Below are positions 1 to 46,316 of a DNA stretch of 46,316 nucleotides, one piece after another; the stretch's first letter is position 1; each line of letters opens with the position of its first letter. The notes below the pieces were generated by a model. That model worked only from the letters and a program-made list of their open reading frames with translations. It did no database searches and was not told the DNA's origin. Both the position numbers and the translations under genes were made by a program. Location: assembly GCA_026399025.1 (NCBI GenBank), contig JAPLRU010000005.1:1-46316 (forward strand), given 5' to 3'. The stretch is from Methylobacter sp. GTDB taxonomy: Bacteria > Pseudomonadota > Gammaproteobacteria > Methylococcales > Methylomonadaceae.

Positions 1-123
1 CGGTCGGAAGATTATGCCAAGGCCTATTGCCGCATTTCAAGCTATTTGCAAACTATGGCAAATAAGGGATATAACCCGCTCATTGCTGTGCAATTGGCTT
101 TGGCGGGTAAGTTTGATATTTAG
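1..123 (+). CDS. C-terminal end of a possible IS66-like transposase (partial)
   Basis: The window opens inside a reading frame that runs to a TAG at 121-123, giving about 40 residues. The end of the protein (SSYLQTMANKGYNPL, then a small hydrophobic helix ending GKFDI) resembles the short helical tail of IS66-family transposases, which often reads as a 'K-x-G-x-N-x-L-x-A-L' segment. There is no catalytic region in the window, so the family call rests on this tail alone and is weak. It could equally be the end of an unrelated chromosomal gene. The next gene, sbcB, converges on it with 36 bp between them. Confidence 0.35.
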   Translation, partial: RSEDYAKAYCRISSYLQTMANKGYNPLIAVQLALAGKFDI

Positions 124-159
124 GGGGCGAGTAGTTACAATAATTAATAACATAGAGAC

Positions 160-1629
160 TTATTGAATACCAAGCAACCGCATTTTTTCCTTCGCATAAG
201 CCTCCAAGGCGTTAATAATCTCGGTATTTGCATTTTCGTTACGACGCAGCTCCTCTAATCGACCGAAATAATCGTCGAGTAAAATTCCGCTTCCCGCCTG
301 ACGACCGCTTAATCGGTTCACGCAGAATTCATTCCATCTTAAGCGCTCATCGACACTCAGCGTTTCCGAATAATTTCTGGCGCGATACCTAAACAACATT
401 TCCGTCAATCGGCTATCGGTAAATCTAAATACCGACTTGGCTAATTGCTCAAGCGGCATCGCCCTGATTTTAGCCATGTACTTTTTATCGTTCTCAGAAA
501 AAAAACCGCCACTGTAAATTTCCAGATCAGGATCAGACTGACAAAGTTCGTCACCGACTGCGTTTCGTTCGGCATACGTTTGACCAAACACGGCGGCTAA
601 TTTTTCCGCCAAGCCGGTAGCGGCTTTAATTTTGTCGATATTAGCCTGACACAACCCCAAATCAATTTCCAAGCGTTGCGCATCACCCGGCCTAATAACG
701 GACACCGGCGCCAGAACAGGGCATTTATTGATATGCACGGTTTTTAACGGAATTCTCGCTACGCCCTCCGGCAAGTCCGCCGTTGCGGTAAAAATTCTTT
801 GCTGAATCTCTCCCACCGATAAAGCCAGCATCGGCTCGGGATCAACAGACAAATCGTAGACGATTACGCCGTTGGCATTAGTAGGATGTCTGCAAACAGG
901 AAGCACAATAGCCAGACAATTTTTAGCGGCGGCATATTTGCCTGAAATGTGCACCACGGGTTTAAAACTACCCAGCTGAAGCAAGCCAAACGCCTCAGTT
1001 TTAACCCGATGCTGCAACAAAAATTGATATAGTTTAGGCTGGGTTTGTTTGACCAGCTTGGCGACCGCCAACGTGGCATAAACATCTGAAAGCGCGTCAT
1101 GCGCCGCTTCATGGACAATATTGTTGTCACGGGTGAGCTGATCCAATCTGAAACTGGGACCACCTTCTTCGTTAATCGGCCAAGCTATGCCTTCAGGGCG
1201 TAAAGCTTTGGCCGCCCTGACCACATCGATTAAATCCCAACGCGAATTGCCGTTTTGCCATTCCCTTGCGTAAGGATCGTAAAAGTTACGGTATAGACAA
1301 TTACGCGTCACCTCGTCATCAAAACGCAGACTGTTGTAACCCAGAGTACAGGTATTAGACTGAGCTAATTGCTGATGAATCAGACGAATAAATTCAGCTT
1401 CGCAAACGCCGTTTTGCTCGGCATACTGCGGAGTAATACCGGTAATTAAACAAGCCTCGGGATGAGGAAGACAATCTGCCGCAGGCTTGCAATAAATCAC
1501 CAAAGGATCGTCTACGATATTAAAATCAAAATCAGTACGAAGCCCGGCAAATTGCACAGGCCTATCTCGTCGAGGATCGGTGCCGAAAGTTTCGTAATCA
1601 TGCCAAAAAAAGGTTTGCGCACCGCTCAT
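160..1629 (-). CDS. sbcB: exodeoxyribonuclease I
   Basis: 489 residues, close to the usual ~475 of the family. It degrades single-stranded DNA 3' to 5' and takes part in recombination and mismatch repair. The N-terminus carries the DEDD exonuclease ExoI motif (WHDYETFGTDPRRDRPVQFA, around residues 9-28), where D and E bind the catalytic metals. Motif III is seen as HDALSDVYATLAVAKL at about residues 176-191. The rest matches the SH3-like and C-terminal helical regions that form the ssDNA groove. The gene stands alone: the CBS-domain gene upstream is separated by about 120 bp that contain an imperfect inverted repeat. Confidence 0.95.
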   Translation of the reverse strand: MSGAQTFFWHDYETFGTDPRRDRPVQFAGLRTDFDFNIVDDPLVIYCKPAADCLPHPEACLITGITPQYAEQNGVCEAEFIRLIHQQLAQSNTCTLGYNSLRFDDEVTRNCLYRNFYDPYAREWQNGNSRWDLIDVVRAAKALRPEGIAWPINEEGGPSFRLDQLTRDNNIVHEAAHDALSDVYATLAVAKLVKQTQPKLYQFLLQHRVKTEAFGLLQLGSFKPVVHISGKYAAAKNCLAIVLPVCRHPTNANGVIVYDLSVDPEPMLALSVGEIQQRIFTATADLPEGVARIPLKTVHINKCPVLAPVSVIRPGDAQRLEIDLGLCQANIDKIKAATGLAEKLAAVFGQTYAERNAVGDELCQSDPDLEIYSGGFFSENDKKYMAKIRAMPLEQLAKSVFRFTDSRLTEMLFRYRARNYSETLSVDERLRWNEFCVNRLSGRQAGSGILLDDYFGRLEELRRNENANTEIINALEAYAKEKMRLLGIQ

Positions 1630-1698
1630 TACTTTACTTTTTCCTTGAAACTACCGTATTTTCCACAACAGACAAACTCAGTTAAGAAGTTTTAAAAT

Positions 1699-1743
1699 CA
1701 CCACGAAGAACACGCAATTTCGTTTTTCGTGCCTTCAATGGTG
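1699..1743. repeat. imperfect inverted repeat, CACCACGAAG family
   Basis: The arms CACCACGAAG..CACG and CGTG..TTC..TGGTG flank an AT-rich loop between the CBS-domain gene and sbcB. The same CACCACGAAG word recurs at 35504-35538 (perfect hairpin) and as half copies near 45989 and 46294, so this is a dispersed intergenic repeat. A role in transcription termination is possible, but there is no clear U-tract. Confidence 0.55.
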
Positions 1744-1750
1744 AAAAATC

Positions 1751-2146
1751 TTAACTATTTGAAGCAAGAGCCCTTAACACATCGGTTCGGCTAACAATAC
1801 CCACCAAGTCATTATCCTGAAAAACAGGAAAACTCCTGACTGTAGTCTGCTGGAACTTTTCCGCCAAGTCGACAATGCTGGAGTCGGCATCGACACTAAT
1901 AACCTCTCTGGTCATATAGTCGCCCACTTTGCCGCTCATACTTTGGTTGTAGACGGTTTCCAACACAATATTCATAACGTCCTTTTCAGAAAACATACCC
2001 AGCAAGCGGCCTCGCTGGTCAACAACCGGAGCGCTGGTGATTTTATGATCCAGCAATTTCTTAACGGCATCGACTACATCGGTATCCTTGGCAAGAGTAA
2101 CCAATCTTTTCGTCATATAATCTGCAACAGTAATTTTCGTCAACAT
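1751..2146 (-). CDS. CBS-domain pair protein
   Basis: 131 residues made of two CBS domains and little else (about residues 8-66 and 75-131). Both repeats show the typical 'M-T-x-x-(V/L)..(A/S)PV.D..G...G..S..D' pattern: ITSAPVVDQRGRLLGMFSEKD in the first and VRSFPVFQDNDLVGIVSRTD in the second. Such stand-alone proteins (Bateman modules) bind adenine nucleotides and report on energy state, usually by regulating a partner. No partner domain is fused here. It lies just upstream of sbcB and 47 bp downstream of nqrM on the same strand. The function in this organism cannot be told from sequence. Confidence 0.85.
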   Translation of the reverse strand: MLTKITVADYMTKRLVTLAKDTDVVDAVKKLLDHKITSAPVVDQRGRLLGMFSEKDVMNIVLETVYNQSMSGKVGDYMTREVISVDADSSIVDLAEKFQQTTVRSFPVFQDNDLVGIVSRTDVLRALASNS

Positions 2147-2193
2147 GATGAACCCCTGTGTTGTTTATTAGTGCAACTGACAAACTAACCCTA

Positions 2194-2385
2194 CTAACCT
2201 TGATTCAAATGGGCTTCCGCTTCCATTTTCTTTCTTTTATCACATTTTTCCACACAAACACAATCCGCGCCGTTTGCCGCACCGCCGCATGAACCTTTAA
2301 TTGCTCGCCTACCGAAAATAACGCCTATCGCCATAATAGCAATAACAACAGCCATGAACACAAAAGTCACTAAAAAGTAAGTCAT
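2194..2385 (-). CDS. nqrM: Na+-NQR maturation factor NqrM
   Basis: 63 residues. One N-terminal transmembrane helix (about residues 3-24, FLVTFVFMAVVIAIMAIGVIF) is followed by GRRAIKGSCGGAANGADCVCVEKC. The cysteines match the NqrM (former DUF539) pattern, in which conserved Cys residues after the helix are thought to help deliver iron to the Cys ligands of the NqrD/NqrE pair. Position next to nqrF supports the call. A Rho-independent terminator at 2421-2458 separates it from nqrF, so it may be expressed by read-through or from its own promoter. Confidence 0.92.
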   Translation of the reverse strand: MTYFLVTFVFMAVVIAIMAIGVIFGRRAIKGSCGGAANGADCVCVEKCDKRKKMEAEAHLNQG

Positions 2386-2420
2386 GGTATCACCTCATAA
2401 AGTTTATAAAGGCCGACAAT

Positions 2421-2458
2421 AAAAAAACGAGGAGCAGGTCAGGCCGCACTCCTCGTTT
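2421..2458 (-). terminator. Rho-independent terminator downstream of nqrF
   Basis: On the minus strand a 10-bp perfect stem (AAACGAGGAG / CTCCTCGTTT, loop of 14 nt) runs straight into TTTTTTT. It lies 58 bp past the nqrF stop and 35 bp before the nqrM start, so it closes the nqrABCDEF transcript and limits transcription into nqrM. Confidence 0.85.
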
Positions 2459-2515
2459 ATTCTAATGCCATCCACTCCCCTTCCAAAAAATTTAGAGGAA
2501 GAGTATTTAGATTAT

Positions 2516-3736
2516 TTATCCGCCGAAATCATCCAGCAAGATATTTTCCGGCTCAACGCCGTTGTCCAACAGCATCTTGATCACCGCCGAGTTCATCATT
2601 GGCGGTCCGCACATGTAGAACTCACAATCTTCCGGAGCCGGATGATTCTTAATGTATTCTTCGAAAAGAACATTATGAATAAAGCCGGTGTACCCCGTCC
2701 AATTATCTTCCGGCAATGGATCCGACAACGCAACATGCCATTCGAAATTATCGTTTTCCTTGGCCAGCATATCGAAATCTTCTACATAGAACATTTCGCG
2801 CTTGCTGCGGGCTCCGTACCAGAACGTCATTTTACGCTTGGACTTCAGCCTGCGTAATTGATCGAAGATATGTGAACGCATCGGCGCCATACCTGCACCA
2901 CCACCGACGAAGACCATTTCATTCTGGGTATCTTTAGCGAAAAATTCGCCGTAAGGCCCGGAAACGATGCATTTATCACCCGGCTTCAGGTTAAAGATAT
3001 AAGAAGACATGATACCCGGCGGTACGCTATCGGGCGCACCGGGAGGCGGCGTCGCAATACGCACGTTCAGCATGATTTCTCTTTCTTCAGGATAACTGGC
3101 CATAGAATAAGCGCGCAACGTAGGCTCTTTCACATCGGAAACATAACGCCACAAATTAAACTTATTCCAGTCGTCACGAAATCTTTCTTCGATATTAAAA
3201 TCACTGTATTTGGCAACATACGGAGGACACTCAATCTGAATGTATCCGCCCGCCCGATACTTGATTTCTTCACCTTCCGGCAAATCCAATACCAGCTCTT
3301 TAATGAAAGTAGCCACGTTATGGTTCGACTTAACCGTACATTCCCACTTTTTAACGCCGAAAACATCGTCTTCGACTTCAATGCTCATGTTGTGCTTAAT
3401 CGAAACTTGGCAAGAAAGACGCTCGCCGTGAGCCGCTTCCCGTTTGCTGATATGGCTTAATTCGGTCGCTAAAATTTCACCGCCGCCCGAATGCACTTTC
3501 ACCTTGCACTGTCCGCAAGTACCGCCGCCGCCGCAAGCCGATGAAACAAACAAGCCGTTATCAGCCAAGGCGGTTAATAATTTTGATCCTACCGGCACAT
3601 GAATTTTCTTTTCATCATTGATCAGAATCTCCACATCCCCTTCAGCGACTAACTTGCTTTTCGCACCGATAATTACAAATACCAGCGCGATCACAAAAGC
3701 CGTGAAAATAATAATCCCTAATAGAATTTCAAGCAT
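2516..3736 (-). CDS. nqrF: Na+-translocating NADH:quinone reductase subunit F
   Basis: 406 residues, the family's usual length. NqrF is the NADH-oxidising entry subunit. An N-terminal transmembrane helix (about residues 4-24) anchors a 2Fe-2S ferredoxin domain with the cysteine motif [15 protein letters not shown] (about 65-80) and a later LSC. This is followed by an FAD-binding domain with RAYSMASYP and an NADH domain with [15 protein letters not shown]. The protein ends in DDFGG, as is typical. It is the last gene of the operon, 9 bp after nqrE, and is followed by a terminator. Confidence 0.97.
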
Positions 3737-3745
3737 GTCGCACCT

Positions 3746-4354
3746 TTAAAGTTGGATTCCAGAGAAAGCCATGAAGCCAAGCGACATCAGACCCGCAGTT
3801 ATAAAGGTAATACCCAGACCTTGCAAACCAGCAGGTATATCACTGTATTTGAGTTTTTCGCGCACACCCGCCATCACCGTGATAGCCAGTGCCCAGCCGA
3901 AGCCGCTACCTACGCCGTATACGACGCTTTCAGGCAAGTTATAATCACGCTCGATCATAAACAAACTGCCGGCCAAAATCGCGCAGTTTACTGTGATCAA
4001 AGGCAAGAAAATCCCTAACGCATGGTACAAAGCGGGAAAGAATTTATCTAAAATCATTTCCAGAATTTGCACTAACGCAGCAATAACGCCGATACAACTC
4101 AACAACGCCAAAAAGCTTAAATCAACGCCTTTGATGCCCATCCAGGACAAGGCGTCTTCCTTTAACAAGGCGTGATAAATAAAGTTATTGGCCGGTACAG
4201 TGATGATTTGCACCATCATGACCGCAATACCCAAGCCCATCGCTGTCGAGATTTTCTTGGAAACCGCAATAAACGTACACATACCCAAAAAGAAGGACAG
4301 CGCCAGATTTTCAATAAAGACAGCCTTTATGAATAAACTAATATAAGCTTCCAT
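3746..4354 (-). CDS. nqrE: Na+-translocating NADH:quinone reductase subunit E
   Basis: 202 residues, six predicted transmembrane helices, paralogous to NqrD in inverted topology. The two conserved half-membrane motifs each carry one Cys: [10 protein letters not shown] near residue 26 and [10 protein letters not shown] near residue 120. In the known complex the Cys residues of NqrD and NqrE ligate an iron centre in mid-membrane that hands electrons from the NqrF 2Fe-2S cluster to NqrC. The start codon overlaps the nqrD stop by one base, so the two genes are translationally coupled. Confidence 0.97.
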
Positions 4355-5034
4355 TAGTGATGCCCTCCTTCACCATGAGAAAGAGCCATGATTTTAAAAT
4401 CGGCCGCTTCAGCTTGCTTCGGCTTCCATTGACGGACACCCCAGATAATCAAACCAATGATAAAAAACGCACTTGGAGGCAACAGCATCAAGCCATTAGG
4501 ATCATACCAACCGCCGTCTTTGCTAAGCGTGAAAACCTCGATACCCAATAATTTACCTGAACCCAGTAACTCTCTGATAAAGGATACGGTAATCAAAATC
4601 AAGCTATAACCCAAACCGTTACCAATACCGTCCATAAAGCTTGCTAAGGGCGGATTTTTCATCGCATAACCTTCAGCGCGCCCCATCACGATACAGTTGG
4701 TGATAATCAAACCGACGAATACCGACAATTGCTTGCTGATTTCATAAGCAAAAGCTTTTAATATTTGATCTACCACGATAACCAACGAAGCAATAATCGT
4801 CATCTGCACAATGATTCGAATGCTGCCTGGAATATGGTTTCTGATCGCGCTGATAGCCGCACTGGAAAACGCTGTCACTAAAGTCAACGCCAACGCCATA
4901 ATCAATGAAGTCGACATTTGCGAAGTAACCGCCAGCGCCGAACAAATACCCAAAACCTGCAAAGTAATTGGGTTGTTATCAACCAACGGCTCTATCAGTA
5001 CTTTTTTAGTTTCATCATTTAAAATTTCATTCAT
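4354..5034 (-). CDS. nqrD: Na+-translocating NADH:quinone reductase subunit D
   Basis: 226 residues with six predicted transmembrane helices. The motifs [13 protein letters not shown] and [18 protein letters not shown] provide the two Cys-bearing half-helices of the membrane iron site shared with NqrE. The C-terminus ends in a His-containing cytoplasmic tail (SHGEGGHH). It overlaps nqrC by 4 bp upstream and nqrE by 1 bp downstream. Confidence 0.97.
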
Positions 5035-5954
5035 GACCCACTTCCTCTAACCGTTCTTACTTTAGCTAAATACTTGGCAAAACCTTCTTTGCTCGTCCAG
5101 TATCTAACCAGATTAGTGACACCGGTACTGGTTAATGACGCACCCGCCAGACCATCAACCTGATATTGAGATCCCGGCTTGCTGTTATCAACCACACCTT
5201 TAACCAAACTCAACGCAGGCTCACCCATTTCGGCTTCTTCAATCAGGCCTTTTTCCAATGAAGGCTGATCGCTTTCGGCATAAACTTTTTTACCTTTCCA
5301 CAGCGCACGCCAGTTGGGATTGACCACTTCACCACCCAGCCCCGGAGTTTCCGCTTGGTCGTAAAAATTGATGCTTTGCACGGTTTGCCCATCGGCATCC
5401 AATGACAGAAAACCGTATAACGTTGACCATAAACCGTAACCGTTGATCGGCAGAATAATCGACTTAATCGCACCCGCGTCCTTGACTAAAAAGACCTTGG
5501 CATATTTAGCTTTTACCCTGATATGAGCAATATCTTTTTCTTTAGGAATAACAACGCTCAAAGCGGGATCTTTTGCCGCTTTACGCTGGTCGTATTCAGC
5601 AGGATTCATATCCTCAACATAATCGCCCGTTTCCAGATTGACAATTTTAGCTTCAATCCTGTCTTTAAACACCGCATCGATATTCCCGCCTTCCTCAAGC
5701 AAGCCCGCCACATCAAGAATATTCTTCTTCATGTCCAGCTCTTTGTTATTGACTTGAAGAGGCTTTAACGCAACCGCCGAAAATGACACCAAAACCGCAC
5801 AAACCAAGCAAAGCGCAACCGCAATAGCAATAGTTTTTTCCAAACTATCGTTGCCTAAAGCAAGCACTTTATCCTTGTAGACTTTGAACTTTTGGTAATG
5901 CTCGCATTTATCCAATGCGGCGCAAATTTTATTGAACTGTTCGCATTTAAGCAT
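5031..5954 (-). CDS. nqrC: Na+-translocating NADH:quinone reductase subunit C, with extended N-terminus
   Basis: 307 residues, about 50 more than the usual ~257. A transmembrane helix (about 39-63) is followed by a periplasmic FMN-binding domain. The covalent FMN attachment motif is [12 protein letters not shown], with Ser273 where well-studied NqrC proteins carry Thr; ApbE transferases can use either residue. The first ~38 residues form a cytoplasmic extension with cysteines at 4, 11 and 18. The start is supported by AGAAGGA 8-10 nt upstream of the ATG, inside the end of nqrB (8-bp overlap). No apbE gene, whose product attaches the FMN, is in the window. Confidence 0.95.
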
Positions 5955-7148
5955 GACGTTTCATCCTTCTTCTGATATTGGCCTGAATGACAAAATAGTC
6001 AATCGTAGGCGCGAACATATTGGAAAATAGAATTGCCAGCATAATGCCTTCCGGAAATGCCGGGTTAACAACCCTGATTAATACCGTCATAGCTCCGACT
6101 AAGCACCCGAACACCCAGCGACCGGTATCGGTCATTGCCGCGCTCACAGGGTCGGTCGCCATATAAACCATACCGAATGCAAAACCACCCATCGTCAAAT
6201 GCCAGTACCAGGGTATCGCAAACATGTGATTGGTGTCGCTGCCGATGAAGTTAAACAACAACGAAGTCGCTACCATGCCGGCAAAAACGCCACCCATAAC
6301 GCGGTACGATGCAACTTTGGTATACAACAGGAAGGCCGCGCCGATCAAAATAGCCAGCGTTGAAGTTTCGCCAAGACAGCCGGGCTCAAAACCGAAAAAT
6401 GTTTGCATCCAACTGTAATTAGCTGAGTAAACCGCTTCAAGACCGCCGTTCGCAGCCAAACCTAAAGGCGTAGCCGCAGTATAACCGTCAACCGCAACCC
6501 AGACCGAATCACCCGAAATAGACGCGGGATAAGCGAAATATAAAAACGCCCGTCCGGTCAACGCAGGGTTCAGGAAGTTTTTACCGGTACCGCCGAATAC
6601 TTCCTTACCGATAACGATACCGAAAGAAATACCCAAAGCCACCTGCCATAAAGGCATATCGGGCGGCATAATCAATGTATACAACATTGACGACACCAGA
6701 AAGCCTTCATTGACTTCATGACCGCGAACCGTTGCGAACAATACTTCCCACACACCGCCGACAGCCAAGGTGACGATGTAAATAGGCAAAAAGTACAAAG
6801 CTCCGTGAACCATATTGGAAAACGGATTCATCGTACTGTAACCGAAGATCATCATTGGAATACGACGCCAGTCCTGAGCTTGTTCCAAGCCCATATTTGC
6901 CATCGCCAAGTTGGCTTGATAACCGGTGTTGTACAAGGCCATCAATATGCAAAAAAACGTAGCAATAACCACAAAAGTCATAGTTCGTTTCAAGTCATTA
7001 CCGTCACGAACATGCGTAGTGCCGCGCGTTACGTCAGCCGGTGTATAAATAAAAGTATCGACCATCTCGTAGAGGCCGTAATACTTTTCGAACCGCCCAC
7101 CTTTGGTGAAATGCGGTTCCATGCTGTCTAAAATTTCTCTAGGCGACA

Positions 7149-7149
<1 letters not shown>
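5947..7149 (-). CDS. nqrB: Na+-translocating NADH:quinone reductase subunit B
   Basis: 400 residues, multi-pass membrane subunit that carries covalent FMN and riboflavin and holds the sodium channel. Landmarks are the amphipathic N-terminal segment, the GYSTMNPFSNMVHGALYFLP region and GKEVFGGTGKNFLNPALTGRAF. The FMN-attachment segment is VDGYTAATPLG, with Thr227 as the expected acceptor. The usual Gly of the S/T-G-A-T motif is Ala here. The start overlaps the nqrA stop by one base (TAATG) and the end overlaps nqrC, so the operon is tightly coupled. Confidence 0.96.
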
Positions 7150-8841
<1,692 letters not shown>

Positions 8842-9075
8842 TCAAGACCAAAATATTATGAAATATAAGACAGAGGCCGGTTGATTAAAAGCTGTCGTTT
8901 CCGTCTTCCCAAGACGCTTTCCCAAATGCACATCAGCCGGCGTCAAATAGTCCGGTGACTGATGGAGCCGTTCATGATTATAGAAATTTGCCTGCATCCG
9001 CAGATGGATAGCGGATTCGGCATGGCCGCCAAAATAACGGGGATATTGCGAAAGGCGAGCGATGAAGTCTATTTT
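8842..9075 (-). pseudogene. remnant of an integrase-core (IS3/IS481-like) transposase
   Basis: Translation of the minus strand directly after the chemoreceptor stop codon gives an open stretch of about 77 codons to a TGA at 8842-8844. It reads IDFIARLSQYPRYFGG and then NFYNHERLHQSPDYLTPADV, the classic end of the rve integrase core ('YN.ERPHQSLGY.TPAEV'). It has no start codon and lacks the first catalytic residues, so only the 3' part of the gene survives. It lies in frame with, and immediately behind, the chemoreceptor stop. Confidence 0.7.
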
Positions 9076-11900
9076 CTAAAATTCTTCCCACTCATCATGA
9101 TGTGAAGCAATAGCCGGTGTTTGCCGTTTCGGTTTAGCCGGCGCGGCTGGATTTACATTGGCTGCCGTTTTTTGGACCGTTGCCGCATTAACAAAACCGC
9201 CGGAAGCGCCTGCATGACTGTTTACTTTAAAACCGCCTACCGTAACCGACAGTTTTTCCGCCTGTTCTTCCAGTAACTCCGCGGAAGCCGAGGCCTGTTC
9301 TACCAATGCCGCATTCTGCTGGGTCACATCGTCCATCTGGAGAATAGCCTGATTGACCTGCTCGATACCGGACGTTTGTTCAATTGAGGCGGCGCTAATC
9401 TCCGACATCATGGCGGTCACGCCATCAATAGCGCCCACAATTTCTTGTATGGCTTGACCGGCTTGCGTGACTAATTGAGTGCCGTTTGCAACTTTTTCTA
9501 CAGAATCGTTAATCAGGTTTTTAATTTCTCCGGCGGCCGAGGCGGCACGCTGGGCAAGATTACGCACCTCCACCGCCACGACGGCAAAGCCTCTACCTTG
9601 CTCCCCGGCGCGAGCCGCCTCGACTGCGGCATTAAGAGCAAGTATGTTGGTCTGGAAAGCGATATCGTCGATCACCGAAATAATTTCGACAATTTTGTGT
9701 GATGATTGGCTGATGTCATCCATTGTGGTTACGACTTGACCGACCACCGCTACTCCTTTGCCGGCTATATCGGATGCGTTGACCGCAAGTCGATTGGCCT
9801 GCTTGGCATTTTGACTATTTGCCTGCACCGTAGAGGTCAGTTCTTCCATGCTGGCTGCGGTTTGTTCCAGACTGGCGGCCTGCTCCTCAGTACGATGAGA
9901 CAAGTTGTTGTTTCCTGCGGCAATCTCTTTAGCCGCGGCGTTGATGCTGTCGGTAGCATCCTTAATCTGATTAATGATGCCTTTAAGTTTTTCAACCGTG
10001 GTATTGGAGTCATCCTTAAGCCGACCGAAAGTGCCTTGATAATCGTTGCTGATGGTTTCCGTCAAATCGCCGTGAGATAAAGCCCCCAATACCCGCACAA
10101 CTTCATTAAGCGCGTTTTCGCTGGTTTCCAAAAGCTGGTTAATACCTACACCCAGTTGCAATATAAAGCCTTCCTTGCCTTGCAAATCCAGGCGCTTGCT
10201 GAGATCGCCGGCAACCGATGCATCGACGATAGCGGCCACATCCTTTTCCACCGCGACCTCGGCGGTTCGATCATGCCATTCTGCGACCGTACCTAGCCGC
10301 CGGCCTTGTTTATCAAACATCGGATTGGCCGTCACCACCAGGGTATGGTCGCCCAACATCAAACTGGCTTTATAAGTGCCGATCAAGGAGGACAGCAACT
10401 GAGCCTGATGCGGTGGATTTTTATGAAAGCCATCGATATTGGTACCCAGCAAATCGGCAACGGAAAAATTAGGCAATTGCTTGCGAATATCCGCTTCGGA
10501 CTTGCCGAGAATATCGACGGCCGGTTTGTTGATATAAACGATGTTGCGGTTGTTATCCGCAATCATCACGCCGGTACAAATGCTGTCCAGCGCAATCTTG
10601 ACTCTTAGATTCTCATCGGAAATACGTTTGATTTCGGCAACATCAAAACCGAGTTTAGTTTGCATCGCTTTAAGGGATTCCATCACCCTGCCGATTTCAT
10701 CCTTACGTTCAACCTCAATGGCATTGCTGTAATTACCTTGGGAAATTTGTCCGAAGTGTTCGATTGTCATATTAAGCGGACGCACAATGGCGAGAATCAT
10801 GTTTCTACCCCAGCCTAAAACCAGCACGATCCCCGCCGAAATCAAAGCAACGGCAATATTGCGAATATTGTCATAGCGTGAGTTAGCGGCCTCATATTCC
10901 TGCCTGGCGACATCTATTTGTAATTGCAAAAGATTCTGGATTCCCTCTCCCACCGGCCGGTAAAGAGGCCTAACCTTTTCTGCGAGAACGTTTTTAGCCA
11001 ATACAAAGTCATTGGCTTGTAATGCCGCAACAGCCGGTTTCAAGCCTTCCGACACAAAATGTTTTCTATCCTCGGCAAACTTGCCGGACAGTTCTTTTTC
11101 CTCCGGCATCAAATAATTGGTCATATAAGCGTCCCAAATTTGGGCAATCTCCTTGATGTTTTGTTCCACTTCGATCGTATTTTGCCGAATCTCCTCGACT
11201 GTTGAGGCGGATAAACTAGCGGTAATGAGCAAGCGGTTAGTCAACAGCAGTTTCTGAATTGCTGCAATTTGTTTCATAGGCACTGTGCGGTCTTTATATA
11301 CTGACCGCAAGCCGTCATTGGACTTAGCCATACCGAACAAACCCATGCCGCCTATGACTAATAACAGAATCGATATAACAGCCATCATTGTGGTTAAACG
11401 GGATTTGATGTTGAGGTTCTTAAACATGTTAACCTTCCCAAATAAAGTTGATTTCACTATCTTTTCATCGTGTATTTTCAAATTCCCCGCCCTTCCTTCG
11501 CGGAATAGTTTGTAGGCGGCATTGACCTCTTTAATATGCTCAGGGCTGGGTTTATTGCGCACCGACATATAACCGGCCAAGTAGTTACCTTCATAAATGG
11601 GGTAACATTGGCTAACACCCAATAATAATCGCCATTTCTACAGCGATTCTTGACCAAGCCCGTCCATGGGCGACCGGTGTGCAGAGATTTCCACAAATCC
11701 TCAAATGCTTCAGGCGGTACATCAGGATGACGCACGATATTGTGCGGCGCGCCGATCAGCTCTTCTTTGCTAAACCCGCTAATCCGTAAAAAATCGTCAT
11801 TGATATAGGTGAGCACCCCGTTCAAATCCGTCCTTGAAACAATAGAATCATTCTCCGTGAGAACGTGTTCCTTGTCGGTTACCGGCATATTGATTTGCAT
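9076..11900 (-). pseudogene. PAS-containing methyl-accepting chemotaxis protein, frameshifted
   Basis: One chemoreceptor gene read in two frames. The first frame (11900 down to about 11600) encodes an Aer-like PAS domain ([29 protein letters not shown]). The second continues the family sequence ([19 protein letters not shown]) to 9076. The break is at the GGGG run at 11599-11602, where one base appears to be missing. Downstream follow a transmembrane segment, a four-helix-bundle sensor domain, a second transmembrane segment with HAMP, a second PAS domain ([20 protein letters not shown]), another HAMP-like segment, and the MCP signalling domain with [22 protein letters not shown]. The protein ends EWEEF, like the CheR/CheB-docking pentapeptide NWETF. 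The break may be a real mutation or a base-calling error; if real, the protein would lose its N-terminal PAS domain. Confidence 0.85.
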
Positions 11901-12007
11901 GATTTATCTTCTTGTTTTAGTTAAAAGTTAATCTGCCCATTTATTCATCGGAATCGGTATATAAGCGCGGAAGATATAACGCCAAGCGGAGGTATCTTAA
12001 ATATGAA

Positions 12008-14200
12008 TTAAGAACTAAATCCGACAATGAAAAAGGTACCCAGCCTCAAGTTGTTCCGGCCATGCTGTGGGCTACATCGTCCATTTGGGTGGTGGTCAGG
12101 TTGACCGCTGCTTGTTTTATTGAGTTTCTGATACCGTGGCAGTAACGCCACGGATAGAGGTGAGAAAGTCTTCGATAGTTTGTCCGCGCCTATTCCTCTG
12201 CATACTGATGTCCGGCAGCCCAATTTCAACACCTTATTGCAGATTTTTTGGGAACCGGATCTGTGCAATAACTTTGTAAACTCCTGCGCTGGAACCGGAT
12301 ATCCCAATAGATAACCCTGTACATCGTTACAGCCATGCATTCTCAAAAACTTCAATTGCTCGTCTGTTTCAACGCCTTCAGCGATGACTTCAAGCCCCAA
12401 ACAATGCGCCATCGCAATAATAGCGACTACAATTGCGGCGGCGCTCGGGTCGTCTGCAATGTCCGAGATAAACGAGCGATCAATTTTCAGTCTGTCGATG
12501 GGAAATTGCTTCAGATAACTCAACGAGGAATAACCTGTGCCAAAATCGTCGATTGAAATCCGTACCCCGGAATGCTTAAGTGCGGCAAGTGTTTTTAGGG
12601 AAGCTTCAACATGTTGCATGGCGACATTTTCGGTCAGTTCCACATCCAAAAATCGGGGTTGCAGTCCTGATCCGGTCAAAACTTCGTCCACCAGCGTACT
12701 TAAATTAGCCTGTTTGAATTGATGACCGGACAGCTTCACCGCAACCCGTAAATCATGTCCGGACTGTCGCCATGATCGGCACTGTATACAAGCGGTGCGC
12801 AGCACCCATTCCCCTACGGATATAATCAGGCCGGTTTCTTCCATCAGCGGAATAAACTGATCGGGGAAAACAAGGCCGACTCCGGTTCGCTGCCAGCGCA
12901 ATAAAGCTTTCGCGCCTACGATTTGGCCGCTATCCAAATTGATTTGGGGCTGATAAAACAAGCGAAACTCGCCATGATCGAGCGCACGGCGAAGATGATG
13001 CTCCATTTCGATACGCTTAATGGAGTAGCTTTCCATGCTGGCTTGGAAAAAGCGGAATCTTTTCCTGCCGTCATTTTTGGCGCTATACATCGCAGTATCC
13101 GCCTGCTTCATTAATACCGCCGCGCTGTCGCCATCTTCCGGGAAGTAACTGATGCCAATGCTTGCCGAGACATACAGTTCATGGTCATCGAGACAAATAG
13201 GATTATCAAGCACGTCGTTTATGCGTCTCGCCGTCAACGCTACATCTTCACGGTTATTAAAGTCCTGCAATAACACGGTAAACTCATCGCCGCCCATGCG
13301 GGCCAGCGCATCGTTTTCGCGCAAACTCATTTTTAGAATCGATACCACTTTCTGTAACAGCAAGTCGCCCTTGGCGTGACCGAAGGTATCGTTGACATAT
13401 TTGAAGTTATCAAGATCGATGAATAACACCGCAATGTTTTGCCGACTTCTTTTTGCCTGCAAAATAGCCATATTAAGCCGGTCATGAAATAAATCACGAT
13501 TAGCTAAGCCGGTTAATTTGTCGTGAAAAGCCAGATAACCGGTTATCTGGGTAGCGGCGGCATTTGCCGATACGATGGCGCCTGCAATATCGGTTATAAA
13601 TAGGCCTTCCAATGCATTATCAAATACAGCTGCAGACAGCTTTAAATAATTTTGGGCGGTATCCTTGGCAACAAATGAGCGCAACATGCCCAGAGAAAAC
13701 CCCGTATGCCGGGCCGTTAACTGTAACAAAGCATGTTCATGGTGTTTCAGTTGGGAACCGTTTTTTGTGCTGACGCCAAGCACGCCGATACAACGGTTTT
13801 CCAGTATCAACGGATACATATTGACAGGAAATGACCGGCTTTCCGGCGGCAACTTATCGAATAATTGACGATTTAATGCTATTAAGCCGCCGGATACATA
13901 AACCGGGGATAGAGCGTGGATACATTGTCTGATGTGAGTGTTTGAAGATGAAGCCGTGCAGGCCAACATGATACCGTTGATATGCTCCGCCCCTTTGCCG
14001 ACGGCTCCTAACAGCGACAACTCGGCATCTTGCCCTATCAATCCAGCCCATACCAGATCAAAAGGGAAAGATGAAAATAATTTCTCGCAAATTCTTTGTA
14101 ATACTAGTGTTTCGTCGGTATTCCATGTCATCAGCAGATCATGCAGCTCCAATAACACGGACATATTTTCCTGATTAAGCTGGAAGGGCTTAACATCCAT
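12008..14200 (-). CDS. GAF/GGDEF/EAL cyclic-di-GMP protein with degenerate EAL domain
   Basis: 730 residues. A GAF-like domain (about 15-175) and the first third of a PAS domain (about 187-222) join abruptly to a GGDEF domain (223-390) and an EAL domain (395-645). The diguanylate cyclase site is intact: GGDEF at 303-307 with the inhibitory RxxD (REND) just before it. The EAL signature reads GAKALLRW, so catalytic Glu is Lys431, and the metal-binding Asn of the 'NLS..QF' motif is Lys489 (VKLSGHQF). DDFGTGYSSL and AEGVET remain. It is therefore likely to make rather than degrade c-di-GMP, with the EAL part regulatory. The last ~85 residues match nothing I know and may be a read-through tail. 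A perfect 20-bp palindrome sits at the PAS/GGDEF junction. Confidence 0.85.
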   Translation of the reverse strand: MDVKPFQLNQENMSVLLELHDLLMTWNTDETLVLQRICEKLFSSFPFDLVWAGLIGQDAELSLLGAVGKGAEHINGIMLACTASSSNTHIRQCIHALSPVYVSGGLIALNRQLFDKLPPESRSFPVNMYPLILENRCIGVLGVSTKNGSQLKHHEHALLQLTARHTGFSLGMLRSFVAKDTAQNYLKLSAAVFDNALEGLFITDIAGAIVSANAAATQITGYLAFHDKLTGLANRDLFHDRLNMAILQAKRSRQNIAVLFIDLDNFKYVNDTFGHAKGDLLLQKVVSILKMSLRENDALARMGGDEFTVLLQDFNNREDVALTARRINDVLDNPICLDDHELYVSASIGISYFPEDGDSAAVLMKQADTAMYSAKNDGRKRFRFFQASMESYSIKRIEMEHHLRRALDHGEFRLFYQPQINLDSGQIVGAKALLRWQRTGVGLVFPDQFIPLMEETGLIISVGEWVLRTACIQCRSWRQSGHDLRVAVKLSGHQFKQANLSTLVDEVLTGSGLQPRFLDVELTENVAMQHVEASLKTLAALKHSGVRISIDDFGTGYSSLSYLKQFPIDRLKIDRSFISDIADDPSAAAIVVAIIAMAHCLGLEVIAEGVETDEQLKFLRMHGCNDVQGYLLGYPVPAQEFTKLLHRSGSQKICNKVLKLGCRTSVCRGIGADKLSKTFSPLSVALLPRYQKLNKTSSGQPDHHPNGRCSPQHGRNNLRLGTFFIVGFSS

Positions 14201-14424
14201 GACATATCCATCTACTATTTTTGAGAGGAATATTATGGCCTTTAGCGTAACAGTTATAAATCAGCCAAGGTCTACAGGATTTGTAATGTTTACGAGGACA
14301 TGAAGTGTAAGTTTTATCCTACATTATGTAGAAAATTATCCGGTATAAAAAAGCCGCATCTATATTGAAAAGAACCCCATAAACCTGACGGCGAACGCTG
14401 CCAAAATAACGCACAGCACAAGCT

Positions 14425-15057
14425 TTAATCGAACAAATTATTTTTAAATGCGTAATGGATAATTTCGGCGTTTTTAGACATGCCCATTTTGTTCATTATG
14501 CGGGTTCGGTAGGTACTGATAGTCTTGGTGCTGAGCGCCATCTGCTGAGCAATATCAATCATGCCTTTACCTGCACAAATACCCTGAAACACCTGAAATT
14601 CGCGGTCGCTCAACGTGGTATGCAGTGGTTTTTCTTGATATGGGCTCAATTCGCCAATTAGTTTTTCAGTCATTGCCGCGCTGATATATTTCCCCCCTTT
14701 CGCGACCTTCCGAATCGCTTCCACCAGTTGCTCCGGCGCACTCTCCTTGGTGAGATAGCCATCCACACCCGCACGCAGCATTCTAACGGCATATTGCTCT
14801 TCCGGATACATACTCAAAATCAAAATGGGCAGGCGCGGATATTGTTGTTTCGCCAGTTTAATCAATTCCAGGACATTTTTACCCGGCATAGCAATATCGA
14901 GCAACATGATATTCCAGCCTCCGGTCCGGATAAACTTTAACGCCTCGTCACCGGAACTCGCTTCACCAAACACTTCCATGTCGGAAAGATCGGCGAGAAT
15001 TTGTTTCAGGCCTTGCCTGACAATGGCGTGATCATCGACAATCAATACTTTAATCAT
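14425..15057 (-). CDS. NarL/FixJ-family response regulator
   Basis: 210 residues. The receiver domain (1-120) has the acidic pair VDD, the phospho-acceptor Asp in LLDIAMPG (about residue 54), Ser in LILSMYP and Lys in YLTKES. The C-terminal LuxR-type helix-turn-helix (about 145-208) contains LSDREFQVFQGICAGKG and STKTISTYRTRIMNKMG. It resembles UvrY/GacA-type regulators. It is 178 bp downstream of the large histidine kinase on the same strand. That kinase is of the HisKA_3 class, which normally pairs with NarL-type regulators, so the two are a likely couple. Target genes are unknown. Confidence 0.9.
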   Translation of the reverse strand: MIKVLIVDDHAIVRQGLKQILADLSDMEVFGEASSGDEALKFIRTGGWNIMLLDIAMPGKNVLELIKLAKQQYPRLPILILSMYPEEQYAVRMLRAGVDGYLTKESAPEQLVEAIRKVAKGGKYISAAMTEKLIGELSPYQEKPLHTTLSDREFQVFQGICAGKGMIDIAQQMALSTKTISTYRTRIMNKMGMSKNAEIIHYAFKNNLFD

Positions 15058-15235
15058 AATAACCGCCTATCTTTCCTGATTTTGAGGCAACGCGCTCGCT
15101 CATACATCACTGAATATTTACCGGTTTTGCATATCTGCTCTTTGATCATCGCTCCGCTTCCCCCTGTCTCAACCTATACAGCTACTTTTATTTCCGCTAA
15201 ATGCAAGGCAATACGGTCACTTAGCTTTAACCTTG

Positions 15236-17821
15236 CTACTTTCTTTTGGGCGATGATTTTAAAGGCATAACCAACACAAGCGTAGTCCCATTCCCCGGAT
15301 GACTGGCAATTGTGATCTTTCCGCCAAAATGCCGGGCGCGCTCATGCATGCCCAAAATACCGTATTTACCGTGATTACGCATCTTGGCAATCGCCATGCC
15401 GCAACCGTTATCGGTTATTTGCATCATCAGACTATTTGCATCCGCGTTGACGGCAAGTTTTACTTTGCTCGCTTTGGAATGAAAGGCAATATTGGTTAAA
15501 GCTTCCTGCATAATGCGGAAAATCGCGATATCCCGGCTTTTATCCATTTTGATATTATTTTCCGGCAGCTTTAAAACGCATTGCATGCCCGTTTGCTTTC
15601 TAAACTCATCAAACTTCCAGTCGATGGCGGCATATAAGCCCAAATGATCCAGAATACTCGGTCTGAGATCGGTAATGATCTTTCGGGTGGTCTGAATGGC
15701 GTCGTCAATATGACCGCTCATCAAAGCGGCCTTTTCTTGGCAGGCGAATAAATCTTTAGGCAATTGTTTAGCCAGCCAGCTTAAATCCATTTTCAAGGCC
15801 GTCAAAGTGCTGCCCAATTGATCGTGAACCTCCCGCGCAATTCGAGTTCTTTCATCTTCCCGAGCCGTCACCAAGTGACTGGATAAATCGCGCAGAGCTT
15901 CCTCGTCCTGTCTGCGGTCGGTAATATCAGTAACAGAGCCGACCATGCGCACCGCGCGAGCATTTTCATCCCGAATAGTGTCTCCTCTGGACAGTATCCA
16001 CCGATAACTGCCGTCTTTGTGGCGCAACCGGATTTCGGTGCAGATCGGCTCATTTTCTTCCTGATGCCGACGTAAATCCTCTAATAAGCTCTTTTTATCA
16101 TCGGGATGGACAAGATCGAAAAAATCGGAAAAGGCGTCAGGCAGGTCGCCCTCGTTATATCCTAAAAACTCCAGCCAGCGTGACGAATGGTAGCTCTCGC
16201 CGGTCAAAATATTCCAATCCCAAATACCGTCATTGATCGCGCGCTCGACCAGCATATAGCGCTCCTCGCTTTTACGCAAAGCTTCTTCGGTCTTCTTGCG
16301 CTCGGTTATATCGCGTGCCGTGGCGATAAAAAAATGACCATAATCGACGTTAAACTCACTAACACCCAAGTCTATCGAAAACACAGAGCCGTCTTTTTTG
16401 CGTCCCTTCACTTCGCATCTGATACCCGTTTTATCTTTGCCTCCGCTCAGGTAGCTTGTTAAATACAGATCGGTTTCCGGCATCAATTTATTAAAATGAT
16501 GACCGATTAATTCCTCGGCCGAATAGCCGAAAAGCTCTTCGAAAGACGGATTGAGTGATTCAATGACGCCATTGCTGTCAAAAATAATAATGCCGTCGGA
16601 TACATGATCAAAAATAGAGCGCATCTTCGCTTCGCTTTTGCTCAACGCTTTTTCCATTTCGATACGACCGCTTACATCGTTCTGCACCCCGACATAGTGA
16701 GTGACTCTGCCTTGTTTGTCTCGCATTGGCGAGATATAAATCTCGCTCCAAAACAAACTTCCGTCTTTACGATAGTTACGCAACACAGCATAAGCATTTC
16801 GATAATTATGCAAAGCCTCTCGCAATTTGAGAATATCCGATTGATCCCTATCGTATTTTTGCAAAATGCGGCAATTATGGCCCAATAGTTCCTGTATCGA
16901 ATATCCAGTCATCCGTAAAAAAGCCTCATTAGCGTAAATAATGGCAAAATCCGTATCGGCCAGACCGGTAACGATGATGCCATTATTACTGGAATCGATC
17001 GCGTGTTGCATCAGATTCAATTTGTCTTCCGCATTACGGCGAAAGGTAATGTCTTGTATAGCGCCGTAAATCCGCACTATTTTACCGTTGCTCCAATCGC
17101 GTATCGGCAATGCGTGATCGCTGAAGTAGAGAACGTCACCGTTATGACTGATAACCCGGTACTCGCTGGTGTCTTCAATCCCATCCAACAGCCTCTCGAA
17201 TCGATGCTGAACGATCGATACATCATCCGGATGAATGGGCAAGCCCCAGTCTCGAATCTGCTCATCCATCTTCCGGTTAGGATTTACATTAATGCTGATA
17301 AATCGTTTAAAAGGCTCCGTGACCCATTCAAATGCCGGTTTGCCTTCGACTGAAATATACATGGAGTAAGCAAAATCGGAGGTCAACCGGGAAATAGCAA
17401 GATCCCATTTTTCACACAAACGGATGTCATTGTTCTCATCGAGACAATAACTTTTTTTTGTTGCTTCGAGCAGGCTTAGCTTTATCGCGGCGGACAAAGC
17501 ATGCCGATTACGCTTGACGACATAATCCGCCATACCGTATTTAATCGCGGCAACCGCTGTCTCTTCGCTGCCGAAATGAGTCAACATAATGACGGGTAGG
17601 CAGGAATAGCGGGATTGGATTTGCTTAAATAGAGTAAGTCCGTCGGTCCAACCGAGCCGATATTCTGTAATCGCCAGATCAAAATCGGCTCCGGCAATTT
17701 TTTCATCAAACGCCTCGCGACTGTTAACCTCGACAATATCCGCATCGGCAAACTCGTTGCGCAGTATTTTTATGGTCAGGTCCCGCTCAACCTCATCATC
17801 GTCAATAATTAAAAATTTCAT
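15236..17821 (-). CDS. hybrid sensor histidine kinase: receiver, multiple PAS, HisKA_3
   Basis: 861 residues, no transmembrane segment seen. The order is an N-terminal receiver domain (1-115), about four PAS/PAC modules (roughly 140-640; for example GHNCRILQKYDRDQ, which has the N-C-R-x-L-Q signature of LOV domains, and DITERKKTEEALRKSEERY), HisKA_3 (LVTAREDERTRIAREVHDQLG, His in REVHD) and an HATPase_c domain (ITDNGCGM, GKYGILGMHERARHFGG). In the receiver domain the expected phospho-acceptor Asp is Glu53 (AITEYRLGW), while the acidic pocket, Thr81 and Lys103 are kept. The second PAS (GYSIQELLGHNCRILQ) makes a flavin-binding light or redox sensor conceivable. The kinase probably phosphorylates the downstream NarL-type regulator. 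Confidence 0.88.
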   Translation of the reverse strand: MKFLIIDDDEVERDLTIKILRNEFADADIVEVNSREAFDEKIAGADFDLAITEYRLGWTDGLTLFKQIQSRYSCLPVIMLTHFGSEETAVAAIKYGMADYVVKRNRHALSAAIKLSLLEATKKSYCLDENNDIRLCEKWDLAISRLTSDFAYSMYISVEGKPAFEWVTEPFKRFISINVNPNRKMDEQIRDWGLPIHPDDVSIVQHRFERLLDGIEDTSEYRVISHNGDVLYFSDHALPIRDWSNGKIVRIYGAIQDITFRRNAEDKLNLMQHAIDSSNNGIIVTGLADTDFAIIYANEAFLRMTGYSIQELLGHNCRILQKYDRDQSDILKLREALHNYRNAYAVLRNYRKDGSLFWSEIYISPMRDKQGRVTHYVGVQNDVSGRIEMEKALSKSEAKMRSIFDHVSDGIIIFDSNGVIESLNPSFEELFGYSAEELIGHHFNKLMPETDLYLTSYLSGGKDKTGIRCEVKGRKKDGSVFSIDLGVSEFNVDYGHFFIATARDITERKKTEEALRKSEERYMLVERAINDGIWDWNILTGESYHSSRWLEFLGYNEGDLPDAFSDFFDLVHPDDKKSLLEDLRRHQEENEPICTEIRLRHKDGSYRWILSRGDTIRDENARAVRMVGSVTDITDRRQDEEALRDLSSHLVTAREDERTRIAREVHDQLGSTLTALKMDLSWLAKQLPKDLFACQEKAALMSGHIDDAIQTTRKIITDLRPSILDHLGLYAAIDWKFDEFRKQTGMQCVLKLPENNIKMDKSRDIAIFRIMQEALTNIAFHSKASKVKLAVNADANSLMMQITDNGCGMAIAKMRNHGKYGILGMHERARHFGGKITIASHPGNGTTLVLVMPLKSSPKRK

Positions 17822-18184
17822 ACATTCTCCTGTGCCTTAATTTCGCCCGTCATGCCACTCAGTCCTCCTAAGCCGTCGGCCTTGCATCGGAATAGCAATA
17901 TCCTCCAGTCCATACCTGACTATGGCATTATCGCCGGCAATATCGGTACAAAGCCTAAAGAAGGCCTGCTATCGCTCCCCCGGAGCGCACTGCCATTCAG
18001 TCATCCCCATAGTCCGGGTTGACATGCAGGCCCCCGAGCTTAAACACGCTTTATATTTCAATACACTATACCTCACAACATGACCTACTTTATTTTTTCA
18101 AAACTTATGCCATTTTTAGCTTGCATTATTAAATCTTTTCAACCATAATAGCTGTCCTTTAGCCAGTACGGCTGATGTTTTAAT
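17822..18184. other. intergenic region between the histidine kinase and ffs
   Basis: About 360 bp between divergent units. No gene or convincing RNA seen. It must contain the promoters of the kinase (minus) and of the 4.5S RNA (plus), but no clear consensus promoter could be picked. Confidence 0.4.
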
Positions 18185-18297
<113 letters not shown>

Positions 18298-18325
18298 CAA
18301 ATCATCCTCACCTTACGAGCCTGCA

Positions 18326-19930
18326 ATGAATTATCAGGTTCTCGCCAGAAAATGGCGTCCCCATAATTTCACAGAAGTCGTCGGACAAGAACATGTGGTC
18401 AAATCGTTAATGAACGCTTTGCAACATGATCGACTTCATCATGCCTATTTATTTACCGGAACGCGCGGCGTAGGCAAAACCACCATTGCCCGCATTTTAG
18501 CCAAAGCCATCAATTGCGAAAATCTCCAGAACTTTAACCCTTGCGGCGTATGCAGCGTGTGCCGCGACTTGGATGAAGGGCGCTTCATGGATTTAATCGA
18601 GGTCGATGCAGCCTCGCGCACCAAAGTTGAAGATACCCGAGATTTGCTCGACAATGCCCAGTACGCGCCTAATCAAGGCCGCTATAAAGTCTATCTGATT
18701 GACGAAGTGCACATGCTGTCCGGGCACAGTTTCAATGCCCTGCTGAAAACACTGGAAGAACCGCCTCCGCACGTAAAATTTCTGCTGGCCACCACCGACC
18801 CCCACAAAATCCCCATCACCGTTCTGTCCCGTTGTTTGCAGTTCAATCTCAAACGCTTGCTGCCCGGCCAGATTTTTACCCAGATGGAGTTTATCCTTCA
18901 ACAGGAACATATTGAAGCTGAACCCGGCGCTTTGAAATTATTGTCGCGCGCCGCCGACGGTAGTATGCGCGACGGCTTAAGCTTATTAGACCAAGCCATT
19001 GTTTACGGCAACGGCAAGGTTGGCGCCGAAGACGTCAACGCGATGCTGGGCACCGTGGCGCAGCAACCTGTCGAAGATATTTTAACAGCCTTGTCCGAAG
19101 GCGATGCGGCGGCGATACTCGACAAAATAAACGAAATAGCTAACTTAAGCCCTGACTTTAGCGATGTATTGCAACAGATTTTACAAGCCCTGCATCGCAT
19201 TGCCTTGCTGCAACAAATACCGAAGGCTATCGACCCTGATTTCGATGCGGAGATGATAACGACATTGGCTGCCAAGCTGAGTCCCGAAGATGTGCAGCTT
19301 TATTACCAAATAGCCCTGATAGGACAACGGGACCTGGATTTGGCGCCCGATCCGCGTAGCGGTTTTGAAATGCTGATGTTACGCATGTTGACCTTTAGAC
19401 CGGTCGGCATAGCCTCAACGCCGCCGGTTAAATCGGATCAGACTCCTCAGCTTATTAACAAATCCCAAGCACAACCTATCTCTAAGCCGGAAATTACGGA
19501 GCCATCCGCTATCGCCCCTGCAAAAACCGATCGGGACAGCGGCGCTCAACAGCATAGTTCCAATTGGGCGGAAATGGTTACGGCCATGAAAATTAGCGGT
19601 TTAACTCGAGAACTGGCTCATAACTGTGTGCTGGAAAACATTGACGATACCGTCTGCACCTTGCTATTGGATCCAGGGCATAAACAACTGCGTAGCGCCC
19701 GCACCGAAGCCAATTTACAACAAGCGTTGCAGGATTACCGCAAAGCCCCTTTAAAACTGGTCATCACCACCGAAAAAACATCGCTTGCCACGCCCGCCGT
19801 GCAATTAACCAAGCAGCGCGAAGACCGACAACAAGCTGCGGTTGATGCGATTAATTCAGACGAAAATATCCAGGCCTTAAAAGAACATTTGGGGGCTAGG
19901 ATTATGCCCGGTACCATAGAGCCGATTTAA
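18326..19930 (+). CDS. dnaX: DNA polymerase III subunits gamma/tau
   Basis: 534 residues from the ATG at 18326 ([12 protein letters not shown], the canonical family start). An open frame extends upstream to 18275, but that part lies inside the 4.5S RNA gene. The AAA+ clamp-loader module shows Walker [21 protein letters not shown], a zinc site (CGVCSVC preceded by NC), DEVHML and the sensor region [16 protein letters not shown] linker with proline and serine follows, then a tau C-terminal domain that would bind the alpha subunit ([18 protein letters not shown] onward). No obvious programmed -1 slippery heptamer with stem was found, so a separate gamma form is not evident. The gene is followed by ybaB and recR, the usual order. 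Confidence 0.96.
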
Positions 19931-19964
19931 CGAAAACCGATCTAACGAAAACGGAGACAAAGCA

Positions 19965-20288
19965 ATGAAAAACGCACTCGGCAACATCATGCAACAAGCC
20001 CAAAAAATGCAGGACGACTTCAAAAAAGCACAGGAAGAACTCAATTCCATGCAGGTCATGGGCGAATCCGGCGGCGGGCTGGTGACCATTCTGATGACAG
20101 GTAAGCGCGAAGCCAGAAAAGTAACCATCGACCCATCCCTGCTCGGCGAAGATAAAGATATGCTGGAAGACTTGGTCGCGGCGGCTATTAATGACGCCGT
20201 CAATAAAGTCGCCAAAATGAAAAAAGAAAAAATGTCGGATGTCACCGCCGGACTTCCGCTACCTCCCGGATTCCAGCTGCCTTTTTAA
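19965..20288 (+). CDS. ybaB: YbaB/EbfC family nucleoid-associated protein
   Basis: 107 residues, typical length. It begins [26 protein letters not shown], the long basic/acidic helix that forms the homodimer, followed by the [25 protein letters not shown] core. It binds DNA without strong sequence specificity. GGAGAC upstream of the ATG gives a plausible ribosome binding site. It lies 34 bp after dnaX and before recR. A 19-bp tandem duplication covers its stop codon. Confidence 0.95.
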
Positions 20289-20310
20289 TATCCAGCTGCC
20301 TTTTTAATAT
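20273..20310 (+). repeat. 19-bp perfect tandem duplication at the end of ybaB
   Basis: CCAGCTGCCTTTTTAATAT is present twice back to back (20273-20291 and 20292-20310). The first copy encodes the last codons and stop of ybaB; the second is downstream and untranslated. Confidence 0.95.
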
Positions 20311-20326
20311 AAAGAAGCTGTTTACT

Positions 20327-20923
20327 ATGAAAAAAACGGGCTTACTGGGACACTTGATACAAAACCTATGCTGCTTGCCCGGCGTCGGTCCTAAATCCGC
20401 CCAGCGCATGGCCTTTCATTTGCTCCAACGCGACCGCAACGGTGCAACACTGTTGGCTCAAACGCTGTTGCGAGCGCTTGAAGAAATCGGTTATTGCAAA
20501 CAATGCCGCACTTTAACCGAAGGCGAGCTGTGCGACATTTGCGCGGATACGTCAAGAGACGAGTCCATCATCTGCATCGTAGAAAGCCCGTCCGATGTTT
20601 GGATTATCGATCAGGCCACGCTGTTTAAAGGCCGCTATTTTGTACTGCACGGCCGGTTATCGCCGTTAGACGGCATAGGCCCGGATGAACTCGGCTTGGA
20701 TCAGTTGGAGCAACAACTGGCCGCAGGCCATATCAAGGAACTGATTTTGGCAACCAACGCCACAGTTGAAGGCGAGGCCACCGCTTATTTTATCGGCGAA
20801 CTGGCCAAACAACACCACGTATCGGCCAGCAGAATCGCACACGGCGTACCGATGGGCGGCGAGTTGGAATTTACCGACAGCAGCACCCTATCCCACGCTT
20901 TTAACGGTCGCATAGAGATGTAA
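20327..20923 (+). CDS. recR: recombination mediator protein RecR
   Basis: 198 residues. The helix-hairpin-helix region [20 protein letters not shown] is at about 14-33. The four-Cys zinc finger is [16 protein letters not shown] at about 57-72, and the Toprim domain has [12 protein letters not shown] and [18 protein letters not shown]. The protein works with RecF and RecO to load RecA on gapped DNA. Third gene of the dnaX-ybaB-recR block, 38 bp after ybaB. Confidence 0.97.
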
Positions 20924-21024
20924 CCTACCCGTCGGCTGAACGGCGCCGAAACCGGTTGTTCGCTCTCGTTCAACCAACAGCTTGGTCGAGCCTTGTCGAC
21001 CCCAACCCAAAAAAGGTGAAAACG

Positions 21025-21363
21025 ATGACTGATTGTTTATTTTGCAAAATGGTTGCCGGTGTTATCAAACCGGATGTGGTTTTTGAAGATGAAGCTATTT
21101 TGGCTTTCAGGGATATTCATCCCCAAGCCCCGGTACATATATTGATTATTCCCAAACGCCACATCGCCACCTTAAACGATCTGGACGATACTCTACTGGC
21201 GGGCCGAATACTACAGACAGCGTCAACACTGGCCGAACAGGAAGGCATAGCCGAAGCCGGATATCGAACCGTATTCAACTGCAACCAAAAAGGCGGACAA
21301 GAGGTTTATCACCTGCACTTGCATTTGCTGGGCGGCAGGCAAATGATTTGGCCGCCGGGCTAG
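21025..21363 (+). CDS. hinT: HIT-family purine nucleoside phosphoramidase (HinT-like)
   Basis: 112 residues from the ATG at 21025, chosen because AAAAGGTGA lies just upstream and the family begins M-x-x-C-L-F-C-K-M. The signature is HLHLHLLGGRQM (histidine triad) near the C-terminus, after the conserved FRDIHPQAPVHILIIPKRHI. The proteins hydrolyse nucleotide phosphoramidates; the cellular role is housekeeping and poorly defined. An exported cupin gene follows after 16 bp. Confidence 0.93.
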   Translation: MTDCLFCKMVAGVIKPDVVFEDEAILAFRDIHPQAPVHILIIPKRHIATLNDLDDTLLAGRILQTASTLAEQEGIAEAGYRTVFNCNQKGGQEVYHLHLHLLGGRQMIWPPG

Positions 21364-21379
21364 TAAGCGCCGATTTCTA

Positions 21380-21838
21380 ATGAACACTAAAGTCCGCTTG
21401 CTTTTGTTCATCGCATTATGCAGCCCCTTTGCAGCATCCGCCCTGGATGACAAAATAGCCCTGAAAGTCACCCAACTGCTCAAAACAACCACCAGCTGGG
21501 ATGGCAAACAGATCGTCTTCCCCAAAGGACAAGGCGAAGTGACCACCTTGATTGTCGAGATTGCGCCGGAAGCCGAGACCGGATGGCACGAACATCCGGT
21601 GCCTTCGTTCGCCTACATCATGGCAGGCGAACTGAAATTAACGCTCGTTACCGGCGAAATTAAATTTCTTCATGCGGGCGATGTTTTGCCCGAATCCGTA
21701 GGCGTACTGCACAACGGCCGCAACATAGGCAAAGAGCCGGTAAAGATTCTGGTGTTTTACATGGGAGAAGTCGGCGCCAAGCTTAGCGTTGCCCATCCGG
21801 AATTTGTTCCTCCGCCATTATCTGAGTTACCGAAGTAA
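21380..21838 (+). CDS. exported cupin-domain protein
   Basis: 152 residues with a signal peptide (MNTKVRLLLFIALCSPFAASA, cleavage expected near residue 21) and a single cupin barrel. The metal-site pattern is GWHEHPVPSFAYIMAGEL followed by FLHAGDVLPE and GVLHNGRN, giving two His and one Glu-like positions. Such small periplasmic cupins have no agreed substrate. It is the last gene before the terminator at 21952-21978 and probably shares a transcript with hinT. Confidence 0.85.
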   Translation: MNTKVRLLLFIALCSPFAASALDDKIALKVTQLLKTTTSWDGKQIVFPKGQGEVTTLIVEIAPEAETGWHEHPVPSFAYIMAGELKLTLVTGEIKFLHAGDVLPESVGVLHNGRNIGKEPVKILVFYMGEVGAKLSVAHPEFVPPPLSELPK

Positions 21839-21951
21839 TATCATGATAAAAGTCTTGTAGCTGAAATAACCGGACGATTTTTCTATTACGAGGTTTACTA
21901 CGAACGGCATAACCTTAAACTGTCGGGAAGCCACCTTTTTATCATAAAAAC

Positions 21952-21978
21952 CGCCCCGCCAAAATCGGGGCGTTTTTT
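21952..21978 (+). terminator. Rho-independent terminator after the cupin gene
   Basis: A perfect 7-bp GC stem (CGCCCCG, loop CCAAAAT, CGGGGCG) is followed by TTTTTT. It lies about 115 bp downstream of the cupin stop and just before the next gene. Confidence 0.93.
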
Positions 21979-22020
21979 GTTGTATTATAATTCCGCTTGG
22001 ATTTAGACCGGAGAAGAGAA

Positions 22021-22590
22021 ATGACTGATGACGAATTGAGGGAGTTGGTGGCGAGCTTGGCGATTGCCCAACAAAAAACCGATGAGCAAATGAATCGGAC
22101 TGAGGAGCAAATGAAGCGGACCGATGAGCAATTAAAGCGGACCGATGAAAAGCTGGAGCGCATAGGTATTCGCTTGGGCAACATTTCCAACAATCAAGGC
22201 GATGTTGCGGAAGAGTTTTTCTTTAACAGCTTGGCGAAGGACACCCACTTGGGCCCGATTCATTTTGACGAAATCACCATGAATATGAAAAAGCATCAAG
22301 GTCAGATACAAGAAGAATACGATTTGGTCATGACCAATAGCGAAGCGGTCGGCATTATTGAAGTGAAATACAAAGCGCATGAACATGATTTAAAAAAATT
22401 GGAACGCAAGATGCGAAACTTTAAGGTGTTGTTTCCTTGGTTTAAAGATTACAAAATTTACGGAGCCTTGGCGGCATTTCATGTGAATGAGATTGCCAAA
22501 AAAGAAGCCTTGGAACAGGGTTTCTTTGTATTGCAACGCAGCGGCGACGTGATGCATATCGATTGCGCCGAAAATTTACTGGTGTTGTGA
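22021..22590 (+). CDS. coiled-coil PD-(D/E)XK nuclease-like protein
   Basis: 189 residues from the ATG at 22021, preceded by GGAGAAGAG; an upstream TTG would add 8 residues. The N-terminal third is a coiled coil of nearly exact seven-residue repeats (variants of RTDEQLK, four in a row around residues 19-46). The C-terminal part has a PD-(D/E)XK-like core: EEYDLVMTNSEAVGIIEVKYKAH, with D on one strand and E-x-K on the next. This matches the DUF3782-like group of uncharacterised nuclease-fold proteins. No partner gene is adjacent. Catalytic activity is not shown. Confidence 0.75.
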   Translation: MTDDELRELVASLAIAQQKTDEQMNRTEEQMKRTDEQLKRTDEKLERIGIRLGNISNNQGDVAEEFFFNSLAKDTHLGPIHFDEITMNMKKHQGQIQEEYDLVMTNSEAVGIIEVKYKAHEHDLKKLERKMRNFKVLFPWFKDYKIYGALAAFHVNEIAKKEALEQGFFVLQRSGDVMHIDCAENLLVL

Positions 22591-22754
22591 TAGAGCAAAA
22601 TGAAGGGGCTTTTAACAAGCCGTTGAAATCACTCGCAATCCATAAACCACAAAGATAATGGAACGCAGATGACGCTGGTCGTTACGATTGTTACTCCGCA
22701 TTGATTCAGCATCATCGCTTGGCGAATGAAATCTGTTGCCCGTCATCAATTAAA

Positions 22755-25169
22755 TCATTCCCCACCCAAACGCCGTTCAGTTTCCAATACCCGTTGCGTC
22801 GTTTGCAGCACCGTATCGGGATTCAAACTCATCGAATCGATGCCGATTTCCACCAAAAACTCCGCCATTTCGGGATAATCCGACGGAGCCTGTCCGCATA
22901 AACCGCAATGTTTGCCGTTGCGCCGCGCGCCCTCGACAGCCAGGCGAATCATCTCCTTAACACCCGGATCGCGTTCGTCGAAATCTTCGGCGATAATCGC
23001 CGAATCGCGATCCACCCCCAAAGTCAGCTGGGTCAAATCATTGGAGCCGATCGAAAAGCCGTCAAAACACTCGGAAAAGGCATCGATTTGAATGACGTTA
23101 TTGGGAATCTCGCACATCACGTAAATCTCCAGGCCGCGATCGCCCCGCTTTAAACCCAGCCGCGCCATGGAATCGAGTACGCGCCGGGCTTCCGCTACGC
23201 GGCGGCAAAAAGGGATCATTAAAATAACGTTGCTTAAACCCATTTCCTCGCGCACCCGTTTCATCGCCTTGCATTCCAAAGCAAAACCTTCCGCATAAGC
23301 CGGATGAACGTAACGCGACGCGCCGCGAAAACCAATCATCGGATTGGCTTCGTCAAACTCAAACCAGCTCCCGCCGAGCAAAGTAGCGTATTCGTTGGTT
23401 TTAAAATCCGACATTCGCACCACGACCGGTTTGGGGTAAAACGCGGCGGCAATGGTGCCTACGCCTTCCGATAGCTTTTGGACAAAATACGCTTCAGCGC
23501 TGGCATAATTATGCGTCAACTGCTCCAGCCGGTCCCGTTCATCGGCATCCAGCACTTGCTCCGGGTGGATCAGCGCCATCGGGTGCGCCTTGATATATTC
23601 GGTAATAATGAACTCCATCCGCGCCAAGCCCACGCCGTCATTGGGCAGAAAACGGGTTTTAAAGGCCAGCTCGGGATTGCCGATGTTGAGCATAATCTTG
23701 GTTTTCGGACGTTGCAGGCCCGATAAATCGGTGCTGTTAATCGCGAAATCGAGCTTGCCGGCATAGACTTTGCCGACATCGCCCTCGGCGCAGGATACCG
23801 TGACTTGGCTATTATGTTTGATCAGGGTCGTCGCATTATCGCAACCGACCACCGCCGGAACGCCCAATTCGCGGGAAATAATCGCCGCATGACAGGTGCG
23901 CCCTCCCCTGTTAGTGACTATCGCCGACGCCATTTTCATCACCGGTTCCCAGTCCGGCGTGGTAATATCGGCCACTAAAATGTCACCGGGCTTAAAACTG
24001 TTCAGCTGTTCGACATTTTCAATAATTCGCGCATTGCCTGCCGCAATCTTGCCGCCCACCGCGTGTCCAATCACTATCGGTTCGGCTTTGTCATTAAGAC
24101 TGTATTGCTCCAAAACCATGCCGCTCAACTGCGAAACCACGGTTTCCGGGCGCGCTTGAACAATATACAGCGTCCCGTCAAGACCGTCTTTCGCCCATTC
24201 TATATCCATCGGTTTGGCTTGCCCGGCTTTAGCGCTGTAATGGTTTTCTATTTTAATAGCGTAGTCGGCGAGCGTCAGCACATCCGCATCGTCAATGCAA
24301 AAGCGGTTGCGCTCTTCGGCGGAGGTTACAATATTGCGGGTCGGTTCATGAGTGCGTCCTTCGCTGTAAACCATTTTTATTTTTTTTGCACCCAGAGTGC
24401 GTCTTAATACCGCCCGGTGCCCCAGCTCAAAAGTAGGCTTATGCACATAAAACTCGTCGGGATCGACCGCGCCTTGCACAACATTTTCGCCCAATCCATA
24501 CGCGCCGGTAATAAACACCACATCGTTGAATCCCGACTCGGTATCCAAGGTAAACATCACCCCGCTGGCATCCAAATCCGAACGCACCATCTTCATAATA
24601 CCTATCGATAAAGCCAATTTGAAATGGTCAAAACCTTGATCGACACGGTAATGTATCGCGCGATCGGTAAACAAACTGGCAAAACAGCGTTTGCAGGCAT
24701 CCAGCAAGGCTTGCTCGCCGCGAATATTCAGGTAAGTATCCTGCTGCCCGGCAAAGCTTGCAGTCGGTAAATCCTCGGCAGTGGCGGAACTGCGTACCGC
24801 AACGCTTAGATCGTCGCCATACTGTTGCTTCAGTTGACTGAAAGCTTCGATAATTTGCCGCTCAAGGTCTTCCGGGAAAGGCGCGGCATAGATGATTTCC
24901 CTGGCTTTAAGCGCCCGTTTGGCAAGATCGGCGACATCGTCCGGATTCAAGTCGTCCAATGCCCGATGCAACGCATCCCAACCCTGCGCTTGATCCAATA
25001 GATAACGATAAGCTTCCGCGGTCACAGCAAAACCGTTAGGAATTTGAATGCCTTGCGGCGTTAATTCCCGATACATTTCACCTAAAGAGGCATTCTTGCC
25101 GCCTACCAAAGGCACATCGTCAATCGTTAACTCATTAAACCAACGAATATAATTTGCTTGCTCGGACAT
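22755..25169 (-). CDS. ppsA: phosphoenolpyruvate synthase
   Basis: About 804 residues. It converts pyruvate, ATP and water to phosphoenolpyruvate, AMP and phosphate for gluconeogenesis. The N-terminal ATP-grasp domain begins WFNELTIDDVPLVGGKNASLGEM. The swivelling phospho-His domain has GGRTCHAAIISRELGVPAVVG. The C-terminal PEP/pyruvate TIM barrel has MIGFRGASRY, EIPNNVIQIDAF, FSIGSNDLTQLTLGVDRDS and the catalytic Cys in CGLCGQAPSDYP. Two ATGs are adjacent; the second (25169) is at the better distance from AAGGAG. The gene is monocistronic, with a long non-coding region upstream. Confidence 0.97.
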   Translation of the reverse strand: MSEQANYIRWFNELTIDDVPLVGGKNASLGEMYRELTPQGIQIPNGFAVTAEAYRYLLDQAQGWDALHRALDDLNPDDVADLAKRALKAREIIYAAPFPEDLERQIIEAFSQLKQQYGDDLSVAVRSSATAEDLPTASFAGQQDTYLNIRGEQALLDACKRCFASLFTDRAIHYRVDQGFDHFKLALSIGIMKMVRSDLDASGVMFTLDTESGFNDVVFITGAYGLGENVVQGAVDPDEFYVHKPTFELGHRAVLRRTLGAKKIKMVYSEGRTHEPTRNIVTSAEERNRFCIDDADVLTLADYAIKIENHYSAKAGQAKPMDIEWAKDGLDGTLYIVQARPETVVSQLSGMVLEQYSLNDKAEPIVIGHAVGGKIAAGNARIIENVEQLNSFKPGDILVADITTPDWEPVMKMASAIVTNRGGRTCHAAIISRELGVPAVVGCDNATTLIKHNSQVTVSCAEGDVGKVYAGKLDFAINSTDLSGLQRPKTKIMLNIGNPELAFKTRFLPNDGVGLARMEFIITEYIKAHPMALIHPEQVLDADERDRLEQLTHNYASAEAYFVQKLSEGVGTIAAAFYPKPVVVRMSDFKTNEYATLLGGSWFEFDEANPMIGFRGASRYVHPAYAEGFALECKAMKRVREEMGLSNVILMIPFCRRVAEARRVLDSMARLGLKRGDRGLEIYVMCEIPNNVIQIDAFSECFDGFSIGSNDLTQLTLGVDRDSAIIAEDFDERDPGVKEMIRLAVEGARRNGKHCGLCGQAPSDYPEMAEFLVEIGIDSMSLNPDTVLQTTQRVLETERRLGGE

Positions 25170-25172
25170 CAT

Positions 25173-26006
25173 AACTCCTTAAACGACTGACTCATTTACA
25201 ATATTTGGATTACGGGTAAGTTATTGGCATTCACCGATCGTCATGCGGATAGTCAAAGTAGGCGATACGGATTGGACAGATAATCACGAATAAAACCCAT
25301 AAATGAAGCATTGACTTGTAAAAACCCGTCCCCTCCGTGCTCCATTAACTCCGTTGATCGACCGCAAAATAACCACACTAAATAGGTGTGACAAAATGCC
25401 GCATTATCATTTTGCCCTTGCGTTGATAGCATATCAATATGCGCTCAAACTTACTTTCTTTTTGGTAAGGGGGAGCTTAATCGTCTATTAGGCTCCCTTC
25501 TCTTTCGAGTTTTCTCCCTCGGCTTCAGCATTCGAATTCAACACTTACGTCTCTCCAAAGTCAATTCTGTCAGCCATTGACAGTGATCGTCATGAGTAGT
25601 CACCCAATATTTCACCTGCATAACTGCAAACCACAGATAGACGCATTCAGGCGCCGAAAAACACCACTCTAGTGTTCATTTGGCTGATAAAAAATAAGCA
25701 ATTGCATAATTGCCGTTGGTTTTATGATTAGCGGCCGCGTAATATCAACGACGCTACATGATTCACCGATGACCTGTTTGATCTCGCTCACAGCACACCT
25801 CATGAGATTACCAACCTGATCGTAAGCATCAACTAAAACCGTTTATAAATTCCAATTTATTCACTTCATTGGCTTTAGTAGGCCTATAAAATGTGGTACA
25901 ACATGCCCCAGCTGATTCCACCTGCTACGGTGGTGTACACCGGAACGGCTCATGTCGGCTCTTGATTTGGACGATCATTAGGCAAACCTAACTACTGGAA
26001 AACACT
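25173..26006. other. long intergenic region between ppsA and sdhC
   Basis: About 830 bp between divergent genes. No protein-coding frame I would defend. It holds a strong hairpin at 25471-25497 (GGGAGCTTAAT / ATTAGGCTCCC with one G-U, loop of 5), followed by a pyrimidine-rich stretch. Near sdhC there is a small CCACC/GGTGG hairpin at about 25918-25933 and a TATAAAAT at about 25886 that could be a -10 element. The size suggests regulation of both ppsA and sdh. Confidence 0.5.
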
Positions 26007-26396
26007 ATGGCGATCAATACTAACAGACCCACCTCCCCGCATTTACAAGTCTACAAGCTGCCTTTAACAGGTATTATTTCCATCACTCACAGAATGACCG
26101 GCGTCATGCTCACCGCCGGTTTGATTTTATTCGTCTATGTTATTTCGGCCTTGGCAGGCGGCGCCGATTCATACGCGGCAATGCAGGCGACCATGAGTCT
26201 ATGGCTGTTTAAATGGGTCTGCTTAAGCTTTATTTACGCATTGTTTTTCCACCTGTGCCACGGCGTTCGTCATTTGATTTGGGATGCGGGCAACAGCTTT
26301 GAACCTGAAACACTAAACCGATACGCCATGATTGAGCTGGCGGCTTCGTTGGCATTAACTTTGATAACTCTTGTGTGGGGATATTATGGATTATAG
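26007..26396 (+). CDS. sdhC: succinate dehydrogenase cytochrome b556 subunit
   Basis: 129 residues, three predicted transmembrane helices. It begins with the family pattern NRPTSPHLQVYKLPLTGIISITHRMTGV; Ser and Arg in this stretch line the quinone site. HLCHGVRHLIWD (around residue 80) carries the haem b His ligand. Anchors SdhAB in the membrane with SdhD. First gene of sdhCDAB-sdhE; overlaps sdhD by 11 bp. Confidence 0.97.
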   Translation: MAINTNRPTSPHLQVYKLPLTGIISITHRMTGVMLTAGLILFVYVISALAGGADSYAAMQATMSLWLFKWVCLSFIYALFFHLCHGVRHLIWDAGNSFEPETLNRYAMIELAASLALTLITLVWGYYGL

Positions 26397-26766
26397 AACG
26401 CCTTTAGCCAGAGCCAAGGGTTTAGGCTCTGCAAAAAGCGGAACCGGGCATTGGTGGCTGCAACGCATCACCGCCGTAGCGCTGATTCCCTTATCTTTTT
26501 GGCTGCTCAAATTTCTGGGCTTGAGCTTGACCGCGCCCTATCAACAAAGCGTCGACTGGTTAGCGTCGCCGCTTAACAGCGCCTGCATCGCGGCATGGAC
26601 TCTAGCCGCCTTTTATCATGCCGCCTTGGGTTTGCAAGTGGTGATTGAAGATTATGTCGCCGCCGAAGGCCCCAAGATCATCTCCATCTGGGCCGCCAAT
26701 CTGGCATTTTTGTTTTTGGCGATAGCGGCTTTACTGGCTGTGTTTCGCATCGTATCGATAGGATAA
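26386..26766 (+). CDS. sdhD: succinate dehydrogenase membrane anchor subunit
   Basis: 126 residues from the ATG at 26386 (MDYRTPLARAKGLGSAKSG), chosen over an upstream GTG because it fits the family start. Three predicted transmembrane helices. The GTGHWWLQRITAVALIPL segment is conserved, and the His in FYHAALGLQVVIEDYV supplies the second haem ligand. Ends 3 bp before sdhA. Confidence 0.95.
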   Translation: MDYRTPLARAKGLGSAKSGTGHWWLQRITAVALIPLSFWLLKFLGLSLTAPYQQSVDWLASPLNSACIAAWTLAAFYHAALGLQVVIEDYVAAEGPKIISIWAANLAFLFLAIAALLAVFRIVSIG

Positions 26767-26769
26767 CTC

Positions 26770-28554
26770 ATGTCCGCAGACTATAAAATTATTGAACATG
26801 CTTACGATGTGGTAGTCGTGGGCGCGGGCGGAGCGGGCTTACGCGCGACGTTGGGCATGGCCGAAAAAGGCCTGAAAACCGCCTGCATCACCAAAGTATT
26901 CCCTACCCGCAGCCATACCGTCGCAGCTCAAGGCGGCATCAGCGCGGCATTAGGCAATATGGGCGAAGACCACTGGCGCTTTCACATGTACGACACGGTC
27001 AAAGGCTCCGATTGGCTGGGCGATCAGGACGCCATCGAATACATGTGCCGCGAAGCCATCCCGGCCGTCATCGAGCTGGAACATTACGGCGTACCGTTTT
27101 CGCGCACCGCCGACGGCAAAATCTATCAACGCGCGTTCGGCGGCATGACCACCCATTACGGCAAAGGCCAAGCCCAACGCACTTGCGCGGCGGCCGACAA
27201 GACCGGTCATGCTATTTTGCATACCTTGTACCAGCAGTCGCTAAAACATAACGCCGAATTTTTCGTCGAATACATCGCGCTGGATTTGATTATGGAAGAC
27301 GGCGAATGCCGCGGCATCTTGGCTTGGTGCCTGGATGACGGCTCCTTGCATTTGTTCAAAGCCCAAATGACCGTATTGGCGACCGGCGGTTACGGGCGCA
27401 CCTTTTTTTCCTGCACCTCGGCGCATACCGTGACCGGCGACGGCAACGCGATGGTGTTACGCGCCGGTTTGCCGTTACAGGACATGGAATTCATCCAGTT
27501 CCACCCGACCGGCATTTACGGCGCCGGCTGCTTGATTACCGAAGGCGTCAGAGGCGAAGGCGGTTATCTGACCAACTCTGAAGGCGAACGCTTCATGGAG
27601 CGCTATGCGCCGTCCGCCAAAGACTTGGCTTCGCGCGATGTAGTCAGTCGTGCGATGACCATAGAAATTGCAGAAGGCCGAGGCGTAGGGCCGCTGAAGG
27701 ATCACATCTATCTGCATATCGAACATCTTGATCCGGCCATCATTCACGAACGCTTGCCGGGCATTTCCGAAACCTCCAAAATTTTTGCCAATGTCGATGT
27801 GACCAAACAGCCGATTCCGGTGTTGCCGACCGTGCATTACAACATGGGCGGCATTCCGACCAATTACAAAGCCGAAGTCGTGACCTTGAAAGACGGCGAT
27901 CCCGATGCGGTGGTGCCGGGCTTAATGGCAATCGGCGAAGCGGCTTGCGTTTCCGTGCATGGCGCCAACCGCTTGGGCTCAAACTCGTTGCTCGATCTGG
28001 TGGTGTTCGGCCGCTCCGCCGCGATACGCTGCGCGGAACTGATCAAACCGGGCTCCAGGCAAAAACCGTTGGCGAGCGATGCTTGCGACCAAGCCATCGC
28101 CCGCTTCGATAAAATTCGCAACGCGAACGGCAGCAGCAGCACCTCCGATATTCGCCTGAACATGCAAAAAGTCATGCAAGCCAAAGCGGCGGTATTCAGG
28201 ACCGGTTCCACACTGACCGAAGGCATTAACATGATGGACGAAGTCAGACTTACCTTCGCCGATGTCAAAGTGTCGGATAAATCGATGATTTGGAATACCG
28301 ATTTGGTCGAAACGCTGGAGCTGGATAATTTGCTGAGCCAAGCCACCGTAGCGATCAACGCCGCAGGCAACCGCACCGAAAGCCGGGGCGGCCACGCACG
28401 GGAAGATTACCCGAACCGCGACGACCAGAACTGGATGAAGCATACCCTGACCTGGCTAATCGACGATCAAGTTAAAATCGATTACCGGCCGGTGCATATG
28501 TATACCTTAACCGACGAAGTCGACGTAATTCCACCAAAAGAGAGGGTGTACTAA
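26770..28554 (+). CDS. sdhA: succinate dehydrogenase flavoprotein subunit
   Basis: 594 residues, full length. The Rossmann FAD-binding motif is [16 protein letters not shown]. The His in [12 protein letters not shown] is the site of covalent FAD attachment. Active-site segments include [35 protein letters not shown] and [18 protein letters not shown]. Oxidises succinate to fumarate and passes electrons to SdhB. Stop codon overlaps the sdhB start by one base (TAATG). FAD attachment needs SdhE, encoded two genes downstream. Confidence 0.98.
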
Positions 28555-29339
28555 TGGCTGAATTTACCCTGCCTAAAAACTCGGTTTTAATCGAAGGCCT
28601 TACCTTTAAAGCGCCTGCCGGAGCAACTAATATCCGCCGCTTTGAAGTATACCGCTGGGACCCCGAGTCCGGCGAAAACCCGCGTATCGATGCATTCGAA
28701 CTGGACATGGACAACTGCGGCCCGATGGTGCTGGACGCGATCCTGAAAATCAAAAACGAAATCGACAGCAGCTTAACCTTTAGGCGTTCCTGCCGCGAAG
28801 GCGTGTGCGGCTCCTGTGCGATGAACATCAACGGCAGAAACAGCCTCGCCTGCACTAAAGCCATCGATTCTTATGCCGGCACGATTAAAATTTATCCATT
28901 ACCGCATATGCAAGTCGTTAAAGACTTAGTGCCGGATATGACCCATTTTTATGCGCAATACGCCTCGATCAAACCGTGGATAGCAACCCAAACCCCGGCG
29001 CCTGCGGATTCCGAACGCCTACAAAGCAAAGAAGACCGGGAAAAACTGGATGGCTTATACGACTGCGTATTATGCGCCTGTTGCTCGACCAGTTGCCCCA
29101 GTTACTGGTGGAACAGCGAGCGTTACCTGGGCCCTGCGGTGCTGTTGCAAGCCTACCGCTGGCTGGTCGATAGCCGTGATGAAAGCACCGGCGAGCGGCT
29201 GGACGAACTGGAAGACCCATTTAAATTGTACCGTTGCCATACGATTATGAATTGTACCGATACTTGTCCTAAGGGCTTGAATCCGGCTAAGGCGATTGCC
29301 GAAACCAAGAAAATGCTGGTGCAGAGAAAATTGGGCTGA
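28554..29339 (+). CDS. sdhB: succinate dehydrogenase iron-sulfur subunit
   Basis: 261 residues, slightly longer than the E. coli protein (238) because of an N-terminal extension. Three cluster motifs are visible: [21 protein letters not shown] for the 2Fe-2S cluster, [16 protein letters not shown] for the 4Fe-4S cluster, and [17 protein letters not shown] for the 3Fe-4S/4Fe-4S ligands. It carries electrons from SdhA to quinone. Its stop overlaps the sdhE start by one base. Confidence 0.98.
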
Positions 29340-29578
29340 TGGATGAGCTGGCAAAGTTAAGGTGGCAATGTCGGCGGGGGACTAAGGAGCTGGATTTTTT
29401 GTTGAACAGGTATTTGGAAACGGGGTATTTGATTACAGATCAGGGAGAAAGGGATTTGTTTAAGGAGTTGCTGGGACTTGAGGATAATCAATTGATTGGA
29501 ATTTTGATGGGAGATTGGGAAGCAGCGGGACTGGAGGCTCTAGTTGAAAAGATTAGGACGACTGCTCATGTTTTTTGA
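29339..29578 (+). CDS. sdhE: succinate dehydrogenase flavinylation factor
   Basis: 79 residues. The family motif RGTKELD (RGxxE) is at about residues 13-19, in the LRWQCRRGTKELDFLL stretch, followed by the acidic segment LLGLEDNQLIGILMGDW. It binds SdhA and promotes covalent FAD attachment. Directly coupled to sdhB. The cassette-like region begins just after this gene. Confidence 0.95.
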   Translation: MDELAKLRWQCRRGTKELDFLLNRYLETGYLITDQGERDLFKELLGLEDNQLIGILMGDWEAAGLEALVEKIRTTAHVF

Positions 29579-29596
29579 TGATGCTACCTGTATCTA

Positions 29597-29720
29597 TTTT
29601 AGGATGTACTAAATTTATTCAACTGAATGAAACAACAATGATTTTTAATTTTTATAAATTATTAGACAACCTTGTGACGCAATGTTTTGCGTCTATTAGG
29701 ATAGCTAATATTAGTTAGGC
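29597..29720 (+). repeat. structured ~124-bp repeat ending in a GTTAGGC core, copy 1
   Basis: Close relative of 42151-42275. It contains hairpin 1 (ATTTATTC, loop AACT, GAATGAAA at 29613-29632) and hairpin 2 (GACGCAA, loop TGTT, TTGCGTC at 29676-29693), the latter enclosed by ATTAG/CTAAT. It ends in GTTAGGC (29714-29720), identical to the right-hand core of the integron attC sites that follow. Hairpin 1 differs from copy 2 in a way that keeps pairing. It precedes the first cassette gene by 17 bp. It could be a divergent attC, an attI-like entry site, or a mobile repeat that carries a core. Confidence 0.75.
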
Positions 29721-29737
29721 CAACACCAAAGGTAAAC

Positions 29738-30637
29738 ATGCCCCTACCCGAAGAATTACAAGGCTCCAGCTGGACCCGTCAAACTGCGCGAAACATGCTC
29801 CCCTTGCTGGTATGGTGTGCAAAGAATGGCGTTCCCATTACCTACGGCCAACTCGACATAGAGTTGCAACGACGACAACTAGGGCATCACGTCAATGTAG
29901 TTGTATATGGCCATCCCGCAGGCGCCATTGGGGATGCGCTACTTGCAACTGAACAAGAAATCGGCGAGCGAATACCGCCGCTAAATTCACTGGTTATCAA
30001 TGCAAAGACAGGCATTCCTGGCTCTGGATGTGATTACTATCTTAAGCATTACCTAGCCGAAACCGTTTTAGATAAACCAACAGCCGAACAGCGCAAGGCA
30101 ATGGCCCTCGACACGATGGAGGAAGTTTGGCGATATCAAGGCTGGGATGAACTGTTAGAGCGATATGGCATGCGGCCTATTCAGGGCAATATTCCATCAT
30201 TAACCCGTGCGCCTCGTAAGAACAATGCTCCAAGTAAAGGCGGATGGTCAAATGAGCCGGAGAGTGAAGAACACAGACTTCTAAAAGAATGGGTTGCACT
30301 CAACCCAAAGATATTGAAGTCAAAAATTCCCTTCAGAGAGGGGAAACAAGAGTTGCTGTATGCCTCTGCAGACAAAGTCGATGTGATGTTTGAGCACGAC
30401 GAAGGATGCATCGCAGTGGAGGTGAAGTCTATACGTTCGAATAATCAGGACCTTGAAAGAGGAATATATCAATGTGTCAAATATCAGGCACTACTGAGAG
30501 CTGAGCTAAAGGCCCGAGGTCAAATACCAAATGGAACCTCTGTTCTAGTAACGGAAAATGAATTGCCTCAGAATTTAATTGAGTTGGCAGACCTATTTGG
30601 AATCCGTGTCATCGTCGCGGTACGCACGCGGGCCTAA
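29738..30637 (+). CDS. PD-(D/E)XK-fold cassette protein of unknown function
   Basis: 299 residues. The C-terminal half has a nuclease-fold signature: ADKVDVMFEHDEGCIAVEVKSIR (about 220-242), D on one strand then E-x-K, followed by a helix with Q (IYQCVKYQAL). The N-terminal half (about 10-95) could be a winged-helix region (WCAKNGVPITYGQLD). I do not recognise a named family. GTAAAC before the ATG is a weak ribosome binding site. The stop codon is part of GCCTAAC, the usual left-hand core of an attC site. First cassette after sdhE. Confidence 0.75.
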   Translation: MPLPEELQGSSWTRQTARNMLPLLVWCAKNGVPITYGQLDIELQRRQLGHHVNVVVYGHPAGAIGDALLATEQEIGERIPPLNSLVINAKTGIPGSGCDYYLKHYLAETVLDKPTAEQRKAMALDTMEEVWRYQGWDELLERYGMRPIQGNIPSLTRAPRKNNAPSKGGWSNEPESEEHRLLKEWVALNPKILKSKIPFREGKQELLYASADKVDVMFEHDEGCIAVEVKSIRSNNQDLERGIYQCVKYQALLRAELKARGQIPNGTSVLVTENELPQNLIELADLFGIRVIVAVRTRA

Positions 30638-30672
30638 CGAATAAGGTTAGAAGCGAGCCACAATCTGAACCG
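30632..30672 (+). repeat. GCCTAACGAATAAGG repeat, copy 1
   Basis: The sequence from GCCTAAC through CCACAATCTGAACC matches 32819-32871, apart from a 13-nt insertion there. It starts on the last codons of the upstream gene. The 14-mer GCCTAACGAATAAG is also found at 43380-43393, each time just after a cassette-type gene. Confidence 0.8.
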
Positions 30673-30803
30673 GTTGTTGGACAAGCCCGGTGGTAGTCGG
30701 AAGGCCGATTTTATTATAAGAAAATATCTTTTCGGATTTTTTGGGTTGCGGCGAGGAATCTATAGCCGCAATAGCCGGGTAGATACCGTCCATAGCTTGG
30801 CTA

Positions 30804-30893
30804 GCATAACCTGGCGCTCAACCGGAGCGCGGTTATAATCCGGTTTTATTTTTTCAGCTTTCCGGGCCGCGCCCGGTTAGCTCTACGTTAGGC
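30804..30893 (+). other. integron attC recombination site
   Basis: 90 bp. The left end is GCATAAC and the right end GTTAGGC. The arms pair: left GCGCTCAACCGGAGCGCGG against right CCGCGCCCGGTTAGC, leaving the unpaired bases typical of extrahelical positions. The rest forms a variable loop. Cleavage would fall between G30887 and T30888. It lies 20 bp upstream of the glutathione S-transferase gene and marks the boundary between cassettes 1 and 2. Confidence 0.8.
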
Positions 30894-30912
30894 GTTTAAG
30901 GAAAACCGAAAA

Positions 30913-31515
30913 ATGTACAAACTTTACGATTTTTTGCCATCAGGCAATTGCTACAAGATTCGTCTCTTGCTCAATCAACTAGGTATTGAATATGAACGGA
31001 TAAATATTGATATTTTAAATAAAGAATCTCGTACTTCAGAATTTCTTAAAATTAACCCTAATGGTCGCACTCCTGTCTTATATCATGATGGGAGGTATCT
31101 TGCAGAATCCAATGCCATCCTATGGTATTTAGCTTCAAATACTGGCTTTTTGCCTACGGATAATTATGAACAAGCTCAGGTTTTGCAGTGGATGTTCTTT
31201 GAACAATATAGCCATGAACCCAATATCGCAACATCACGCTATTGGGTTTCAATACTAAGGGCTGAAAATGAATATAAAGAACAACTCAAAGCTAAAATGA
31301 AAGTCGGGTATGCCGCTCTTGATGTAATGGAACAGCACTTAAGAAACAATAATTTTTTTGTTGCCAATCAGTACAGTATCGCTGACATTGCTCTGTATGC
31401 TTATACACACGTTGCAGAAGAAGGAAATTTTGACTTGTCCGAATATAGTAGAATCAAAGAATGGTTCAAAAGAATTGAGAACCAGGAAAATTACATCAAC
31501 ATTAAAGCGTACTAA
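30913..31515 (+). CDS. glutathione S-transferase family protein
   Basis: 200 residues. The thioredoxin-fold N-terminal domain has SGNCYKIRLLLNQLGI and the glutathione-binding segments NGRTPVLYHDGRYLAESNAILWYLA (residues ~53-77, cis-Pro and ES). The helical C-terminal domain has the N-capping pattern FFVANQYSIADIALYAYTH. It is AT-richer than the sdh genes and stands alone between two attC sites, so it is read as a gene cassette. Substrate unknown. AAGGA 10 nt before the ATG serves as a ribosome binding site. Confidence 0.92.
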   Translation: MYKLYDFLPSGNCYKIRLLLNQLGIEYERINIDILNKESRTSEFLKINPNGRTPVLYHDGRYLAESNAILWYLASNTGFLPTDNYEQAQVLQWMFFEQYSHEPNIATSRYWVSILRAENEYKEQLKAKMKVGYAALDVMEQHLRNNNFFVANQYSIADIALYAYTHVAEEGNFDLSEYSRIKEWFKRIENQENYINIKAY

Positions 31516-31762
31516 CACTTTGTATCTATCTGAGGCTCTGGACAAATATGGTTACATGCTATTTACGCTATGTCATTGATCCATACAAGCCGGGTAGGGG
31601 GTGCATCGCGCCCCATTTCGGATATCAATCGTACTGGAAATTTTGATTCCAAAAATGGCTTGTCCATTGAGATGTTTAAAATAACCGGGGTATTTTGGTA
31701 TTTGTAAATGGGGCGCGATGCGCCCCCTACATCTACGCCAGCACCTCAATTGAACGTTAGGC
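31510..31762 (+). other. attC site with a hairpin element in its loop
   Basis: The left core TACTAAC (31510-31516) overlaps the GST stop codon; the right core is GTTAGGC (31756-31762). Inner arms CTGAGGCTCTGG and CCAGCACCTCAA pair over about 10 positions. The total of 253 bp is unusually long because a 137-bp inverted-repeat element (31594-31730) occupies the loop; without it the site would be about 116 bp. Confidence 0.6.
31594..31730. repeat. 25-bp inverted repeat element (MITE-like)
   Basis: GTAGGGGGTGCATCGCGCCC.. and its complement ..GGGCGCGATGCGCCCCCTAC form 25-bp arms at 31594-31618 and 31706-31730 that pair throughout with one G-U/mismatch position. They surround 87 bp of non-coding sequence. 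No transposase gene. It sits inside an attC site. Confidence 0.85.
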
Positions 31763-31766
31763 TCTA

Positions 31767-32195
31767 ATGTTCATTAATATGCGGCTAAACTTAATAATTA
31801 TGGTACTTACTGCAACTTTGTCAGGATGTTCAGTACTTGAATACATTTGGCTTGTTCCACGGGCTAGTAGTGAAGTAAGTTTTAACCCAATATTTTCAAA
31901 TACAGAAATACTCGATACATTTGCACAGGTCGCGCTACCAGAATTAAAGTTTTTTAGTCAACCATCGGAAACCTATCGAAATGTAGGTGAAGGTATTATT
32001 GAAATTGGTCATTACCATAGTAGAGCAGGCTTTGTTAAATCAAGTATTGCCGGATTTTCAGCACGCGCTGAAATCGACCGTAAGCAACATACCCTATCAT
32101 TTGTTGTAAAAGGAGCGGAAGCTTATTACCAAGCCCTTCCGGTCGATGAAGTAGTACAAAAAATCACCTATAAATTATCAGAAAAATTAAAATAA
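31767..32195 (+). CDS. putative lipoprotein (cassette gene)
   Basis: 142 residues. The N-terminus is a lipoprotein signal: LNLIIMVLTATLSGCSV, with lipobox L-S-G-C and Cys at about residue 21. Two start codons are possible (31767 and the in-frame ATG 12 bp later). The mature part shows no family I recognise; it has a mixed alpha/beta pattern with VGEGIIEIGHYHSRAGFVKSS. It follows an attC core by 4 bp and is followed by another attC 34 bp later, so it forms a compact single-gene cassette. Confidence 0.8.
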   Translation: MFINMRLNLIIMVLTATLSGCSVLEYIWLVPRASSEVSFNPIFSNTEILDTFAQVALPELKFFSQPSETYRNVGEGIIEIGHYHSRAGFVKSSIAGFSARAEIDRKQHTLSFVVKGAEAYYQALPVDEVVQKITYKLSEKLK

Positions 32196-32229
32196 TTAAT
32201 GCGGGGAGAGACTTGCAATTACTCATCAA

Positions 32230-32346
32230 GCCTAACATGGCGCTCAAAGGGACGTGCCGCCTCATAGGGGGTTTAAAGTTTTGTAATTTATCAAGCTTTG
32301 GGGCTTCGTTTAGCGTCCGTGAGCGGCACGCCCCGTAACGTTAGGT
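32230..32346 (+). other. integron attC recombination site
   Basis: 117 bp. The left core GCCTAAC (32230-32236) and right core GTTAGGT (32340-32346) are complementary over six bases. Inside them GGGACGTGCCGC pairs with GCGGCACGCCCC, 11 of 12 positions. The left arm shares the TGGCGCTCAA word with the attC at 30804. This is the clearest attC-type structure in the window. Confidence 0.85.
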
Positions 32347-32389
32347 TACGCTGGGTATTTTCTTTTATAAATATAAATCAAGGATAATT

Positions 32390-32779
32390 ATGGGAATTTT
32401 ATTAATTGGTGGTGTAGCATGTATGGCTGCACTGATCCTGTCAGCATGGTTAATGACATTTGCTCGTTGGTTTCCAATTGAGGGTGTTGACGAAAAATTT
32501 TTGGTTGATTATAAAACCATGATTAGAGCCCATGTTGATTATGCACTTATGGCACTATTTAATTTGGTTTTTTATGGTGTTGGCATTGAATTACCAATTA
32601 TTGCTTGTTGGTGTGTCGCAATCGGAGGTTTTGCCAATCCAACTGTTTTTGTTATTGCTGCCTTTAATCCAGATTTTTGGAGTAAAACTATATGGAAAGT
32701 TTTTACGGCAATAAGTTTTGTCGTTACAACAATAGGTTTTACATGGATAGGAATAACTTTACTTAAACATGCCTTGTAA
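32390..32779 (+). CDS. small integral membrane protein (cassette gene)
   Basis: 129 residues with four predicted hydrophobic helices (about 1-25, 45-65, 66-90 and 103-127). No motif I can name. AAGGATAAT precedes the ATG. AT-rich compared with chromosomal neighbours, same strand as the other cassettes, preceded by an attC and followed 40 bp later by a GCCTAAC core. Likely the last member of this array. Confidence 0.75.
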   Translation: MGILLIGGVACMAALILSAWLMTFARWFPIEGVDEKFLVDYKTMIRAHVDYALMALFNLVFYGVGIELPIIACWCVAIGGFANPTVFVIAAFNPDFWSKTIWKVFTAISFVVTTIGFTWIGITLLKHAL

Positions 32780-32818
32780 AACAAACATCACTAATTACAC
32801 AGTCTTTATTGGCTCGTA

Positions 32819-32871
32819 GCCTAACGAATAAGGTTAGATTGTGCGAGCGATAGCGAGCCACAATCTGTACC
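32819..32871 (+). repeat. GCCTAACGAATAAGG repeat, copy 2
   Basis: It starts with GCCTAAC 40 bp after the membrane protein gene and matches 30632-30672. It contains an AGATTGTG / CACAATCT stem around a GCGAGCGATAGCGAG stretch. No right-hand GTTRRRY core follows, so it may be the left half of a truncated attC and the end of the array. Confidence 0.75.
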
Positions 32872-32967
32872 ATGTCAGCTTGGTTAGTTTATCGTGAGTA
32901 GCGGTACAAGATATTAAATCAGCATTAGCAAACGTTAAAGCCATTGCCGAATTTGAAACATTGAAAT

Positions 32968-32992
32968 GTCGGGCATAAACCTCATGCCCGAC
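32968..32992. repeat. hairpin with GTCGGGCAT arms
   Basis: A perfect 9-bp stem (GTCGGGCAT / ATGCCCGAC, 7-nt loop) lies downstream of the minus-strand gene at 33022-33231. The same GTCGGGCA arm forms the hairpin at 43398-43422, so it is a dispersed palindromic unit. No U-tract directly after it. Confidence 0.7.
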
Positions 32993-33021
32993 CGAATTGC
33001 GTTTTTTCAGGAAAACTTTAA

Positions 33022-33231
33022 TCAGAATGTTTGATACGCAGGTGTGCAATGAGAACAACCGCCGGCCTGCTTTCTTAATAATTCAGCCGCTTTTTTCACA
33101 GCACTTTTAGTATTGCTGATTGATCCCAAATACTGCAATGTTTCTTTGGAAGGAAGCAAAGAACATTCAGAGATATGAACCACATGCTCCCCATTGCCCT
33201 GAGCGTTTATTTCAACGTAAAACTCCGCCAT
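33022..33231 (-). CDS. small conserved hypothetical protein with C-terminal Cys/His motif
   Basis: 69 residues: MAEFYVEINAQGNGEHVVHI, then a helix (NTKSAVKKAAELLRKQ) and GGCSHCTPAYQTF. The C-x-x-C next to His suggests a metal or redox site, together with an earlier Cys in SECSLLPS. GAGG 8 nt upstream of the ATG is a good ribosome binding site. I do not know a function. It lies between the cassette array and the metallopeptidase gene, on the opposite strand from the cassettes. Confidence 0.7.
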   Translation of the reverse strand: MAEFYVEINAQGNGEHVVHISECSLLPSKETLQYLGSISNTKSAVKKAAELLRKQAGGCSHCTPAYQTF

Positions 33232-33514
33232 AGTAATTACCTCGCTGTTAGAAGATTAGTTTAAAAACCAGCTCATCTGTAATACGATTCATTTTCTGTC
33301 GGCCATCTAACATTGAATGCTAACGATGTTGTGATAACGACAGAAACAACGCTGAATTCATGTTACTTTTGAGCTTATTTAATTGCGCAGCAAGACTTAT
33401 ACCAATCGGTCATCTGAATGGAGCGTAGATCGCTCCGGTATTCCGTACCGCTTCATACGGACTACACAATCTCAAACTTATTTGATAGTACGGTAAATAG
33501 CATCGCGCATACAC

Positions 33515-34180
33515 CTACAAGCCCATCATCAAACTACTGCCGTGTTTTTTCAACCACTGCCTTCGTTGTTGATAATCCGGTAAATGCTCGCCGACCAAGG
33601 CCCAAAAATGCGCGGAATGGTTCCGGATTTTGATGTGGCAAAGCTCATGGACCACGACGTATTCCAAGATTTCAGGCGGAGCTATGATTAACAGCCAATT
33701 GATATTGATGTCGTTATGAATACCGCAACTGCCCCAGCGGCTTTTTTGGGTTTTGATTTTAATGGTCTGCGGAAATAACTGCTTTCTTTCCGCATGTTGT
33801 TTCACCCAATGTTCCACCTGGACTTTCGATTGTTTTTTCATCCAGCGGATTAAGGCGTCTTTGATAGCGGCGCTATGCTCTTCAATCATCAAAGCCTCAG
33901 GCACATGAGCAATAAATTGCTCGGCAAATTCGATTTTTATTCTTTTTAATTTTGACGCTGTTACCGCCAATTTATACGACGCGCCCCGGTAAGGCACTTC
34001 AGCGCCATGACCGTAAACAGCGGGCGCCAAGCTTTTATGATGCAGACTGTGGGCTTCAATTTTAGCCAAGGTTTGGATGATCCACTGCTGCTTGGCCTGA
34101 ACAAACTGATGAATTCTATGCTCTGCGGCCTTGGGCGGCGCGACGACTTCGACTTTACCGAGGGTGACGATAATTCGCAT
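33515..34180 (-). CDS. YgjP-like M48-type metallopeptidase domain protein (DUF45, COG1451)
   Basis: 221 residues from the first ATG. The zinc site is VVHELCHIKIRNHSAHFW (HExxH followed by a downstream His), preceded by KTQKSRWGSC, both standard for the family. Family members begin before this ATG: the codons upstream in the same frame read FSYHIRRSQRATQ, which matches the normal N-terminus, yet no ATG, GTG or TTG exists back to the in-frame TAA. Either a rare start (for example ATT at about 34240) is used or the first codons were lost by frameshift. The protein is probably longer than annotated. Confidence 0.85.
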   Translation of the reverse strand: MRIIVTLGKVEVVAPPKAAEHRIHQFVQAKQQWIIQTLAKIEAHSLHHKSLAPAVYGHGAEVPYRGASYKLAVTASKLKRIKIEFAEQFIAHVPEALMIEEHSAAIKDALIRWMKKQSKVQVEHWVKQHAERKQLFPQTIKIKTQKSRWGSCGIHNDININWLLIIAPPEILEYVVVHELCHIKIRNHSAHFWALVGEHLPDYQQRRQWLKKHGSSLMMGL

Positions 34181-34293
34181 CTGCGTGGCCCGCTGGCTGC
34201 GCCGAATATGGTAAGAAAAAGGTAGATTAAAAATGACGGTGATCTCGCTGGAGGTTTTGGAACATGCTTTGCCTGGGATGGCGCGCCCTACTG

Positions 34294-34692
34294 CTAATTA
34301 TCCCGGTTGATCATATGCGTCGCCAATTGCTGCAGCACCTGGCTTAGGTTTTCCCTGAAATCCGCATCCGGTAAGGTCATTTCATTGATGGCTTTATTCA
34401 TGCACAACATCCATTGATCTCTTGCCGCTTCGTTTATCGCAAACGGGAAATGCCGCTGCCTTAACATCGGATGTCCGTATTCTTCAATAAATAAATTAGG
34501 CCCCCCCATCCAGCCGGACAAAAACTTGAACAACTTGGCGCTTGCGCCCGATAAATCCGCTGCATGCATAGCCCTTATTTCGGCGGCTTCGGGCAAGGTA
34601 TCCATATAAAAATAAAACCGCTCAACCAGGTTCAGTAAGGCCGCTTCCGCCCCGATCAATTCATAAGGGGTTGTTTCTGTATTTTCTGTCAT
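34294..34692 (-). CDS. group 2 truncated haemoglobin
   Basis: 132 residues. The 2-on-2 globin features are LVERFYFYMDTLPEAAEIRAMH (B/C/E helices, with Tyr and Phe of the distal side), the F-helix proximal His in EYGHPMLRQRHFPF, and the G-helix Trp in RDQWMLCMNKAI. Group 2 proteins bind O2 and NO and are linked to nitrosative or oxidative stress. It is a single gene; the metallopeptidase follows with about 110 bp between. Confidence 0.93.
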   Translation of the reverse strand: MTENTETTPYELIGAEAALLNLVERFYFYMDTLPEAAEIRAMHAADLSGASAKLFKFLSGWMGGPNLFIEEYGHPMLRQRHFPFAINEAARDQWMLCMNKAINEMTLPDADFRENLSQVLQQLATHMINRDN

Positions 34693-34811
34693 AATTCGGG
34701 GCTGAGAGTTTTAATAATCCGCTATTCTACTAAATATTTTTACCCAGGCCGCCAAACTCTTGTAAGATTTAGCGGTCTATTTTTATCAACCTTTTTAAGG
34801 AGTTCAATCCA

Positions 34812-35480
34812 ATGAGATCAAATACCGCTATTTCAAACCAGGAAGCCGGGGTTCTGGCGACCAATAAAGTCCTAAGAAACACCTATTTGTTGTTGTCGAT
34901 GACGCTGTTTTTCAGCGCGATGACCGCAGGCTTGGCCATGGTGATGGAACTGCCACACTTTAGTCCTATCGTTACCTTGGTCGGTTATTTCGGCTTGTTG
35001 TTCTTGACCACCAAATTCAGCAACAGCGCTATGGGTCTGGTTTTCGTTTTTGCCCTGACCGGTTTTATGGGGCTGACTTTAGGTCCTGTTTTAACGATGT
35101 ATATTAAGGCTTTCAGCAACGGCCATGAGTTGATTATGATGGCCCTAGGCGGCACCGGCGTTATCTTCCTGGGTCTTTCGGGCTATGCGTTAACTACCCG
35201 CAAAGATTTCAGCTTTATGGGCGGCTTTTTGATGGTCGGCGTACTGGTTGCATTTTTGGCTGGGCTGGGCGCTATGTTCTTTGCAATACCGGCTTTATCG
35301 CTGGCGGTATCGGCGATGTTTATTCTGCTGATGTCCGGCATGATCTTGTTTCAAACCAGTGAGATCATTCACGGCGGCGAAACCAACTACATCTTGGCGA
35401 CTGTTTCTTTATACGTATCGATTTTCAACCTGTTTATGAGCCTGCTGCAATTGTTAGGCGTATTCAGCGGCCGGGAATAA
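34812..35480 (+). CDS. Bax inhibitor-1/YccA family membrane protein
   Basis: 222 residues with seven predicted transmembrane helices. It begins with a short cytoplasmic part (NTAISNQEAGVLATNKVLRNTYLLLSMTL) typical of YccA-like proteins, and the conserved end has FQTSEIIHGGETNYILATVSLYVSIFNLF. E. coli YccA modulates FtsH; related proteins conduct calcium or protons. Ribosome binding site TAAGGAG 8 nt before the ATG. It converges with rarA. Confidence 0.95.
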   Translation: MRSNTAISNQEAGVLATNKVLRNTYLLLSMTLFFSAMTAGLAMVMELPHFSPIVTLVGYFGLLFLTTKFSNSAMGLVFVFALTGFMGLTLGPVLTMYIKAFSNGHELIMMALGGTGVIFLGLSGYALTTRKDFSFMGGFLMVGVLVAFLAGLGAMFFAIPALSLAVSAMFILLMSGMILFQTSEIIHGGETNYILATVSLYVSIFNLFMSLLQLLGVFSGRE

Positions 35481-35503
35481 ACATTAATTTAACGATTTAA
35501 CAT

Positions 35504-35538
35504 ATTCACCACGAAGAGTCTTCGTCTTCGTGGTGAAT
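35504..35538. terminator. perfect hairpin between convergent genes, CACCACGAAG family
   Basis: A 14-bp perfect stem (ATTCACCACGAAGA / TCTTCGTGGTGAAT) with a 7-nt loop sits exactly between the 3' ends of the Bax-inhibitor-like gene and rarA. There is no U-tract on either strand. It may limit convergent transcription. Its arm is shared with the repeats at 1699 and 46294. Confidence 0.55.
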
Positions 35539-36851
35539 CAACTCCCGTCCAGCCTATTTTTATCCAGCTCCTTCAAGTGCTTTAATTTTTCCTTGATCTT
35601 GATTTCCAAACCGCGCTCTACCGGCTGGTAATAGTGCCTGCCCGCCAACGCGTCGGGAAAATAATTCTCTCCGGCGGCGTAAGCTTCCGGTTCGTTATGG
35701 GCATAACGGTATTCTTTACCGTAATCCAATGATTTCATCAGCTTGGTCGGCGCATTTCTTAAATGCACCGGTACGCCTAAACTGCCGCTTTGTCTGGCAT
35801 CTTGCATAGCCGCGTTATAAGCCATGTAAACCGCATTACTCTTCGGCGCGCAGGCCAGATAAACGACGGCTTGCGCGAGCGCCAACTCGCCTTCGGGGCT
35901 GCCTAAGCGCTCTTGGGCTTCCCACGCGTTAATGCAAATCTGCAAGGCTCTCGGATCGGCATTGCCGATGTCTTCGGAAGCCATCCTGACAATGCGCCGG
36001 GCCAGATAGGACAAATCGCACCCGCCATCCATCATCCGGCATAGCCAATACAGCGAAGCGTCGGGCGAACTGCCACGCACGGACTTATGCAAGGCCGAAA
36101 TCTGGTTATAAAATTCTTCACCTTGGTTATCGAAACGCCGTACTCCGCCGGACAGCACTTCGCGGGCAATCGCTTCGTTAATCGCCCGCCCGCCTTTGGC
36201 GGCGGCAAGTTCTACCGCAATTTCCAGCAAATTAAGCAATTTGCGGGCGTCGCCGTCAGCGGCTTGGGCGAACTGCTGTTTTATGTCATCGGCCATCTCG
36301 ATAGTTAATTCGCCCAAGCCACGCACTTTGTCGGTCAGGGCTTTATCGATGACCGCCAACAAATCATCGGCCGTTAACGCGTTCAGCACATAAACCCGCG
36401 CTCGCGACAATAACGCATTATTCAGTGCAAAAGACGGGTTTTCGGTGGTCGCGCCGACAAAATAAACCGTGCCGTCTTCGACATGCGGCAGGAAAGCATC
36501 TTGTTGCGATTTGTTAAAACGATGCACTTCATCGACGAATAAAATGGTGCGCCGATGCCGTTCCAGTTGAATTTTTTTAGCTTCGCTTACCGCGGCTCTG
36601 ATTTCCTTAACGCCGGATAATACCGCCGAAATCGGCATGAACTCGGCATCGGAATGCTGGGCAATAATGCGCGCCAAGGTGGTTTTGCCGGTGCCCGGCG
36701 GGCCCCAGAAAATCATCGAGTGCAAGTGTCCCGAGACTATCGCTTCATACAGCGGCTTACCGGGTTTCAGGATATGTTGCTGGCCGACGTAATCGGCTAA
36801 TTGATTTGGCCGCATCCTGTCGGCCAGAGGTTTGGTTAAGTCATCAAACAT
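35538..36851 (-). CDS. rarA: replication-associated recombination protein A
   Basis: 437 residues, typical. AAA+ ATPase with Walker A GPPGTGKTTLARI (about 52-64), Walker B LFVDEVHRFNKSQQDAFLP, sensor GATTENPSF, and the C-terminal region with DASLYWLCRMMDGG and NAVYMAYNAA. It acts at stalled replication forks. Downstream of lolA on the same strand, 63 bp apart; this order is common in gammaproteobacteria. Confidence 0.96.
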   Translation of the reverse strand: MFDDLTKPLADRMRPNQLADYVGQQHILKPGKPLYEAIVSGHLHSMIFWGPPGTGKTTLARIIAQHSDAEFMPISAVLSGVKEIRAAVSEAKKIQLERHRRTILFVDEVHRFNKSQQDAFLPHVEDGTVYFVGATTENPSFALNNALLSRARVYVLNALTADDLLAVIDKALTDKVRGLGELTIEMADDIKQQFAQAADGDARKLLNLLEIAVELAAAKGGRAINEAIAREVLSGGVRRFDNQGEEFYNQISALHKSVRGSSPDASLYWLCRMMDGGCDLSYLARRIVRMASEDIGNADPRALQICINAWEAQERLGSPEGELALAQAVVYLACAPKSNAVYMAYNAAMQDARQSGSLGVPVHLRNAPTKLMKSLDYGKEYRYAHNEPEAYAAGENYFPDALAGRHYYQPVERGLEIKIKEKLKHLKELDKNRLDGS

Positions 36852-36914
36852 AATAAAAGCGACGAAAGGCTAAAGGCGCAAGGCTAAGGACGGACAACTT
36901 GCACCTTTTTATCC

Positions 36915-37541
36915 TCAATCGGAAAAAACATCGACACCTTTCGGCGCTTTAAACTCGAATAAGGTCGGTTTTAACGGCGGATTTAAAACCACATTGGAAA
37001 AATAAATGCGCGTGAGTTGACCGAAATTATCGCTTAACTCCATGCCGCCCAACGAATCGTTATTCAAACCGATCAGCACGTATTTAAAACTGCTTTCCTG
37101 ACTTTTAGGCAATAATTTGATCCACATCAACTCGCCGTCGACGCCTTGTTGTTCCATAGTGAAATTGTCATCCAGCGATATTTCGCCGCTTAGCAACAAG
37201 GCCGGTGTCGAGCCCACCGACTCATCCAGCTTTTTGACGGTCACCTGTTCCAAATCGGTATCGTAAAACCAGACTTTTCCGGAGGTGGAAACAATCTGTT
37301 GCTGAAACGGCTTTAAATAATCCCAACGAAACTTCCCCGGCCGTTGCAGATAAAAAACGCCGTAACTGGTTTGGGTAGGATTGCCCGCCTCGTTAATCAA
37401 CACCTGCTTAAAATCGGCCGTCAGCGATTTGGTATTTTTTAAAAATGCTTTTAACTGCCTGACCGGTTGATCTTCCGCATAGCCCGGTATATTAAACAGC
37501 AGTATGCCGATCAGACCGGCGAAAATTGTAATTTTGCTCAT
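36915..37541 (-). CDS. lolA: outer-membrane lipoprotein carrier protein
   Basis: 208 residues. Signal peptide MSKITIFAGLIGILLFNIPGYA (cleavage near 22). The mature protein shows the LolA pattern LTADFKQ..., YLQRPGKFRWDYLKPFQQQIVSTSGKVWFYDTDLEQVTV; R and the hydrophobic beta-barrel lining receive the lipoprotein acyl chains. It shuttles lipoproteins through the periplasm to LolB. Upstream of rarA, as usual. Confidence 0.96.
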   Translation of the reverse strand: MSKITIFAGLIGILLFNIPGYAEDQPVRQLKAFLKNTKSLTADFKQVLINEAGNPTQTSYGVFYLQRPGKFRWDYLKPFQQQIVSTSGKVWFYDTDLEQVTVKKLDESVGSTPALLLSGEISLDDNFTMEQQGVDGELMWIKLLPKSQESSFKYVLIGLNNDSLGGMELSDNFGQLTRIYFSNVVLNPPLKPTLFEFKAPKGVDVFSD

Positions 37542-37575
37542 AAAGCTCCTCTTCTAAAGCAGATTGAGTTAGATT

Positions 37576-37959
37576 TTAAAGACCTGAGTTAGATTCCGCT
37601 AATGGATCGATCAACTCCAATCCGGCAATCCATTGAAAATCGCAGGTGTTATGAGTCACCAACGGTAATTGATGAAGCAATGCCGTAGCCGCAATAATAG
37701 CATCGCCCAAACTCATACTTCGTTGCTGACGAAGTTGAATCGCCCATTCAATAACCGATTCATTAATGGCGAATCGTGTCGGCGTCGCCAGAAAATCCGT
37801 TACCAACCCTTTTTCCTGAGCACTGATGCGGTGATAGCCCAGTACCTCAATGCGAGTAATTTCCGAGATGGCTAATGCATGTTTCGACAACCAAGCCCAT
37901 AGCTCAGGGTAATCGGGTTTGGTTGAATAAATCACGATATTACTGTCCAGTAAAATCAT
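37576..37959 (-). CDS. VapC-type PIN-domain toxin
   Basis: 127 residues. The four acidic PIN residues are present: Asp5 in LLDSNIVIY, Glu in EITRIEVLGY (about 38), Asp in SLGDAIIAATA (about 86) and Asp in THNTCDF (about 106). The family cleaves tRNA or rRNA. Its ATG overlaps the stop of the upstream small gene by 4 bp, the usual toxin-antitoxin coupling. Confidence 0.92.
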   Translation of the reverse strand: MILLDSNIVIYSTKPDYPELWAWLSKHALAISEITRIEVLGYHRISAQEKGLVTDFLATPTRFAINESVIEWAIQLRQQRSMSLGDAIIAATALLHQLPLVTHNTCDFQWIAGLELIDPLAESNSGL

Positions 37960-38222
37960 GATTTATTGTCTTCCCGCCCGGCTAATAAGCGGTCTTTACG
38001 TTGCTCTTTTTGCCAAGCTACAGGATCGCCAAACTTATCGGCAAAGCCGGTTTCCGCCAATTTTTTCGCTAATTCCACAAAGCGTTTACCGTTAGGCTCG
38101 GGAGCTACCTCATCGGCAGCATCGGGACAAACCACTACAACACGGGTTCGCCCCAAGTTCGGATTCGCGCCCACCCATTCGATACGTCCTTGATCGTAAA
38201 TCGCCTCATAACTTTTTAACAT
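37956..38222 (-). CDS. antitoxin of the VapC module
   Basis: 88 residues from the ATG at 38222 (MLKSYEAIYDQGRIEW), which has AGGAG 8 nt upstream; two earlier starts are in frame. The N-terminus resembles short beta-strand antitoxin-type sequences ('YEAIYE.GRI.W') and the acidic/basic C-terminal half (ETGFADKFGDPVAWQKEQRKDR) would wrap the toxin. Antitoxin role inferred from the 4-bp overlap with vapC and size; no classical helix-turn-helix is obvious. Confidence 0.8.
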   Translation of the reverse strand: MLKSYEAIYDQGRIEWVGANPNLGRTRVVVVCPDAADEVAPEPNGKRFVELAKKLAETGFADKFGDPVAWQKEQRKDRLLAGREDNKS

Positions 38223-38297
38223 CGTCATCACTCCTAAAATAATATCGGCTAGGCGCAGTAGCGCGCTTAAGATCAAAAACTACAGTTACCGATGCGC

Positions 38298-40649
38298 TTA
38301 ATTATTCGGTAACAACTCATCAATCAACGTTTCCACGCGATTAACAGGCGAGTCCATACACGGCGAAGCTTCATTCGGCGCCGAACCGGCAACAAAAGGA
38401 TACGGTTTCGCGCCTGCACAGTTTTCGTTCGCCAACAAGCCGTTAGCCGGATCGATCCAAGCCATCTTAATATTGTCAGGCTGAATCAATGTCACCGGCT
38501 GGGTTGAAATCTGCTTCATTAATGACGTCCAAACCTGCAAAGCGCCGGTCGCCCCGGTTAATCCGGCCGGTTTGTTATCGTCGCGGCCTATCCAGACCAC
38601 CGACAAATAATCACCGGTGTAACCGGCAAACCAGCTGTCTTTGGCATCGTTAGTGGTGCCGGTTTTACCGACCAAACCGTAATTCCAGGGAAAGGACGAA
38701 TACGCCGAATGCCCGGTGCCTTCATGCATCACTTCCTGCAACATGGTATTGACGATATAAGTCACTGACGGATCGATCACTTGCCTGACCGTAAACGGAT
38801 AGCTTTGTAAGCGCCCGCCGTCCGCAGCAACCACCGCTCTAATCGCTTTTAACGGCGTGGAAAAACCGTCGCCGGCGAAGGTCTGGTAAATCTGGGTGAC
38901 TTCCATCGGCGTTAATTGCGCGGCCCCGAGTAAAAACGACGGGAACAAATCAACCGGCCGGGTAATGCCCATGCTCCTTAAAGTTTTAGCGATTCTGGCG
39001 ACGCCGATATCCATCCCGATTCGAACCGTAGCCAGATTATAAGAATGCGCGAGTGCGGTATGAAAACCGACCGTGCCGTGCTCGACGTGGTCGTAATTTT
39101 TAGGGCTCCAGTCATTGCCGCCCGCGCCCTTCACAAAAATAGCCGTGTCGCTGACCGGCGTGGTAATGGTGTATTTGTTCGGATACTCCAGCGCGGTCAA
39201 ATACACGACCGGCTTGATTAAAGAACCAATCGGCCTGACCGCATCCAGCGCACGATTAAATCCGGTACTGCCGACCTCGCGACCGCTCATTAACGCCGCT
39301 ATTTCGCCGCCGTCTCTGCGGGTCACAACCGCGGCTGCCTCAAGGTCGTTAGCTTTAGGTAGCTTTTCCAGTTGATCCAGTTTTTTAGACAGCGTCTCTT
39401 CCAGCGCATCCTGAACCCGCGTGTCCAGAGTGGTGAAGATTTTCAAGCCTTGAGAGGTTAAATCTTCCTCTTTGTAATCCTGTTTTAACTGGCGTTTGAC
39501 CAGATCGAGAAAACCCGGATAGCGATTGGTCGAGCGATGGGTGTTGGCAATCACATTTAACGGCTTGGCTCTTGCCGCAGCCGCTTGCTGCTTAGTGATA
39601 TAGCCTTCCGCTTCCATCTCTTCCAGCACCAGATTGCGGCGTTGCAGCGAGCGGTCGGCATAACGCCGCGGATCGTATTCCGACGGCCCGCGAACCAAAG
39701 CAATCAATGAAGCGATATGCTCCAACGGCAAGTCCTTTAACGAACTGCCGAAATAAAACTCGCTGGCTAAACCGAAACCATGCACCGCGCTGGCGCCGTC
39801 CTGGCCCAAATAAATTTCATTCAGATACGCTTCCAGAATTTCGTCCTTGCTGTAGCGATATTCCAAAATCAGCGCCATAAAAGCTTCTTTGACCTTGCGC
39901 GACAAACTGCGTTCGGAGGTCAAATAAAAGTTTTTAACCAACTGCTGGGTAATTGTACTGCCGCCTTGCACCATATGGCCGGCCAGCACGTTCATCCACA
40001 TCGCCCTGGCGATACCTTTAAACGAAATACCGATATGCTGGTAAAAATCGCGGTCTTCCGAAGCCAGCAAGCCTTTAATCAGCATCTCCGGCGCTTCTTC
40101 CAGCTTAATTAAAATCCGATCTTCTTTGATCGTGGGATATAAACTGCCGATTTGCACCGGGTCCAGGCGCACAATAGCCAAGTCTTTGGTTTGCGTCGCA
40201 TCGACGATATTGGTGATGCCCGAAGCGTTAAAATTGACCCGCATCACGCTGCTCGGTTGGTGTTGATCCCAGAACGTAAAATCCCTGGTTTTGACGCTGA
40301 CTTGCGAACCGTTTTTAAAATAAGTGCCTTCGGAAGACAAATGCACATCCAGCCGGTAATGCAGCGCCTGCAATAAATCTTCAAACTTTGCGGCATTTAA
40401 ATTATATCCGGCGTAAAGCTCTACCGGACTGGCATAAACCCGCGCCGGAATCGACCAGCGTTTACCTTCGAATTGCGTGCGAACGTTGTAATCCAGGTAA
40501 CCCAGATAACTGATTAGCACAAACCCGAAACCGACCATGGAAACCACGACCAAGTTTCTAAACCAATGTGAAGATGGGGACTTGGGTTGGGGGGCTGGTT
40601 TGTTATCACCGTACCGGCCGGAGCCGCGTTTTTTTGTTTTTTCTGCCAT
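38298..40649 (-). CDS. mrcB: penicillin-binding protein 1B
   Basis: 783 residues, bifunctional. A short cytoplasmic tail and transmembrane helix (about 30-52) are followed by a UB2H-like region, then the GT51 glycosyltransferase (EDRDFYQHIGISFKGIARA, VQGGSTITQQLVKNFYL) and the transpeptidase with the catalytic Ser in RPIGSLIKPVVYLTALE (S-x-x-K), SYN motif in AHSYNLATVRIG and KTGTTNDAKDSWFAGY. Polymerises and cross-links peptidoglycan in the periplasm, normally activated by LpoB. Single gene. Confidence 0.97.
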   Translation of the reverse strand: MAEKTKKRGSGRYGDNKPAPQPKSPSSHWFRNLVVVSMVGFGFVLISYLGYLDYNVRTQFEGKRWSIPARVYASPVELYAGYNLNAAKFEDLLQALHYRLDVHLSSEGTYFKNGSQVSVKTRDFTFWDQHQPSSVMRVNFNASGITNIVDATQTKDLAIVRLDPVQIGSLYPTIKEDRILIKLEEAPEMLIKGLLASEDRDFYQHIGISFKGIARAMWMNVLAGHMVQGGSTITQQLVKNFYLTSERSLSRKVKEAFMALILEYRYSKDEILEAYLNEIYLGQDGASAVHGFGLASEFYFGSSLKDLPLEHIASLIALVRGPSEYDPRRYADRSLQRRNLVLEEMEAEGYITKQQAAAARAKPLNVIANTHRSTNRYPGFLDLVKRQLKQDYKEEDLTSQGLKIFTTLDTRVQDALEETLSKKLDQLEKLPKANDLEAAAVVTRRDGGEIAALMSGREVGSTGFNRALDAVRPIGSLIKPVVYLTALEYPNKYTITTPVSDTAIFVKGAGGNDWSPKNYDHVEHGTVGFHTALAHSYNLATVRIGMDIGVARIAKTLRSMGITRPVDLFPSFLLGAAQLTPMEVTQIYQTFAGDGFSTPLKAIRAVVAADGGRLQSYPFTVRQVIDPSVTYIVNTMLQEVMHEGTGHSAYSSFPWNYGLVGKTGTTNDAKDSWFAGYTGDYLSVVWIGRDDNKPAGLTGATGALQVWTSLMKQISTQPVTLIQPDNIKMAWIDPANGLLANENCAGAKPYPFVAGSAPNEASPCMDSPVNRVETLIDELLPNN

Positions 40650-41056
40650 AACCTCTTACAACATGATTTTATTAAGGTTAACTATTATACATAGGAGGAC
40701 TGTCCGAATCAGCAAGCATCTGTTATGCATGGCGGATCGCCGGCTCGAATTCATTTTACGACCGTGTTAGCTTTGCAAAAAACAGCAGGTTGCATGGCAG
40801 TTTTGACTGTAGAATTTGCCCAAATGCACATTAGCTGCAAGATCAGGACTCATAAAAATTTAATTTATGAGATCAAGGCTATGAATACAGCGGAAAAAAT
40901 TTATCAGGGAGTAAACAACACCGACTTTATAGCCTCCTAACCGGACGAGTTAGTTATATTGCATTTTCAACGTCCGAAACAGTCCGAAACAGTAATGATA
41001 TTGTAAAATCAAGAGAACGGCCTCCTACCACTCGAACCCTCTGCAAGGAAAAACCC
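40650..41056. other. intergenic region between mrcB and the toxin-antitoxin pair
   Basis: About 400 bp without a gene I can support. The only structure seen is a short tandem repeat of GTCCGAAACA (about 40970-40991). Confidence 0.4.
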
Positions 41057-41284
41057 ATGATTGCAACCCTATCGCTCAACGATGAAAAAACGAAAGAATT
41101 ACTAACCGAAGTCATGATTGATTTAATTAGAACCAACCGCGGCGTTTTACATGAAATCATACTGGAAGCATTAGAAGAAGTCGGCTTGGCTAACGCCATT
41201 ATCGATGGACGGCATAACGAATTTGTTGCGGAAGATGAAATTTTTTCCATTCTTAATGGAGAAGATAGTGAAGACAAAATTTGA
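41057..41284 (+). CDS. putative antitoxin
   Basis: 75 residues, rich in Glu: TKELLTEVMIDLIRTNRGVLHEIILEALEEVGL, then a short tail. Size, acidic character and the 17-bp overlap with a RelE-like gene point to an antitoxin. AAGGA lies before the ATG. I see no clear DNA-binding motif; related small proteins are often annotated only as hypothetical. Confidence 0.75.
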   Translation: MIATLSLNDEKTKELLTEVMIDLIRTNRGVLHEIILEALEEVGLANAIIDGRHNEFVAEDEIFSILNGEDSEDKI

Positions 41285-41534
41285 AGCAAGATTTGCTAAA
41301 GATTTACGCGCAGTCCGGAATCAAAAGCTGTTAAACAAAATCAAAGAAATCGTGGATGAATGCAAATCAGCAAGCAGTTTATCCGAACTTAATCAGCTAA
41401 AGAAAATGCAAAGCTACGATAGTTTTTATCGTATTCGTTTAGGTGAATATCGAATAGGCATTGAAATAGTAGACGATGAAATTATTTTCACCCGATTTTT
41501 GCATCGTAAAGATATTTATAAGTATTTTCCGTAA
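41268..41534 (+). CDS. RelE/ParE-family toxin
   Basis: 88 residues from a GTG at 41268, with GGAG 6 nt upstream; an ATG at 41256 is the alternative. The family signature is SFYRIRLGEYRIGIEI followed by FTRFLHRKDIYKYFP, with the basic residues used by RelE-type ribosome-dependent nucleases. The N-terminus KTKFEARFAKDLRAV is also typical. Overlaps the antitoxin gene. It sits at the left edge of the second cassette-like zone. Confidence 0.9.
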   Translation: MKTKFEARFAKDLRAVRNQKLLNKIKEIVDECKSASSLSELNQLKKMQSYDSFYRIRLGEYRIGIEIVDDEIIFTRFLHRKDIYKYFP

Positions 41535-41566
41535 AACAACTAAGGCACATTAAGTTGAGGCGCTAA

Positions 41567-41821
41567 ATGATGGATACCTTAAAAGCTGCCGGAGTTCCTC
41601 TTGTGCAAGCCGAAGCCGTGGCGCTGTCCGAAGTTCTAGAGGTCAATCTCAAGAACTTGGTCGCTAAAGAAGATTTACTATCGGTTAAAAACGAGCTTCA
41701 CCGAGATATAGAAGACGTGCGTCGCGATATGCGCGAACTGGAACAGCGCCTTATCATCAAATTAGGCGCACTTATAGCGTTAGCCATTGGCATAGTTGCC
41801 GCCCTGGTCAAGCTGCTTTGA
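41567..41821 (+). CDS. small coiled-coil membrane protein (DUF1640-like)
   Basis: 84 residues: MMDTLKAAGVPLVQAEAVAL, a charged coiled coil (KEDLLSVKNELHRDIEDVRRDMRELEQRL) and a C-terminal transmembrane helix (LGALIALAIGIVAALVKLL). This matches the short DUF1640/CCDC90-like proteins widespread in proteobacteria, though the N-terminal repeats are fewer than usual. Function unknown. An eroded attC site follows 5 bp after the stop, so it may be a cassette gene. Confidence 0.75.
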   Translation: MMDTLKAAGVPLVQAEAVALSEVLEVNLKNLVAKEDLLSVKNELHRDIEDVRRDMRELEQRLIIKLGALIALAIGIVAALVKLL

Positions 41822-41826
41822 TGATT

Positions 41827-41913
41827 GCCTAATCCGATGCCCAACCGGAGCGCGGTATCCTGGCGCTTGTTAATATTTATTCTCCGCACTCCGCCCGCTT
41901 AGCTTTGCGCCTC
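41827..41913 (+). other. degenerate attC site
   Basis: 87 bp. The left arm (GCCTAAT...CCCAACCGGAGCGCGG) aligns without gaps over 29 positions to the left arm of the attC at 30804, with AACCGGAGCGCGG identical. The right arm keeps GCCCGCTTAGC but the GTTAGGC core has become GCGCCTC, so the site should not recombine. It is the only sign that this region once held an attC-bounded cassette. Confidence 0.6.
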
Positions 41914-42150
41914 AAATTTCATTTTTTCACGCTATCAATAACTGACGTCCATCCATCATCGGCTCCGTAGCCTCAATCATCAGTATTCTATGGCAATTGT
42001 TCCGTATTTGAAGAGCGTTGCCGACTATTGAACATCCAGGAGGCTGATTGCGGATGAAAGATTTGCCGTATCTAGCGTTTGAGTTTATTATCCTTTTCCG
42101 TTGTAGGTACTTGTACTTATTCGCGCTTTTATTTGACGCGACCTGAGTTT
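41914..42150. other. non-coding stretch between attC remnant and repeat copy 2
   Basis: No gene, RNA or clear repeat seen. Confidence 0.4.
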
Positions 42151-42275
42151 AATTTAGGACGCACTAAATTCATGCAACAGCATGAATTAACAATGAATTT
42201 TAATTTTTATAAGGCATTAGACAACTTTATGACGCAATATTTTGCGTCTATTAGGATGGCTAATATTAGTTAGGC
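42151..42275 (+). repeat. structured ~124-bp repeat ending in a GTTAGGC core, copy 2
   Basis: Close relative of 29597-29720. Hairpin 1 is a perfect 9-bp stem (AATTCATGC, loop AACA, GCATGAATT at 42167-42188). Hairpin 2 is GACGCAA, loop TATT, TTGCGTC at 42231-42248, bracketed by ATTAG (42216-42220) and CTAAT (42260-42264). It ends with GTTAGGC at 42269-42275. It precedes the unknown gene at 42308 by 32 bp. Confidence 0.75.
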
Positions 42276-42307
42276 ATTTCGAAGTATCGAGTAATTAAGG
42301 ACCTGTA

Positions 42308-43375
42308 GTGGCAAAAAGAGATCCAGACAAATCTGCAAGAAACAGAATAATCAGTCGTATGAAAACGGAGTTAAGAAACTTGCTTCCTGAGGTTCTCAAT
42401 GATATCGGTTTGACTAATGAGGCATCTTTGAACGCAAAGATTGGAAGTAAGAATGACGAGTTCTTCGATCTAAAAAATGAGGTTGTTAATACACCCGAAG
42501 AGTTTATAAATAAGTGGCTCAAAGGGCTGAAAGCTCGAATAAACTCGTCTCATTCGCCAAACCATAAATGGATTATGGATATGGCGAAGAAGCATAAGTC
42601 CTTTAAAAAGTATTTAATGCTTTTCCTTGAAAGGTCTTATTTGAATCATTTTGAGGAACTGTCGAAGAATCGCCCAAACCCATCTCAATCTGAGCTGTGG
42701 ATTGGGCAAACCAACGCCAATTACGGCCTTCTCGTTACCTCTAGGTTCCAAAATGGAAAATGGGAAAATGATAAGAGCGAAATACGAGCGTTTAAGCAAG
42801 GTTACTGGACAATTGGTCATGTGATGGAGACTGGGTTAGTAATCCCTGAGAAAAATAAAGTTTTCAAGTTCGCTGATGTAGAACAATACCTTCTATTTTT
42901 TACCGATACTCTAGTCAGAAATTCTGGGTCTAAATATGAATATGAGCTGGCAGAGTATTACGCAGATTTTGTGCGGGCTTCGGGTAAGCCGTTGGATGTA
43001 CCTCTTTTAATTCCTGAGTTTCGATACTTGGGATTAGAAAAAAATCATCAGTATCGTCTAGATTTTTTAATTATAAATCCCTACACCCTTAGCAAGGTTG
43101 GCTTTGAGTTGTCTCCTTGGTCAACGCATGGGTACTTGAGTAAAACTAAAGGACTAACTCAAAAAGAAATAAATCAAATGGCTCTTGATAACTTCGAAAA
43201 AGAGATGAAAAAACATAGAAGTTATTTTAGAAAGCATGAGATTGTTACCCTTATCTTTACCGATGAACAATTAAAAGATTGCAAGAAGTTATTTGACGAG
43301 GAAATGGCGATCCACTTAGATCCGGAAAAACCACCGACACAACTCTCGTTCGAAATCATGGAGGAGTTTGAATGA
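42308..43375 (+). CDS. protein of unknown function, possibly nuclease-like
   Basis: 355 residues from a GTG with TAAGGA about 9 nt upstream. No family I recognise. It has a basic N-terminus (KRDPDKSARNRIISRMKTELRN), then a WIGQTNANYGLLVTSRF segment, and a C-terminal region PEFRYLGLEKNHQYRLDFLIINP, then VGFELSPWSTHG. The E...RLD...FEL-x-S spacing recalls PD-(D/E)XK-type nucleases, but the final Lys is absent, so this is only a suggestion. It is AT-rich, preceded by structured repeat copy 2 and followed 4 bp after its stop by a GCCTAAC core, which fits a gene cassette. Confidence 0.7.
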   Translation: MAKRDPDKSARNRIISRMKTELRNLLPEVLNDIGLTNEASLNAKIGSKNDEFFDLKNEVVNTPEEFINKWLKGLKARINSSHSPNHKWIMDMAKKHKSFKKYLMLFLERSYLNHFEELSKNRPNPSQSELWIGQTNANYGLLVTSRFQNGKWENDKSEIRAFKQGYWTIGHVMETGLVIPEKNKVFKFADVEQYLLFFTDTLVRNSGSKYEYELAEYYADFVRASGKPLDVPLLIPEFRYLGLEKNHQYRLDFLIINPYTLSKVGFELSPWSTHGYLSKTKGLTQKEINQMALDNFEKEMKKHRSYFRKHEIVTLIFTDEQLKDCKKLFDEEMAIHLDPEKPPTQLSFEIMEEFE

Positions 43376-43379
43376 TGAT

Positions 43380-43422
43380 GCCTAACGAATAAGCCGGGTC
43401 GGGCAATGCTTTTTTGCCCGAC
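43380..43422 (+). repeat. GCCTAACGAATAAG core plus GTCGGGCAA hairpin
   Basis: It begins with the same 14-mer found after the genes at 29738 and 32390. It is followed directly by a perfect hairpin (GTCGGGCAA, 7-nt loop, TTGCCCGAC at 43398-43422) that shares its arm with 32968-32992. No GTTRRRY core follows; probably the left part of a broken attC. Confidence 0.65.
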
Positions 43423-43589
43423 ATTTCCAATCTGTAATGAGGCAATGAATTTCGGGGGTTACCACTGCCATCCAATCTTAGGGGGCTAAAATGTCGGGTT
43501 ACGCTACCGCTACACCGACTTACTTAGCAAGTACCGAGCGGGAGGCGCTTGCCGAAGTTATTTTGTGCGCATTGCCAAGTCAGGGCCGG

Positions 43590-45149
43590 TCAAGCCCTAC
43601 GATACTCCGCCAACTGAACCCCATATTTTTTCAGTTTGGTATAGACCGCCCGCGACGTAATCCCCATATCCTCCGCCGTTTTTTTCACATCGCCCCGATG
43701 CTGTTTTAGCACGCTTTCAAGAAACGCTTGCTCAGCCTTGGCAAGCGCCTGTTCTTTTATATCTTTCCATTGCTCAAGATTCTTCGCTTTAGCCGGAAGC
43801 GGCAAATCCAACTCGGTTATTTCCGTGCCGGTCGCAAATAAAATGCTGCGCTCCAGCATGTTTTCCAGTTCGCGGACATTGCCCGGCCACGGATAAGCGC
43901 GGATTTTTTGCATGACTTCACGACTGACCGATTCAACCGCTTTGTTATATTTCTTGCTCAACCGCTGTACGATCAATTGCACCAGATAAGGCATGTCTTC
44001 CGGGCGTTCGGCCAGCGGCGGAATGCTTAAGCGGACCACGTTAATACGGTAATACAGGTCATTGCGAAACTGACCTTGTTTAACCAATTCTTCCAGGTCG
44101 TTATTGGTCGCGGAGATTATCCTGAGATCGACCGACAAGGTTTGCTTGCCGCCGACTCTTTCCAATTCGCTTTCTTGCAACACCCGAAGCAAGCGGGTTT
44201 GTGCGGCCGGCGACAGAGTATCGACTTCATCCAGAAACAAGGTTCCGCCTTCGGCCCGCTCAAAATAACCTTGATGTACTTCAATGGCGCCGGTGAACGC
44301 GCCTTTTTCATGGCCGAACAGCGCGCTTTCGATCAGGCTTTCCGGAATCGCGCCGCAGTTAATCGGGATAAACGGCTTATCGCAGCGGTCGCTCATCGCA
44401 TGAATGGCGCGCGCGATCAATTCCTTGCCGACGCCGGTTTGCCCTTGAATCAGCACGGTGGCTTGAGTGGGCGCAATCACTTCGATGGCTTGCAATATTT
44501 TCTGCATGGTCGGCGATTTGGCGATAATCGCCGGAGGCTGGTGCTTTTTCGCGGGCCGATTGCTTTGTTTACGCCAAATCTGCTGCATGCTTTGTTCAAT
44601 GCGCGAATGCAGCTCGTTAATATCCCGCATTTCTTTAACCGGCGTGGTATCGGTATATTCCATTCCGGGCCGGTCTTTTGCCGCGTTCGGGTGGGTGTAA
44701 ACGCAAACTTCGCACCGGCCGTCGTGGCGGGCAATGCTTTGCTTGATTTCCACTTTGGCGTAACCGAAATTTCTGGCCGCAATGCCGCCGAAAACGCTGG
44801 AGGTCATTCTGCATAATTCGGGAAAGTTGGTCACCCGGTCGCCGAAAGGACAACTGCTGTTAGTCACGGTAATACAATCTTGGTTGCTGGAAGCCAGCGA
44901 AAACTTACCGCCGATATTGTTTTTAAGGCTTAGGATCAATTCGGTATAGCTTGCAATGCCCAGTAGTTGACTGTTACCGGTCTCTTCCCTATAGGTCTGT
45001 TCAAAAAAGCAGCCGGCGGTTTTGGCGATATGTTCGATCAATTGCTCGCAGTGCTTTTGTCCTTGTTGTTCGCTGGCATGCATCAGCTCAAGGATAAAGG
45101 TTTGCAGGAAAAAAACCGGCGTTAAATCGGAAAGCGAGTTGTTATTCAT
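43590..45149 (-). CDS. sigma-54-dependent transcriptional activator with Cys-containing sensor domain
   Basis: 519 residues. The N-terminal domain (about 15-165) resembles the methanogen-output/V4R-like sensory domain and has Cys100 in SSCPFGDR, Cys113 in ELCRM and the pair Cys146-x-x-Cys149 (GRCEVCVY), a possible metal or Fe-S site. The central AAA+ domain has Walker A GQTGVGKELIARAIH, the sigma-54 contact loop GAFTGA and Walker B GGTLFLDEVDTL. A Fis-type helix-turn-helix ends the protein (GDVKKTAEDMGITSRAVYTKLKKYG). It is divergent from a DUF938 gene whose upstream region has a perfect -24/-12 promoter, its likely target. Confidence 0.92.
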   Translation of the reverse strand: MNNNSLSDLTPVFFLQTFILELMHASEQQGQKHCEQLIEHIAKTAGCFFEQTYREETGNSQLLGIASYTELILSLKNNIGGKFSLASSNQDCITVTNSSCPFGDRVTNFPELCRMTSSVFGGIAARNFGYAKVEIKQSIARHDGRCEVCVYTHPNAAKDRPGMEYTDTTPVKEMRDINELHSRIEQSMQQIWRKQSNRPAKKHQPPAIIAKSPTMQKILQAIEVIAPTQATVLIQGQTGVGKELIARAIHAMSDRCDKPFIPINCGAIPESLIESALFGHEKGAFTGAIEVHQGYFERAEGGTLFLDEVDTLSPAAQTRLLRVLQESELERVGGKQTLSVDLRIISATNNDLEELVKQGQFRNDLYYRINVVRLSIPPLAERPEDMPYLVQLIVQRLSKKYNKAVESVSREVMQKIRAYPWPGNVRELENMLERSILFATGTEITELDLPLPAKAKNLEQWKDIKEQALAKAEQAFLESVLKQHRGDVKKTAEDMGITSRAVYTKLKKYGVQLAEYRRA

Positions 45150-45256
45150 GATGTTTTTGTGAAGTTAGTTTTCTCTAATTGAAGCACGGCTTCGCCAGCC
45201 AGGTAAAGATATAAATCAAGTCGTTGTAATCCAACATAATTATTTCAAACAATTAC

Positions 45257-45272
45257 TGGCACAACACTTGCT
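45257..45272 (+). promoter_or_regulatory. sigma-54 promoter (-24/-12) of the DUF938 gene
   Basis: TGGCAC, 5 nt, TTGCT matches the sigma-54 consensus TGGCAC-N5-TTGCW at every defined position. Transcription should start near 45283, 34 nt before the ATG at 45317. It lies between divergent genes, one of which is a sigma-54 activator. Confidence 0.9.
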
Positions 45273-45316
45273 ATTGCTTAAGCTGCAATCAACCTATAAC
45301 AACGAGGAGTTAAGCC

Positions 45317-45970
45317 ATGAGCCAAGATAAACCGCCTTTAGATCCGCATCCGTTAAGCGAATATGTCGCTTGGGCCGGAAACCGCAACCGCGAGCCGTTA
45401 CTCGGCGTTTTAAAAGAAAAGCTGCCCAAAGATCCGGGAAACGTTTTAGAACTCGCCAGCGGCAGCGGTATGCATATTAACTTTTTTGCACCGCATTTCG
45501 AGCATCTGCATTTTCATCCTTCCGATAAGGACGAAGCCGTTTTTGACAACATTAAGCAGCTGTCAGTCGATCACAAGAACGATAATATTGCCGACCCCAT
45601 TCATTTGGATTTAACCAATCCTGAAACGTGGTTTAACGCCGGCAAATTGCCCCCGTTTTCGGCAATTTTCTGCATCAATATTTTTCAGGTGGCGCCTATT
45701 TCAATTGCCGACGGCATGATGAAATGCGCCGCGCATTTATTGGACGACGATGGCTTTTTACTGATTTACGGCCCGTTTCAGGTGGAAGGGACTTTTACTA
45801 CCGACTCCAATAAAGCGTTTCATGACACCTTAAGTTCGGCAGGCGTGTCGGAATGGGGCTTAAAAGACATCGCCGATCTGAAAACGGCGGCGGCAAATCA
45901 TGGCTTGGAATTAAAAGAGCAGATTAATATGCCTGCCAATAATTTCTCGCTGATATTCGGCAGGAAATAA
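45317..45970 (+). CDS. DUF938 family SAM-dependent methyltransferase
   Basis: 217 residues. It begins LSEYVAWAGNRNREPLLGVL, the conserved DUF938 (UPF0585) start. The SAM-binding motif I is VLELASGSGMHINFFAPHF, and FCINIFQVAPISIADGMMKCA lies in the post-I region. The substrate of the family is unknown (the animal relative is METTL26). GAGGAG 8-10 nt before the ATG. Expression is predicted to depend on sigma-54 and the adjacent activator. Confidence 0.9.
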   Translation: MSQDKPPLDPHPLSEYVAWAGNRNREPLLGVLKEKLPKDPGNVLELASGSGMHINFFAPHFEHLHFHPSDKDEAVFDNIKQLSVDHKNDNIADPIHLDLTNPETWFNAGKLPPFSAIFCINIFQVAPISIADGMMKCAAHLLDDDGFLLIYGPFQVEGTFTTDSNKAFHDTLSSAGVSEWGLKDIADLKTAAANHGLELKEQINMPANNFSLIFGRK

Positions 45971-46316
45971 TAGACAGCTGGGTTGTTCGCCACGAAGACA
46001 CGAAGGACGCCGGCAGTCAGACGAATAGAACGCAGATGACGCAGATGACGCAGACGATTATGATGGAATAAGATTTTTTGATTGATCTGTGTTTATCAAT
46101 AGTAGCCCGAACGAATAAAGCGATATGGTTCCCGCGCTCCGGCGCTCGTCTTTATACACAAGTCTGTTCAAGACAGGACGTAGGCCGGAATACCCATAGG
46201 GCACAAGTAAGCCCGCCCGGCGACAGCCAAGGTTTATAGTTCCCACGCTCCGGAGACTGTGAAAATATTCGTTTTATAACAAAAGCAAAAGCATTCACCA
46301 CGAAGGCACGAAGGAC
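45971..46316. repeat. dispersed repeats at the right end, no gene
   Basis: About 350 bp without a supportable gene. It has a run of ACGCAGATG units (about 46029-46053; the word GGAACGCAGATGACGC-like also occurs at 22660), two copies of GTTCCCRCGCTCCGG (about 46126 and 46237), and CACGAAGRCACGAAGGA at about 45990 and 46297. These look like intergenic repeats common in this genome. Confidence 0.6.

Follow-up and report, generated by a model that had tools for sequence, protein, structure and literature searches.

Candidate integron attI sites without an adjacent integrase gene at conserved chromosomal loci in Methylobacter sp. and its family

A 46,316-nt stretch of Methylobacter sp. contig JAPLRU010000005.1 (the window) carries two copies of a direct repeat (D1), each followed closely by a gene, and raises the question of what kind of element this repeat is. 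The initial annotation described it as 124/125 nt long (29597-29720 and 42151-42275). Its existence, the GTTAGGC at the right end of both copies, and the downstream gene starts at 29738 and 42308 are all borne out, but the gap-free alignment extends over 149 nt (29572-29720 and 42127-42275; 83% identity). Copy 2 shares even more, about 229 nt, with other copies, starting from about 42047 (216-235 nt with several copies elsewhere), and the left part of copy 1 lacks about 62 nt relative to its orthologues. The features at issue are:

29572..29720, + strand: putative integrase-less attI copy 1, immediately following sdhB-sdhE; attI proper at about 29597-29720 (direct repeat; homology beside intI in G031 and G022)
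29704..29720, + strand: putative crossover region of copy 1; GCTAAT as inverted L-type box, GTTAGGC (29714-29720) as R box, with the column information described below
42047..42275, + strand: putative integrase-less attI copy 2, full form; left segment at about 42047-42150, attI at about 42151-42275, core GTTAGGC at 42269-42275

The repeats are far commoner than chance would allow. They were found in 20 of 61 genomes, including that of the window, which holds seven near-complete copies and one fragment; among 237 genomes of the family, a profile search located the site in 88 (copy 2 matched at E 3.3e-32), with up to at least 14 matches in one genome. Because 14 candidates were scored per genome, per-genome counts are minima.

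The identity of the element is suggested by its neighbors in relatives. Homologous sequence adjoins an intact, divergent intI in G031 and G022, and intI adjacency recurs in other genomes; for 13 of the 22 listed copies with intI within 1 kb, the distance to the beginning of the intI match is exactly 41 nt. Judged from this homology, the repeat is the attI region of an integron, the point of cassette entry, with the integrase gene absent beside it: no intI occurs within 1.5 kb upstream of either window copy. The proposal of a cassette entry site is thereby supported, also by the cassette-like genes directly behind the repeat. The suggestion of a new type is partly right: the site is itself attI-like, but that it recurs at fixed places in the chromosome with no intI is unusual. 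The customary description of an integron has one integrase, one attI and one array, and recombination in integrons joins a double-stranded attI to the folded bottom strand of attC.

The right edge of the repeat is the G^TT crossover point. In an alignment of 34 copies (A1), chosen for sufficient length and not by junction (an earlier alignment had omitted six short copies), column information was 1.6-2.0 bits over ATTAGTT and dropped to 0.37 at the last base. It was 0.06 bits at +7 in a site set kept for AGTT at the junction, where the 2.0 bits at AGTT itself are a product of selection and were set aside. Conservation thus ends at a core of the form GTTRRRY, represented by GTTAGGC in both window copies. 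By analogy with the box layout of attI1 (PMC12901181), copy 1 would be expected to be cut between G29714 and T29715. Like class 1 attI1, the element combines a GTTRRRY right-end core, an inverted CTAA-type L box before the core and repeated upstream motifs with cassette-like genes behind it and homologous copies beside intI in relatives. Unlike the attI of a complete integron, it has no intI beside it here and occurs in several copies per genome at fixed chromosomal places. Its conserved palindromes and TTAGG/CTAA motifs may, with less confidence, be parts of integrase-binding sites or of a promoter.

The initial annotation had also read the repeat as a conserved fold, with a compensatory change in hairpin 1, that might act as a leader. 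Both strands of both copies do fold better, as DNA, than shuffled sequences (z -3.3 to -4.7), and hairpin 2 is indeed kept, being paired in 94.1% of cells across the 34 copies of A1, with zero two-sided changes. The compensatory change in hairpin 1 is present between the two window copies but does not hold across the 34, in which pairing is kept in only 64.7% of cells. Both hairpins together showed three two-sided pair changes against a shuffle mean of 2.6 (252 of 500 shuffles reached three), and paired cells were slightly more frequent than in shuffles (78.4% versus 76.9%; 7 of 500 shuffles reached this value). An Rfam search up to E 1 gave no match inside the element. A structured RNA leader or riboswitch preceding accessory genes would account for the folding and for hairpin 2; against it stand covariation not convincingly above that of shuffles, the lack of an Rfam match, and an element that stops at the G^TT point and is identical in kind to the attI region adjoining intI in other genomes. 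We rejected this reading as very improbable. Hairpin 2 is a conserved palindromic sequence, which a protein-binding site would fit as well as a fold does.

The arrays behind the two window copies consist of four genes and one gene, respectively:

29738..30637, + strand: first cassette gene, 299 aa; no database family
30632..30638, + strand: R''-type box GCCTAAC where the first cassette gene ends; exactly complementary to the junction GTTAGGC
30804..30893, + strand: attC-like site between cassette 1 and the GST cassette; 23 arm pairs; DNA fold z -3.0
30913..31515, + strand: second cassette gene, glutathione S-transferase family (Pfam GST_N/GST_C)
31756..31762, + strand: R'-type box GTTAGGC ahead of the third cassette gene, by sequence
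31767..32195, + strand: third cassette gene, 142 aa; no family found; N-terminus lipoprotein-like by eye
32230..32351, + strand: attC-like site between cassettes 3 and 4; 21 arm pairs; DNA fold z -2.3
32390..32779, + strand: fourth cassette gene, 129 aa; no family found; hydrophobic by eye
32819-32832: GCCTAACGAATAAG, downstream of the fourth cassette gene
42308..43375, + strand: single cassette gene behind copy 2, 355 aa; no family found
43380..43386, + strand: R''-type box GCCTAAC, complementary to the junction of copy 2

The copy 1 array contains two clear attC-like sites and further half sites, and the copy 2 array one weak site; a CALIN is defined by at least two attC with no intI nearby. 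Pieces of 59-93 nt similar to the first attC-like site occur at L005, L015, L066 and L067, and pieces similar to the second at L017, L051 and L056. An attC behind the box at 43380..43386 is unconvincing, with six arm pairs. The first cassette gene carries an EVK motif in its C-terminal half, which we take to be PD-(D/E)XK nuclease-like; searches for a nuclease identity returned no family and no solved relative for this gene or for that at 42308, and single-sequence models were too poor to help (mean pLDDT 39 for the 299-aa gene and 44 for the 355-aa gene).

Across sites, the signature of cassette insertion emerges at the group level. Of 62 sites, 48 were kept (14 without AGTT at the junction were dropped), and removal of intI-adjacent sites left 45, comprising 27 with a non-standard junction and 18 with GTTAGGC (at L015, L017 and L066 the intI start is broken or very short). 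The reverse complement of the non-standard junction heptamer was present within 1600 nt downstream at 15 of the 27 sites, compared to a mean of 3.1 when heptamers were shuffled among sites (0 of 5000 shuffles reached 15); the counts include orthologous sites, which are not independent of one another, and at least two matches among the 15 look accidental (L055 at 15 nt and L051 at 336 nt). No complement was seen within this distance at 12 of the 27 non-standard and 8 of the 18 GTTAGGC junctions, some of which lie on short contigs. A crude test of attC arm pairing was passed by 6 of the 15 non-standard and 7 of the 10 standard matches. Of 42 sites, 36 had a same-strand ORF of at least 80 aa beginning no more than 50 nt away, compared with 7 of 32 in the control. 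An attC finder with a loose R box gave 44 matches downstream (83 kb) and 9 in upstream flanks (48 kb); it was too noisy for counting cassettes, and the junction-complement test was therefore used instead. Conservation that ends at the crossover, junction complements and close ORF starts are, at the level of sequence, signs of attI x attC insertion.

Where, then, is the integrase? Among the 150 attI copies listed, intI lay within 1 kb of 22, and in the 17 genomes of six or fewer contigs within 1 kb of 3 of 32 copies. The intI matches used here were hand-picked, mainly from genomes with listed attI copies, and those on other contigs were partly omitted, which leaves adjacency unaffected; many of the assemblies are drafts whose intI may sit on a separate contig. 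The draft genome of the window contained no intI above the cut-off and no cognate integrase was found there; its one integrase-model match (E 1e-40) scored 150 bits against a cut-off of 265. This fragment at first appeared cognate, a candidate ruled out by its identities: 79-80% to a different intI type and 57-63% to the cognate type, which make it by sequence a relic of that other type. Since no cognate integrase was found, the sites in this genome may be idle today.

The best explanation, which we hold with considerable confidence, is that the repeats are integrase-less integron attI landing pads. Each pad comprises about 125 nt, in the window's genus usually with a left segment of about 100 nt. 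We infer that an IntI encoded elsewhere in the genome, formerly present or transferred in would insert cassettes in trans by attI x attC recombination. At four loci (present in 6, 4, 3 and 2 genomes), left flanks of 1.0-1.3 kb are kept at 80-92% identity, and downstream similarity within each is limited to pieces of 69-101 nt plus one stretch of 529 nt; the upstream flank of copy 1 is likewise 80-90% identical in G002, G005 and G021. The genes behind the pad are unrelated at these loci, differing between species while the pad keeps the same place. In looking for an empty site at sdhE, the right flank proved not comparable: the gene at 33515-34180, behind the copy 1 array, lies on another contig in the relatives listed or, in G019, about 0.4 Mb away. 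The largest nearby upstream ORF, by a crude ORF finder, was co-directional at 41 of 61 sites, intI-adjacent ones included; we give this count no weight.

The same sites could instead be pure relics, left when intI was deleted from complete integrons whose cassettes had all been inserted in cis, with no action in trans. Of eight integrase-less copies examined in G189 and G192, seven retain a portion of the intI start that breaks off at codon 51 to 146; G004 keeps intI codons 1-54 and G010 a broken intI. In genus g11 the beginning of intI survives in most of the pads examined, so that complete integrons have probably lost their integrase there. CALINs have also been proposed to be degraded integrons, in the account of PMC9024848. 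In the window's genus the picture differs: 11 of 12 representative copies, at different loci, share the left segment to between -212 and -235, with no detectable intI similarity (median z 0.25 versus 0.23 in the control; 1 of 25 above z 2). A degraded intI start, which frame translations of this segment had suggested by eye, was not supported for this genus by anchored alignments against shuffles. Orthologous sites moreover carry different genes in species with no cognate intI seen beside them, which implies either insertion after the loci were established or repeated intI loss at the same spots. We regard the purely relic origin as a serious contender, at somewhat under even chances.

The common left edge invites a further alternative, that the 220-nt unit moves or duplicates as a small element in its own right (through a transposase, through IntI acting on a site at the left end, or by duplication of segments), attI being its right portion. 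What precedes the unit in G000:C54 and G006:C99a is only the tail of the locus C gene, 131 and 75 nt respectively, the remainder of their flanks being unrelated, as though a piece of a neighboring gene had moved along; these gene tails made us judge this alternative somewhat likelier than before. G000:C54 had clustered with locus C but was rejected as a member because it shares only those 131 nt of flank, which leaves three genomes for locus C. At locus B, 6 of 21 genomes have the unit immediately after a stop codon, and no unit was found in the remaining 15; the right flank of the unit-less loci differs from genome to genome, however, so gain and loss are indistinguishable. Also against a mobile unit, the sdhE representative has, in the comparison of representatives, only 149 nt in common with other loci, and terminal inverted repeats were not noticed. 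We consider such an element possible but rather doubtful. Within the landing-pad explanation, the shared left edge and the two pads bearing another locus's gene tail suggest that, in the window's genus, pads spread as a unit.

More tentatively, and with no better than a minority share of our confidence, an entire bacterial family may operate a distributed integron: many short attI pads, some of them spread as 220-nt units, at conserved chromosomal places, served by an integrase in trans that comes and goes, so that genes would be captured at as many as a dozen loci, every one in a separate expression context. Should attI sites lacking an integrase prove common, stable and still in use, the capture of cassettes would not be confined to a single locus, and overlooked attI sites may stand at the head of short arrays that are now classed as CALINs or missed. 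It could then be asked whether one integrase serves several attI in trans under natural conditions and whether the sites persist in hosts that have lost the enzyme.

Known systems resemble this arrangement only in part. CALINs are likewise attC-bearing genes without intI scattered over the chromosome, whereas each array here is headed by a recognizable attI; IntegronFinder 2.0, as described in PMC9024848, requires two attC by default, and a single-attC array falls below this. The attG sites, genomic targets of IntI, are also chromosomal cassette entry points away from intI, but are described in PMC12901181 as diverging strongly from classical att sites, whereas window-type sites carry full attI sequences. 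The Xanthomonas chromosomal integron is similarly ancestral, with repeated lineage-specific intI inactivation; the description in PMC12444791 places its platform downstream of ilvD, and many attI copies are not mentioned in that description.

A pad might also help express the first cassette, a suggestion made with less confidence. No sigma-70-like match was found in copy 1, and three occurred around copy 2 (1.4 expected by chance), the sole plus-strand match being a weak one in the left segment (9/12, 42063-42091). In a lenient scan of the left segment, run with no shuffle control, 18 of 27 copies had a match of at least 8/12, frequently pairing TTGCNN and TATTAT.

Second attI copies lie inside arrays at G005:C73 and G006:C99. 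In being away from the normal place of attI, these are comparable to the shortened attI that replaces attC at a cassette 3' end in mobile integrons, unlike the long attI copies that head arrays at conserved chromosomal loci here.

The repeat carried twice by the window is an attI site, the entry point for integron cassettes, that stands without an integrase gene and occurs many times in the family. The window's contig (C69) belongs to a draft genome, G000, of 5.2 Mb in 138 contigs, and its two copies share 83% identity over 149 aligned nt:

29572-29720, + strand: copy 1, with sdhB and then sdhE upstream
42127-42275 (longer form 42047-42275), + strand: copy 2, with a small ParE-like gene and then a short ORF upstream

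By DNA search, 20 of 61 genomes have the repeat, G000 among them with seven copies; profile searches added an attI fragment on contig C4 of that genome, with two further matches at E ~0.01 left out of the count.

Two genomes (G031 and G022) have the repeat sequence adjoining an intact, divergent integron integrase gene (intI), and the distance to the start of the intI match was exactly 41 nt in 13 of the 22 listed copies that have intI within 1 kb. The repeat is therefore the attI region. In G031 a 326-aa ORF begins 6 nt downstream of the site; at the G022 site no cassette is visible because the contig stops 134 nt beyond it. The attI1 box layout and crossover point used here follow PMC12901181. 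In our alignment of 34 copies unselected for their junction, the ATTAGTT columns carried 1.6-2.0 bits and the following four columns fell to 1.36, 0.97, 0.80 and 0.37 bits; across 48 sites, 0.06 bits were left at seven bases past the junction G. This conservation edge is the joining point of integron cassettes.

The initial annotation had proposed conserved folding for the repeat, citing a compensatory change in its first hairpin. That change did not hold up: the hairpin pairs in 64.7% of cells, and two-sided changes occurred at the level of shuffled controls. The second hairpin is conserved in sequence. Of two further palindromes, TTTAG/CTAAA was retained at 91% and TTAG/CTAA at 95%; two-sided change was seen in two of their pairs. 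Both palindromes are likely binding sites for an integrase or regulator.

By the established integron mechanism, insertion of a circular cassette at attI leaves bases after the first G that derive from the cassette's attC, and the complement of those junction bases opens the attC at the cassette's other end. Among sites without intact intI, an exact reverse complement of the junction heptamer was found within 1600 nt in 15 of 27 with a junction other than GTTAGGC, compared with a mean of 3.1 and a maximum of 11 when heptamers were exchanged among sites in 5000 trials (orthologous sites each being entered separately). An earlier form of the test, with intI-adjacent sites included and a 6-kb reach, gave 16 of 32 versus 6.2 expected. 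Sites with the GTTAGGC junction had the complement in 10 of 18 cases. A crude arm-pairing test was passed by 6 of the 15 non-GTTAGGC matches and 7 of the 10 GTTAGGC matches, and a textbook attC is thus not present at every site; at least two of the 15 look accidental. In 36 of 42 sites, an ORF of 80 aa or more on the same strand begins within 50 nt of the junction (reverse-strand control, 7 of 32). The first genes vary between sites. Two encode proteins of 299 aa (unassigned) and 355 aa (no family); others encode isochorismatase-like and TENA/haem-oxygenase-like proteins, a methyltransferase and an HSDR_N-like protein, the last in G006.

Four chromosomal places common to several genomes have orthologous left flanks, 80-92% identical over 1.0-1.3 kb: loci B (6 genomes), sdhE (4; the position of copy 1), C (3) and D (2). 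Downstream of the junction, sequences within a locus, some shortened by contig ends, are unrelated apart from short matches (69, 82 and 101 nt), the kind of similarity that attC sites would give, and one 529-nt stretch. Two locus B genomes share this stretch, which starts 2472 nt downstream in one and 759 nt in the other and is probably the right flank past arrays of unequal length. Locus B has the site in 6 of 21 genomes (one of the other 15 being readable for 319 nt only). The right end of attI is damaged in G021 (at sdhE) and in one locus D genome; G022 retains a piece of the site downstream of sdhE, where several other genomes have, by eye, an apparent decayed remnant. Taken at the sequence level, there are strong signs that cassettes have been exchanged at integrase-less attI sites. 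Exogenous IntI acting in trans can excise or capture CALIN cassettes, according to PMC9668308.

Profile searches found the site in 88 of 237 genomes and 20 of 29 genera of the family, with at least 14 matches in the richest genome; across the order, at a stricter threshold, it occurred in 87 of 311 genomes, one of them outside the family. Among the family copies listed, intI lay within 1 kb of 22 of 150, and in 17 genomes of no more than six contigs, of 3 of 32. Within the window's genus, G022 alone among the copies examined has an intact intI adjoining such a site, and G010 and G004 retain a broken one. Further integrase types with differing upstream sequences occur in the genus, and the sole intI fragment of G000 belongs to one of these types. 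A second type, in the genus and relatives (L031, L032, L033), has a different upstream spacer with GGTGTATTT and ACACC repeats; upstream of a third (L042, L046) the sequence differs again. An exact 41-nt attI piece is present on two contigs (L110, L112) from a MAG that bears the label Glaciimonas, reflecting either a mislabelled bin or transfer.

In another genus, g11, two single-contig genomes have eight integrase-less copies examined, of which seven (L113-L119) retain part of the start of intI, ending between codons 51 and 146, remnants that point to loss of intI. Their differing lengths form a natural series of intI truncations. In the window's genus, a left segment reaching -212 to -235 is common to 11 of 12 representative copies, and no intI similarity was detectable in it; the sdhE representative matches other loci over 149 nt only. 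G000:C54 (L052) and G006:C99a (L056) have the end of the locus C gene (its last 131 and 75 nt, respectively) in front of the left segment, in flanks otherwise unrelated to locus C, so part of that adjacent gene travelled with the site. Left segment and attI together look like a unit that spread. Inner second copies within arrays (G005:C73, G006:C99) have no left segment.

Several attI copies lie in one region in both arrays (L058 and L056), the inner ones (near 11046 and 6999, respectively) beginning ~132-137 nt before the junction. Another G005 copy (L058, near 2715) seems to contain a bit of the sdhE end. The locus C tail is found again on G000:C4, as a 114-nt piece with 96% identity lying ~1 kb before the attI fragment. 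An interspersed repeat of ~120-140 nt (L052, about 1640-1790; query 390-540) has many occurrences in genomes of the genus; the query matched 52 times in G021 and 51 times in G019, with a few of these matches falling on another part of it.

Literature searches on multiple or integrase-less attI sites and on methanotroph integrons gave no account of such scattered sites in the titles and abstract openings listed, with most subscription papers and preprints outside the search; PMC8527097 reports integrons in Methylococcus.

Two further features of the window lie near the sites:

41057-41534: a ParE-type toxin gene and a 75-aa ORF that overlaps it, upstream of copy 2; probably a toxin-antitoxin pair
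31597-31726: an inverted-repeat element whose arms are of the GGGGCGCGATGCGCCCC type, separating the GST cassette gene from the 142-aa one

The latter matched a microRNA family below the threshold, and a similar element stands after sdhE in G011 (L151). Finally, GCCTAACGAATAAG closes three window cassettes (30632, 32819, 43380), recurs exactly on two other G000 contigs, and could be a shared terminus of attC sites or of arrays.
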